Shown here piece after piece: positions 1 through 64,000 of a stretch of 64,000 nucleotides of DNA (positions are counted from its first letter, which is position 1; the number at the start of each line of letters is the position of its first letter). Origin of the DNA: Scolanthus callimorphus (taxonomy: Eukaryota > Cnidaria > Anthozoa > Actiniaria > Edwardsiidae); NCBI GenBank assembly GCA_033964015.1, contig JAWWUD010000108.1:62001-126000 (forward strand), in the 5' to 3' direction. A model generated the notes under the pieces. The model searched no databases and was not told the DNA's origin. It saw nothing but the letters and a program-made list of their open reading frames with translations. A program made the translations under genes and the position numbers.

Positions 1-3000
1 TTGGGTCACGTGACCCAGTTAGTGGAAGTGGCCTATTGGGATGTAACGCTTATTATTCTTATTTACTGCTTTTTTGTTTTTTTACCTGTTCATAGAGAGT
101 CTGGACGCTGTCTCGATCTTGCGTTAGTGTTTTGACGTTGTTCTGAATCTGCAAAGGAAACGTGCTGTAAAAATACAATGTTGAATGCTGTAGCGTCCAC
201 GTGAAGGCATTGGGTTTCCAAGGAAACAAGAGAGTGACAGAACCCTTAACCATTTTATTTGTTTACCTCCGTCAGATGCTTCTCGAACTTTTCCACCATG
301 GCCTGCAGTTCGTCTCTTTCCCGCCTCAGGCGATTGACTTCACTAGCGCTAGAGTCCTACAAGGTGCAAAAACAATGGTTACTAGAGAGAACATCAAATA
401 ACGAAATGTTATAACAACACTACGCCACCATACATGATGGTGTTGAAAGCATGCATTGGGCAGTTAGAAAAGGCGCAACTCCTCTATCAAGGAACTTTAA
501 TGAGTTTTCAAGAATTGCTGGACCTCTGTGGCAATTCCAGGGCTGCTGCCTGATCGCTGGAAAATTTGAAGAAACCCCGAAGAAATTCCTAGTTAACACA
601 ATGTGGATCTTCCAGGGTTGAAAAAAAAGACCCCTTGTGGAAATTCCAGGTTCACTGAACAAAGACTTCTGTGGGAATCTCAGGGCCATAAACAAAGCTC
701 TCTGTGAAATTCCAGGTTCCTTGATAGGGGGATGGGGGGGGGGGTAACAAAAATTAAATGGACAATCCCATTTGGTGAAGTCCCCCACCAAAAACCGGAC
801 ACATTCAATTACAATTGTATCGGTGAGAACGCTGCTACAAAAAGAAATCACGGAATTAATTTGTGGCAGGCATTGTCGCTAAATGGCTTCCATGAAAAAA
901 GAAAAGCCGGTCTTGAGGTTTTTTCAATCCAGTTCTCAATTACAAAGCTACAAAATAATAATCAATTTGAGAAATTGTTGGAGCTCTATACGATATGTGG
1001 CGCTTACCCTATCTCTGGTGGGAGGTGACCTTATTGTACTCTTATTCCGTAGGAGCTCGCACTCCCGTTTGTAGAAATCTCTCTCCTCTTCCATTAGCTG
1101 TAACATGCTTTCTAGATGGGCTTGAGACTAAAACGCAAGATCAACATTTGTTCAACATTTGTGAATCAGATTTAATAATAATAATAATAATATATTTTTA
1201 TAGCGCCATTTCTTTAAGAATCCAATGGCGCTTCCACCCATTTACAAAGATTTGACTTAATTCTTGGTGTTCACCTCCGGAGACATTTGATGTTGAGCTA
1301 GTTATTTCGAACAAAAAAACAATATTTTGATAGAGAACTATATCCTCAATAGTTTTGCCAAGTTTTAACTGGGTATCTTATATTGCACTGAATACATTGA
1401 ATGTAAATTTTAAATAGAAACTGAATTTGTGGCCCGAGAAGTTACGAGAATTCTATCTAAAGACTAACCTTCCCAGCTTTGCCCTTCAGTTTGCCTTTCT
1501 TGGCGGATGGCGGTGAAGACGCCTGTAGCCTCTTTCTCATCATATCTTGTAGCGAGTCGCATTCACTCTTATAGTAATCCCTCTCTTTCTCTAAAGTCTT
1601 GATGAGTTTGTCTACTCGAGACGGAGACTAAAACAAAGAAAAACCATCGGACGGGTTATTTTTTCACCCGGCTCAATAACCCCTCGTTATTATTCTTGCA
1701 ACGTCTCATAAAATAGAAACACGAGTTTCAGTTTGTCTAACGAAAGGGCGACTAAAACAAATAATAAAACCATGGTTCGTTACGAAAAAATATAGGCCGG
1801 ACTGTAAAACAGAATTAATTTCTATCGAAATGCTTACAAAGAAAATTCAAATGTAGACGTTTTTTTGTTGAAAATGCATATGAAAGCAACGGTTTCTGAA
1901 CGATGAAAACTTTTCACGAAGTGAATTCGGTGATCGGCAACGAATTGGGGCGGGCCAACTCGGGCTTAATCGGGGCATAGACCGATTCGTCTAATTTTTT
2001 ATTTGTCTGATTGGAAAACATTTTGAACCAATGAAACATCTCTCTGAAAGTAGTCAAATTGCCATGTTTGGGGTTTATAGCCTGTTTAGGAGCGAAGTTA
2101 TGAGCCCGCAATTTTTAACAGGCGTTTATATGGCTAAGATTAAACCGAACAGTCATACAAACCTCTGTAAAATTTCGAGATTTCATTTACCCTGTAAATT
2201 TTCTTCTGAGGAAGATACGAACTTCAAATGTTTCATGTTGACTAGTTTTAAAGGTTTCTTCCATCAGTTCAAAAAGCTTTCCAATCAGACAAGTAAATCA
2301 ACTACCTCAAATTACGTCTGTTGTATCATAACAGATTTTTTTAGTGTCAGGCCGATTTTTTTTTCGGGAAAATCAAACGCGTCGCGACTCAAAGTAAAGT
2401 CGACCCGTCAAGCAGGTGTAAATCAGCCAAAACGCTGATAAAACAGCTCTTCCCCTAGAACCACTGGTCTCCCTGTGGTCGCTTGGGATTTGTTTATGCG
2501 ATCGCTGGCTCAAGTAATTTGATTCCTCGCTTCATTAGGCATACCGCGTCCTGTTTGGGCAAACACGAACCATCGCGGCGAATGTGAAGGAATTCAGTTA
2601 GATTCATAGCAATTTAGAACATTTCAAGGTAGGTTCTAAGAATATTAGGTGTTTCACAAAGATTTCGTTAAAGTTTTGAGGAATGGTTAAAACAATGTCC
2701 AAAAACAACGACATTTTGGCTTCGAATTAATTTGAAATGAACATTCAACATCAAACAACTGTTGAATCGAAACCGGCATTACTAACTGTTCGGTTTAATC
2801 TTACTTAGACAAATTGAAATTCGCTTAGAGATTAAGATTAATTACAGTCAACAGAGAACGGTGTAGCGAAAATATTCTGCTGAGAAGAAACCCAATTTGT
2901 TGGGAAGAAACGCGCGTGTTCAAAACACGTGAACAGGAAACCGCTTTGGGATATTTTGCCAAGCCAAAGGAATGTTGATAAATTGGAATTCGGGTGTCTA

Positions 3001-6000
3001 GAAACCGAAGACCAAAGACCGAAGACCAAAGACCCAAAAGGGATGACCCAAAAGCGATGACCCAAAAGCGATGACCCAAAAGCGATGACCCAAAAACGAT
3101 GACCCCTAAAATAATTAACTGGCTTACCATGTACCAATACTGCACTCTATTCATTGAGTGTACAAATCACGTTGTAGCTTGGGAACTAGTAGTTTCCACA
3201 GGGCACCCGGAAATGACGGAAAAATAACATCAAAGTTCTCTCTCCAGGGGAGATATCTCGACAGGGCTTCGGATCTAGACTTGGCTGCGACATTTTGTTT
3301 GGCCTGAACTCGCGTTCTGATTCGTTACCTGCCATTACGCGAGCAAGTGCAAAACGGGTCATACAGGTTTTGATCACGCAAGGAAATTTCCTGTTTATAC
3401 GTGATTGTATTGTCATTACCGTCATAAAGATCTTCTTATGCTTTAAAGTGAGGAAATGCTACACCAGGACGAGCCGCGCAATGTAAAGAATCAAACGTTC
3501 CTCTTCACTATTGATTACATCCTTGTAACATTACTTCTGTACAATTTCCTAAACCAGGATTACTAGTAGTTTTAGACGTTTTGGCGGTTTTGGCGTGCCT
3601 GTCAATCAAACTATTTTTCTCGCTTTTTCTAGACAACTGGCCTAGCTTACGGTACCCTGGGGACCAAAGGAACTCGAACCTCGGCCTCTGGTTTCCAGGG
3701 TAAGCTTATGGTCGGCTAAGACTCAAATTAGACCCGAGAGTTTGATTGACGGAAGCCATAACGCCATTGTAAAACGCGAGAGTTCGCAGAATACTCAAAA
3801 CAGCTGTAACGTCACTCAAGTTCTGACTAGGTGTAGTGGTTTGAGAGACGGGACCTCTGTCAACCGAAAGACGTGCACTGATACCTCGGCTCGGTGACCA
3901 AGCTGAAGCACTTTCTTGTTTCGTGGTTTCTAACCCCATCCTCATATTGTGAGGATTAATACTCCCTCTTTAACACTCTACTTACCAATGTGAGAATAAA
4001 ACATACACTTGCGCTTGTTTTTTAGAGGAGACTTTATTGAAATACATTATCACATAGCACCTTCATGAAGGGGTATATCCCAAATACAATATCTCATATT
4101 AACGTTTTTTCGTTTGGGAGAAACTTTCTTACAACGGTTATAACAACGTAACAAAACGTAACAAAAAACCTAAGCTACAGTAGGCTTTAAATATCTGATC
4201 AATGAGTTCAATTCCTTAAAGCTATAATCATATAGAAGTATTAAGTTTGCTAATGCCCAGCTTTACTGAAACATCAGCGGCGTAGCCAAGAAATTCTGAA
4301 GGGGGCGGGGCCGGATAGTTAAAACATGGGACGAAAATATTCAAATTTCCTCCAGCAAATACAGTAAATGTATGGGAAAATCTCCCGAGAAAGGGGCGGC
4401 CCCGGACCCCCTGGCTACGCCCCTGAACATAAAACATAAACTGAAACTCGTAGAAGAAACCGTATCCTCAAAGGGATGACAACAGTTGTTTGTGTGAATC
4501 CTTCAATCTTTGCTGGACTTCTGCAGTGGTTTCTAAATAATTGGAATCGAAATATGGAAATCTCGATCTGATGCACTTACTGTGTACGCAGTAGAACCTT
4601 GTTGTGTATCTACAGGATGGTACCTTGTGACTACTGTTGTTTGGGTCAGGGTATAACCACTTCTCCTCGTGTGATAGTGCAATATCAAATGGTATGACTG
4701 TTGTGCGCCGGGGAAATTCCTTCCCACACTGCTTACAAGCTATGGCTTTTGGTTCGTCAGACAGGAAGATAACTTTAAGGGGCCTATTGTTGTGGTGGAT
4801 TTCGCTGAACGGATTTCCTGCCGCATCTAAACGCCTCGGAGGTCGCCAGTGATTCTTGTTGGATGCCCCTTTCTTTCCGGCGGCACTTTTGGCCGGAACC
4901 ACCAATCCAGATTTATTTGCCTTGTGCGGAGCCGAAGATCTCACCACATAATCTGCGTGTTGGGATAAAATATCAGCCAGTAGCGCGACGCAAAGACTGT
5001 GCTTGCACAGGTGTTGGTATTTGTAACAAGGACAATTGCACACTACATGGTCTCGATAAACAGCACACTCGAACATTCCTCCTTTGCAAGAGGACGAAGC
5101 CACGAGATATTTAACGGGAGATTTTGCCAAACTCGGCTTTCTCTGAACTGTTTTGGGATCATTGAGAAGTTGTTCTGCTCCGGTAACTATAGTCCTAATC
5201 AGTCCATCTGAGAGAGAAGTCTGACTGAGAACGCTTACCACATCTTTCGGTATCTCTTTGAATTCTGAGCTGTTTGTTGGATCTTTATCGGTAATTTTAT
5301 TAATGGTCTTCCCTTGAGCCAGTTCCCCCATGCTTAACTGGTTAAACATCTTAATATAATGCGATCTCTCTGCCTCCGTCCACTCAAACCACTCATCTGG
5401 CGCAATCTCCAGGTAACTTGCATCGTACGAAAGCTCGTAGTCATCGCTCATGCCACAGACAGCTTTGCCTAGTTCCAACTGTTGCTGTCTGTCGACTTCC
5501 TCCCAAATATCCCTTACGAACTCCATTTACTCAAATTGTCTTTACTTTTGCCCCTTTTGGTGATCGCTTCCTTTTGCCTTGTCAATTTATTATTCACGCT
5601 CTCGGCCATATTGGTGTAACACCGCAAAGGATTCCCATTGGCGTCATTGGGTATGCCAGCCTTTTTCCTCGCCGTTGCGATCATCGAGCGCTTCATCATA
5701 CCCCTGTTTTGTTTAAGTAGGACCAGAAAACTGGTTCCTTACCAGTCAGTCGCCTTTCTTCCTTGTTGATATCTTCTTTAATTGCACGAAGGCGTGCCTT
5801 TAAATCTTTTTTGTCCTTTGCCTCCAAAAGAGAATCGCTATCATTTCCAAATACTTTATCAAGGAAATACTTTTGTTCTTGCTGTTTTGCTATCCCTGCG
5901 CTTTTCAGTTTCGATTTATTGTTCTGACGAAAATGATTGAAACATCTAAGACCAGTGGCCTTCACCGCGGTTTCCCCTACAGATTCATGAAGAGGTGTTT

Positions 6001-9000
6001 CCCCATCTGTAATAAACCCTCGCGCTTCTTTGCCAGCTTGGGACAGCTATTAGATAAAGCAGACACAATTTTTTTATAAGCTTGCTTTGTCTTACTGTAA
6101 TGTATTGCTGTAGGTCCGACAAAGACTGGAGGTTGTCCGGTTCTTTTGGACCTCAACATCAGATGGTGGTAAGAAAAGGGCGTGACCTCGAACTTCCCAA
6201 AGTTAAATGTAGGGTCCACGCAAAAGGGGCGGCTTGGATCAGAACAGCAAAAGCGTTCGATGTCTTTGGTCATGTGTGGTTTACCAAGTACCCACAAATC
6301 TTCTGGGACGTCATGGTGCTCAAGCAGCAACGGTTCGTCTTGGTTTTTGGCATACAAAAGTAATTCATCAACAGGATCACTGATTGATTTCATGCCTTTT
6401 TTCATGTCGTACACTTGCTGCTTCGATCTGGGAAGCTGCCCCGGTTGCTGAGCCCCTAATATCCCTCCAGAGGCATTTGAGACGTTAGCAAAAGCTACAG
6501 AAGAGGAGCTTTCCTTGACAGCTGCTTTCACAGCTTCTAGAGTGCTTTTCTGGTTTGGATAAAAGGGCCGTTTGCCATACTTTCTATTTCCATGGGGTTT
6601 TACTTTGAAGTCCATCTCAACGTCGCTATGGTCATCCAAATAATATTGTAATAAGCATGTTTCATGAAGTATTTTTTCGTTAGCATCAAATAAATAAAAG
6701 ATGGCACGACCCAGTCCGAATGAGTTCTTTCTTGAATTTATATTAATGTACATTTGTGTGCTACTGGTTAGAGGGACTTTCTTCTTTTCGACAATCTCGA
6801 TGTCGTCATCTAAAATATCTACAGTCCAATTGCCTGTGCGTAGCCCTGTTTCGTACACACCGTTCATGTCACTCTTGATGTCGTCACGGTGTCGCAATTT
6901 ACTGACATCGACCAGAAAGGCCATGTTACTTCTGACTTTCAGAGGAGTCTTACTGCACTTTTGTGTATCGCTGTTGTCTAACAAAATGCGCGTTGCCTCT
7001 CGCACGGTGTAACGTGTCGTCTTCCCCCTTTGTAGTATTGGGAGGTCAGGGTCACTGTTGTACCTAGCATCGGTAACTAAATCTCCATTTTCCTACGAAA
7101 AAAATATTTCATGATTAAATAGTCATACACTAAGACTGTAACCCTGCATGGGAAAACGTATCAACCAAAGCGTTAGGCGGTCAGAGCGTTAGGTTAGGTA
7201 TCAAAGTCGTGAAATTGTTAGGCCCAGCTAAGACAGATAGTTACTGAATTCGCCAAACGGTTTAATAAAAATTCTAATATTCCAAATTTCAAAAAGTGAT
7301 ATTCAGGACCTTTGATTTCAAAGCCGAGTCAGGAAAAACATTTTCGTTTGTAATATAAACTTGCGAAGGTGAAGCTCTTTCATCGCTAAAATAATTCCCG
7401 TACAACTTTGGAGAAAACCGCGCAACTTCTTTTTGCAACATCTAAAGGTCATGTCAAACTAAGCATTTTTCTTGCAACTCGCAACGCATCAATGACAAAT
7501 TAGTTGCCACGGGATGTCACACAATCGCAACGTTTTTTTTTTGCAACAAGCAATACGTCCGCGACAAAATGATTAAGTGCAGCGACTTATCCAAGTAAAA
7601 ACATGAAAATGGTGTGCGCTGGTTTGCTGTGATCTGGAAATTTACACCGATTCACACAACGTTGCAGGATTAAACGCACTAAAACCACACATCATAAATT
7701 GTTTAGGTGGTCCCGCACGTTCACTTCGAATGTTTTACCTGCTTTCCTGCTAGCTCTGCCCTCGTTGTCCTTGCCTCGGATAACTCATCGCTGTCATCAC
7801 TAGAACTGCCGTCACAATCACTTACATCGCTCTGCCCTTCCGTTGCTATTACCGGGAACTGCTTTCGGGACTGGAGGATTCAAAGTTGAATGAAATCATA
7901 TGACAATTGGAAAAATCTCCACTTTTAATATTGGTATGGCAACTTTTACAATTCTTATTCAAACGTTTCCCTATCCATTTTTAGCAACGCGTAAAACGAG
8001 CTAGTACGTTGTTTTTGTGTACGGGGGAAAGAGGGGGGGGGGGGGGTAGTAGGTTGTGCACGGGGGGGGGGGGGGAGGTAAGAAATCATGTACCACCAAA
8101 GTGTGTTTGTGTGTGTGCATGAAAATTTGTCAAAATGTGCGGGCTGGGGGAGTCGAGGCGCTTCCGCGGTCTGTGTTGGGGAGTCGACCCACAGAGACCA
8201 CAAAAATAGAATCATTTGGAGCGACACATGACACTGTCCATCATCATGAAACAGCGGAATCCGCGACCGTTCACAATTTTCCCGCACCTTTATTTGCGCA
8301 TCGCTTCCGGCTTGCTCTGCCATCATTGACCTCAATTCTGGTAGCTCGTCGCTATAACTTCCGTCACCATCACTTACACTCGGCTGCTCCATTTCTAGTA
8401 CGGGAAATTCCTTTCGAGGCTGGAGAATTCAAAATTGAATAGGGTTTCCATATAGTTTTATCTGCGAGCGTTTGTGGGCGCGCATATCCAAGGTAGTTTG
8501 CATTTTATGCATTCGCTTGCCGCAAGGTTACTGATGTATATAGATTTAGGCAAAAGTAGTGCTGCCAGTCAGTTTTATGCCATTTTTAAAGCCTGACGCC
8601 ATCGTTGACGCAGAAATGAATTCTTCATGCATGGATGACGTCACATCACGTGACCACTTTATTTCGCTCCTTTGTTGACCTGAAGAATTGTCAGAGATTC
8701 CCCCTTTATGACGTTTTTTTCTAATTGATCCGTCTTTAAGACGGATCTCCTTTATCTCCTGAAGGAAAAGTCGCGTGTCCTTACGTTATCAATGACGTCA
8801 TCAACTAGCCATCATGTCAGTGACGTTTTAAAATGAACTCCATAGGATACTGTAAACGTTATACTCGCGTGCAAACAATGGTAACAGCCGCAAACAAGGC
8901 ACTATGGCGGCAATCTATTGAAAATTAAATAGCCCATGGACTAACCCATTTATTGAACAGTTACCACCCGTGACGCCAGTGGAAAGGTTTGTAAAAGGAC

Positions 9001-12000
9001 ACTTGGTGGGGGTCCGCCTACAGGAATTACCTTCTTTCTAGCTTGTTTGAGCGCCCTTTTTAACTTGATTGGATCGATTTTAGTCGCTTCATCATCTGAA
9101 CTGTCGATAGATATACACGGCGCCTTTTTCGCCCTTTTGTAGCCCATTTCGTTAGAAGAACGCTGGAACAGTGCAATTATTAAATAAATTTTTTTTTTTG
9201 GTTTTCAAACATTTAAATATTATCGAATTATCGAATGTATTTACCTTTTCATTTGAAGGTTTGCCCTTCTCAGGGAAGGTGACCTCTTCATCCGAACTCA
9301 GGACAACAACAGTAGGTGTCTGAAATTCAAAATCGAATCTAAGCTATACACAATTTAATATCCGGTTATTATTACTGTGACAGACCGGATTTCGTGAAAT
9401 AAAGCCGTGAATAAAAATCGCATCAGTGAAGTGATGCGATATCACTTCACGGCAAGAATAAAATGCAACTTTTCGTTATCTTTTTGCTATTTTATCTGAC
9501 TCAGGGTATATAATAAACAAATCTCGAAGATTCGCTCGTTCGCACTATGACACGAAAACGTGGAATAAAAAACGATATCAAGCTCTTACAATGTAATAAT
9601 CTCTATTTATTTTCGATAGAATTCCACTATCCTATTGATGCGAAAATGACACTAACCTTTCTGGGAATCTCTTTCACAATGGAAATGTCCAGGGGGTCCA
9701 AAATTTGTCCCTTCCATAAGGTGGCTCCCGGACAGTATTCTTCCAGATCATCCCATAACTCGAATTGCGCAGTTGATGATTTTCTCTGTAACAGAAACGT
9801 CAGACAAGTAGTCAGCCATTTTCTTCGAGAAATAAACCCGGTATGTTCGTATTCTCGGTCTGCATAAATGCATCGATTACCTTTCTTTTGGCCAAGTTTT
9901 CTGGCGAAGAGCGTCCTGATGTTTTTGCCGAGTTTTCTGGCGATGAGCGTCCTGACGTTTTTGCCGAGTTTTCTGGCGATGAGCGTCCTGACGTTTTTGC
10001 CGAGTTTTCTGGCGATGAGCGTCCTGACGTTTTTGCCGAGTTTTCTGGCGATGAGCGTGCTGACGTTTTTGCCGAGTTTTCTGGCGATGAGCGTCCTGAC
10101 GTTTTTGCAGAGTTTTCTGGCGATGAGCGTCCTGACGTTTTTGCCGAGTTTCCTGGCGATGAGCGTCCTGATGTTTTTGTCATTCTAAATCAGAAAAATA
10201 AAACTTCCTTTTAAGCGCTGAACAAATTCCAAATTTTTTACACATTAACGTCCGATGACATAATATAATCAGTGACGTCAGGTCACGTAACAATGACATT
10301 GTTAGATCAAGGATAACCACAGAGTACTCAAGTGTGACGTCATTTGAAAAATCTTGAATTTCCTATTTTAGCCCACGAATAATGAAAGACAAAGTGGAAA
10401 GAGAATCTGATGCAAAAAATGAGGCAAATCGGTTGAAACGCGACCGAGATATGGCCAGCTGAATACATAATGTTCTTTAACAAGTCACTGTATTTTAGAC
10501 TGCGTTCAAAACTTTATGAACGCAACCAAAATACAGTGATTTCTTAAAGAAAATTATGTATTCAGGAGGCCATATCTCGGTCTCATTGCAACCGATTCGC
10601 CTCATTTTTGGTGTGTAGCATTCATTTATTATGCCCTTTCAAAATCCAAGGACAAACATTGCTAAATCGAAAATTTGTTTTTTGTGACGTCATCACTTGA
10701 GTACTCTATTGTCGGAACAAACAGCCAATTTATTAACTATTAATTTAGGTTTTATCGCCGTTTTTTTTTCAGGTTGAAAGCAAATAAACTAAAAGAAGAA
10801 CTTATGTGCAAAATTCTCCACTGTCTACAATTTTTCCACATGGAATAGCAAGAAACATCAGCACGCAAACACGTTTCAGAGATAGACTTATTTTGGAACT
10901 AAAAAGAACGTGCATTTTGTTGTCTGTGTTTTCGAGTTGCTTTCATTCCCGGTGATGAAAAAAAAAAACTTTTTCCAGGGATGTAACCGAAGCCCCCAAA
11001 TATATGGGCTATTTCAAAAGGAGCTTGTGCCGCCCCTCCCTTAGCCTCCCCCTCCCCCTTTGGAAAAATTCTGGCTACGCCGGTGTTTCCAAACGTAAAG
11101 GAATACACAAAAGGCACTTACCCTTTGCAGGACTGAGATTTCTCTCATAGACAAAAGTTTGCTAAAGATTTTAATAATATAGATAGATATAATTAATTGT
11201 ATTCGGTCTGATATAGAGCTGCGAATGGAATCGAGCGCCAAACTTAAAATGAAATTAATTTCCGGGTATGTGCAATAATTATCAATAATTTGAGCAGTAA
11301 TTTAGATCTTAACCTCCTTCCACTCCTGTAGTCAGACCTAGCAAAATATGAATCTAACCCCCTCTCCCCTCCCCACACCCTACACTTTGATTTGCCTCCA
11401 GTCCCCCATTAATCTAAGTAGACCCCCCTTTAAGATATGAAGATAATTAATTCACAGTCCCTGTCCCCCCCCATATTTTTGGGGCGGGGGTGCTCGTCGG
11501 GAACTTTCGTTCTTACCCCTAAAAGGTACCAAACATGGCGTCGCTTAGCTGATCTTGACCCCTAAAAGGTACCAAACATGGCGTCGCTCAGTTGATTTTC
11601 CCTCGTAATTTTCTCGCGTATTTTTACGAGGGAAAATACGTCTGAAATTCAGGCTACCAACAACTGTGATTTGCTAAAACGGACCTCTAACAGGTACCTA
11701 TCGAGGAAAAATTACACGTTTTCGAATTTTACCCCTAAAAGGTACCAGAGGCCTGATTTTAAACCCTAAAAGGTACGACGAGCACCCACGCCCCAAAAAT
11801 ATGAGAGTTCCCCCCCCCTCCCCCGGGTCCCTGTCTCCTATGCCGTTTTTTATATACTATTTTGTATATAGTGTAAATAAACCGTAATTTCGGCGCCCGC
11901 GTAGCTGAGCCCCATAGCTACATGCAGGAACAAGGAAACAAAACAAAATTGTATATGCATTCGACCTGTTGTTCTGTTATGGACTTCAGGTTTGTCTGGT

Positions 12001-15000
12001 GTTCGTTCGTCCGAATTCACACAGGCAACCCATGAAGAGTTTTATAGCAGATTGGAAAGGGATGACCCTCAGACAACCAAACTTTGGCGAAATTATCTTA
12101 ATGGGGGTGCAACTGCGTAGTCCCGTGGTCAAAGGAGAAAATGTTTATTATTGGGATGAAAGCTAAAACAACCAAACTTGGGTGAAATTATCTGAGTGGC
12201 AAGGGGGTTGCAAGTGCTAAGTCGCGTGATATGGTGACAGGCTTTGTACAATGGCAACCTTTTTATGTCATTAACACAGAACAATATGTTATTATCGGAG
12301 GCATGTTTATGTTGCCACAGGTTTTGCATTGACGGGCGCAAAAAGGGGGCGCAAAAAGACCGACAAAATGATTTTCAAAGTATTTCAGGGACGACAGACA
12401 AATGAACGGGGATATTTTGCTAAATTAGCGTTAAATAATGTTCATAGCCATCCTTAAAAGAGATAATATTTCGTGCATCTGGTCAGGAAACAAAGCCTGG
12501 TTTTGTACAGTAACAGTGGGTGTCATCAAAGCATTTTACCTGTTTGTTTCGCTTTTCGGCACGAGGGCGTCGAAGTGGTTGTCTCTCACTCGAAGTACTT
12601 TGCAAACAGATGGACTTGATGAGGATGTAGACACACAATCGTCCAGCTGAGTTTCCTTACCCGGAGAGAAGACAGTCTCAACTATGCCCTCGTCGCGTAC
12701 ATCTACCACTACTACAGTTGTGCTCAGCACACTGGCGATCACTTTGAGCATGATGTCGACAACCTCGAGGTTATACGAGCGCTCGCCAACATGCTTCTCA
12801 AACTCGGCCATCAGATCATCTCCCAGGTAAAACTGTTGAAAATACGTCAGATTGTGTCGAAGCCCACTCCGGCACAAACTAAAAATGTCGCTCGGGGACA
12901 CCACGGTAGAGACTTGTCCTGCCAAGCTCTTTGATAGTGCTCTTGCCAGGCAGTGGCCATCTCCTTGAACTCTTATAATTTCAAACTTCTCTTTGTCGAG
13001 ATAATTAGGAACTGAAAGCTTGATGCTAAAACAGACAGCAAACGATTGACATTTAATATCTGGCGAAAAATGACGTGATTCCATCTTGAATAAGAAGGAA
13101 AATAAGTATAACAGTTCGATACTTACTAAGTGCTCGTAGCTGCCATATTGAACCACCACGTGCGGAAAGAGGGATTTCGTAATCCACGACTCTAAGGCTA
13201 ACAAAATTTCGCGCGCTCAGGGGTCCTCTTAGGGGCAAAAATGAACTGGAGGGGAAGCAATGCAATACAATACAATGTAATAGCGACGTTGTATACTAGG
13301 GCAAGATTGGAATGTGACCCCGCAGGCCGCAGAGTTTAGCTGGCAATGTCCCTCTGCTGAAAAAATACTGTGCTGATGTTCTTCAAGCACAAGGGATACT
13401 CCCTGTGGCCGGCAGCGGATCTGAACAGCCAAGCAGGGCGGGCTGTGAACGGCTCGTGATCTTCGGCTCGCATTAATTGCTTTTCTAAAAGAGCGCTTAA
13501 TCCGTGCTCAATTGGAGTGGTGTTGACATGCAAAGAGTATGTTAATAAGATCGCCGGTTGGGTGGTGAAATCCGATCTCGTTCAACTTTAACAACAAAGC
13601 CGAAGGAACAAAGATCGGGGGGAAGTATATAGTAGTTACCGTTAGAATTTTGAAGTATTTGCAGGACCGCTTACTCCAATAAAGGATTCAATAAAGGACC
13701 TATCAATCAGTAGATATGTAAGAAAGAATAAAAACTTGAATGGTTGATTAATGCACCAGTCATTTGACATTACGGCCCCCCGACCCCCGGGACAGAGCGG
13801 GCCGGAATTTAACATTCACTAAGTGTTAAATGTTACTATTTTTCCGGGGCCGGTTCCTGAAAGGTTGGATAAAGTTATCCACGGATAAAAGTTATCTGTT
13901 GTATAGGTTTTGTTCAGGATTTATCCGTTGGATAAGCGTTTATCCACTGATAACTCTTAACTGGCCTTCTAGGAACCGGCCCCCGGTCACCAGGGACATG
14001 GTCGCTGTTAAAGTTCCCGGTCTCCGGGGGACACTTTTGCAACATGGCGAAACGCGCCCTTACTTTGAATAACGCATTTCATCATCTAGCCTCAGAGAAA
14101 AGATAAACGTTTTATTTTCTGCGTGTAGTAAAAAAGTCTGTTGGTTTTATTCTTTATGCGCTACAAATGACGAAATTATTATTATTCATGTGCGCGAAGC
14201 GCAGCCCAAATGACGAATTTCTCATGCAGCTTGTAACGTCGAACTGGATCTCGACTTGGCGGCGACATTTTGACTCGCGTTTTGATTCGTTACCTGCCAA
14301 GGTTCTACTGGAGAGAGAACTTTCATTTTTTTTCCTGTCATTTCCGGGTGCCCTGTGGAAACTACTAGTTCCCAAGCTACAACGTAAAACAATATGGCGG
14401 TGATTTGTACACTCAATGAATAGAGTGCAGTATTGGTATATGGTAAGCCAGTTAATTATTTTAGGGGTCGTCGCTTTTGGGTCATCGCTTTTGGGTCATC
14501 GCTTTTGGGTCATCGCTTTTGGGTCTTTGGTCTTCGGTCTTCGGTCTTTGGTCTTCGGTTTCTAGACACCCATTGGAATTCACAGAGGAGTTGTATAAAG
14601 TCGTGTTTTAAAAAACTTCTTAGACATCAGAACATTATATTTTGTAGCATAGAAAGCTGTTTACTAATGTTAGTAACTAAAATCATTTTGCTGAAGAATC
14701 GTCTAAACTACACAGTAAACTGTGAAAATTTGATTCTCTACTATTTTTCTGATATTAGAGCCCTGTTTTCTTCTTTCTCGAAACCTCACCTCCTTCGTTT
14801 TCAAGAATAGAATCAGAGAAAGTTAATTTTATAAGAGATTTATAATCAGAATTACGCCATCGAAAATGGCTTTTTTTTTCAAAGTTTTTGGTGTATTTAG
14901 AGTTCGATTCATTCATCTAAATTGACAAACGTTTTCATAAAAAGATGGAAATTATCAAAATTATATATTTCCCCAAAAAAATTCAAAATTGTTAAAGAAA

Positions 15001-18000
15001 CTTTTAAAAAGTTTTGAAGAATGGATTTTAAATTAAAAGCGGTCGTTCTCTTTGTAGAAAAAAAATACTGTAACTCAATGGCTGTCTCAAGCTAGTTGTT
15101 GCTAGTTTTTTTTTAGTACAAAAAATGTTGTTGTTGTTGTTGTTGTTGCAGCAGTTAAATTAATGTCTCTAATTCTAGAGTATGAGTGCAGAATTGACTT
15201 GGAACGAGTACTACTGCAAGTCAGGACAACTTTTGTACTACCATAATCCTGTGACGGATGAATACAAGTGGGCAAATGGCAAGAAAATGGTAACGCAGCA
15301 AACAAACAAACAAACAACAGTTTTCAGATACAGCCCCTAGTTGATATAGAAACCCACTAGCTGAATAACACCTTTGTACTTCCCCTAAAGCCATCTTGTA
15401 ATAACTTTTAACAGTTTCTTAAACTTTCAAAAGAAAAAAAAACAATTCTATGGGGTAAAAGGGAATCTTGTAACCATATTATCTAGTCTGCATACCATAG
15501 CTGGCCATGGAAAATTGAATTAATGATTCTAGCTATAAGGAATCCATCCCACAAAACTCTAAAATACATGTAGTTGTTTGTAAATAAGTTGTTTGTAAAA
15601 ACCTACCAAAAACACAAAGCTATGAGCTACACAAGCCACTCTTTTTCTTTCTCTAATTCCTGGTACAATTAAATGTTGTTGAATATTTGAGGTGGTTTAT
15701 CTACAAATAAATGTAATGGTCCAAATAACATATCTAAGAAACACTTACTTAGTATGTTTATTATGCTCAAAGGAAAACAAGAAAGCCAGGAAACCCAAAA
15801 AATCTAAAGTGAAGGTGGAGTCAGGGCAAAATGATAATAAAACAGCTGCCAAGAAAAGTCCAGCAAAAGTCAAGTTAGAACCATTAGAGGAAGATGTCAA
15901 CAACAATATGTCAGCATCTATGGAAAGTCCAGGAATGGTAAAGTTGGAGCCAGTGGATGTTGAGGGAATGGAAGAATTTCCTGGCAAAAATACAGAAGCA
16001 AACATGGAGGAAAATGTTGAAGAAAATCTGGCAGATACACTTGACAGCAAAGAAAATGTTAAAGTTAAAGTTAAAAAGACCTCCTCAGCTGCAAGTAGGA
16101 GATTTATATGTGAATACTGCCAGAGAGCATTTAACCGCCTGGAACATCTAAAGATTCACGAACGGATACATACTGGCGAAAAACCCTATGTTTGTAAAGT
16201 TTGTGATAGCAGCTTTGCACAGAGTGCAAACTTTGCTCGACACATGAGGTTACACACGGGAGAGCGGCCTTACAAGTGCAAGTACTGCCCTAAGACCTTC
16301 TATGATGTCACATGTGTCATTCGGCATCAACACACTCACACTGGTGCTAAACCTTACGTGTGTAAGATCTGTGATAAAGGGTTTACTAATCCAGGAAATC
16401 TAAATGTGCATATGAGAACACACACAGGAGCAAGGCCATACACTTGTGATATCTGTAACAAAAGTTTTGGGTCAACATCGACTCTAAACACACACAAATT
16501 TGTTCACAAGGACACCAAACCCTACCCTTGTAAAATCTGTAATTCTAGTTTTGCTCTTAAAAGTGGCCTGGCTCAGCACATGAAATGGCATTCCGGGGAC
16601 CGGCCGTTCAAGTGTGACTTGTGTGATAAAGGGTTTGTTGATAATTCATCCCTTAAAAGGCATGCCAGGAGCCACACAGGATTAAGACCTCATGAGTGTA
16701 AAATGTGTGGAAAGGCTTACACATCAGCAAGTCATTTAACTCGCCACATGAAAGTGCACCTGGGAGAGAAACCATTTGAGTGTACTGATTGTGACAAAAA
16801 GTTCTCTGAGAGGTCATATCTTCGGGCGCACCAAAAGACTCACACAGGAGAGAAGCCTCATGTGTGTCAGATTTGCAACAAGGCATTTGCACACAAGTCC
16901 TCTTTTCAAAGTCATGTGAAAAATCATTCAAGTGATAAGCCTTGTAAATGTCCCACATGTGGGATGGGTTTTGTTAACAAAGCACGAGTACGTCAACATG
17001 TCAAAGTAGTGCATGCCGAGTCTAAACCTTATGTATGTAAAGTATGTAATCGAGCCTTTGTGCTCCCTCATTATTTATCTCGACATATGGAAACTCATGA
17101 GAACCCAAAGTTTCTTCAATGTGATGAATGTGGAAAGCGGTTTCTCCAGCCTGCAGTGCTTGAGCGACATAAACGCCAGCACAATGGGGAAGAGCCTTAT
17201 GAATGTGAAATATGTAAAAAGGCATTTGCTGATCCAAGAAGCAAAGCTAACTGTATGAAGAAACACAAGATGGAGGATGACGACGAAGAAGAGGAGGAGG
17301 AGGAGGAAGAAGAAGAGGTGGAGGAGTGGGAAGAAGATGACAGTGATGAAGAGGAAGAAGTTGAAGATATGGAAGATGAAGATATTGGAATGAGTTCTAC
17401 AGAGAGACATGCTGATGTAAGAGGATACTCAAGTATTAAGGAAGAAAAAGAAGAAGAAAGTTCTGATGAAATAATAGAGTGAGGATGCCTGGAGGGTGGG
17501 GTGAGGTGGGGGGGGGGTGGACTCCCATATTTTTTTAACGGAGGACAGGTGCTCATTGAGAAAAACAAATTTGACCCCTAAAAGATACCAAAATGGGTGT
17601 GGCTAAGCTTCAGAATACCCCCTGCTGAAAGATACCATTAAGTAGCGCTCCATCTAAGAACTATAGCGAAAACAATAGGGCTGCAGAAACAGTGGTCGTC
17701 TAGTGATGTTCACACTTGATTTTCTTCTTGAACCAACGAAAGACCTATTCGGAAAGAATTCAGCACTGCAAACGAAGTATTTCGCTACAAAAACAGTGAA
17801 AAAACAAATTTCAACCAATCAGAAGGCCAGGATTTGTTGACCAAGCCAATTAGTTTTTTTTAGAAATTTGACAATTTAAAAATTTACACAAAGCATAACT
17901 CAAATTCCAGATAGCCATTCACGCTTAAAAATGTCAATTCATCTGATCCCAACGCCTGATACACAAAACTGACAGATGTTTTACACCAATTCAAGGCACT

Positions 18001-21000
18001 TTTGAAAAGGCAAAGTTGCTTGATTGGGCACCATCAAAGATTGCAGATCCCAAAATTACCTGGCTTTTATCTTTTTAACCCCTAAAAGATACAACAAGCA
18101 CCCCACCCAACCAATATGGGATTCCCCCAGCCCCGCCCCCATGTGAGGATGCTACAGGCATAGTGTGCATACTGTAGCTGTATATTTTGAATGCAGCATC
18201 AGATGGCTGTTTTTAAAGAAATTAATATAATTATTTTGGTACCAAAAGAAATGAAATGGTGTTCACCTTTAAATTCAGTGCATTATGGAAGTAGTGTGTA
18301 ATGGCCCCAATGAATGTACATGTTGTAAGACTGAATGCTTAGTGTAAAAAGTGTTGAAAACTGTTTTGTGCTTTTTGCTTTTTTTTTGTGCTGAGACGTT
18401 TGCATCTCTGCTTTCTATGTTATTGTTGTTGCACTTTATGTCTTTGACTAAATGCTCTAGCACTGATTTGTACTGTTTGCTTTGTTTTGTGTTTGTGTTG
18501 TCCTACTTTTTGCATTTCTCCTGTTGTTTTATGCACTTTATGTTCTTTGTTGCACTTTGTCTTTGACAAATGCTCTAGTGAAAAGTTTACCTTCTCATTT
18601 TACCTACCTTATCTCGGGCTTTCTTTCCCTTCACAGACTTCGTTAATTTCAGCCTTTCCATTTCCATCACCAGTTCTCGTTCTGTAAAAAGTAGGAAGCC
18701 AAGGTTTCATTTACCTTATTGCTACTAATTTTCATGTTGCTTTAATTTTGCAATTTTCGCGATTAAACAAAAAATTAAAGTTACGCAAAAAAATGTCTTT
18801 GACTATGCCTTTGGTACTATGCGGTTTCTATAGTTTGTTTTTGTTTTGAGTTGATGATTTTCAGCAATAAGAAGTGTAAAATAATAAAAACATTCTGGAA
18901 AAAATGTTTTTTTTTATTTTCGCGGAAATTAATTTACTAAGAAAATAATTTTGCACGAAAATAAAGACCCGCAAAATATTCCAACCTTTCTTTCGTGAAG
19001 TTAAGTGCCCACAAAAATAATTAGTACCAATAAGGTAGTTCTGCTTTTATGAACCGCATGTCAACTAAACAGAAATGATATAAAGACAAAGTGACAAAAG
19101 AACAATATTTATGCATAATGTGTTTTGTACTCCGTTACATGTAGTGTTACTGTTTTTCTCTTTCTGAATTCAAGATCCATGATGTATAAAGCAGTAATTC
19201 AATGAGTGGTCAAATAAAGCATCATTTAATAATATGGGTTGAACAAAGTTCTATATTATTTGTGATATTTAATAACAACAAAAATTGTGTACAGTAATTC
19301 CTTAGAAGGTACCATTATTAATTTAGAGTAGTTTGATTTTGACTCATGAACAATTTACTGGGTTCTAAATGGCTCAAACTGAACAAGAATTCTTGACTTC
19401 TTAAAGCCCAACCAACAATGCAATGATACATGAGTCAGTGAACACAATATTCTGAAAATTGTAGTCAAGCTATAACAAGCACATTACTGGGACGTATAGC
19501 CAGCATTTGGGAAAGGGGGTAACTACGGCAAAAAAAAAAAGACCGACCATTTTTGTCATGTGTAATATTTTTCACCTGGGGGTGGTCACATACACCTTGA
19601 CCCCCTTTAGCTACGCCCTTGCATTTATTCTAATTTAGAAACATACCATTGATTGTGAGCTGAGCATTTTTCTCTGATAGTCTTCTTCTTTCCCTGTCTG
19701 ACTTGTCCAGCAGTTCAGCTGCACTGCGAGTGTCTTGATTTGCTTTGTCCACTAATGCAGCAAGACCTTCATTGTCTTCAAGAAGCTTCTTTCTTTCCTG
19801 ATCAAACAAATTGTTATTGCAAGGTTTAGTAATTATCCCCCCCCTCCCCTAAAAGATGCTGCCATATAGTCTTTCATCTAATAGGCTGTTATCACACAAA
19901 ATTGATTAATAATATTTAATAGTTATCAGAAAATGACATCCAGTATTCAATTCTACACATCCGTATAAGTAAAATTGCAAAGTTTGGTGAAGATTGCTGG
20001 AAAACTGACTGACATATGAATTTTCAAAACTTTGTATTCTGTTTTTTGCAAGAAATGTATGGGAAAATGCATCGAAAACGAGGGTGGACGGGCTTCAATG
20101 CCCATCCAGCCTCGACTTGACGTATTTTCCCATACATTTCTTTGTAAGTTTCGAAAATTCATATCTCAGCCAGTTTTCAAGTAATTCTTTTGAAACTGTG
20201 CAATTTTACTAATACGGATGTGTAGAATTGAAAACTGGATTTCATTTTCTGATAACTATTAAATATTATTAATCAATTATTTTACATGATAACGGCCTAT
20301 TGGGATGTAATCACTGGACACTATTAATTACTACTATTTCACACAAAAAATTACTTCTTCAAAACATTTGCTGTTTCTAAACTACTAGAAGGCAAGTAAT
20401 ACAGACACAAGTTTTTGGACCAGTTCACGAGTTTTTCAACTTTGAATTGAGGCTCACACTGTATTTATAATGCATATTTATAATGAAAATTTGAAACTGA
20501 AATATTCAGTTCCTATACTGTCTCACATACCTTTCGTAGTTCGAGTACTTCCTGGTTGGAATCTTCTGTGCGCAGGTGAAGGTTTTTAATATCAGCCTAA
20601 GAAAATTGTAATGAGATATGAAGATATCCAGCCCTCATTTCTAAGGATTTCACAAAACAGTGGTGAACGTTGAAAAAAAAAACGTTTATGATTCTGCCTA
20701 CTTAGTGATGGAAAAGCATGCCAGCCCATGGACAAAGACATGAGCCTGAACGGGCAGAATCGGAGACGTTTTTTTTTTCAGCATGCACCACGGTTCTGGG
20801 AAATCCGTAGTAATAATAATAATAATAACTTTATTTCATGAGGGTAGCACATTACAGTCAAGACTGATAAACTTGTGGCCCTCTCTAAAATATAAGTATA
20901 TATATTGCTGCTGCTAATGTGACATTAGTAGTACAGCAAAGCCATTTACACAGCACAATTATACCTAAGCTGTGGTACCTGTACCACTTTTTATCCAAGC

Positions 21001-24000
21001 TCTGCTAAAAAATCCCTGTCGTGTAAATGAGCTGTCAGCTACAGTTGATTTGTTTCATTCTACAAGGTGTACCAAAACTTCATCATGCCCAGGGCTCGAA
21101 ATTAACAGATATTAAATGTTGTAATTTTGCGACTTGCTTGAAGAGTTTTAGTCGCAAAAAGAAAACTCCAAGTAGTAAAATTAAAGGCAAACCTTAAGAT
21201 GCGACTAACTGATATTTTTTAGTCGCAAAGTGAACAATTCCGATACGGTCGCAGTTTCGAGCCCTGATGTCAATACTGCTTTTGGTGATCTTTTGAATTA
21301 GTACCTAATATTTTTCTTTTAAAGAAACTCACATTAGCAGCAGCGAGATCAGCCCTGACTCTATTGATGTCTCTGTCTTTGTCATCTTCTAACTTTTTGG
21401 ACATTCTGCCGATGCCTTTCATCTCCATCAGAAGTTCAGCATTCTTCTCTTCCAAGTCCGCAGATCTCTGAGCCACCATTGCATGCTTGTCCAATGCTTC
21501 TGACAGCCTCTTCTCCAAATCTCGGTTTGCCTGCTGCAGGTAGTCAACCTGAAGATACACAAAGGTAAAGAAGTCGGATCAACAACAACAAAAAGCACTT
21601 ATTGTTATTGGATCCTACCATAACAGCTAGAATCTCAGTCTTTTACGTGGAATTCCTACTGAAATTCCATAGATGGAATTTCAGATGGAATTTCAAATCT
21701 GGAATTCCATCTGACCCAATGAAATTGAATGAATTGAAAAATGCATTTTTGGATTGAATAATGAAATCAATAATGGAATAGTGAATTGATTATTCAACTC
21801 TAGGGGGACGCTTGATGTCTTTTGACTGTAAATGAAATCTCTGAATACTATGTATGGCCTATTTCCCATTTAAATGCATAAGATTAGGAATGAGGTTGAA
21901 ATTAGGAATGACAACGGGTTTGATTAGAATACAGTACAGATTTCATAAAAGGAAGCCATTTTTAGTTTAAGCTAATATACATGCTATTTCATAAGCATAC
22001 CTGTACATTAAGATGAGCAACCACTCTCTCAGAGCTGTCAGACCTGACATCCTTTGCAATGGCATCTATTGGGCGACCACCTTCAAGCTGCTTGTTCAAT
22101 CGCTCAATCTCCTTTTCCCGTGATTCCACCTAAACACCATAATAAAGATAGTAGAAGGATTCTTAGTGTATGGAGATTAAGTGAAAGAAATAATATTTTC
22201 TGCAAAAAATATTTCCACTCCATGTTTTGCCTGCGTAGCAAGCATTTCTGTGGAGTTTCAGGGTAGCAGAAAAGCCTGAAGGTATATTGAGAGATTTTCA
22301 GTGATTGGCCACATGACATTTTATTGGGTGAGGGCAAAAATGGAGCCCGAAAATTTGCTTAACATTTTACAGACCTCTGAAACCCATGGGAAAGCTCGCT
22401 ATGCAGGCTATAGTCACTCCACGTTGTAGTAAAGCTGAATTTTCTTTCCTTGAATTGAAAGTAAGGATTTTAAATATTGCGGAAAATAAAAACAATGCCC
22501 ATTTCATAATCTGGTGATCAACAACTGTGTGGTTTCACATGAAACGGTTTCTGTGTAGGGTGTTCCATATTATAATGGAAGTTGCTTCTTATTCATAATG
22601 TTGAATTTTCCTTTCACTTTTGTCTTTTGTGGTCAAGTTACTTTATGTGGTCAATTTCTTAGTCTGTGATCAAGACAAAGGATCAAAAGAGTGAGATAAT
22701 TCTGCATTGCAGTGGCCATTGTTTAGTGTTAAGGGCTATAAGATCTACCTTTTGGTTATTTTTTAGGTTTAGTCCTGCGCTAGCTATACTGCCTACTGGT
22801 ATATTATAGAGATTATTAAATTTTATTTTTATTTTCCTCATTTTTTCAAGGAGGTGGAGGGTCCTGATACTCAGACTAATATGGAGACTACATTCAAACA
22901 CTTTACAGACCCTTCTTGTGGTAATTGGTATACAGCACAAATAATAGTCATACTCATTGACTAATAAAAACCTGGTTTATCCCTACTCACATAATCCTCA
23001 CTTTTCCCTTTATTTTAATTCCAACATACATGTATGTGGAACATTTGAGGTACATGTAGAAGATACTTCCAATCGTCAGTTATATGTAAAATACAGAGTG
23101 AAACTACGGTTTAGTTGTGTTGCTAATACATTTTACAATCTGCTGAAAGCTTGACACCTTGGATTTGTATGCAACTGAAAACTGAAACTGAATTTGAACA
23201 TTTAAGGATTTCAATAGAGGTCTGAGGCATTCAGAAATATTCTACATGTTAATCAGCAGAATGTGTTATAGTTATCAAGATTGGAAAATAATTTGTTATT
23301 TTCACAAAACACCTTTCATTTTCACATAATATTCAAAACCAACTGCTGCCAAACAAAGACTAGACTCAATAATTATTCAAATTTAAATTTGTATAAAAAT
23401 TATCAGTTTGAATAACACGAATTTCAATAGAGTATTCCATGTTAAACAAGCAAAACCTGCAAAGAGACAAAATTAACAAGATGGTTTGGGGAAATACAAA
23501 TATTGATCAAAGATCATTTCTAATTGAGACACAACAATTTTTTGCCACAATAAAGCATCATTTCTAGTCAAAGCATGGACATTTTGATCACTAAAATTTA
23601 CTACTGTGTTGGCATCATTTGCAAAGGATTCATATTGTTTCACTTCCATTCAGTCTGGAAATCCAACACAACAATCACTAAAACACACAATACAATTTAC
23701 ATTTGGTTTATCTTTTCCATTTTTTGCTGTAGATGCTTGCGAAATTTTATCCATTTTAGATTAGGACTTGTAATTTCTAAAAAAAAATCCCACTTCAAAA
23801 TGGGACAGAATTCTGTAAAACTTCCATTATTGAACCATCCATTCATTCGCAATCCACACAGTGAAAAACCTCTGAAAATGATTTTTCTAAAGGTGGGAAT
23901 TTTTCATAAAAGCCTTATAAATATAGACAAGCCAGAAATGTTTACACTGCTCGATGGTCTGTTAGCTATACCCAATCCCATTAGCACAAGATCAACTTTG

Positions 24001-25183
24001 TTATTAAAATTAAAATCCTTATAATCGATTTCATTCAGACCCTTGTCAATTTCCAGTGATCTATTTCACCTGCTGAATTCAATTCTGACCATTAAACTAG
24101 TTAACAACCTAAAGATCTCCATTAGTGAATAAAATATTCTGCCAATTTGCACAACTAAAACTGGCTTAAGATTTTTGAATTTAAAATGATTAAGGTCTGA
24201 TTGCATCTGCTGTATTGTTTGTGTACAATATTTTAGACCAGTCTTATTTCTGTTGATAAAATCAACAGTTACAGCCGGGTCTAATTATTTTCTAAATGAA
24301 CTAGAACTTTACGATAACCCCAGATCAGATAAGAAACCTGTAAAACTGAGGTAAAGGTTTTGTAGTTCGTGTCTATCTAAGTGAAATCGTATAAAAACTA
24401 TGATTATTAGAACTATTTACGCTTTATTGTTTTGGGAATTGCTGGGACTATTTCCGGAAGTGAATCTGAAGGCAGTAAAGTCATCAAACTATACCTGTTT
24501 TCTGAGGGTGCGATTTCTCCTTTCACCGGCGTCCCTTTCCTCTTGAACTCTTGATAATTTAGCCTCTAATTCTTCTATTCTAGTATCAGCAACGCTTAAT
24601 AAATCAGCTACATAGGGATCTTGACCGTCTTGAGAGGAACTTGTCTGATTTTTCGCCGGGGAAACAGTACTTTCTATATCCATACGCTGTCTGCGAAACG
24701 GAATCTGCTTTCGCCTTCCACCCGGTGTCTCTACAATCGCATGGAGATTTTTCTCTTGCAGATCCTGTATGCGTTCTGTTTTAACCTTAGAGTCCTTCTC
24801 TAAGGCCTTAACTTTATGAACATATTGAGTATTTAGAAATTTCAGGTCAGCATTTTCGTGCTCAAGCTTTCGAACCGTAGCTTTGAGTTCTCGAATCGAT
24901 TGATCTGCATCCTCGCGCTGTTTTATAAGCTGCAAATGCAGCTCGTTGTTTTCCTTTACTAGCTTAGCATTATCACTTCTATAAGGCTCCACATTATCCT
25001 CATATAATGTCTTGGTTTTCTCGTGTTTAGATTGTTGTAGTTTCAAGTTTTTCAAGCTCTCTGTCGTGTGTACGAGATCGCTGAACAACTTTTCGACCAA
25101 TGGAACCGATTCGATCCAAGCGCTTGCCGATATCCTAGCTGATCTAGTCGCTTTCTAAGCGTGGTAAACTTTCTTTCCGTCAT
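1..25183 (-). CDS. CEP135: Centrosomal protein of 135 kDa (CEP135/Bld10), N-terminal half, gene runs off the left edge
   Basis: Ten exons read right to left: 24495-25183, 22001-22129, 21333-21548, 20531-20596, 19647-19797, 18608-18681, 1469-1627, 1008-1127, 267-356, 86-148. All have GT-AG junctions and matching phases, giving about 586 codons; human CEP135 is about 1140 residues, so roughly the N-terminal half is present. The product is a continuous coiled coil. Segments recognisable against vertebrate CEP135 include [61 protein letters not shown] and [11 protein letters not shown]135 builds the centriole cartwheel and links SAS-6 to microtubules. The first exon has a one-base frame break. 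The intron 1628-18607 contains a MULE transposon and an antisense zinc-finger gene. The start is the ATG at 25181-25183, chosen because [18 protein letters not shown] matches the conserved N-terminus. Confidence 0.93.
86..148 (-). CDS. CEP135: CEP135 exon 10, last in the window
   Basis: 21 codons [18 protein letters not shown].. ending YEQ; human has IQSNVKLLTAERDKLSVLY. Phase 0. The C-terminal half of the gene lies beyond the left edge. Confidence 0.88.
267..356 (-). CDS. CEP135: CEP135 exon 9
   Basis: 30 codons including [18 protein letters not shown]; human has EIHQITRERDELQRMLER. Phase 0, donor GTAAAC. Confidence 0.9.
1008..1127 (-). CDS. CEP135: CEP135 exon 8
   Basis: 40 codons ([18 protein letters not shown].. 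ending PPTRDR), phase 0, donor GTAAGC. It repeats the EEERDFYK theme of exon 7 (KERDYYK), a conserved internal motif. Confidence 0.88.
1170..1250. repeat. Retroelement 3' tail-like repeat with (TAA)n
   Basis: A (taa)n run is followed by a small hairpin pair, gcgccatttct and its partner aatggcgcttc. This resembles the 3' end of a LINE or SINE in minus orientation. It lies in the CEP135 intron between exons 7 and 8. Confidence 0.4.
1469..1627 (-). CDS. CEP135: CEP135 exon 7, downstream of the 17-kb intron
   Basis: 53 codons starting [20 protein letters not shown]. This is continuous with exon 6 (human: [24 protein letters not shown]), which proves that the two exons flanking the MULE and the zinc-finger gene belong to one gene. 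Confidence 0.92.
2982..2991. repeat. Target-site duplication of the MULE, left copy
   Basis: attggaattc, identical to 14572-14581. Confidence 0.9.
2992..3248 (+). repeat. MULE left terminal inverted repeat
   Basis: Near-identical to the reverse complement of 14308-14571. It contains about five copies of a 14-bp iteron (gacccaaaagcgat) beside short gaccaaa/gaccgaa repeats, a plausible transposase-binding array, then a unique block with the landmark ccacagggcacccggaaatg. Short indels separate the two ends. Confidence 0.88.
3270..3335 (+). repeat. Subterminal direct repeat, left copy
   Basis: Just inside the left TIR: ggatctagacttggctgcg, then gacatttt and ctgattcgttacctgcc. The same block recurs in the same orientation at 14244-14299, inside the right TIR, so it is a direct repeat between inverted ends. 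Confidence 0.7.
4033..4038 (-). terminator. Probable polyadenylation signal of the MULE gene
   Basis: AATAAA on the minus strand about 430 bases after the stop codon, inside the element. Confidence 0.45.
4275..4425. mobile_element. Small non-autonomous DNA transposon inside the MULE 3' flank
   Basis: Ends cagcggcgtagccaag and ctggctacgcccctg are inverted, flanked by aacat on both sides. A related family shows up at 19486-19621 and as a single end near 33471. Confidence 0.55.
4468..7092 (-). CDS. MULE gene exon 9: MULE transposase plus SWIM zinc finger
   Basis: About 876 codons if three missing bases (near 6027, 5706 and 5527) are allowed for. Transposase landmarks: first Asp in [17 protein letters not shown]; second Asp in [14 protein letters not shown]; the CxxH motif in GLRCFNHFR; Glu in [15 protein letters not shown] finger in [14 protein letters not shown] (CxC..CxH). 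Then a second zinc-like module, [11 protein letters not shown].., [10 protein letters not shown] and HSKC. The stop is at 4468-4470. All catalytic positions are present; only the frame is interrupted. Confidence 0.85.
4468..13146 (-). CDS. MULE-encoded OTU-protease/MULE transposase/SWIM polyprotein (nine exons, three one-base breaks)
   Basis: Exons: 13127-13146, 12540-13025, 9881-10184, 9657-9785, 9245-9319, 9031-9162, 8288-8419, 7739-7870, 4468-7092. All junctions are GT-AG with compatible phases, giving about 1345 codons once three single missing bases in the last exon are allowed for. Order of domains: OTU cysteine protease; 12-residue SSP-rich repeats; a linker with four SUMO-interaction-like or acidic motifs; MULE DDE transposase with CxxH; SWIM zinc finger; C-terminal Cys-rich module. 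Known family facts: MULE transposases use a D-D-E triad with a C2H motif after the second D, and SWIM fingers are common in them. Inference: the OTU and SUMO-binding parts may regulate stability or targeting of the transposase in the host nucleus. The start is the ATG at 13144-13146, joined in phase to the OTU exon. Confidence 0.85.
7739..7870 (-). CDS. MULE gene exon 8 (duplicated acidic exon, copy 2)
   Basis: 44 codons beginning [20 protein letters not shown] and running into [13 protein letters not shown]. Donor GTAAAAC, acceptor CTCCAG. Paralogous to 8288-8419. Confidence 0.72.
8288..8419 (-). CDS. MULE gene exon 7 (duplicated acidic exon, copy 1)
   Basis: 44 codons beginning [20 protein letters not shown]. 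Same length, phase and layout as 7739-7870, so one arose from the other by exon duplication. Confidence 0.72.
9031..9162 (-). CDS. MULE gene exon 6 with SUMO-interaction-like motif
   Basis: 44 codons. Contains [13 protein letters not shown], again hydrophobic residues followed by S-S-D-D-E, and a basic tail ALKQARKK. Phase 0 at both ends. Confidence 0.72.
9245..9319 (-). CDS. MULE gene exon 5 with SUMO-interaction-like motif
   Basis: 25 codons [16 protein letters not shown].. ending PSNEK. A hydrophobic core V-V-V-L followed by S-S-D-E-E is the classic SUMO-interaction pattern (branched hydrophobics, then phosphorylatable acidic run). Function is inference. Confidence 0.72.
9657..9785 (-). 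CDS. MULE gene exon 4
   Basis: 43 codons, phase 0: [18 protein letters not shown], then a stretch ending [11 protein letters not shown]. No domain recognised. Splice signals are TTACAG and GTTAGT. Confidence 0.75.
9881..10184 (-). CDS. MULE gene exon 3: 12-residue tandem repeats
   Basis: A 36-bp coding minisatellite, about eight copies of [12 protein letters not shown], basic and rich in S-P sites, ending NLAKRK. The acceptor ATTTAG fits the preceding phase-2 exon, and the donor GTAATC leaves phase 0. The unit is also open on the plus strand, but only the minus reading connects to flanking exons. Likely a flexible linker. Confidence 0.75.
10321..10707. mobile_element. Fold-back (palindromic) element in MULE intron 2
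   Basis: Ends agagtactcaagtg and cacttgagtactct are inverted. Inner arms also pair (gaccgagatatggcc with ggccatatctcggtc; atacagtgattt with aagtcactgtat). Confidence 0.6.
11464..11820. mobile_element. Non-autonomous element, ccatatttttggggcg family
   Basis: Left end ccatatttttggggcgg then gggtgctcgtcg; right end cgacgagcacc then gccccaaaaatatg. Internal cccctaaaaggtacc repeats. A diverged relative lies at 17518-18130. Confidence 0.55.
12540..13025 (-). CDS. MULE gene exon 2: OTU-family cysteine protease domain
   Basis: 162 codons. The nucleophile motif is [13 protein letters not shown] (OTU consensus D-G-x-C with a following R-A-L), and the distal histidine motif is [11 protein letters not shown] near the end of the exon, so the expected D, C and H positions are present. 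Length is typical for an OTU fold (about 130-160 residues). OTU proteases cleave ubiquitin or related chains; substrate cannot be told from sequence. Confidence 0.82.
13127..13146 (-). CDS. MULE gene exon 1 (start codon)
   Basis: Twenty bases, M-A-A-T-S-T plus two bases, with a consensus donor GTAAGT. The phase fits exactly with an acceptor at 13027-13026. Short start exons are hard to prove without RNA evidence. Confidence 0.6.
13846..13983. mobile_element. Short MITE with ggggccggttcc ends
   Basis: Inverted termini ggggccggttcc and ggaaccggcccc, with internal paired ggataaagttatcc-type blocks. Lies between the MULE start codon and its right TIR. Confidence 0.55.
14244..14299 (+). repeat. 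Subterminal direct repeat, right copy
   Basis: ggatctcgacttggcggcg..ttgattcgttacctgcc matches 3270-3335 in the same orientation, unlike the adjacent TIR. Confidence 0.7.
14308..14571 (-). repeat. MULE right terminal inverted repeat
   Basis: Inverted partner of 2992-3248, with four iteron copies in the opposite orientation (atcgcttttgggtc). It carries an extra short block (cgccatattgttttac) absent from the left end. Confidence 0.88.
14572..14581. repeat. Target-site duplication of the MULE, right copy
   Basis: attggaattc, identical to 2982-2991. Confidence 0.9.
15182..15289 (+). CDS. WW-like exon of the zinc-finger gene
   Basis: Phase 0 junction to exon 2 gives ..[14 protein letters not shown]. 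The exon has WW spacing (W-x22-W) but no proline after the second W, so the assignment is tentative. Confidence 0.6.
15182..17482 (+). CDS. WW-like domain plus C2H2 zinc-finger protein, nested antisense in CEP135
   Basis: Exon 1 15182-15289 (ATG to GTAACG donor, 36 codons, phase 0), exon 2 15773-17482; 605 residues in all. Exon 1 encodes [19 protein letters not shown].. to EYKW: two Trp 23 apart with an aromatic YY and HNP between, as in WW domains. Exon 2 starts with a Lys-rich stretch holding three psi-K-x-E sumoylation-type sites (VKVE, VKLE, VKLE), then 13 canonical C2H2 fingers with TGEKPY-type linkers and a fourteenth degenerate one (NCMKKH in place of H..H), then a long Asp/Glu tail. 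Probable nuclear DNA-binding regulator. A likely acceptor just before the ATG suggests an upstream untranslated exon. Confidence 0.85.
15773..17482 (+). CDS. Zinc-finger exon of the WW-C2H2 gene
   Basis: One uninterrupted exon carries all 14 fingers and the acidic tail. Acceptor CAAAG at 15772. The open frame extends upstream to 15692, but that part reads as intron, not protein. Confidence 0.85.
17518..18130. mobile_element. Non-autonomous element, relative of 11464-11820
   Basis: Ends ggactcccatattttttt and ccaatatgggattcccc are inverted, with internal cccctaaaagatac blocks. It begins about 35 bases after the zinc-finger stop, so it probably supplies part of the 3' UTR. Confidence 0.5.
18608..18681 (-). 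CDS. CEP135: CEP135 exon 6, upstream of the 17-kb intron
   Basis: 74 nt; with the base carried over it encodes [16 protein letters not shown] and then VKGKKARDK. The donor GTAGGT opens the giant intron. Confidence 0.88.
19486..19621. mobile_element. Small DNA transposon, ggcgtagccag family
   Basis: Ends tgggacgtatagccagc and ttagctacgcccttgca are imperfect inverted repeats, with an A-run inside. Lies in the intron between CEP135 exons 5 and 6. Confidence 0.4.
19647..19797 (-). CDS. CEP135: CEP135 exon 5
   Basis: 151 nt, ends in phase 1. Encodes [18 protein letters not shown], then [14 protein letters not shown]. The split codon joins the next exon to give [15 protein letters not shown], a CEP135 hallmark. 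Confidence 0.9.
19881..20300. mobile_element. Long palindromic MITE in CEP135 intron
   Basis: Near-perfect arms of about 180 bp run from ataggctgttatca to tgataacggcctat and share attgattaataatattt, catccgtat and ttcccatacatttct blocks. A second, more diverged copy is at 47411-47737, and the end sequence ggcctattgggatgtaa also occurs at 32-48. Confidence 0.7.
20531..20596 (-). CDS. CEP135: CEP135 exon 4
   Basis: 22 codons ([17 protein letters not shown].. to LELRK), phase 0 at both ends, acceptor TTAG and donor GTATGTGAG. The exon is too short to recognise alone; it is supported by phase and by its position between clear CEP135 exons. Confidence 0.8.
20813..20900 (-). repeat. Retroelement 3' end with (TTA)n tail
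   Basis: Minus strand reads ..catgaaataaagttattatt followed by more (att) units, the pattern of LINE-derived 3' ends. No coding part seen. Confidence 0.4.
21333..21548 (-). CDS. CEP135: CEP135 exon 3
   Basis: 72 codons of heptad-rich coiled coil beginning [18 protein letters not shown], nearly identical to the same block in vertebrate CEP135 (VDFLQQANKDLEKR). Donor GTGAGT follows DLAAAN. Confidence 0.93.
22001..22129 (-). CDS. CEP135: CEP135 exon 2
   Basis: 43 codons, phase 0 at both ends. It encodes [18 protein letters not shown] and ends in VVAHLNVQ, matching the conserved EIERL..LDGGR and AHLNIQ segments of CEP135. Acceptor AG at 22131-22130, donor GTATGC. Confidence 0.92.
24495..25183 (-). 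CDS. CEP135: CEP135 first coding exon, with a one-base frame break
   Basis: Translation from the ATG gives a conserved start ending ..LGYRQALG. The following conserved stretch [10 protein letters not shown] is in another frame. Adding one base near 25115 restores the frame; with it the exon is 690 nt (230 codons) and joins the next exon in phase 0. The donor is GTATAG at 24494-24489. The exon covers the N-terminal microtubule-binding and coiled-coil region. An automatic caller would start the gene downstream of the break. Confidence 0.9.
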
Positions 25184-26213
25184 TATATAAACCCTTGATC
25201 ACAATGAGTTTGAGTTTCATTGACAGAATTCGTAGAAATCGCCAAATAAACGAGCCATTTCGGGTTCAAAGACCGTTAGTAGATTTCGCGGCACTAAGGA
25301 CGCTTGATTGACTAGAAGGCGCATGCGCAGCTTTCAAATTTGCCTCTGTTTACGGTGAAAGTTTGGAGATTTGATGCGTTGATCACCTAATCAAGTATTT
25401 TGTTTATTTTGAAGCCTAAAAGTGTTCAATCTGACACCTAAAATGTTTCAAGTTGAAAAGTGTATACGGTTCTTGACTAACTGAAATGTTTTAACAATAC
25501 TATGAGTATCTTTGCGCTTGAGCCTTTTTTTTGCCTTGTGAGAGCCCGGATAGCCAAATTTGGGGTCGAAAAAGCAACTTCCAATTGCTGGTGACCTTTT
25601 TTTTTGTTGGTTTGTGTTTCTGTGGGAAAGGAGGCAGATTTCTGAATTTAAAAAAAATGGCCGCTGGCATACCATAGTAAGCCCAACCGGTGCTAGTTAG
25701 TTACCCCTTCTTACCGGTAGTTCCGTTTCTTCAGTAGTGAGCCCAAAGATCAAACATATTTTGCTGCCTACAAATAGCGATACAGTCAAGAAATAATTCC
25801 AGTGCTGGTCTAGATGTAAACACGCGTCTAGGGTGGTCAGAAATAAACGAATTCTGAAAAACTTTGGTCTCAGGTTGTTTTCGCCCTAACTAAACAGTAG
25901 TGTGTCCTCGGCGCGCGCGCGCGGAGGATGAGCCTCGATTTTGTGCTTCCAATAATGCTCGAACTGTCCTTGACACTGTCACGAATAGCACGCATACCCA
26001 ACATATCCCATGTCAAAACTGCCAAACTGTGCAAGTTTCATGTTTCTTTCGACCCCCGGGCATGCATAAAGCCTTTCTTCCGATCTCCAAGTGATAAACA
26101 CGTTCCACACCCCGCAGCGTCCAAAGTTGAACTTGATTGAATGCTCAGCGCGCTTGTGCACCTTCACAAGTAAGGAGAACAAGAAAAGAAGAAAATTCTA
26201 TTCCTTTTTGACA
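25184..26213. other. Divergent intergenic region between CEP135 and caveolin
   Basis: About 1 kb separates the two start codons, which point away from each other, so promoters of both genes must lie here. A GC-alternating run gcgcgcgcgcgcg sits at about 25911. No TATA box was assigned. Confidence 0.5.
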
Positions 26214-28191
26214 ATGATGACTTCTGAGGAAAAGCTAGCAGATGCGGAGATCGGCGAGGAAGCCACATCATATCACGCAAGCGGAGAACATGTGGAAGTC
26301 ACAGTTGGACCGGGTTCAAACGCGATGAGGCCTTCGCAAAGAGGACACAAGTTTGACAACTTGGAACGCGACCCAAACATCATGAACGACCACGTCAAGG
26401 TATGTATGTTTCCTAGGCTTGTAGTCGCGCCTGTGTGAAATGTACAAATCGAGGGTTATCGGCGTAGAATAGTTGATCACTGTTACGATCAGATTTATAT
26501 GTGTTGTTGAATTCGGTCTCTCATCACATGTCGTGTGACAAGCTAATGATTAAAATAGTCCAACTTTTATCATCAAGCCCCACTTCCTTAATTTCTGCGT
26601 TGAAACATTGATGATCAGAACCACTGTTTATTTTCCTTCTACGTAGAAAGCAACAATCTTATACCAATATAAAGCCACCATTAGAACTACGCCCGGACTT
26701 ATTTTGTTATTTTTCGTCCCACAAGGTGAAAGGTGTGCGTGTTTAGGATTTTCCCGTCATGTCTTGTTTCAAACTCACCCGGACATGCTCGGGCACCCTG
26801 TGGTGGCAGAAACAAGACCAAACAGCGACGGGGCGTCGCCTATAAAAACAGTCACTATACCGAAATAGAAACTTCTGCAGCTTTCTCAGTAGCCATACTA
26901 TTATGTAGTGCTGGTTCACGATCTTTACAGTGTCGAAAACCTGTCAACTCTCGGGTTTATCTTTGTCCAAACAACAACAAACAAATGTCTTTATTTACAT
27001 ATCAACACTGAGCATTATACTCGTTTACCGTGGTGATTTATACGGCACTTGCAGAAATTCGTCACACAATTTAATTGCGCTTTCGCTCAGAATTTTGTAC
27101 AAAAAATGGTACAGGGAATAGACCCCCTCGGCTTGGACGTAATGTTTTCCCATTTCAGATCACAATGGCATTCCCATGAGTATTCTTTCTTTCTTCCTCT
27201 GCTGCGCACCAGAGGATAAATGAATAGAAGCATTCCAAACAAAGAAAAAATATTCAAATGAATGTCACGTGATCTTTCGCTGTCGTACACCGTGTAGACA
27301 AGGCCTAAGCCCCCGGCCAATCATCTCCGACGCTACAGTTTAGACAGAAGCGGAACGTGCGCCTTCAGGCTCATCAGAGCTCTGCGCGTGTCTACGCAGA
27401 TTTTACTAGTATTACAGCTTATTCCAAATTGGCAGCTTTTTGCAGTTTTTCCTGTTCCGCCAGTCAGTCATGATATCGACTAATAAGGTCTTCGAAGAAA
27501 ACAAAACAGACAAAAGCCGCGGCGGAAGCCATTTGACTGCACTTGGCGAAACAACAGACAAAAGCCGCGGCGGAAGCCATTTGACTGCACTAGGCGAAAC
27601 AACACCCAATTGGCTCAGAGCGTTTCTAGTGAAACCCTACCCCAAAGCCAGATGAGTTGTGAAAAAGTTGCCATTCTCCTCGTCGAACGATGTCGAAAAC
27701 GTTGGTGCTTCGTTCGACTTCAAAACTCGTGCACGCACTCCCAATGCTTTCAATGTTATAGTTTCATCGCACGGAATTTCTTATAGTAGCTTGAGTTAAT
27801 TAAACTAATGTTTGATAATTATCCACAGGTCTTCTTCCAAGACGTGTTTGCCGAGCCCGATGGCAGTCACAGCATCGATGGCATCTGGCGCGCGAGCTAC
27901 ACAACTTTCACTGCTACAAAATATTGCTGCTATCGTCTGCTCACCGCCATATTCGGGGTCCCTACCGCCATACTCTGCGGCTGCCTCTTCGCGTTTCTCA
28001 GTTTTGATTATGTCTGGTGCATAATGCCCTGCCTGCGAGCCTACATTATCGAGCTACAGTGTCTTGGCAAAGTGTGTGGCCTGCTCGTCAAAACATTCTG
28101 TGATCCGTTCTTCGAGTCCGTGGGCAGAATCTTCAGCGGGATAAGATATGTAAAGATTAAAGCTACAAATAACGCGATACTAAATGCTTAG
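26214..28191 (+). CDS. Caveolin
   Basis: Exon 1 26214-26399, exon 2 27829-28191, phase 0, 182 residues (human CAV1 has 178). The signature FQDVFAEPDG matches the caveolin FEDVIAEPEG. The scaffolding segment DGIWRASYTTFTATKY is followed by the hydrophobic hairpin LTAIFGVPTAILCGCLF.. FLSFDYVWCIMPC. Three cysteines match the palmitoylated trio of CAV1 (MPC, LQC, TFC before DPFFES). Caveolins insert into the cytosolic leaflet and build caveolae or related scaffolds. There are two adjacent ATGs; the first is used here. Which vertebrate paralogue is closest cannot be decided by eye. Confidence 0.95.
27506..27602. repeat. Two-copy 48-bp tandem repeat in caveolin intron
   Basis: Unit acagacaaaagccgcggcgg.. 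recurs with one difference at a 48-bp spacing. Confidence 0.7.
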
Positions 28192-28376
28192 ATGATGGGC
28201 ACTTATAGCCTTTGCAGCAGGCATCTCGAAAAGAACGCCATGAAGCACACCGCCTCATGATCCGCCAACACTAGATAGGTAACACGGTAAGCACGGTAGT
28301 TCTATCAGCGATGCTGCAAGCCGTTGTGTATCTATCAAAGCTAAACATCTGACTGTAGCGCACTAACATTTATGAC

Positions 28377-28382
28377 AATAAA
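28377..28382 (+). terminator. Probable caveolin polyadenylation signal
   Basis: AATAAA about 185 bases after the caveolin stop codon. Confidence 0.5.
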
Positions 28383-28421
28383 TACAAAATGACTAACATT
28401 TATGACAAAAAATTCTCTGAA

Positions 28422-28891
28422 AACTGACTGTAGACTGCTTGCAATCCCTTCTTTTGCGAACGTCCGTGCGTTCTCGCACCTTCGGTTCTCGCTCGTGGTA
28501 CTTCAAGCCATCCCATCGGCGCAGTTTTTTCACGCGCTCGTTTTCACGGCCGGACGCTCGCCTCGCAGGGGAGGCTCTGGTGACATCATGTGCCTTCGCT
28601 GATTCGTTTCCTAGTCGTCTGTTAAAGGGGCACTCGCACGCTTGCCTGAGCAGAAAATCATTCAAATCGCAATCCAATTCCATCCTCTTCATAATAGATA
28701 CAAACGCTATAGATTTGTGTTGATTTAACAGACTTGAACGCTCTAAAAGTAATTTTGAGGCATAAAACCACCATTTGTTTTAGTATGTGTCGGTGGCTGT
28801 CACCAGAGCCTCTCCCGCGAGGTGACGAGCCGGGGAGCTCTGGGTACCAGAATGACAAAGTAAGGACTGCAAGCAGTCTGACTGACTGTAG
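28422..28891. mobile_element. Fold-back element with ctgactgtagactgcttgca ends
   Basis: Ends are inverted (actgtagactgcttgca against tgcaagcagtctgactg). A gtcaccagagcctc.. gagctctgggtac block related to copies at 42891-43035 and about 52330-52556 is inside. Confidence 0.5.
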
Positions 28892-29927
28892 CGTTTGTTA
28901 CAAGTTGCATTAGACTAAATCCAGCCTTTGGTAGTCAGTCTGTTTCTCCGCCTATGCCGCTGGTCAGCATGGTTTTACGGCCGTTGTTATTTGCGATGAA
29001 CAATGTGATGGAAATTGTGGGATAATTTTAAGCTGCATTTTGCGACTCATAATCTGCCTGTCCTTCTCGCTCAACATTTGCACTTCAGCATATTTACTAG
29101 ACTTGAGGGAAAAGAAATAAAAAAAAAACAGGACCATACTTCCAGACAAAGAGCTGAAGCGTCGTATGGCGACCGTACGGTTCTTACGCCCACGCCAGAG
29201 ATTTCGGCCCTGACAGTCGCTATCCTGGTGTTGAATTGTTCAGTAGCTAGATACCTAGACCATATAAGGACGACCCTTGTACCGTTAGTGAACAATCAAC
29301 ACTATTAATTTTGCATCACCAACGTATTTATAGGTCTGATGAGTGTGTTAGAGATCCATGTGGGGCAGGTTGTCGATTCTTTATCTTCGTTATCTTTATC
29401 TGTCTGCAGAAAACGTTCTCACAGTTTCAACTTCACATGCTTTATTCCGTGTTTTATTCATCATAATCCAATAAGCTTATATGGACACGAGAACGAGTTT
29501 CTTTTGTATTTTTTCGTTTGCGCATGCGTATACACGTCATCTCGTCTAATTTTATTTTTCCCTTAACATACGCTCATGGATCCCCAGAGAACTCTTCTAA
29601 GGATGTCCAGTGTTGTATCCTCAGCTTTTTATTTTTAAACACTATTTTTTTAAACGAAGGGGTGGCGTATGGTAAATGCGTGGTTTTCCGAAATTCTTGG
29701 AGGTTAGTAGCGGATGTACACAGGCTATAAAATCCCTGGATCATCCGCCACTGATAAGCTATCAAAGCGAGTAAGCGGAGGAGAAAGAAAAAACTTCCTG
29801 AAATCTGACTGTAACAATATATAGTCTAAACTCTAAACCCGTCCCTGTATATTATAGAATATACTATGTAGAATATAGCTTCGTATATGGTGACTACAAT
29901 CAGATACAAAACGTTGACGCACTTGCT

Positions 29928-30171
29928 TCCCCTTCCCTCCGCCCTTTCAATGTTTCTAATAAGCCTATTTGGAGGTTAAATTTCGTGTTTAGTGCGCATG
30001 CGATTTTAGTCCGAATTTCTTGTTTACTAAGAACAAAGAGAAGTTAAACAAGAGATTCGGACTAAAATCGCGTGCGCACTGAACACGAAATTTAAACTCA
30101 AACTAAGGCTTATTGAGCTGGACCAGCGGCCTAATTTTCCAGCCAACATTGAAAAGAGGCAGGGAAGGGAA
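29928..30171. mobile_element. Fold-back MITE
   Basis: Arms of about 100 bp: gcgcatgcgattttagtccg and cggactaaaatcgcgtgcgc near the centre, ttcccttcc..caatg and cattg..gggaaggga at the ends. Confidence 0.6.
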
Positions 30172-31087
30172 CGGAAGCCAGGGTAAGTGCGCTAACTACT
30201 TTTGCATTTGATTGTAGTACATAAAAATAAATCTAGGCCAATTTCTTATCATTTTAGTATTAAATTTCAATACGCGTTATTTACTTGATAATTTCTCTGT
30301 ATTACAATATAAGAAAATATTATATATAACAATGGTAGAACGGAACTGAAACACAGGATACCTAGATAAACTGATTAAAAAACGTCCGTATCGTGAAAAA
30401 CCCCGCAGTTTGTTATCGCGGCGGTCATCTTGGACGCGCGGATGGAATGGCCTGAAGCGCGCATGATGATGGCTGCCGCGACTACGAACTCCGGGGTTTT
30501 TCGGGATAAAAAAACGACGCCTGTGAGCAGGCTAAAAAGTCCTTTTTCTTAAACGATTACACATTATTATTGAATCTGACGAACCCCGATGTTGCGAACT
30601 AATCAAGTCTATAACAACGAGGACCCAGTTCTCAATACTTGTGCGCTTTCCAAATTAAATGTTCTATGTTCAAGGTGTTATTGGTACTTTCTTCAGAGGC
30701 TATAATCATGTAAAATTGGCGTACGGCTAGATCCAACAAATGAACAATAACGATAACCGGTCCTGAAAGGAGCTTGGTGCTGGTGCGCACTCACACAATG
30801 ACACAGGTTCTAAACTTTCTCGTACCCGGAGCCTCGCGAGCTCCACGCGTCATCTCGTGGGAGACGCTCTGGTATAAACGTTGAAGCATGATGCACGGGA
30901 TTTTAAACAGCGCCGCTGAGACAATAAGCTTACTGCGCATGCCCCAAAGTTCAAAATCAGCCAATCAGTAAAGGCTATTCAGTGGCTATTACCAGAGCAT
31001 CCCACGACAAGCCGGAGAGCTCTGCGCGTGCGCATGACAATGGTTTCTCAGAGCCATACACCGAGGACGTTTATTGGCGTATGACCT

Positions 31088-31419
31088 GCGCGCTACGCAA
31101 CAACCGCCAATGAAGGCTCTTTTAGAGCTCCGTGGGTGAGCGGCAATCAGTTACGTCACTGAATGACGGCCGCGCGGTCACAAGGAGTCTGAAGGAGTCT
31201 GCGCGCCACGCAACAACCGCCAATGAAGGCTCTTTTAGAGCTCCGTGGGTGAGCGGCAATCAGTTACGTCACTGAATGACGGCCGCGCGGTCACAAGGAG
31301 TCTGAAGGAGTCTGCGCGCCACGCAACAACCGCCAATGAAGGCTCTTTTAGAGCTCCGTGGGTGAGCGGCAATCAGTTACGTCACTGAATGACGGCCGCG
31401 CGGTCACAAGGAGTCTGAA
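31088..31419. repeat. 113-bp tandem repeat, three copies
   Basis: Unit starts at 31088, 31201 and 31314 with nearly identical sequence. It contains gttacgtcactgaatgac, which resembles a CRE/ATF site, so each unit repeats that motif. Confidence 0.85.
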
Positions 31420-32697
31420 AACAAGGATGAAGACTGGGCCCTCGAGTGATCGATAAACGTCATGACACGAATAAAATTGGGTACAACAGGACATTATGAA
31501 ATAAATCTCTTGTAACATCAATAAAATTGTATAAATCATTAGGCACAGGACCTAGATGGATCCTTTCCACAAATCTGTAAATGGACTTGAAGTCAAGGTC
31601 ACGAGCAATTCGTTAGGAATGAGCCCTTCCCAGCGACACATACACGTGCCATGCCAACGTGCAGCGCGCGCTATTTTTACAAGAGCTGAAAAAGGGCGCA
31701 CAAGTGCACGATGGCACATCTGAAGCAAAAGAAGTAACTCTCCAAGGAGAGCACGCGAGAAATACACGTTCTTATTTGTCCCGTTCAAAGATCTTTCTCT
31801 ATCTTTACAGTGAAATAACTCTTCTCGCCCCATTTGGCGCGCATCCCCCTTTTTCTTGCGTTGGAAGAGCTCAATTAAGCACTGCAAAATAATCTCTTTC
31901 ATGTCGCGAACACCCGAAAAGCTTTGATTAATAATCCACGGAGGGACACGCCCGCGCAATGTCAATTGACGCAGGGGTAGAGTGAGACTGGGGCGACAGG
32001 AAGTAACCGGGGGAAAGCGCATACATCCATGATCACTTCCTGTGAGTGTGTCCCCAGTCTCAAAAGCCTGTTGGACGTGTTGGTCTTTTAACATGGCGCG
32101 CGCGCTTTGCTTTCTACGGATTTTCAGAATTATTTTGCAGTTTAAACTTTAGCGACTCAAAGCAAGTGGATACATTGCACGTCATCGTGGCCTCGGTTCC
32201 ATGCGCACCTCGCACAAACTTGTGGAAAACATTCAAAGGTCCCGGAAAATACTAATCAACTGCTCATAAAGAGCCCGTGTCAGCCACTCCTTTATTATTG
32301 TTTTCGTTCGATATCAGAAGACGAAATCTCTTACTAAACATCTAAAAACAAAGTTTCAGATTTGATTAACCAAATTCAATCGAGAACATTTCTCTATATT
32401 CTCTAAATCAGCCGATGGAAATGGATGCTTTCTCTGACTTGGTATGTTGCTATGCTGTCAAAATGGCGGCTGACACAGACTCTTTAATGCCTGGAGGTTG
32501 GGCCCGCACGTAAGCATTAACTACCTCTGTAGGTGGTGTAGCCAAACGGGCTCAGTAACAGAGGAATATGGTAATGCTGGGATGTATCCTTGACGATGAA
32601 CACAATCTGAAAATAGGAGAAAATGGACAAAACATGTCGAGGGTTTTCGGATGCTTTTTGTGGTTAGGGCAAAGGCGATGGCACAAATTGCGTGTAA

Positions 32698-33140
32698 AGC
32701 CGGGGAAATACGAGGCACAAAATCCCTCAACTTGTCGCGCAACATTGTTGCGTTGCATGTCTAATGTTTGTTGTTCGTTTTTCATCAAATTCACAACTTG
32801 TCGCGCAACATTTTGTTTTGATGATCACACACGCGAGCCCAAGGCAGATTTTGCCCCTTAGCACCTCATTTCTATTGACTAATCAACTTGAATTGTAGGC
32901 AAATTGTTGCGCGACAAGTTGTGTGTTTGATGAAAAACGAGCAACAAAGCCAGAATTTGTGTCTCAAAGTAGACCCGCGTTCTACTTCGCGCAACAAGTT
33001 TTCACAACCTGCAACAAATGTTTTTGTTGCGCGACAAGTTGTGGCGCGAGATGAAAAACGCGCTACATTGATCATCAACTTGCAACGCAACAATGTTGCG
33101 CGACAAGTTGAGGGATTTTGTGCCTCGTATTTCCCCGGCT
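32698..33140. mobile_element. PIF/Harbinger-type MITE (443 bp)
   Basis: Terminal inverted repeats of about 60 bp (agccggggaaatacgaggca and its partner), flanked by TAA at 32695-32697 and 33141-33143. A three-base TWA duplication is the Harbinger signature. Inside are several cttgtcgcgcaac blocks in both orientations. No transposase. Confidence 0.8.
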
Positions 33141-33143
33141 TAA

Positions 33144-33310
33144 GCAACCATAAACTCGAAATTGAAGCAGGGCGTCACAAAAGACCCTACAAATCGGCAG
33201 AAGAAAGGGTGTGCTTTATTTGTAAAACTAAGAAGATGAAAAACATTTCACGAAGAACTGCAAAGTGTATGACGAAAAAAGATTTTTCCGAAAAATCGAA
33301 TCAAAAATAA
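33144..33310 (+). pseudogene. Possible LINE C-terminal fragment
   Basis: SNHKLEIEAGRHKRPYKS.. EERVCFICKTKK resembles the end of non-LTR retrotransposon ORF2 proteins, which close with a Cys-rich motif. Short and isolated; weak call. Confidence 0.35.
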
Positions 33311-33912
33311 AAATAGATTTTAAGAAAATCTCAGAAGATGATGCATTTATTTTTTAAAGCAAGGGCGGCAAAACAAGAGACACATGTCGCCTGGTGTCTA
33401 AAAACATTTGGGAGTGATATATCTCATGTACAGCTATTGGCGTTCCAATGACCATATTTGGCCAGTGCCAGGGACGTAGTCAGGACTTGAGAAAGGTTGG
33501 GAGGGGTGTGGTCATATCTGTACAAATATATGGTGCCCTTTCCAGCTTTCCGATTTTTTTCTTAGTGTTTACGCCAGCACCACCCTTAAGTTGCGCCCAT
33601 GAGTGCATCGATGTGGTGAATAATAATACGATGTAGCTTTTATAAACTAAAACATCGTAGTGGGCCTTCATTTCTTAAAAATTTCCATGAGGTTTTTTCA
33701 GTGACTTAATTTCATCAGCGTGACTACATCACCTCCCAGAAATAAGGCTTCACGGATCTCGTAGCTTGATTTTTAAAATCGCGGCGCGCTTCCCGCCCGT
33801 CGAAAAAAAAAAAACAGACAAACCCTCCGCCCTCTCCCCCCTGACAATTCCTGGATGGATCCTCCACTGTAAGTCATTCATATGTAAAGTGAGTTCCAGG
33901 GCATGCCCTTAC

Positions 33913-34901
33913 CTCTGCATATGGGTAGAAGTACTGAGTTACCGCCAAAGACTTGAAGTAGATTTCAGTGTCAAATCTGACCTTGTACCGACCAGCAACG
34001 AACATATCCGGGGTTAGTAAGTTAGGTACTCGGCCATCGTTATTTGTTGTACTGGGATGACAAAAAGAAGAGAAACCCAGGTCAAACTAGTATCAGACAG
34101 TGACTGGCGCCAAATGAGATGACAGCCAACAAATACTGTTTCTTTAGTCTAGTTTCTCATTTCTACGTATTTGTTTTTTATGACATTTTCTTATGTATTG
34201 TAAACTAAATGGCCAAGCTAATACAATAAAAATAAAAAAACATAAATACAATGGGGGTAACCTGAGTGTCAAGCCCTGCTTCAGGCAGGTGGGCAGGCAG
34301 TCAGACACAGCAGACAGGTCAGACACAACAGACAGACAGGCACAACAACAGAAAGATAGACACAACAAGCAGAACAGACAGCTACATAAACAGACAGAAC
34401 ACACAGGGACAGACACAAAAGACAGACAGACACAACAGACAGACATAATAGACAGACAGATCTTCCCATGTAAAGGGATCCACAGAAGTTTTGGATCCTG
34501 GATCCCGACCCATGGATCCTGTATCACACACTTGGAAACCCGGATCCCAACCCATGGATTCCAGATCCCAGTCCTTAAATGATGCTGGATACCCTTACTT
34601 AGGGCGAGACAGACACAGTCAAACAGAAACAAAAGACAGACAGTCAGACACAACAGACAGACATGATTTTTTTCCTGGGAAATGATGCAAATTCAGAGTA
34701 CTCTTAATTTTCCCAGCAATTTGTTTTTTGTTTGTTAGTTTGGGGGTAGGGCAGCAGGGGCTGAGGGTTTTACCTGGAAGCCAAGACCCTCCATGTCTCA
34801 CTATTAGGTGCATCTTCAATAAACAGCTTCACTGGAAGCTGCCGAGCTGGTGTGCCTCTAGAAGTGTCCAGCACATGACAAGTTAGAGGGCTCTTCTGCA
34901 T
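33913..34901 (-). CDS. URAH: 5-hydroxyisourate hydrolase (transthyretin-like), last exon not found
   Basis: Exon 34774-34901 (start ATG at 34899-34901) encodes SPLTCHVLDTSRGTPARQL, with the family's catalytic His in the HVLDTS motif. Exon 33913-34051 encodes NNDGRVPNLLTPDMFVAG, then RYKVRFDTEIYF and FYPYAE. The junction is AG|T, phases agree, 89 codons. The family hydrolyses 5-hydroxyisourate in purine breakdown. The protein should continue with a short exon ending in the Y-R-G-S tetrapeptide, which was not found to the left. Either it lies in unrecognised sequence or the copy is broken. The ATG is preceded by an in-frame stop and a possible acceptor, so an upstream exon remains possible. Confidence 0.82.
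34290..34470. repeat. Simple repeat (cagacaca)n
   Basis: Imperfect cagacag/cacaacag repeats, resumed at about 34605-34665. Open frames here on both strands are repeat artefacts. It lies in the HIU hydrolase intron. Confidence 0.8.
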
Positions 34902-34987
34902 ACTTGGGTTGACTCTAGTAACCTAGTGATTAAAAAATCATTGCGTTATAGATAGATATTACCAAGGGTGGATCAACGATCTTCAAA

Positions 34988-35031
34988 GGGGGGGGGGGGG
35001 GGGGGGGGGGGTTGGGGGGGGGGTGCAAAGT
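34988..35031 (+). repeat. Poly-G tract of about 40 bases
   Basis: Almost pure G interrupted by tt; a strong candidate for G-quadruplex structure. Length is likely inaccurate in any assembly. Confidence 0.8.
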
Positions 35032-35081
35032 GAATAAAAGTGAGGGAAAAGTTACCTTGCTCCAGCAAATGCATAGGGAAT

Positions 35082-35294
35082 TCTATAGGATTATTCAAAG
35101 CTTCAGGAGGCTAGATTCCGCTAAGAAATTAGCACGAAAAAAGTGCTATCGCACGAGTCGCACAGTGACGAGGGAGATATCGCCTTTTTGAGTGCTATTT
35201 TCGGTGGAATCTACTGACTGAACGCTTTGAATAGACTTGAATCTATGATATCTCGTCCTCAATTTACACAAAAAGAGATATCATAGGATTCTAT
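35082..35294. mobile_element. Dispersed repeat, ctataggattattcaaagc family, copy 1
   Basis: About 210 bp, over 90 % identical by eye to 56853-57067. Contains gatatcgc/gagggcgatatcg and ends agagatatcataggattct. Confidence 0.7.
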
Positions 35295-36371
35295 CAAAAA
35301 AGGGGACCTGAGCCCCTTAAATCCCTCCCCTGATTACAGATTGATGGACAAACAGACAGGGAGGTGTGCAAGATGGGTCATTTATTGGTTACCATTTTTA
35401 AGTAGACTGATAGTCAGTAGACTGATATTTTTGTCATTAGATGTGTTCCAGGTCAACCTCTAGGCTCTTTCCCAAGCAAAAATGTATGCAAAAGTGTGCA
35501 TCATAGATTGACTGAGCTCAAGAAAATTATACAATTATAGCTTTGCTAGTGTCACTAATTGCTGCTATAACCCTCCAACAGCTTGTCACCTCCAACAGTT
35601 GGACACTTCTAGTACTTGTCATTTTCTCCATTGCGCACCCTGGCCCTCCCCCCCCCCAAAAAAAAGAACCCATATTTTATTGAGCTGACTTTCTTCAATT
35701 AGGATAAAATCAACTTCTGCTGCTGAATGTTAAGATGTTTTGTGTAGTATCAGCCTTTCTACCTCATGTTATTCTGCTGCTGCTAAGGAAATTATACATC
35801 AAAGAATCAACAATTCTCCAAGTAAGTGCCCTGGCCTTTTTTGCCTTTCCATCTACAGCTACTTCCTGCTGTCTGGGGTGGGGTGGTCAATTTACCTGAT
35901 CATTTCCATACAAATACTGTATTTTTCTTTGGAAAATCCAGAGGGGTGGGGTTGTGGAAGGGGGATCACTTTTCAACACCCTTCTGTGTGTGTGTCGGGG
36001 GGGGGGGGGGAGGTATGGATATTTTCTGGAACCATACATTTAACTAAAATCTGATAATTTAGCACCAAATTTGATGATTTTTCATAATTTTCCTTGGGGA
36101 AATATGCCCTAGATAAATAGGACCGCACCTGAATTTGGTAATACTAAAATATACGACACAATGGTATATTCCAAAAAGCTTTGCATCGAGCTTTAAATAG
36201 AAGGGTTTGTTTTTGGAGTTTCAGGGCAGAAAAAAAGTGGTCCTACCACAGAAATCCTGAAAATCCACAGAAGAGCTCGAGAGAAAGAAGACTTCCTTGA
36301 ATGGATTCCTTGAGACATGTGCATTTTAGTTTGTAAGTTGAGATTTATTTGACATCACGCCATGTAGTGTT

Positions 36372-36377
36372 TTTATT
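36372..36377 (-). terminator. Possible polyadenylation signal of the DUF3504 gene
   Basis: AATAAA on the minus strand about 105 bases beyond the stop codon at 36481. Confidence 0.4.
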
Positions 36378-36480
36378 TACGGAATGTTAGATCTTACCGG
36401 CTTGTTGCTTCCAGTTATGGCAAAAGGTTGTGGCAGAGAAGTTGTCAAGGTTACAACCTGGATCTGGTTTATATCATTGT

Positions 36481-36997
36481 TTATACCCCTGATGGTGAAT
36501 TCAGGGGGGTGTTAAGGGGTGTTGTCTGAGCAAGATTAGAATTATTCTGATGCACCATAGATGGTCTAGCTGTAAGGAAATTCTGATTGGTCGATGCCAC
36601 AGACTGACTGATGAGTGGTACAACTGGAATAACAGTTACATTTGAAGAAGCAATCACTCCATTGCTTGGCTTTGGGACTATGTTCTGAATCACTTGTCCA
36701 TTAGGACTAACTAGTTTGCTAGTTAAAACAAGCATTGAGTTCTTTAAACCTGGATCATCCAGTATTTCAGGATGTGTTCCCTTTAGATTGTTGTTAGAGT
36801 AAACTCTGGAAAGTTAGCCTCTTTGGAGATAGTTTCCATCATTTTTCCCAGGGAGTTATGTCCCATGGGACCAACCTCATACCACACAGCATCCTCCTCG
36901 ATGGCTTTCTTCCTTGGCCGTTGCCACAATGCAGTACTCGAAGGGTTTAACTTGGAAATGTACTTTGCAAAAGTCATTACTGGGCATCTTGGGTTGC
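36481..36997 (-). CDS. DUF3504 gene exon 2
   Basis: Begins at a TTTTCCACAG acceptor. The frame breaks after SKEANFP, where the family continues with a K-V-Y-T-N-H-like block, seen here as RVYSNNNLKG in the next frame. Confidence 0.7.
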
Positions 36998-39334
36998 CTG
37001 TGGAAAACAAAAATCTCTATAGCATCAAATTACTAGTTCACATTTGCTTTGATGCTTAAAGCTTGGTTTCCATATAGTCTTATCTGTCGACCGCGAAAGA
37101 ATGGAAATTTGAATTATTCTATTGTTTCATTGGAATTATTCTATTGTTTCACGATCGACTGATACGACAGATAAGACTACATGGAAACCAATACAATACA
37201 TGTATTACGAGGGTAATACATGAATAACCATTATACACTTAATGACTGCTCCCGAGGGAAACATCAGTTTTGTTTCCCGAGAACCTCGATGTTTCCCGAG
37301 ACGAAGTCGAGGGAAACATCAAGATTCGAGGGAAACAAAACTGTATTTCCCAAGGGAGTAGTCATTAAGTGTTTTGTTGTATAGCAGAAAATATACTGCT
37401 ATTTTTCCCGCTCTCAAACGAGACGCGCGAAAGCAATATTCCCCATCGGAGAATATTTGATTTGTACTTCACCACGTGACCTTGATTTAGCCAATAAGAG
37501 CGCGCGCTCGGTTGGAGTGAGCACTCGCTATATAACAATATACACTTAATGACTGCTCCCGAGGGAAACATCAGTTTTGTTTCCCGAGAATCTTGATGTT
37601 TCCCGAGACGAAGTCGAGGGAAACATCGAGATTCGAGGGAAACAAAACTGGTGTTTCCCGAGGGAGTAGTCATTAAGTGTTTTGTTATATAGCAGAAAAT
37701 ACTGCAACTATATATATTAAGTCAAAACAAATGTATTTCAAGAATGAAAAGAGAAGTTACAAAGTTTGCGCGCGACTGCATCATGTAAAGGGAAACACTC
37801 ATTAACAACACAATTTTCTTGCATTAGCAAAAACTTATCAAAATTAGCAAAGGTTTTTAAAAGTTTACAATAAACTTTCTCTTTTTTCCCCGCTCTCAAG
37901 CGCGACGCGCGAAAGCAATATTCCCCGACCAGTCAATAATTTTTCGAAATATTGACTGATCGGGGAATATTTGATTTGTACTTTACCACGTGACCTTGAT
38001 TTAGCCAATAAGAGCGCGCGCTCGGTTGGGGTGAGCACTCGCTATATAACAATTACAGTTATCTCATGACCCTCACATGCAATCACAAAAACAATACAAA
38101 ACATATACAAGAAATTTAAATAATAAAATTAATATTTACATTGAATATCCAAGGCTTAAGCCTTCCTTTTATTGCTTTGCTTTCTATTGCTTTCCTTTTC
38201 TTTTGTGAAGTTTATCAAATAAGCTTACTAAAACACACACAAAAAAGAATATCACTACAGGACAAGGTCACACAACCTTTGACAGCCGCACGAAGTTCTG
38301 AAATGAAAATTGAAATCTTCCAACTAGTAAAATACATGCGGTCTTGTGGTCATTCTTTACAACTTCCTTTCTTGTTATAAATAAGGACTCGACTGAGTCT
38401 GATGTTCTGATGCATTATTCTGAATTCAATTATTTCCCGGTGCGTTGTTCTCACGTCGTGTTTCTGTGCAAAAAGCGCGCGTTTTTGTGCACAAGTTTGT
38501 AATATGATCGCACGCGTAGTAGGGCTTTCCCTAAGAGAGAATACATTAAAAGGTCATACTCACCCTTTTTTTCAAAAATTTTGAACGAATAACCACTTCC
38601 TTCCTCTTCCTCCTTTGTCAGATAGATAAACCTCGATTTTCTCTCTGCGTCGTAACCAATAGAAAATGTTTCGCGCGTTTGCTCCCGTAAATTACCACGG
38701 CTTCTTTTCGAATTCGAAAGGTACATTAAATCAAAGAATGTCTTTCGAATTAAACCCTCTGGCGTATGCAGATTAAAAACATCACTAAAATAGAGCTTTT
38801 GTAAGTCTTCAGGGGTTATATCTGTAACGTGGTCAATCCCTTTTCCAATTCGCCTAAGTTCAACTTTCTGCGCCTTGAAGACCTCATCTGACAAGCGAAA
38901 GTCAGGATCAGTTAGAATATCAATGTTTCTCGTTATCTGCAAATGGCGATTCAACGAGAACCGAATAGCGCCAAGAGCAGAAGTTTTGTAGAAATCTCCA
39001 TCTCTTTTACGAACATCAACATAAAATTTCCTTAGTATGTTATTCAGGCGTGATTTTTCGTATTGTTCAAATTCTGGATCTAGACCTTTATCATTGAGGT
39101 ACTCCCGAAATAATTTGACAGCGTATCTAGTAGCTTTCCTTGTGCTTTCGGTGTCGTGGTGTTTGTCCTCGAGTAATCGCTGTATTTCTTCTTCCGAAGC
39201 CTCCCCAAATCGGCTAAAAGAATTTTCAGTAGAGGTCGGTGACTCGACACTTTGTTGGTTGAGCTCACCGCTTTCTTGATCAAATGTTCAATTTTAATTG
39301 AAGGAAGAATTACAACCTCGGTGTTGTCCGCCAT
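36481..39334 (-). CDS. KIAA1958/QRICH1-type protein with Crypton-derived DUF3504 domain, two frame breaks
   Basis: Exon 1 38564-39334 (start MADNTEVV), exon 2 36481-36997; junction in phase 1 gives ..EKKG|NPRCPV. Each exon needs one extra base (near 39285 and 36811), after which the whole is 430 codons to the stop. Recognised family blocks: DFYKTSALGAIRFSLNRHLQ, NPRCPVMTFAKYISKLNPSS, WYEVGPMGHNSLGKMM. DUF3504 descends from the tyrosine recombinase of Crypton transposons and is widely co-opted in animal nuclear proteins. The C-terminus is rich in Ser, Asn, Thr and Pro instead of the usual recombinase end. It may be a degenerate family member. Confidence 0.75.
37064..37190. mobile_element. Short MITE, ggtttccatatagtctta family, copy 1
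   Basis: Ends tggtttccatatagtctta and taagactacatggaaacca are inverted. Related copy at 46085-46198. Lies in the DUF3504 gene intron. Confidence 0.7.
37235..38052. repeat. Duplicated palindrome-plus-flank units
   Basis: Palindromes cacttaatgactgctcccga..gtcattaagtg occur at 37235-37371 and 37542-37680. Blocks from cgctctcaa.cg.gacgcgcg to gcactcgctatataacaat occur at about 37410-37541 and 37892-38051. This makes two direct copies of a composite unit, rich in ccgaggg hairpins, inside the intron. Confidence 0.7.
38564..39334 (-). CDS. DUF3504 gene exon 1
   Basis: The initial frame runs MADNTEVVILPSIKIE. The conserved remainder (FGEASEEEIQRLLEDKHH onward) is one frame over, joined by a single missing base. 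Donor GTGAGT. Confidence 0.75.
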
Positions 39335-41674
39335 GTTCTACTCTGACCGACGCGACAGTGTGGATATCATTCATAACGAACGAAAACATGTGTCACGTGG
39401 CACAAATCCACCAATCGCGCATCGTCTTCATGACGTAACAGGTCAATATCAGCTGTTTATGAGCAAGCACGTGATTTATTCTATCCAATCAATGGTCTTA
39501 AAACCTCCTTAGCCCTAATATATTACACAGGAAGGAATAATATATGGGTACATATTGCACCTGCCTGAATATATCAATAATGACCATGCATAAAGCACTC
39601 TGTTTTTTCACATAAAACATAATAGATAACACTCATCATATGGGAGAATTTTACTAAAAGATCAGTCCAGTTTTCAGCAATTTAATCAGAAGACATTTTC
39701 ACATAATTATTGTCTAAAGTGAGCTAAATTATTGTATAAATGTCAACTTATTTAAATGTGTCTTATTCAAGGCAAAATAAATTGTGGGCTAAAGAGCTAA
39801 GTCCAATCAAAACCAGTGAAAGCAATATGCCTGAGAATTTAGAAAATTAAAAATATATATTACAACATGCCCAGAGACATTGAGCATTTTATCCTATGAA
39901 AGTCGTGAGAGCAGTGCATTTAGGATTTCATAATAACGAATGTTATTAACTCTATGTAGAATAATTCTAAATGAACATTAAGTAAAATTTACAGGAATAA
40001 TAAGTTTACACTATATCCATATGAGTTAGATATAAAAATATGTCAAAACTTCATTGACGGACGTCCCAGCCAGTAAATAATAACATTTATAATATAGCTG
40101 CAATATAGTGCATGCTCTGATTGGTCCAAATCTATGCTCTATGACACCAATAAAGTAATGGTTCTCTTGATCAGAGTTTATCAGCGAAAAGGGACACTCA
40201 AAATGTTTTAAAATCACTCGCCTGTGGCTAGAGACAAAGTTCATCACACATGCTCTATTGCGCCAATAAAGCCATAGAAAAACATTCCATAACTTAGTGG
40301 TGAGTGCAATGCTTACCCTTCCCTTGGAGGGGGACCTTCTTTCAACCCCCTCAAAAATGTATTCCTGACAGACCTTGGGATTTCAGGCAAAATACAAAGG
40401 TCACAGTGGCGGATCCAGGATTTTAATGGGGGGGGGGGGGTTCATTTTTGCTGATGACGAAACATTCTATACCAATCCTTCTCTGTTGTCCCTGGCCCTC
40501 TCACGAGGCGAAATTGTGGTTGCTACATCATCATGAATTTAATGATATACTGGCATACATTAATGGGTAACATAAAAGAAAAGAACCACTCTGAAATGAC
40601 AAAAGATCTTTAGCAAACCAATCCCAAAGAAATCAGTTCGTTGAGGGAGGGGGGTTCATTTGCACCCGATGAACCCCCTTAATCAGCGCCTGGGTCATAT
40701 GAGAAAACTCAAAGAAAGAAAAAACTGTGAGAAATATAGTAATATATTATACAGTTCAGGAAATTTTGCCAGGAGACAGGGGTGAAAAATCTTCTGGCAA
40801 AACAAGTGGAGTTGACATCCCTGTTCTGGTGTGGGGTGGGTATTGTCAAGAGTGGATTAACAAGAGTTAGAATCTTTCGTACAGTATTTGTCCACATCAC
40901 AGTCAGAAAAGTGTCTATTTTTAGATTTGAATTTCGCGTGCGAAAGTATTCGAATGCTCAGATTCGAATGCTCCTATACCCAATACACAACAAATAGAGA
41001 TTATCCTTCCTCATCTTTGCGACTTTAAAGGTTTTTCGATTGATCTGCGATTCAATTTCAGGCTGGATCTCACAACTCTTCGCGTGGCGAGAAAGTGGGA
41101 ACCCTGTGGATGACGAATTTTCGCGGGGAATCCTAGTTCTAAAAATAGACACTTTTCTGACTGTGATTCGGGCGTACATAGTAAATATGGAAACTCTTGG
41201 TAATCCACTCTTGGTATTGTGAAATTTTTTTTCTTTGCTTGGGAGGAGGGGGGGGGGGGGCAAACATTCTATGACAAAGAATTTATGCATACTGACTGAC
41301 ACCAAGCATTACTAAAAATAAACGCAAAGAAATGTGAAATTGTATTGTCAGCATCTCCACTAAAATGATATAACTTGAGTACTGCCTGGAACATGCAACT
41401 TCATTTCCTGGCATTTTCTCGAACACGGAGGATCGAGCTAAAGAACTCTCGAAACGCTGCCTGACTTCCTGATATCCTATTTAATATTCAAATGAAATAC
41501 ATCAGACCAACTGACCTTTAGAATTCAGCGTTTTGGTTTAGCATTTTAAGGCTTACAACAATCAAGAGAAGTATTTCAGTATTATAAAATTCAAATCCCA
41601 GACACTCTCAATCCGACATCGTGTCAGCGGTATTCGCCAAACAAGAGGAGAACTGGTGACGAGTAAAATCCAAG
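39335..41674. other. Intergenic region between the DUF3504 gene and ALKBH8
   Basis: No exon recognised. It serves as divergent promoter space for both genes. It includes a G-run repeat near 40430 and a fold-back element at 40850-41212. Confidence 0.5.
40850..41212. mobile_element. Fold-back MITE
   Basis: Ends agagtggattaacaagagtt and aactcttggtaatccactct are inverted. Inner arms cagtcagaaaagtgtctat and atagacacttttctgactg are perfect complements. Confidence 0.65.
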
Positions 41675-44600
41675 ATGGCGGCCAGAAGTCTTGCAAAATC
41701 CGTCGGCGAAAAACTCACAAAATCGGAGAAGAAAACCCTCAGAAAACAAGCGAGAAAAGCTCACGTTTTGTATAAACATAGCAGGGATGTAACAGACGTT
41801 TCAAACGAACCTACTGAGCATTTGCTTGTGGGAAATGGTGGCTTGATGTGCGGTGTGGATCGAAGTGTTCTAATGCGTGTTTTCTCCCAATATGGACCGC
41901 TAGACAGAGTTGTAATGCTTCCTCAAAGATCGTATTCATTTGTGAGTTATAAAACGGTCGAGGATGCGAAGATAGCCATGCGTAGTGTTAATGGGAGGGC
42001 TATCGATGTGTCTGCGACGGGCACAACGTTTTACTTGAGTTATTTGACCAGCGGGCCTGATGTCGATGTTGTTGTCTCTGATCGCACTCTTCCCCCTGGT
42101 TTGAAAATATACGAGGAGTTTGTTACTGAGGAAGAAGAGAGGGAATTGTTGAGTGTGCTTGGTTGGGATGGAGAGCCACAAGATACAGGTAAATTGGAAA
42201 TTTGAATAATTATCAGACTTCCGACTCCAGGCGAAACAACAGAAACAACAAATTTCCATGGAATTAAAATGTAAGAGTATTTTACTGAACCTGAATTTTA
42301 TTTTTAGTTGGGCAACAACTGAAGCACAGGAGAGTGAAACACTTTGGTTATGAATTTCTGTATGGTTCCAACAATGTGGACAAGAATAAACCCCTCCCAG
42401 GAGGTATCCCAAGTGTCTGTCTTGGTGTCGTGAATCGTATGGTGTCAGAGCAGGCTGTTGGGAGAAAGCCTGATCAGCTTACAGTCAATGAATATCAACC
42501 TGGCCAGGGTAAGCATATATTATGGCCTGGAAATTAACAGATATTATCAGTCACAAATTTGCACCCAGGAGAATAAAATTGGTTGCAAGACCACATTATG
42601 AATAGGGTGAATGTATTCAGAGCTCACTTTGCATTTTGATCACTCCTCCAGTCCCCAATTTCCAATATCAAAGGGCAACTCTTTATTATTTATTAACACT
42701 AGTTATCTAGTTTTGACTGTTTTTCTTTTCACAGGAATTCCCCCTCATATCGATACTCACTCTGCATTTGAAGATGAAATTTGTTCACTTAGTCTTGGTG
42801 CTAAGGTGAGTCAGTGTTATAATAGGATGGACTATTACTGGGATGGTTAGGAAACTTGACACTTGAATCTTAGTTCATTATTATAGCACCCATTCTCGTA
42901 CCCAGAACTCCCCGGCTCGTCTGCTCACAAAGGACTTTCTCTTGGCTCTGTATTAAATCTCATGCATACGTCAGTGGCTGTCACCAGAGCCTTCCCTCTG
43001 AGGTTATGAGCCGGGGAGCTCTGGGTTCAAGAATGTATAGCACCTGTATTGCCCAGACAAAACTTCTGCACTAATGTTAACAAGTTGCCCCAATATTATG
43101 AGTAGTTCTTATCTTAAGCATGAATGACAGTGTATTATTTAAAAAAAAACAATGTATGCAAATTTGCGAGGCAGGTTGCTGCAACTATTGCAGCAAGTAG
43201 GATACGATTCTACTTCTCACAATGGATTGCAGCAACTTGTCTCACATTGCAGCATGTAACAAGAATCTTGCAACTTGTCTCCCAATTTCGTTCCAGAAGT
43301 TATTTGCGCATGTGCGTTCTGTATCAAAATGGTGAACAATGGTTGATATGTTGTGAGCAACCATTGCAAGCTAATATCAGCTGCATTGGCTCTTACAACT
43401 TGTCTTCCATTCCATTGTTAGACAAGTTGCAGAAAACATTGCACCATATAAGTCCACTTTAAAAAGATAGAGTACATGTATACTTTTAGTTATCAGGTGA
43501 TAATGAAGCAAATGCATGCTCTTACAAGCAGCACCACAATGATACATCATTGTTTACTTATTTATTACTTGTTTTTGTTCTCTTAGATAACCATGGACTT
43601 TCGTCACCCAAATGGAACACACATCCCTGTTCTGTTGCCTCGCCGTAGCTTGATAATAATGAGTGGAGAAAGTCGTTATCAATGGACCCATGGGTGAGTG
43701 CTTAAAGTTTCCTTAAGGACCCCTATCCAAAACCTGGTGGAGGTTTGGATATTTTCTATAGTGACAACACTTTTAAGAATACCTGGACTGTTTACATGTT
43801 ATTGGTAATATATTTTCCTTTGTTTTTTCCCAGTTTTTCTCTATATTTTGTTTCTGTTTGCTTATATTTTAGAATTACACCAAGAAAGTTTGATATCATC
43901 AATTCTACCCAAGAAACACCAACCTCTGAAGATCAAGTGAACACCTTAGATGGTGTGACACAAGGCATAACACAATATGAGCGTGCCAAAAGGGTGTCTC
44001 TAACGTTCAGGAAAATCTTACATGAACCATGCAAATGTATGTACAGTTTGCAGTGTGATTCTCAAGGATATAAAGAACCTGAAGAGGAAGCATTTAACCT
44101 TCCAAAATCCAAAGACGAAGCTGAATCTCTTGAACAATTGCATGTCCATGATGTATATGAGAACATTGCAGACCATTTTAGTGATACTCGACATTCACCA
44201 TGGCCAAGAATAGCTGAGTTTTTGAGACGTCAACCTGCTGGGAGTTTAGTTGCAGATGTTGGCTGTGGAAACGGGAAGTACCTTGGAATAAATGAGAATA
44301 TTTTTAAGACTGGATCAGACCGCAGTTGGAATCTTGCAGCTATTGCTAAGGAGAGAGGCCATTCTGTTATTGTGTGTGACATGTTACAACTTCCTTACAG
44401 GTAATAAATAAAACTTTTTTACAGAAACCTTGTTAGAAGAAGAGGCAAACAGGCCAGGAAAAGCAATGTGACAACCTTCAAGTTCTTGTTTGTACTGAAA
44501 TACCCAGGCAATAAAACAAGTACGTCAAGTAGCTAGGTTGTCATGAATAAGAACACATGTTTCTGTCCCTTGGGGTCTGGGTGCATTGGAATAGGATTGA

Positions 44601-45490
44601 GTGCTCACAGGACAGGCAAAGGTCATTGTTGCTATTGGAGACATTGAGTATTTTGCTTTTTAGCCTCATAACAGGAAAAAATGCCAGATAACTGAAAAAG
44701 AGCATCCGATAACTGAAAAAGAGGGTCAGATAGCTCAAAAAGAGGGCCAGATAACTGAAAAAGAGTGTCAGATAACTGGAAAAGAGTGCCAGATAACTGG
44801 AAAAAGTGCCAGATAACTAAAATAAAAATTTATGTAATTCCTTTACATCTTTTAACCTACAAACAATCTCATTATTGTGCCTTTTTCAGATGCAATGCCT
44901 TTGACGTGGGCCTTTGCATAGCTGTTCTTCACCACCTATCCACGACCGAGCGAAGACTTGCGGGGCTTATGGAACTGGTACGAGTGATCCGACCTGGAGG
45001 ACTGGCACTAGTTTACGTTTGGGCTCTTGAGCAACAGTTAGAAAAAGTGAAGAAGACTGCTGTGCGAGAAATTAGTGTACCACAGGCTCAAACATGTAGT
45101 ACAAATCAAGATGGAGCCCCAGCTGCATTAGATGGTGGCTCAGATTTAATCCCTTTGGTTGCGACTTCGTTTGATGTTGAACGGGAGAACATGAAAATAA
45201 ATGATTCCATCACTTCAGAAACAAAAATTCAAGAAGGCCAAGTAAGAGTAAATACAACAAGGGGAGAGTTTGAGCAACAGGATTTGTTTGTACCTTGGAA
45301 GTTCAGAGGAGGATCAACTAAGACTAAGAAAAGTGAGCCTAGAAGTGACTCTGATCACGTGTTCCATCGCTTTTATCATGTGTTCAAGGAGGGAGAGTTG
45401 TTGGAGTTGTGTGGTTGCCTTGGTAATGCGGTTGTCAAGGAGACTTATTATGACAAGGGGAACTGGTGTGTTGTCTTACAGAAGATATGA
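41675..45490 (+). CDS. ALKBH8: tRNA wobble-uridine methyltransferase/hydroxylase ALKBH8
   Basis: Six exons: 41675-42188, 42308-42508, 42735-42805, 43587-43693, 43873-44400, 44890-45490; all GT-AG, all phases agree, 673 residues against 664 in human. Domains in order: N-terminal RRM ([10 protein letters not shown].. [13 protein letters not shown]); AlkB Fe(II)/2-oxoglutarate dioxygenase with metal ligands in [11 protein letters not shown] and the distal RYQWTHGI plus RKFD; SAM methyltransferase with motif [12 protein letters not shown] and [14 protein letters not shown]. In animals the enzyme makes mcm5U and (S)-mchm5U in the anticodon of several tRNAs and supports selenoprotein decoding. All key residues are intact, with no frame break. 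Confidence 0.96.
42891..43035. mobile_element. MITE in ALKBH8 intron 3, cattctcgtacccag family
   Basis: Ends cattctcgtacccagaactc then cccggctcg, and cgagccg..gagctctgggttcaagaatg, are inverted. Related sequence at about 28800, 52330-52556 and near 62240. Confidence 0.6.
44681..44822. repeat. Minisatellite in ALKBH8 intron 5
   Basis: About six copies of a 21-24 bp unit, gccagataactgaaaaagag, with small length variation. Confidence 0.75.
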
Positions 45491-46084
45491 TCGAAACGAA
45501 CAAGTCATCCTTTACTGAGTTTGATGCCTGTAAGAATTAAGATCAAGGAACGACTGGAGGAAAATCATGGCCAATAATTAAAATAATTTGCATGTGTTTA
45601 GAAACTTCTATGTTGCTAACTGATTTCTTATCAAACCTCGAAAATCAAATCCGAAAATCCTCAAAATCAATACATTTTATGAAAGTTCGCAGCAACATAA
45701 AATGTACAAGATTGTACATTTCGATAAGTTTATATTTTTGTCTTACAACAAACATTTGCCTTGATGATAGCTTATCGAAAACGCCAAAAACAAAACAGTT
45801 TATTTTAAGTTTTACTGTCAAATAATTTTTTCCACATGCGGCATACTCGATTTCTTGATGGATTCTTGCTTATTGTAATGCGCATGTGCACAAGTTGACC
45901 ATGCGCATCTGCGCATGTGCATTAACTGACCATGTCCCTTGGTGACCATTCTCGTACAGTTTTCCTGCCCCCATGGCATATCGTAAAATCGGGGTTCCAC
46001 TGTAGCCGGCTTCTTTGAACTTTGGTAGCGCTCGACAAAATTAGCCCAAATAAGAAAGCGTATTATGAACGTGGGATCTAAAGG

Positions 46085-46198
46085 TTGGTTTCCATATAGT
46101 CTTATCTGTCGTATCTGTCGACCGTGAAACAATGGAAATTGGAATTATTCTTTTGTTTCACGGTTGACTGATACGACAGATAAGACTATATGGAAACT
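46085..46198. mobile_element. Short MITE, ggtttccatatagtctta family, copy 2
   Basis: Near-perfect hairpin: ttggtttccatatagtctta with taagactatatggaaac, centre gaattattcttttgtttca. Companion of 37064-37190. Confidence 0.7.
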
Positions 46199-46265
46199 AG
46201 TCTTAAGGGTGTCGAATGATTCAAAAGGAGTAGTTTAAAATACTCAAAAAGAGAGAGCCACTAAC

Positions 46266-47267
46266 CTTCACCTTGACTTGCACTTTTGATGGTATGTTAT
46301 CTGGCCCATAATTTGTGGCTGTGACTGTGAGCCAGTATGACCTCTTAACCTTCCGGTCCAAATGCACGCGTGTATAGATTTCCCCACTATGCGGATGAAC
46401 CATAAATAAGTCTGATCCTTCTTGTTGATCCAGGGAGTATCTTATGAATCCGTTTCTTCCTATGTCTTTGTCGTACGCGCGGACGCGAGTGACGAAGGTC
46501 CCATTGGGTGAATTCTCCTGCACTTCGGCTTCATAAAAATCCTTGCCAAACGTAGGGATGTGGTCGTTTGAGTCCGTGACTGTAATATTTAATGTTTTCC
46601 TTCCAGAGTGTGGTACGGGGGTGCCTCCGTCGAAAGCCGCGATGACGAGCTTGTAAAAATCCTTCTTTTCCCGATCTAACTGCTTATTGTTCACTAAATA
46701 CACTGCGATCATTTCTGGATTGAGCCGCTTCGAGCTTAAACTGAAAATCCCTTCTTCATTGCCGGCTACAATTCGATAGGATTGAATGGAATATTTCTCG
46801 ATATCTGCATCCTTTGCAGCCTGGAGTGAAAATTTCGAGTTCTTCGGGGCCGATTCAACAATTTGCACTGCCTCGACATCTTGAGGAAAGACAGGAGTGT
46901 TGTCGTTCAAATCCTTCACCTTTACTTCGATCGGCAATAAAGGCGAGACTAGAAAGGTAGATAGCTTGATTTTAATGTGGAAAACATCTCCCTGGGCCGA
47001 GGGCGGAAGGTTCTCGCGATCAAGCACTGCCTTAGTGCGAAGAATCCCAGAAGATTCGCCGATTTCGAAGTAGCTCTGCGCTGATCCTTCTATCTGGTAG
47101 CGAATCTTTCCAAATCCTCCACGACGAAGAGCCTGCGAGACGTCCGTTTCAGAGACGTTCCCTACAAAAGTACCGGCGTCTTGTTCCTCCTTCACCTGGT
47201 ACGTTATTTTGGTACTTGAAACCAAACATAACGGTAACAGGAGGGTGAATATCCGACACGCCAGCAT
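46266..47267 (-). CDS. Cadherin-repeat protein, N-terminal exon only
   Basis: 334 codons from an ATG at 47265-47267 to a GTTAGT donor. The signal peptide MLACRIFTLLLPLCLVSS is followed by about three extracellular cadherin repeats with calcium motifs DRE, VKDLNDNTPVF, VTDSNDHIPTF and YDKDIGRNG. The style is protocadherin/FAT. Such proteins mediate calcium-dependent adhesion at the cell surface. No further cadherin exon was recognised to the left, where ALKBH8 lies on the other strand. The gene may be truncated, or have a very long intron. In-frame sequence extends upstream of the ATG but lacks support. Confidence 0.85.
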
Positions 47268-47410
47268 CTTGAAGCACCTAAAAAAGCCGATATATAAAAC
47301 CTGTAAAACGACTAGAGAAGCGTCTCGTGACCGAACACAAAACACGGGCTGCGTGAGACTGACGAACCACCGGGGGCGTGCTTGAAATTGATTATCGAAA
47401 CAAATGTGTA

Positions 47411-47737
47411 ATAGGCCGTGCACGCAAAATTGATTAATAATATTTAATAGTTATCAGAAAATGAAATCCAGTATTCAATTCTACACATCCGTATTAGTAA
47501 AATTGTAAAGTTTGGTGAAGATTGCTTGAATACTGGCTGAGTGAGATATGAATTGTCAAAACTTCGATGTTTTTGCAAGAAATGGGAAATACATCGAAAC
47601 GAGACTGGACGGGCATGGATGCCCGTCCAGCCTCGACTGGACGTATTTGCCCATACATTTCTTTGTAAAAAGTAAGCCAGAATACGAAGTTTTATTCATT
47701 TTCTGATAACATTTAAATAGTATTAATCAATGTTGCG
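47411..47737. mobile_element. Palindromic MITE, second copy of 19881-20300 family
   Basis: Shares ttgattaataatatttaata, cacatccgtattagtaaaat and the gcccgtccagcctcgac core. The right arm is shortened. It begins about 145 bases upstream of the cadherin start codon. Confidence 0.65.
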
Positions 47738-47791
47738 TGAGGAGAGGTTGGCAACTCGCCAGATAACGCGCTTTGATTAAGTTTCCCTACA

Positions 47792-48646
47792 CCCGGCGTA
47801 ATCAATCGAACAAATCCGAACAAAAAATCAATGATCGAACACCAATCGTTCGATTTGTTCGGCAATCGAACAAAATCGAACGCGAGCTTTGCTGTGAGTT
47901 CGAGTTTCGAACAAAATCGAACACCAACTAATCGAACAGATTGGATTGTTCGATACTGTTCGGTAATTATGAATAATGTGTGACAGGATTTCCCGGAGAA
48001 AGACGGGGACTCCCAAACCTTTGGGGTGGGGATGCTTTTGGTTCTTGTAATTTTTAGGGGATAAAATCGGCCCTCGGGGGATGGGGGGGGGGGGGGGGGG
48101 GGGAGGGTAAAAGAAACATGTTTTACCACGTTAACCTGCGAGCAGTGCTTTCTTCTGTCAGTCTTTTAAAATTTTACGAAGTTAGTCACGTGTCATACAT
48201 TCGCGTAGTTGTTTTGGCCGGGGGCGAGATAACAAATGAAAACAAACGCACGACAGCAAAACCGCGAGGGCTAGCAACAAAACGAAAGAGCGAATTACCG
48301 AGGAAGCTAGGGTAGCATATTTTGGAGTGAAACGTTTGTTTTATTGTCTCAGCACAGAATATTTTACAGGCTATTGTAGCTTAAAACTTCTAGTAGCATC
48401 TGTTAAAAATTCTCTACTATATTCGGACTTTTTGGGAGTCAAAATCAGATAAAACCACTCCCACTCCCATTTGGGACCTTTAGGGAGAAAAATCTAAGTA
48501 TGTTTAAAGTTCGATTTCCGAACGTTCGATTTTGTTCGATTGTGAAGATTTTGCTGTGAGTTCGATTGCCGAACAAGTCGAAAATCAATCGAACGATTGG
48601 TATTCGATTGAGTTCGATTACCGAACGTTCGATTGATTACGCCGGG
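47792..48646. mobile_element. 855-bp non-autonomous DNA transposon
   Basis: Termini cccggcgtaatcaatcgaac and gttcgattgattacgccggg are perfect inverted repeats, flanked by cctaca on both sides (47786-47791, 48647-48652). Many ttcgatt and atcgaac motifs crowd both ends. A poly-G tract lies at about 48081-48104. Confidence 0.75.
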
Positions 48647-48665
48647 CCTACATTAATGGTTGCGT

Positions 48666-48750
48666 GGCGCGGGTTTGAAAAAGGCGCGGGTTTGAAAAAG
48701 GCGCGGGTTTGAAAAAGGCGCGGGTTTGAAAAAGGCGCGGGTTTGAAAAA
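48666..48750. repeat. 17-bp minisatellite, five copies
   Basis: Unit ggcgcgggtttgaaaaa repeated five times without change. Confidence 0.85.
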
Positions 48751-49009
48751 GTTGTAGATTTGAAGTCGCGGGTTTTTAAAAAGTATTCAAATACTCATTA
48801 ATTATTCATGACCTAATCAGCCAACCAGAGCTCTCATTTTGTACCACGTGCAGTACCTTGAAATCCCAGGAAGATACTGCAAGTGGGACTTGAAAACTTT
48901 TCAAGGTCCAAGGACCTTTGAACTATGAATATTCATAGTTCAATGGTCCTTGGATCTAGAAATGTTTTCTAGATCCAAGGACCTTTGAACTATGAATATT
49001 CATAATTTC

Positions 49010-49745
49010 AAGGTCCTCACCCTCGAAAAGTTTTTCTACTAGTCTGTCTTTGCGCAGTGCAAAGGCAGACGGTAGGAACCACTCCGTGAGAAGACAAAAG
49101 TCTCCTCTCTCGGAGAAGTCAATACAAAGAATTTTGGTTGGAGACTATATGCTTGTGCGCCGCCAACCTCCATGTGGGACAGGCTTAATGGAAACACTCT
49201 TGATCTTTTCGCTTCTGCGCATGACTAGTGACGCAATCCAAGTTCATAATTTATATAATTTCAAGGCACTCGCTATCGAAATGTTTTTGTACTAGTCAGT
49301 CCTTGCGCCATGCAATGGCAGACTGTAGAAACTGTTCCGTGAGAAAACATGCGTCTTCTCTTTCGGAGAAGTAAAATACAAAGGATCTTGTTCCAGACTA
49401 TATGAATGTGCGCCGCCAACCTCCATGTGGGACAGAGTTTTCGGAACACTCTTAATCTTTTCACTTCTGCGCATGACTAGTGACGCAATGCGCATGACTA
49501 GTGACGCAATCCAAGTTCATAATTTCAAGGTCCTCTCCCCGTCGAATTTTTTTGTACTATTCAGTCTACGCCGTACAAAGGCAGACTGTAGAAACGTTCC
49601 GTGAGAATACACAAGTCTCCTCTCTCGGAAATGTAGAATAGAAAGGATCTTGTTCCAGACAATATGCATGTGCGCCGTCAACTTTGATGTGGGACAGGCT
49701 TTGTGGAAACAATCTTGACCTTTTCATTTGTGCGCATGATTAGTG
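49010..49745. repeat. Tandem array of about 240-bp units, three copies
   Basis: Each unit holds ttcaaggtcctc/actagtc, gcagactgtagaaac, ccgtgagaa, tctcggagaagt, gtgcgccgccaacctccat and gcgcatgactagtgacgcaa in that order. Copies start near 49010, 49255 and 49510. Open frames here are not genes. Confidence 0.75.
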
Positions 49746-49983
49746 ACGTAATTCAAGTTTCACAAGTAAAAAACTATGATTATATTGATAAATCCTGTTT
49801 GGGTAGGGTACAGAGGGGTTGGCGATTGAAGATTATGTCACAGGCTGAGTATTTCAAATGACCAAGGAATTAAAAAATAGATAAATGGAGATGTTTCAAC
49901 ATTGATCGTTTTCCCTCTGTGTTGGCTAATTAGGTCATGAATAATTATTGAGTATTTGAAGTAATTCAAAAGCCTCCTATTCG

Positions 49984-50080
49984 GACTTGACGGGATTTCA
50001 AAGCCCACGCAATTAGTTCCAGTCCTCGGCTTCGCCTCGGACTGGAACTAATTGCGCGGACTTTGAAATCCCGTCAAGTC
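49984..50080. mobile_element. Near-perfect hairpin element
   Basis: Arms of about 48 bp (gacttgacgggatttcaaag.. and its complement) meet at ggcttcgcc. Possibly a miniature fold-back transposon. Confidence 0.6.
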
Positions 50081-50639
50081 CTCATAGTCGGCTTTTAAAT
50101 ATTACATGAGCGTCGCGGTTGAATATGAGCGTCCCTACGCGGAATTAATGAGCTTGCGGTTGCTTGCTGACACAGGTGTTCTTTTGTTCTTTATTGCGGT
50201 GGAATACATTACTTTTTTTTTTTAACTCGTGGCTTCGGTTTCTTTTGTCTCGGCCATGTGCTTACGGTTTCTATTGTTCTCGGAGTCAATAAAACCAGAG
50301 CTCCAGTGGATTAAAGTGAAAAAATGCGGAGGATGACGTTAAGATTCTTTTCTCTTTATTATCAATTACGTTGTCCATTATTTAGCTATAAAATGACAGA
50401 AAAAATACAAGTTCTTAAAAAACTCTATTACATAAAATACTACCACTAGTGGCACATAGAAACTTAGAGTAGTGTTTGGTGTGTCATTAGAAATGGTTTA
50501 TTTTCACAAGATATGAAAATGCAATGCAATGCCAATGACCTTACAAGATATTTGTCCACTAAGGGGCGATCTGCCTGTGAGCCAAGGAAACACTGGCTTC
50601 CCAACTTAAAAAATACCCGTGTACTACCCGTTATTATCT

Positions 50640-50644
50640 ATTTG

Positions 50645-50681
<37 letters not shown>

Positions 50682-51060
50682 TTTATTTACTCACGGTAGG
50701 TTACTTCAGCATAAGCTGGTTTACAAGTAAGCCGTGCGCTATCTATAGTATTAATAAAATCTCTATATACTAATAAAATATTACATCATTATATAAAGAC
50801 AGTCAGATATAGATAAAAAAAACATCATAACATGGAATCAAGTAGCTGGGATGCAAGGAATCTAATTTTGCTTTGAAAGTATCAAGAGACTTACAATTCT
50901 GTAGGTCATCCGGAAGTTGATTCCAAATGAAAGCACCCCTATACCCAAATCGTTTTTTGCCATAATTGTTTTTTGGGAGTGGCAGCTGGTATCTGTTGGA
51001 AACTCCTCTTATGCCATAAGGAGTAGATCTAGCTTTCAAAAGTCATTGTCAAGTCCCAGG
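50640..51060 (-). pseudogene. 3' end of a non-LTR retrotransposon
   Basis: Minus strand encodes RYQLPLPKNNYGKKRFGYRG.. AFIWNQLPDDLQ, the usual C-terminal block of LINE reverse-transcriptase proteins. It is followed by a short 3' region and a (tatc)n tail at 50647-50682, a typical LINE end. 5' truncated. Confidence 0.65.
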
Positions 51061-51126
51061 GTGACTTCCAAAAACAAAAAGGCCTGCATACGACACTGCT
51101 CGAGGAGTCCTTTTAATAGTCGTATT

Positions 51127-51512
51127 TCAGGTACTTGGACTCTGATATCTGCAAACATAGGGCCAGAAAAAAGTAGGAGGAAAGTCATGCCAGGCCATCT
51201 CACTTAGTTTAAACGTAACCGCAAGTTCAGCGCCCTTATTTGGTTGCCCAGGACCCCAGTTGACATAGTCCACTGCTGTCCCATCGGCCCATATGTGAGT
51301 TCCAGTCTTCTTCATGTCATTAAGGCCAATCCACGCGTGAATACTGACATTCCACAGGGACCCCACGAAGGCGTTTTCAGCTGCGCTGTGTATTGAGGCT
51401 AAATATGCGCCGCTTTGATTGCATTGAGCATTAGCCGCTGACCAAGTAGCGCTTTTATTGAAGTAGCGGAAACAGGAGCTATTGAATGCTTGCCAACCTG
51501 GCTTACACAACG
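51127..51512 (-). CDS. Mosaic protein: C-terminal C-type lectin domain and stop
   Basis: [18 protein letters not shown], then [59 protein letters not shown], stop. The core fold motifs (WIGL, W.DG, WPYVC) are present. The sugar-site tripeptide is QPN. The inner cysteine pair of typical domains is missing (AELAVTF where E/DCV is usual, and no Cys after WHDF). Confidence 0.85.
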
Positions 51513-54500
51513 CTGAAATCAAAAAGAAAACAGAAAGATGATACATAGATCGATTGAGGTGTGCTCACTAAGGCGTTGAATAAATCCGGACCGGAACGCA
51601 AAAAAAGAGGTCGAATCTAAAAGTCAATTCATTCATTAAATACCGAAGCATAATCATGTTATCATGTATGTGTATCGCCTAAAATGAAATTAAGTACAGT
51701 AAAACAACCTGCTAAAAATGATCGCATTAGTTTTCAGTGTGTCGGACTTTGGGCAATGTTCTTACCAAAATCCGAAAATTTTGATGATTAAGTAATGGTC
51801 CGTATAAGAACTAGGCAAGCCAACGGCAAAGCATGCTGGAATGCAATTAATTTGTATTGAAAATATAGGCAATTTCATAGGCTTAGACATGAAAATCAGT
51901 AAAATCACTATGCTAGAAAAACTTGTCTGAGGATTTTTAGGGATATATGAGCACATGTGATACTCACAAACAGGACATGCAATTTTAAAAGACTTTGTAC
52001 GTGGGGAACCTAGCGTAAAATGCTGATTCTCACTCCTTTGTTCTTCTTTAATCTGATTGGTCTAGAGACGTTTTGTTGCCATATTTTCTCAAAGCAAGTC
52101 GAAGTCTATCAATGTTTCACTTTTATTATGTTAGTAGTCATGATAAATTTCTGTGGTAAAAAAATAGGACATATCCTACGTGGGGAACCTTCAATGCCGT
52201 AGAACAATGGGGGTTTGCCTAGTTCTTGCATGGACGATTACTTAAATAAGAGGAAAATTTGAAAATTCAAAGAGAATTCTTAGAGAAATCCTTCCAACAA
52301 TAAAGAAAACAGTGTATAATCTGAGAAGAGTGAGCAGCAGCAGACCAAGGGTCAGAGCAGAACCTCGTCTCCTCGTGGGGGAGCCTCTGGTGACAGCCAT
52401 TGACGCATGCGCGAGATTTAATACAGAGCCGTTGAGAGAAACGACTTTCTGTGCATGCCCTAACGTTCAAAATCAGCCAATCAGCGACGGCCCTCAAATG
52501 GATGTCCCCAGAGCCTCCCATGCGCGCAAACGCGTCGGGGAGCTCTGGGTACGAATATTCTTACTTTGGCAACGGTCGCCTGAGTAGTTTCCTGCGCAGG
52601 CACAGGAAAACCGGTTTATCAGGTTTGTACAGGTTCCACCGTTGAGACATGGACTGGTAGCACACTCGTTGATATCTGGAACAAGTTAATGGAAAAGAAC
52701 CATAAGAAACCTAATTATATAGCCAGCTCGAAATCCCATTGTGCCGGCAGATCGATTTTTCTTGAATCGTCCAATTATTTTTAATTGGATCGCGCGCGCT
52801 CTAATTGGACAGTTCGCGCTCAAATTGGACAGTTTGGGTTTGAACATGGATGTTATATAATTAATAAATAACAGGACTCCATGCTTGTCCAATTAAGAAA
52901 AAATATGGATGATTCCTCGGAACTCCAAATTGGACTCGGCCTGCGGCCTCGTCCACATAGTGAGCAATCGAGCGACATTTTCATGTCACGTGACACGGTC
53001 TGGCGCGCTTGATTTGAATGAGCGGCCTTGCCGACTGGTGTAAAATACAAAGGAATTCGTTCAAAACCCCGCTAAGCCCGAAATTAATCATTCGATTGTA
53101 ACTCTTATGTAGCACTTGGAAAACAACGGCCCCCTGGAAATAGTAGATGAAATACCAAAGATTAATCTTCGCTTTTTGCTGGCAAAATTGTGCGAGTTTT
53201 TAAGGGATAAAATCTAAGTTAGCTTACTTTTGGCCTCAAAACATATGAACTTTGTAGTGACTAGCAATTCAGTGCTTTATTTCGGGCGAATCATTTCACT
53301 TAGAAACAAACGGCCCCTTGGATATTGTTTTCGCATATCGAATCTATAACTCCTCCATTTTTCATGTAAAATGATGGAGTTTTCGAGGGATAAAATTTAC
53401 GAAGAAGTTTCGCACCTTATCACTCACTGAAAACTTAGAATATTAATTAGGATTTGGTTCTCCCGCGAAGGAAAGAATGAATTCATAACTCCGCCTCCTT
53501 GAATTCACAAGGGACTCCAAAACAAAGGGGCTGGAAATAGAGCCTAATTTCTATTGAATTTAGTAAACATACTTTTACAAGTGAAATTCAGTTAGAGGTT
53601 TCATTGAATCTAACCTGCAATCCTCATTTGTCATGATTTCACGGTGAAAACTCCTTGCTTTCAGGGTCACACGAGTACGGTAATCAAGCTTTATATTTCG
53701 CGAATTTTGTTTGTGTGTTCTTTTAAAAGTCTAAATAGAACCCCAGTCCAGTGTTTTGCTAACAAAACAATCAGAATCGCAAAGTTTGCCAGCCAGATCC
53801 TCAATACATATTTTACGTGGATTCAACGTATTTGAACGACACAGCTCACAACTCACAAAAGCCCATAATGGTTATTCTCGAGTATTCTTGGTTTTCAACC
53901 AATCTCTAGAGAATCAAAAGACAATGCACGTAATGCATGAATGCTGGTACCACAATGGACGCTGATTACATATCTTTTGTTAATCATCCACCAGAACGTA
54001 TTAGTGACGTCAGTTGCAAACGAAGAATCTAAGCTCGGCATTTTCGTCGAAGTAAAGTAAAGGCGCTTGCTGATATGGACGCGAATTATGCCAACTAGAC
54101 GAGTCCTTAGAAGAGCTGTGTTCGCACTAGCGCCCGTAAGTTGGGACTGAGTATACTTTAGGTCTACTTTCAGTGCGGGAAACAAAGAAACTCTAACGGA
54201 TTTTCGCGTACTTGAGTCTGACTTGGGAACTAGTGCGAACACAACACGGCTAATATCAACAAAGAAGACGACGCGTGACAACCAAACCGCGAAGTAAGCA
54301 ACAAAACAGTCAGTGAAATGCTATGAATAAAGTCGCTTCTATAAGGTTAACACAAGATCAAAAGTCATTTTAAAAGGGGTTTCTTTTTGAACACAGCCCG
54401 AATTCGAAAATGGTTGGCACTCGGAATTGGAGCCAAATTCATACGGGCCTACGTCTCTACGTGAAACTACGCATTGTACTTTTTGCCTAAAATGTCAGTA

Positions 54501-57500
54501 GCGAAGTTTACGTGCTTTAATTATTATAACTTTAAACTCAAACATCATTCAAACATTTATAGGGGCTAAATGCCGATCTACTGCGCTTTTGCCTTCAACA
54601 GTTTGAGATATAAAAGGCTACTTTTGAGCTTTATTTATTTTCTGCCAGGAAAGTGTAACTCGTTGCCGTATTCAAAGATGAGATCAAATTCTTTCGCGAG
54701 TAGCTCCACTTCGAAGCCTTTTGTTATTTCTAAAGAATTTTGTAAAAATCTCAGGCTTTTGTTTACTATTTAACTCAGATAGTTTGATTGACATCCAAGT
54801 TGAGCAGATTTTTAACCAATCACTGAAGCCTGAAGCTAATCAGCGGTGGGCGCACTCAGCCGTGAGCGCAATGTTTTGGTTTTCGCGCCTGAGGGATTTT
54901 GACGCTAGAACAATAGGCATTTTTCCTCATTGAATTTTGGAGTTCCTCTGAATCATCCAATTTTTCTTAATTGGACAGCATGGAGTCCTATTATATATAC
55001 AAAACATGGGGATCCACAGCATATCCAAATTACTTAGAGGGGGGAAGAGGGGGATTTCCTAAGAACGTTTTGCAACGCCGGCAATGCGTCGACGAGTCGA
55101 CAGCTAGCTAGTGGCGAAATTTATTTTTGATGACAAAATATTCTAACAAATGATATAATACCAACTATCAATTTGAGAAGTTACTTTGGGTATATAATGA
55201 GCATTTTGCATGCATACTCAATCGTGAGAAAATGGCAACTATATCCTGCTTAGATAGGAAGCTAAAAGATTTCGTCAAAAACTATCGCCTTTTGTCAACT
55301 TCCTGATCAGGAAATCTTCCTTACCTTGTTTGGAAGGTCTGTAAGGATTCCCTTATCTCTTAGCCTGCTTGCAGGCGGTACTGGGTGTTTTTATCGCGGA
55401 AAACCCCGGAAAACGCGGTCCGTTCGGGCGCCCCTCGTTTTGTCTCGTCCCCGGGACCGCGCGTCTCAAAAATCCAAGATGGCGCCCGATCATCGAACGG
55501 ACCGCGTTTTCCGGGGTTTTCCGCGATAAAAACAACCACTACCTCCTGCAAGCAGGCTACTTATCTCTTAGCGAAAAATACCGCAAAAAAATATTTGTCC
55601 AAACTTGTAGTAGTTGTTCTAGAGTATAGTTTCTTGGACGCCATTTTTGGCTTGCTTTTCTCGGCCAAAGAGCCTGGCGACGAGAGCACAAAAACACAGG
55701 CGGCCCGCACGTGTTCGTAAGCCAACTCACCTTGATTACAGGAGACCCCAGTGTACCCTGGGTAACAGTGACACGTGTATCCGTTAGTAGGTAGCTCTGT
55801 GCATTTGCCATGTAAACAAGTTTTGTTGCTGCACTCCTTGGATTCTGGGTCGAGGTAAAAACAAACAGCAAAGCACTGTCACGCAATCTTGGCAACTGTA
55901 AATCATGTAATGTATGCACAGGTATACCGCAAATCACCATGAGGAAGGAGACGGAGACGTATAAGGACGCTTGCGTTCGCGTAAAAAGCAAACAACAGAG
56001 ACGGAGACGCAAGCGTGAAGGAACCAGAACCGAAGGTTTCCTTAAAGAGGTTTGATCTCTTAGAGCAGATTTCGTATGACTGTGAAAAGTGCCGCGGCAC
56101 GGCGCGGTACTGTCGCGGTGGCGTTACGGAACCTGGCCTGCTGTAGATGGAAAGATATCGCCAATGAAATCACGTAGTCGCGGTACGGTCACGGTCGCGG
56201 CGCGGAACAACTTTGTCAAGTACTTTTCACAGTCATACGAAATCTGCTCTATATCCCATTCACACCATCTGATAAGTTGGGGTTAGGTACCGGAGTCACA
56301 CCGATTGCTCAGTGGAATATACCTATACCTGAGGGAGGGAGGGCGGGGGGAGAATCGACTGGCAATGTTTGAGTTTGTTTACAACTCGAGTTCATAACTA
56401 TAAATGCAGGCCAGCGAGGTGTGGGGGTCCAAAGGCAATCGATATATGATCGGGAAGCGCGACGCCTCGACTTCGCCTGGATTGCATTTAGCACAACAGA
56501 GGCAGGCAATCTACAGTTATCGTGTCATGGCTTCCCTTCACATTCAACGCCAAGAAATCACTTACTTTTTGTATTTACAACGACGGTTGTGTAGCCAAGG
56601 TAATTTGCACCCACGCACGTGTACTGTCCATAGGTATCGGCCGTTGCCATGACGATAGACGTACTATTGGCTAGAACAACCCCGGAGCGAAGCCAGACCA
56701 CTTGCGGAGTAGGAAAACCAATCGCCTGACACGTCAAACGTACAGAATTCCCAAACACCCAACTTGGCGGTGATTTAATCATTATTGGGAAACCTGGGAT
56801 GCCAGATAAAAAACATATCAAGAAAATGATGGCGGCCTACACGAAATGCTTTTCTATAGGATTATTCAAAGCTTCAGGAGGCTAGATTCCGCTAAGAAAA
56901 TAGCACGAAAAAAGCGATATCGCACCAGTCGCGCAGCGACGAGGGCGATATCGTCTTTTTGAGTGCTATTTTCGGTGGAATCTACCGACTGAACGCTTTG
57001 AATATACTTGAATCCTATGATATCTCGTCCTCAATTTACACAAAAAAGAGATATCATAGGATTCTATTCAAAATACACCCTCTGTAACAGACCCACCCCA
57101 CTGGGTTTTCAGAAGAAATTAATTGGGTTAGACACATTTTCGCTGGGGCAGTTCGCGCGCGCGTGTTTACCAGTCTTTTCATATAATGGAGGCACGGACT
57201 CAAACACGCTGGGTACCCAAATTTCGCATTGGGTTAACGGGAAAAAATTGCCCGGGTCAGATTTAAAAAATCGCTGGTTCTTGGGTAGAGGCTAAAAACT
57301 CACGGGGTAGAGCCAAAATTTCTGCTGGGTCGGGTTTCGGTGGGTCTGTTACAGAGGGGTGTCAAAATCTGCAATTTTGACGAACTTTTTGACAATGTAG
57401 GGTAAGAAATAAGCTAGGAAAACGTGTGGACTTCCAAATATGGAAAGTAGAATCTTTAGAGAACTACTTTGATATGCCAAAAGGAATTTACTAACAGTTG

Positions 57501-60500
57501 CAGATGTTCGAGTGACATCTCTTGTCGCCTGGGTTAAGTAAAAAAAAAACACAGGAGGACCGACCGGATACGTAAAAAGAAAAAACACAGGAGGACCGAC
57601 CGGATACGTAAAAAGAAAAAAACACGACAAGACTTTGTTGATATATCTGTTGAGGTAGATAATTACGCTAAAATCCTGTTTGTGAAAACAGTTCTTAACT
57701 TGATTACCTCCCGAAGATAAATTTGATTTCCGTCAGAGAGAATGACTCGAAAGCCTTAAACGTACCTCTAAGTCTGTTAATTTCCTCCGCCGTCAGTGCT
57801 GCTTTCAAGAGATTCAAGTCCATCATGGAGCCTTGAAACTGATGTTCTTGTCGGTGTCCGTTTTCGCCCAGCTCGTAATATGTCCCAGTCGGCGCGTACC
57901 ACGTTATAGTAGGGTTAAATGTCCCCCCACCAGTGGGAACACCATCAACAAAGAATTTGACTTGCCCTGTCTTCTGGTTCCACGTGACGGCCGTGTGACA
58001 CCACTTGTCAATCGGGACCTTTATTCCAGCGCTGAAACCACGCCAACTGCTTGGAGATAAAGAATGGCGACCGAAATGAAGCGTCCGGTCTTTTAGGATT
58101 GTGTACCTACGGAAGAGAAGAACGCAAGATTGAGGTTTTCTGTAAAACGAGTAGTCTACCTCCTTTTTTTCTTCGCGAAATTTTTATTTTCGCGATGTTT
58201 TCTCAGATCATTTCGTGGGTCTTTAATTTCGCGATCGGACCGAAAAATTGCATCTGCAGGCACTTGAATTTATTCCAAGAATTGATAATGTTGGATCTAT
58301 TTTTGTGTCTTACGGCAACAATTCTGCCAATCAAAGTTGTGCACGGTGCCAAGAAACCATCAGCAGGAGCCTCAATCAAGTATTGGTGGGCATCCAAGGC
58401 ACATGAGTAGATTAATCTATTTTTAGATTGTAGATTTTGATTCTTGTCTATTCACATGCACCTGTTGCTTGTAGCCTATGAGGTGAGGCCCTGTTGCTAT
58501 TATGAGAGGTTGTCCTGTGCAAGCCAGAGCAAGATAGCTGCCATTATCTGCTGGTAGGCCTTGTCCTGAATTAGGGCATCCCCTCAAGCCTTGTCTGGAA
58601 TTAGGGCAACCCCTTCCAATGTCCAAAACTCCCTTAGACCTACTGGGCTACCTGTGTGCCATGTGAGATCCAGTTAGACGAACTTTACCGGATGACCCTC
58701 TTTTCGCACTTTGGTTCCCCGGATGACCCCCTTTTCGCACTTTGGTTCCCCGGATGACCCCCTTTTCGCACTTTGGTTCCCCGGATGACCCCCTTTTCGC
58801 ACTTTTGGTTCCCCGGATGACCCCCTTTTCGCACTTTGGTTCCCAAGTCTCTACGCAGGATAGACCATTGTAACACTGCCAGCTCACTCAAAGCCCCAAC
58901 TGTAGCTTTTCGGCATTTCGGCTTTTTCAGGACCAAATTGAGACCCATTTGAGCTAAATGCCTTTGACGAAATGAGGCTAGTTAGCACAAGATTGTGTTT
59001 CTCCCTCGCACAGGAGAAACACAATCTTACCAGAAATTCCATGGATGGTACCAGTCACTAAAGACGACTTGATGTCGAGTAGGGCTGTATTTTGATTTGA
59101 CCCACACAGCAATCGTAAAGCTGATCCCTCGTATGTCTACTTTGGGTACTTTAGCACGGCAGTCCTTCGACTTGTTGAAGTTTAACGCTTTGCTGCCAGG
59201 GTAACGACCCTCAACATAAGTGGGGCCTCCCTCCAATCTATCAAGAAACATGAAATAAGTCAACACAATCATGACGTTCATTGGGCGCAAAAAATATCCA
59301 ATTTCAGTTGAAATTCTAACTTGTCCAATCTCAATCCCTGCATTTAGAATTCGTAACTTAAAGTCATTAATAGAGCGAATTTCACATGACTGTTGTGAAA
59401 CCAATCCCAAAGTGATTACACAAATTCTGAATAAAAAAAATACATATAGTAAGTACAAAGTAATTGCGAATTCACTTACGACAGTCATCTGAGATCCGCT
59501 CTAATACATCAAGCTCAAAGAAAGAAAATCATAAGAACGAAGGAGTTTGGGATACATGGCCTGAATTAACATAGTTGGACCTCTGACCAAATTCCCGGAA
59601 TCTTTGGACAAATAGAAAGCGCCTATTATTACTGGCCTCTGACCGCTAACCGTCCGTCGCTGAAAACGAATAGTTCGAGGATTCTAGAGACGGGGAATAC
59701 AAGTTTAACACTCACCGAACATCCGGGTCTTTTCCGTCGAGCATCCATCTTTTAATTGAATTAGGAGCTAATGACGAATAAAACAAAATGAGAAGAAAAG
59801 ACAATGAGCTAAGAAGAGCAAATAATTGAGACAAGAATGTGTTAATTCGGTCCGTTTGCTCGAAAGTGGTTTAAATTAGCACTAATCACGGATTCATTAC
59901 CATGGTGACTTGATGGAGTTAAGTTTTAAAATTCAGTTTATTTTCCAAACTAAAATGTGGTTTAACCTTAACAAACGTTTGAACAACCCACGCCTACGCA
60001 CAAACAAGAGACCATTAGACACCTGTGGCTAAACTTACCAAGCTCACATGTAACACCAGTGTAATTTCCTGGGCATGCGCATTCATATCCTCCCGCTACA
60101 TCGCGACACGTGCCGCCATTGAGACAGGGATACCAACTGCACTTGCTGCCTGAGGAATAAGATTTTTATAACGCGAAATAAATGTGTATAGTGGACTAGC
60201 ACGTGTGTAGTGGACTAGCCAAGATCGGGAAGCCATTCAAATGCGCGCGCAAAACCGGTTCATAACCGGTTTGCAACGGTGTAATACGGCTTTTGGCGTG
60301 TACGCCGATATTCACGTCTATTATCCAATGATGGATTCTACACTACTCACGTAGTTCGCAGTTCCTCCCGGTGTAGTGCGGGGTACAGGTACAGTTATAA
60401 CCGTTCACCATGTCCAGGCATGTCCCTCCATTCCGGCATGGATTGCTATCACACTCGTTTATTTCTGAAGAAAGTAAAACAGGTAGAGTGAGTGGAGATC

Positions 60501-63500
60501 CTTATAGAGCAGTTTCAGGTGAGCGTGGAAAATTATTTGTATGTGTTTACTTTGCATTCTCATAGGTCCCTCATTTCTATGAACCAACGCTATTTTGAAC
60601 TAAACATGCTAAGGGCAGCTGTGTTGTTGTCATCACGCGAAAGTGATTCTACGGCTTATCTCTGGTGTAATAGCCTGTGAGTGCGCACGAACTGCGTCAC
60701 AAAGCTTCCTTTGTTTGGTAGAACGAATCAGGATGAAATAAGAAATGAACACAAATGTGTCCTCTGGGAATGGTTATTACACCGGAGTTAACCCGATTCT
60801 ACTTGGCTTGGCTTACAAAGAAACCCGTAACGTGCTCATCGCGTGGTAATGGTTTTACTTGTGATTGGCTGAGAGGGAAGCCATTCAACAGCAACTTGTA
60901 TTTTCTCTCGTTTATGATTGGCTAAGTTGGTCTTACAGCAGTTAGTGGAGATTTGCTCTAATGGAATATATTATTTCACGATCTACCAAATTGTGCTAAG
61001 GTGAGCCCTTGTTTTGCATTGCGTATCTTTTCTGCGAGTTGTTTCTTGAAAAACAAAACGACGCGCAAGAAATGCGCACAGGATTTATTTTTGAATTGTT
61101 ACAGTAACTTCGTCAACTCACTGCTATACAAAAGTTGCCAAGTGTAAGTTGCGCGAAAAGTTGTCTTATGTGCCACATGATTTTGTAGTGTGTTGTGTTT
61201 GTTGTGAGTTTTCCGAGAGGAGAACACAAAGTGTTGGAAATTTATGGAATTTAAAAAGTGGTTATTTTCCACTTTTTTGAGGAGGCTATATAAAATCTGA
61301 AAGCTAGAGTTACCTGTCTCGCAGTTGCGTCCCGTGAATCCCGCGGGACAAAGGCAGGAGTAACCTGTGAACAGGTCCGTGCAGATGTGTCCCGTCTCGC
61401 AAGGATATGGCTCGCACTCGTTCGATTCTGGAAGAAAATGTGGCACAAACTGATTCAAGGAACAGCTAAGGAATTCTCCTCTCCCCACTAGTGTTTTTGT
61501 TCCGATGTGCAAATATCAGGTTCATTCCCATTTATACACATTGCTTCGTTATTATTGAACATGTATTTTAATAAGCGCGCGCTTCACGCAAGAATTCAGT
61601 AGGCCCCCAAATTTGGTAATGAGGATGTACGATGCAGTCCTTCAGTTCATAGCAATCATAGCACAGATCCTTCAATCACTTCTTCCAGAAGCTGCACTTT
61701 TTAGGTCTACAGATTAGTCCCTTGATTAGAGAATAAAAGAAAGGGTTGGTGGAAAACTTAGGAGCACATCAACACTCTTGAAAATGGACTCTTGATTTCA
61801 ACAAATACCTACTTTTCGCCCAAACACTCAGTTGTATTCGCCCAACAACATTTGACGCCACGCATGCGTATCTTACACCATAGGTGGTGACCTTGACCTT
61901 AGCAGATGACGACTGGTTGACTAGCACCTCCCCTGAGAGTATCCACGCAACATCGGGCACAGGAAGCCCGGTCGCTTGACACGTGACTCTGTCTCCCTGG
62001 TAAACTATTGTGCTGTTCTCATATTCCATGACAAACTTTGGGTAGCCTGTGGAATATGGGTTTTCATCGATTAGCTTGGTTCACAGAACAAATATGGAAT
62101 ACAATTGTTAGAACACCTATTAAGTGGTCTACTCTTTGCTGTGATGGAATACAAAGCGGCCAAATAACGCGACCGATAGACAAGGAGGACTTAACGGGCT
62201 GCAGGAGATTGCGAAAATGGAGAGGAGATGAGCTAGGGAGCTCTGGGTACGAGAATGGACGCAAATAGAGCAGATTTCAGATGACCATCGTGAAAGTAAA
62301 CGCAATTGTGCAATCACTAGCCAATCAGAAACAAGAGTAATTACAACTTACTGCTGAATGGTTTCCAGCCCAGCCAATCAGGAGCCGAACCAGTTGGCTA
62401 GTAATTCCTTGCTTGTAATTAGTTCGCAATTTGATTGGTTGATAGAAATAAGCAGCCAATGAGAAAGCAAACCAATTGCAAACACGACGGTCATCTGAAT
62501 CCGCTCTAGTTGTCGCAGCCAAAGTTACATCAAACGTATTTCTACCAACGTGCTGTAGGCTGTGGTAGTGTTGTTTTGCTGTAGGAGCCGAGTTATGGGA
62601 ACGAGTTGCCGGCTAAGCATTCCTCACAGCATCCTTAATGGGGGAAGGAAGACGAGAACCCCCTCTCCCTCACACGAGGTTCATTTTCCTTTCCCTCCTT
62701 TCACCTCCATTTGATACCACCTACCTCGCAACGTGTTAAGCTCCTGAGATGCAATCGCGCCATTAATGAAATATAAATCCATAATAGAACCATTAAACTG
62801 GGCGTTAGTCCAGTGGCCGTCCTCTCCAATCTCAAATGTAGTTTTGCGCGGGGCGTCGAACCAAGTCATTTTAGGGTCAAACGTGTTGTTTGCTACTTGT
62901 TCGCCGTTCATGTAAAGTCTCACTGCACCATTGGGTTTGTCCCAAGCGACCGCTACGTGAGTCCAAATGTCACCTGTCATGAAAAAAAATTGCATTGGTT
63001 GCCTGTGTTTTTTTCCAATCTTTTTCCAATTTGGTTTGTTCTTAACCGTTAACCACCTCCCACATCTGTGCTAAGGATTTTTTCTCTGCTCTAGGATCGT
63101 GCCTCCGACCGCCCTTGGTTTGTCGTGATCATGAATGAGAGAGAGTTGCCCCAGGGTAGTCCATTCAGAGAGGCTTTAGCCTTCCTGCTGTCAACAGGAG
63201 CCACAAGGAGCTCAGAGAAGATGCAAGGAGCTCATATCAACAGGACTCTCCATCTCTCCATTAGGTCTTAGTAGAAGAGTCTATTCTTATAATATGGATT
63301 TTCAATTTAAACTAAAATGGAGACTCCTGTTGATGGGCTCCCTGTGCTTCAGGCGCCCACCAATAGGTGATGGAGACTCCTGTTGATGGGCTCCCTGTGC
63401 TTCGGGCACCCACCACTAGGTGATGGAGACTCATGGCGATCGGACTCCTGGAGATGTTTTCCCCTTACCTGGTATCAGCTTGGGCGTCTTGGACACTACT

Positions 63501-64000
63501 CCGAGCCACTTGCCTGAAGCCGACTCGTGCCGAGAGAAGCTGACCTCGCGATTCCATCCTACCGAGAAGACGAACTGCCACGGCCAGTACCAGTCTCCTA
63601 TTATCGCTTGGTACTTTCCTGGCGTGACGCGTGACTTTACCCAACACGCAATCGTGAAGCTCTTGCGTGACAAGTAGATTTTTGGCACACGTGCAAAGGA
63701 GTTGGCTGTCTTGTTGAAGAAAATGGCCTTGCTACCAGGATAGCGTCCAGGTCCAAAAAGAGGCCCACCATTGAGGCTGTAGAAAATAATACGAACTTGA
63801 GAGGTCGGCAGAAACCTTGCAGCAGTCACGAAAGCCACGGGTTTCGATATAGTTGCAGCGGTCGCAGAATAACGCAGCTGCGAGGTCGGCTGGAAATATA
63901 TGGAAGCCGCGCTCTAGAGTAAGAATCTGGTTTTAATGTTGCGTCAGAAAAGTGTTTTTTTTAGGAACATTGATTGTTTGTTTGCTTGGTTAGTTTCCCG
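51127..64000 (-). CDS. Large extracellular mosaic protein: LamG-Ig-EGF3-LamG-Ig-EGF2-C-type lectin, 5' end off the right edge
   Basis: Thirteen exons (63469-63776, 62725-62973, 61813-62046, 61314-61427, 60351-60464, 60039-60149, 59716-59767, 59031-59237, 57766-58106, 56566-56793, 55731-55844, 52565-52675, 51127-51512). All GT-AG, mostly phase-1 symmetrical, as in shuffled modular proteins; about 856 codons here. Order: LamG/ConA-like, Ig, three EGF, LamG, Ig, two EGF, C-type lectin, stop. The repeated LamG-Ig-EGF order and matching junctions show an internal duplication. No transmembrane segment follows the lectin, so it is probably secreted, or anchored by an unseen N-terminal part. Likely extracellular matrix or recognition. 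No specific name can be given. Confidence 0.88.
52330..52556. mobile_element. MITE, gagctctgggtac family
   Basis: Left block gtcagagcagaacctcgtctc.., right block gtcggggagctctgggtacga, with ccagagcctc repeats inverted. It sits 8 bases from an EGF exon. Confidence 0.45.
52565..52675 (-). CDS. Mosaic protein: EGF domain 5 (calcium-binding type)
   Basis: [20 protein letters not shown].. [14 protein letters not shown]. The donor GTAAGA at 52564 lies right beside a MITE (about 52330-52556). Confidence 0.87.
52869..54992. mobile_element. 2.1-kb non-autonomous DNA transposon
   Basis: Inverted ends of about 65 bp: taacaggactccatgcttgt.. ccaattaag and cttaattgg.. agcatggagtcctatta. No convincing coding sequence between. 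It lies in the intron between EGF domains 4 and 5. Confidence 0.6.
55361..55559. mobile_element. Fold-back element, tagcctgcttgcagg ends
   Basis: Arms tagcctgcttgcagg, tttttatcgcggaaaaccc and cgcggtccgttcg are each paired on the other side. A related but diverged hairpin is at about 30383-30521. Confidence 0.65.
55731..55844 (-). CDS. Mosaic protein: EGF domain 4
   Basis: [20 protein letters not shown].. [15 protein letters not shown], six cysteines. Confidence 0.86.
56063..56249. mobile_element. Mariner-type MITE, gagcagatttcgtatgac ends
   Basis: Inverted gagcagatttcgtatgactg and its complement, flanked by TA on both sides. Confidence 0.65.
56566..56793 (-). CDS. Mosaic protein: second Ig domain
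   Basis: [20 protein letters not shown].. [14 protein letters not shown]; same intron phase and layout as the first Ig. Confidence 0.88.
56853..57067. mobile_element. Dispersed repeat, ctataggattattcaaagc family, copy 2
   Basis: Companion of 35082-35294; same length and order of landmarks. Confidence 0.7.
57549..57626. repeat. Two-copy 37-bp tandem repeat
   Basis: Unit acacaggaggaccgaccgga..tacgtaaaaag repeated once. Confidence 0.7.
57766..58106 (-). CDS. Mosaic protein: second LamG domain, C-terminal half
   Basis: [57 protein letters not shown]. Parallels 62725-62973 but also holds sequence that the first copy has in its upstream exon, so intron positions differ between the copies. Confidence 0.86.
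58688..58844. repeat. 31-bp minisatellite, five copies
   Basis: Unit ccggatgacccccttttcgc..actttggttcc. It generates open frames that are not genes. Intronic in the mosaic gene. Confidence 0.85.
59031..59237 (-). CDS. Mosaic protein: second LamG domain, N-terminal half
   Basis: [50 protein letters not shown]. Closely parallels 63469-63776. Confidence 0.85.
59716..59767 (-). CDS. Mosaic protein: 17-codon linker exon before the second LamG
   Basis: [17 protein letters not shown].., phase 1 in and phase 2 out, which restores the phase needed by the LamG exon at 59237. Small exon, supported by phase on both sides. Confidence 0.68.
60039..60149 (-). CDS. Mosaic protein: EGF domain 3
   Basis: [20 protein letters not shown].. 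[13 protein letters not shown], six cysteines. Confidence 0.86.
60351..60464 (-). CDS. Mosaic protein: EGF domain 2 (calcium-binding type)
   Basis: [20 protein letters not shown].. [15 protein letters not shown]. The D/E-I-N-E-C start and following residues fit calcium-binding EGF. Confidence 0.88.
60507..60958. mobile_element. Mariner-type MITE, gagcagtttcaggtga end
   Basis: Left gagcagtttcaggtgagcg; right ggagatttgctc; TA on both sides. Related to 56063-56249 and 62278-62506; the pairing is imperfect. Confidence 0.4.
61314..61427 (-). CDS. Mosaic protein: EGF domain 1
   Basis: [17 protein letters not shown].. [15 protein letters not shown]: six cysteines in EGF spacing, one phase 1-1 exon. 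Starts with K-S-N-E-C, like the EGF at 55731. Confidence 0.88.
61813..62046 (-). CDS. Mosaic protein: first Ig domain
   Basis: One exon, phase 1-1. Cysteines in [17 protein letters not shown] and VRYACVASN, with Trp between, fit an I-set Ig fold. Confidence 0.87.
62278..62506. mobile_element. Mariner-type MITE, gagcagatttcagatgacc ends
   Basis: gagcagatttcagatgacca and tcatctgaatccgctc are inverted, with TA on both sides. A solo end of this family is at about 59482-59503. Confidence 0.6.
62725..62973 (-). CDS. Mosaic protein: first LamG domain, C-terminal half
   Basis: [34 protein letters not shown], then [16 protein letters not shown]-x-H-V-A-V-x-W is the hallmark of LamG-like jellyrolls. 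Phase 1 at both ends. Confidence 0.87.
63317..63434. repeat. 53-bp tandem repeat, about 2.3 copies
   Basis: Unit atggagactcctgttgatgg.. starts at 63317, 63370 and 63423. Confidence 0.75.
63469..63776 (-). CDS. Mosaic protein: first LamG domain, N-terminal half
   Basis: [20 protein letters not shown] begins the jellyroll, then [15 protein letters not shown] and [14 protein letters not shown]. Parallel to exon 59031-59237. Confidence 0.85.

Follow-up and report, generated by a model that had tools for sequence, protein, structure and literature searches.

The question raised by this locus is whether a complete MULE, with both of its ends, can be recognized inside a host gene, and whether it moved recently. 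MULE superfamily members share an 8-11 bp target-site duplication, long terminal inverted repeats (TIRs), and a transposase homologous to PF10551. The initial annotation of the window (the whole 64-kb stretch analysed here) had proposed a complete 11.58-kb MULE, bounded from sequence, within an intron of CEP135. Our analysis leads to the reading, to which we give a probability of roughly 80%, that a complete MULE DNA transposon entered the CEP135 intron by cut-and-paste in one of the two locus copies, most likely on one haplotype.

Element boundaries and target-site duplication

Alignment of the TIRs within the window placed the element at 2992-14571, a length of 11,580 bp. The left end begins GGGTGTCTAG at position 2992 and the right end finishes CTAGACACCC at position 14571. 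The arms are long, 256 and 264 bp, and when aligned to each other they are identical at 240/248 aligned bases (8 mismatches), with 24 further positions in gaps. A perfect 10-bp duplication, ATTGGAATTC, exactly abuts both ends as had been claimed and lies within the superfamily range. This sequence occurs twice in the 64-kb window, while shuffled windows contain it 0.38 times on average and at least twice in 7 of 100 cases; what counts, therefore, is its position exactly at the element ends. With the ends fixed, the chance of a perfect 10-bp flanking repeat is ∼1.3e-6 at the composition of the window. The coordinates of all features are collected in Table 1.

Table 1. Features of the element and its host intron in the window.
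Feature	Position	Strand	Remarks
Left target-site duplication ATTGGAATTC	2982..2991		adjoins left end; single copy in empty site
Right target-site duplication ATTGGAATTC	14572..14581		adjoins right end
Left terminal inverted repeat	2992..3247	+	14-bp tandem units: ACCGAAGACCAAAG x2.2; GACCCAAAAGCGAT x5.4
Right terminal inverted repeat	14308..14571	-	14-bp units as in left TIR, x4.4; 7-bp array x5.4
Subterminal segment	3271..3334	+	repeated in direct orientation at 14246-14299
Subterminal segment	14246..14299	+	direct repeat of 3271-3334
Putative exon, OTU-like cysteine protease domain	12540..13084	-	open frame; GDGHC and HFDALVP motifs
Dispersed repeat	11470..11818		28-bp inverted ends; within putative first intron
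Hairpin repeat	10415..10609		arms 97 and 96 nt, 84 identities, 12 mismatches; putative first intron
Putative exon, 36-bp tandem repeats	9881..10184	-	12-residue units, about 8 copies
Putative exon	9657..9785	-	phase 0
Putative short exon, uncertain	9284..9319	-	weak donor
Putative exon	9031..9162	-	phase 0
Putative exon	8288..8419	-	phase 0
Putative exon	7739..7870	-	phase 0; same length as 8288..8419, similar start
Last exon, MULE DDE transposase and C-terminal SWIM-like finger	4468..7092	-	three frame changes
CEP135 intron with element	1630..18607	-	ends approximate; right-hand exon is a weak match

Copies of the family elsewhere in the assembly

Nine other facing end pairs were examined in the same 597-Mb assembly. 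Their ends match those in the window to the same terminal base, and eight of the nine are flanked by perfect 9-10-bp duplications of their own, which agrees with the boundaries given above. The genome contains 55 end matches, and duplications were examined for those in 20 stretches; the partner end was not found in 11 of these 20, and a search by duplication and end motif gave no partner for 12 single ends. A random-boundary control (2/1800) may include draws of the true boundary and was set aside. Two copies on C2 share an identical flank and were thus counted as one duplicated insertion rather than two transpositions.

Matches to a relative's transposase number at least 58 in the genome (54 of 136 candidates scored). 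Among the scored candidates, every match of at least 40% identity outside the window is a fragment or contains stops, and no continuous close transposase was found, so the source of an active enzyme was not seen. Separately, a search for viral relatives with a 15-base exact end pattern returned seven viral-contig stretches, none matching beyond 16 bases, which we attribute to chance; a profile scan found no viral or prokaryotic relative among 84 viral and 20 genome-contig pattern matches.

The CEP135 intron and its empty counterpart

For the exon at 24489-25154, comparison with solved structures gave a match to the chain "Centrosomal protein of 135 kDa" at 1e-42. A tblastn search with a human CEP135 sequence identified minus-strand exons on one side of the element at 25177-24492, 22141-21998, and 21554-21309, together with a weak match at 18685-18629 (E 0.73), and on the other side, also on the minus strand, at 1627-1487 (2e-7), 344-264, and 148-65. 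The exons that were inspected carry splice signals. Because it is flanked by these exons, the element lies within one CEP135 intron, which agrees with the initial annotation; the intron would span ∼17 kb if the weak exon at 18685-18629 is correct. CEP135 is a centriole gene.

A collinear second copy of the CEP135 locus is present on contig C10 of the same assembly and carries exactly one ATTGGAATTC (L055:2042-2051, the C10 stretch) and no element. Aligned globally over ∼1 kb to either side, the empty and filled sites agree at 1906/1924 aligned bases, with 94 internal gap positions. The distance from the CEP135 exon to the site is 9,818 bp on C108, which holds the window, and 9,264 bp on C10. 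As the second copy of the locus is empty, the element moved recently, and the family copies with their own duplications point the same way, in line with the recent mobility originally proposed. The insertion is probably heterozygous; whether or not it is, it postdates the separation of the two locus copies.

The two loci could instead be a recent segmental duplication, with the element entering one duplicate afterwards. They differ upstream of window position 2075, where bases 1-1125 of L055 do not align to window 1-2074. BLAST pieces (gaps counted) are 98.7% identical left of the site and 98.3% in one piece near the CEP135 exon, yet drop to 95.9% right of the site and 93.7% in the other piece near the exon, and near-identical duplicates (99.94%) occur among other stretches of the assembly. 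Against this, the CEP135 exon search and the flank search each found two places among the matches listed, C108 and C10, collinear over ∼10 kb. The C10 copy is located on a 30.3-Mb contig, while the number of C108 (at least 421 kb) in a list ordered by length suggests that it is small, which would fit an unpurged haplotig. We consider a segmental duplication unlikely and favor two haplotypes. It is less probable still that the empty site is the scar of a precise excision rather than a never-filled state. The mosquito MULE Muta1 is described as excising precisely when flanked by its duplication, in ∼90% of yeast revertants (PMC5225508), and nothing sequence-specific speaks against such an event here, but a single insertion is the more parsimonious account, as a scar requires both an insertion and an excision. 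A scar would likewise imply recent mobility.

The transposase gene

Within the element, the gene model encodes, in order, an OTU protease, repeats, short exons, a MULE DDE domain, and a SWIM-like finger. Phase is kept at the junction of the OTU exon with the following one, and the later exons are all phase 0, so the phases are compatible with the predicted splicing. Part of the 11.58-kb length is intronic repeat sequence. The initial annotation had described exactly one spliced transposase gene, which stands in outline; it had missed the OTU exon and three changes of frame in the last exon, near 6,030, 5,710, and 5,535. Scanning the window for Rfam families and tRNAs gave no hits.

The putative catalytic residues are spread over three reading frames. 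The motifs VDPTF, ITDGE, RCFNHF, and MAES, which we take to hold the DDE triad and the C..H motif, are present at the aligned positions. A total of 46 relatives of the transposase were found, the best 63% identical, and the four frame pieces of the window copy retain 127 of the 129 columns that are invariant in 12 relatives selected from the 46. Homology to PF10551 is seen through the relatives: among seven scanned, P0034 (37% identical) passes at 34.2 bits (cut-off 27.6), five fall below the cut-off, and P0001 has no match. The element's own open pieces, in a scan that excluded the 59-residue middle piece, gave no MULE match at E 0.1 and reached no MULE or SWIM Pfam cut-off, the MULE domain being split over frames.

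A CxC...CxH pattern, consistent with a SWIM-like finger, is present; PF04434 scored below its cut-off in six of the seven relatives and was unlisted in the seventh. SWIM zinc fingers are common in MULEs, not universal. No FLYWCH finger, a feature of Phantom, was found in eight open frames of the element (exons 9284-9319 and 7739-7870 left out) or in the seven relatives. A PDB search with the transposase profile returned nothing at E 1, and a fold model of P0001 built from 12 sequences (pLDDT 58.2, pTM 0.32) was too poor for a fold search.

Because of the three frame changes, the assembled window copy is unable to encode a transposase of full length. It was most likely intact until shortly before or after landing. 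Some or all of the breaks may be base errors left by poor polishing of the contig, the real copy being intact, a possibility that we take seriously but do not favor. The retention of nearly all invariant residues would fit such errors, as would the two C2 sister copies, both in frame at two of the three breaks, and the failure to find an intact close relative as mobilizer among the 54 of 136 candidates scored. However, ∼7 kb of other coding sequence in the window (listed and partly estimated by hand) contains no such break, so that a uniform error rate is disfavored (rough Poisson chance 0.5%). Genuine new indels are also plausible, since many small ones separate the two copies of the locus, with 10 BLAST gap openings in 2.4 kb.

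The OTU exon and a proposed mechanism

The OTU exon scores 22.9 bits against PF02338 (cut-off 23.3) and a longer open frame scores 22.1. The relative P0047, 35% identical to the exon and identical to it in GDGHC and HFDALVP, passes at 26.6 bits. A search for relatives of the OTU alone gave one at E 0.01 among 295 candidates, a PDB search gave nothing meaningful, and a fold model (mean pLDDT 35.5) was too poor for a fold search. We think it improbable that the exon lies outside the transposase protein, either as a gene of its own or as a piece of host sequence captured by the element. No long protein containing the element's OTU was found at E 0.001 among 1053 candidates, both C2 sister copies lack the OTU, and the match is marginally below the Pfam cut-off, all of which would suit a separate origin. 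On the other side stand the fitting splice phases and published descriptions of OTU domains in a Mutator element (PMC6446971) and in Ginger and Helitron proteins (PMC2836005).

In the mechanism we propose, the DDE transposase would bind the long ends, where the 14-bp unit arrays may serve as repeated binding sites, excise the element, and join it to a staggered 10-bp cut, the repair of which would leave the duplication. These steps of cutting, joining, and repair follow established MULE superfamily biology. During transposition, the N-terminal OTU domain of the same predicted protein would probably deubiquitinate either the transposase itself or host proteins involved in repair or chromatin. 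We also considered a stronger proposal, which we find doubtful: that the window copy, probably heterozygous, is the only near-complete autonomous family element in the genome, was mobile within the coalescence time of the two haplotypes, and has a transposase-fused OTU that acts in transposition, for instance by removing ubiquitin from the transposase or from repair proteins located at the break. If true, this would be an animal MULE with deubiquitination built into its transposition enzyme and with filled and empty alleles in one individual.

Comparison with known elements

A single assembly here supplies a large animal MULE with complete ends, its duplication, family copies, and an empty site. 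Since boundaries, target duplication, and recency were set without other individuals, the locus offers a reference against which the family, non-autonomous copies included, can be annotated. An OTU-bearing MULE is not new in kind, as one is already listed from Hydra. MuDR-6_HM, in group 14 of Dupeyron et al. 2019 (PMC6446971), where HM denotes Hydra magnipapillata (PMC2836005), is likewise a cnidarian MULE for which an 'Ovarian Tumour Gene' domain is listed. Compared by description only, its entry gives TIR 'None', no indicated TSD, and no zinc finger (PMC6446971), whereas the window element has defined ends and a SWIM-like finger. The OTU domain listed for some Ginger1 DNA transposon transposases is C-terminal and accompanies a Gypsy-like integrase (PMC2836005), while in our model it is N-terminal to a MULE transposase. 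This arrangement bears on the suggestion, made in the same paper, that the ubiquitin pathway may participate in transposition.

Also compared by description, the cnidarian subgroup of the Ghost clade comprises cnidarian MULEs with a listed 177-bp TIR, and a SWIM entry is given for Ghost members from arthropods; the study describes no complete Ghost element as recovered (PMC6446971). The Mutator/Foldback element Tm1 of root-knot nematodes is described with composite TIRs containing variable numbers of ∼14-bp units, 9-bp TSDs, and deletion derivatives, but its unit sequence differs from that in the window, its transposase is characterized as Phantom-like, and asymmetric 7-bp motifs occur at its ends (PMC3169594). 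Muta1 of Aedes aegypti, an animal MULE with a DDE transposase that is active in yeast, has 8-9-bp TSDs (PMC5225508) as compared to 9-10 bp here. Full lengths given in a survey of arthropod MULEs are 1.4-10.0 kb (PMC13359780).

Element boundaries and host intron

The 11,580-bp element is a real, complete, and recently inserted MULE. At its left boundary (2982/2992) the window reads ...ATTGGAATTC followed directly by GGGTGTCTAGAAACC..., and at its right boundary (14571/14581) ...GGTTTCTAGACACCC followed by ATTGGAATTC...; this 10-mer occurs twice in 64 kb, both times at the element boundaries. Alignment of the two arms (2992-3247 and 14308-14571) gave 240 identities, 8 mismatches, and 24 gap positions, and together with the duplicated 10-mer upholds the full boundaries claimed in the initial annotation. 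Arrays of a 14-bp unit lie inside both arms with unequal unit numbers on the left and right, as in the nematode family Tm1 (PMC3169594). A 54-64-bp segment next to the inner edge of each arm is repeated in direct orientation (3271-3334 and 14246-14299). The putative first intron of the MULE contains a repeat with 28-bp inverted ends (11470-11818), which is dispersed in the genome (stretches L032, L033, and L034) and part of which also lies near 18073-18140.

Insertion inside a CEP135 intron, also claimed initially, is borne out by exons on both sides of the element (Table). The tblastn query used to locate further exons was a human CEP135 sequence. Splice signals were found at those CEP135 exons inspected. 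The transposase gene and CEP135 share the same direction of transcription, and a single CEP135 intron houses both the element and a 599-codon open frame (15683-17482, plus) that encodes 13 C2H2 zinc fingers antisense to CEP135. The exon at 1627-1487 and a nearby stretch at 1127-966 (minus) match a single region of human CEP135, which suggests an exon duplication, perhaps alternative exons. Elsewhere, a 113-bp unit is tandemly repeated three times, almost perfectly, at 31086-31419.

Table. Exons of CEP135 and of the transposase gene model in the window
Feature	Position	Strand	Remarks
CEP135 exon	24489-25154	minus	PDB chain named Centrosomal protein of 135 kDa, 1e-42
CEP135 exons	down to 21554-21309	minus	tblastn with human CEP135
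CEP135 exon	18685-18629	minus	weak tblastn match, E 0.73
CEP135 exon, beyond element	1627-1487	minus	tblastn, 2e-7
CEP135 exons	344-264 and 148-65	minus	tblastn with human CEP135
OTU exon	13084-12540	minus	ends in phase 2
36-bp repeat exon	10184-9881	minus	starts with the single base missing from the OTU exon's phase
Later exons	between repeat exon and last exon	minus	phase 0
Short exon	9319-9284	minus	weak donor
Last exon	7092-4468	minus	transposase

An empty site in the same assembly

The left flank (2442-2991) matches at least two places, namely the window itself and C10:29160835-29161385 (99%), on a 30.3-Mb contig. The stretch fetched from this second CEP135 copy (L055) is continuous through ...GATAAATTGGAATTCACAGAGGAG..., with a single ATTGGAATTC and no element. 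The empty site thus found in the window's own assembly supports the recent mobility proposed initially. Aligned globally over ∼1 kb per side, the two copies are identical at 1906 of 1924 aligned bases, and internal gaps account for 94 positions; by BLAST, identity is 98.7% to the left of the site (926 columns) and 95.9% to the right (1520 columns). The CEP135 exon block (24400-25300) likewise matches at least two places, C108 and C10, at 99%. The distance from the site to this block is 9,264 bp on C10 and 9,818 bp in the window, and C10 is therefore collinear. Identity to the window is 98.3% over 22906-25423 and 93.7% over 25416-25937.

The simplest reading is that C108, the contig of the window (C108:62001-126000), is the other haplotype retained as a separate contig; the rival is that the two copies arose by recent duplication. 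Under either reading the insertion postdates the split of the C108 and C10 copies, unless C10 once carried the element and lost it by precise excision. The two loci differ structurally upstream of 2075, where L055:1-1125 does not align to window 1-2074. In addition, a second C10 stretch (L057:2526-3372) has ∼850 bp extra opposite window 25416-25423, with 8 bp common to both sides of the junction, and is likely a second insertion difference between the copies.

Family copies in the genome

The element is one of a family whose related ends are numerous. A search of the assembly (597 Mb, 302 contigs) with its first 22 bases, allowing up to two mismatches, returned 55 places, 28 in forward and 27 in reverse orientation; two are the window's own ends, and the backward-read control returned none. 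Among 20 stretches examined around a chosen part of these matches, nine contain facing end pairs. Eight of the nine pairs are flanked by perfect duplications (9 bp, n = 3; 10 bp, n = 5), every one different in sequence. The ninth, whose duplication has two mismatches, duplicates another of the pairs at 99.94% identity and with a near-same flank. No partner end was found within the DNA examined for the remaining 11 stretches. Complete copies measure 1.8-6.5 kb, and blastn with the element against the examined stretches detected no transposase exons in them. The most similar independent short copies, L017 and L018, are 96.6% identical. Two 6.5-kb elements ∼67 kb apart on C4 (L021 and L022) are 99.94% identical with a near-same flank and represent a recent segmental duplication.

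Gene model and OTU exon

Eight candidate minus-strand exons are compatible in phase, in keeping with the single spliced transposase gene of the initial annotation, which had missed both the OTU domain and the broken transposase frame added here. At 22.9 bits the OTU exon falls just short of the 23.3 cut-off; its one relative, P0047, scores above the cut-off (26.6 bits) and has the motifs GDGHC and HFDALVP in common with it. A 36-bp minisatellite (9881-10184, minus) makes up repeats within the putative coding exon that separates OTU from transposase; minisatellites next to certain MULE transposases are listed by Dupeyron et al. (PMC6446971). The same paper lists an OTU domain in MuDR-6_HM, so the combination of MULE and OTU is known in outline. 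Among the literature matches listed (mostly open-access papers), no title concerned this element, nor did any concern a MULE with OTU, SWIM, and defined ends.

Broken transposase frame and candidate sources of activity

For the last exon, scoring the 7999 candidates that share most words with it yielded at least 46 relatives at E 0.001; named hosts are Holothuria, Apostichopus, and Paramuricea. The frame of this exon changes in the order 0, 2, 1, 0, so that VDPTF, ITDGE, and MAES, which we take to be the first catalytic aspartate, the second, and the glutamate, lie in three different frames. Trimmed at the frame changes, the four pieces keep 127 of the 129 columns that are invariant in a selection of 12 of these 46 relatives; leave-one-out tests of the selected relatives gave comparable values (89-100%). 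In database protein P0044 (1321 residues), a protein-kinase domain scoring above cut-off is combined with a MULE transposase and a SWIM-like finger that each fall below theirs.

Searching at the DNA level with the broken region recovered the region itself, a pair of C2 copies (pieces 94-99% identical), and weaker fragments at 68-85%. An identical 280-bp segment, which includes the region of the first break, is missing from both C2 copies; they are in frame through the second and third breaks, which are therefore not common to these sisters. Since the copies have a common flank, they were counted as one duplicated insertion. The stretches around them contain part of the last exon only and no OTU match.

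The transposase relative P0001 gave at least 58 genome matches, with 54 candidates scored out of 136, and the best of these matches lie in the window. Within this scored set, all other matches at least 40% identical to P0001 are fragments or stop-carrying, with no intact transposase among them. This leaves three candidate sources of active transposase: the C108 copy before its decay, an intact gene obscured by base errors in the contig, or an unseen source. Long open frames occur in several more distant matches (23-26%). Two distant matches, C8:14169399-14171567 and C11:20717000-20719168, are 23% identical to P0001, have 891-codon open frames with no stops, and could possibly represent an active second family.
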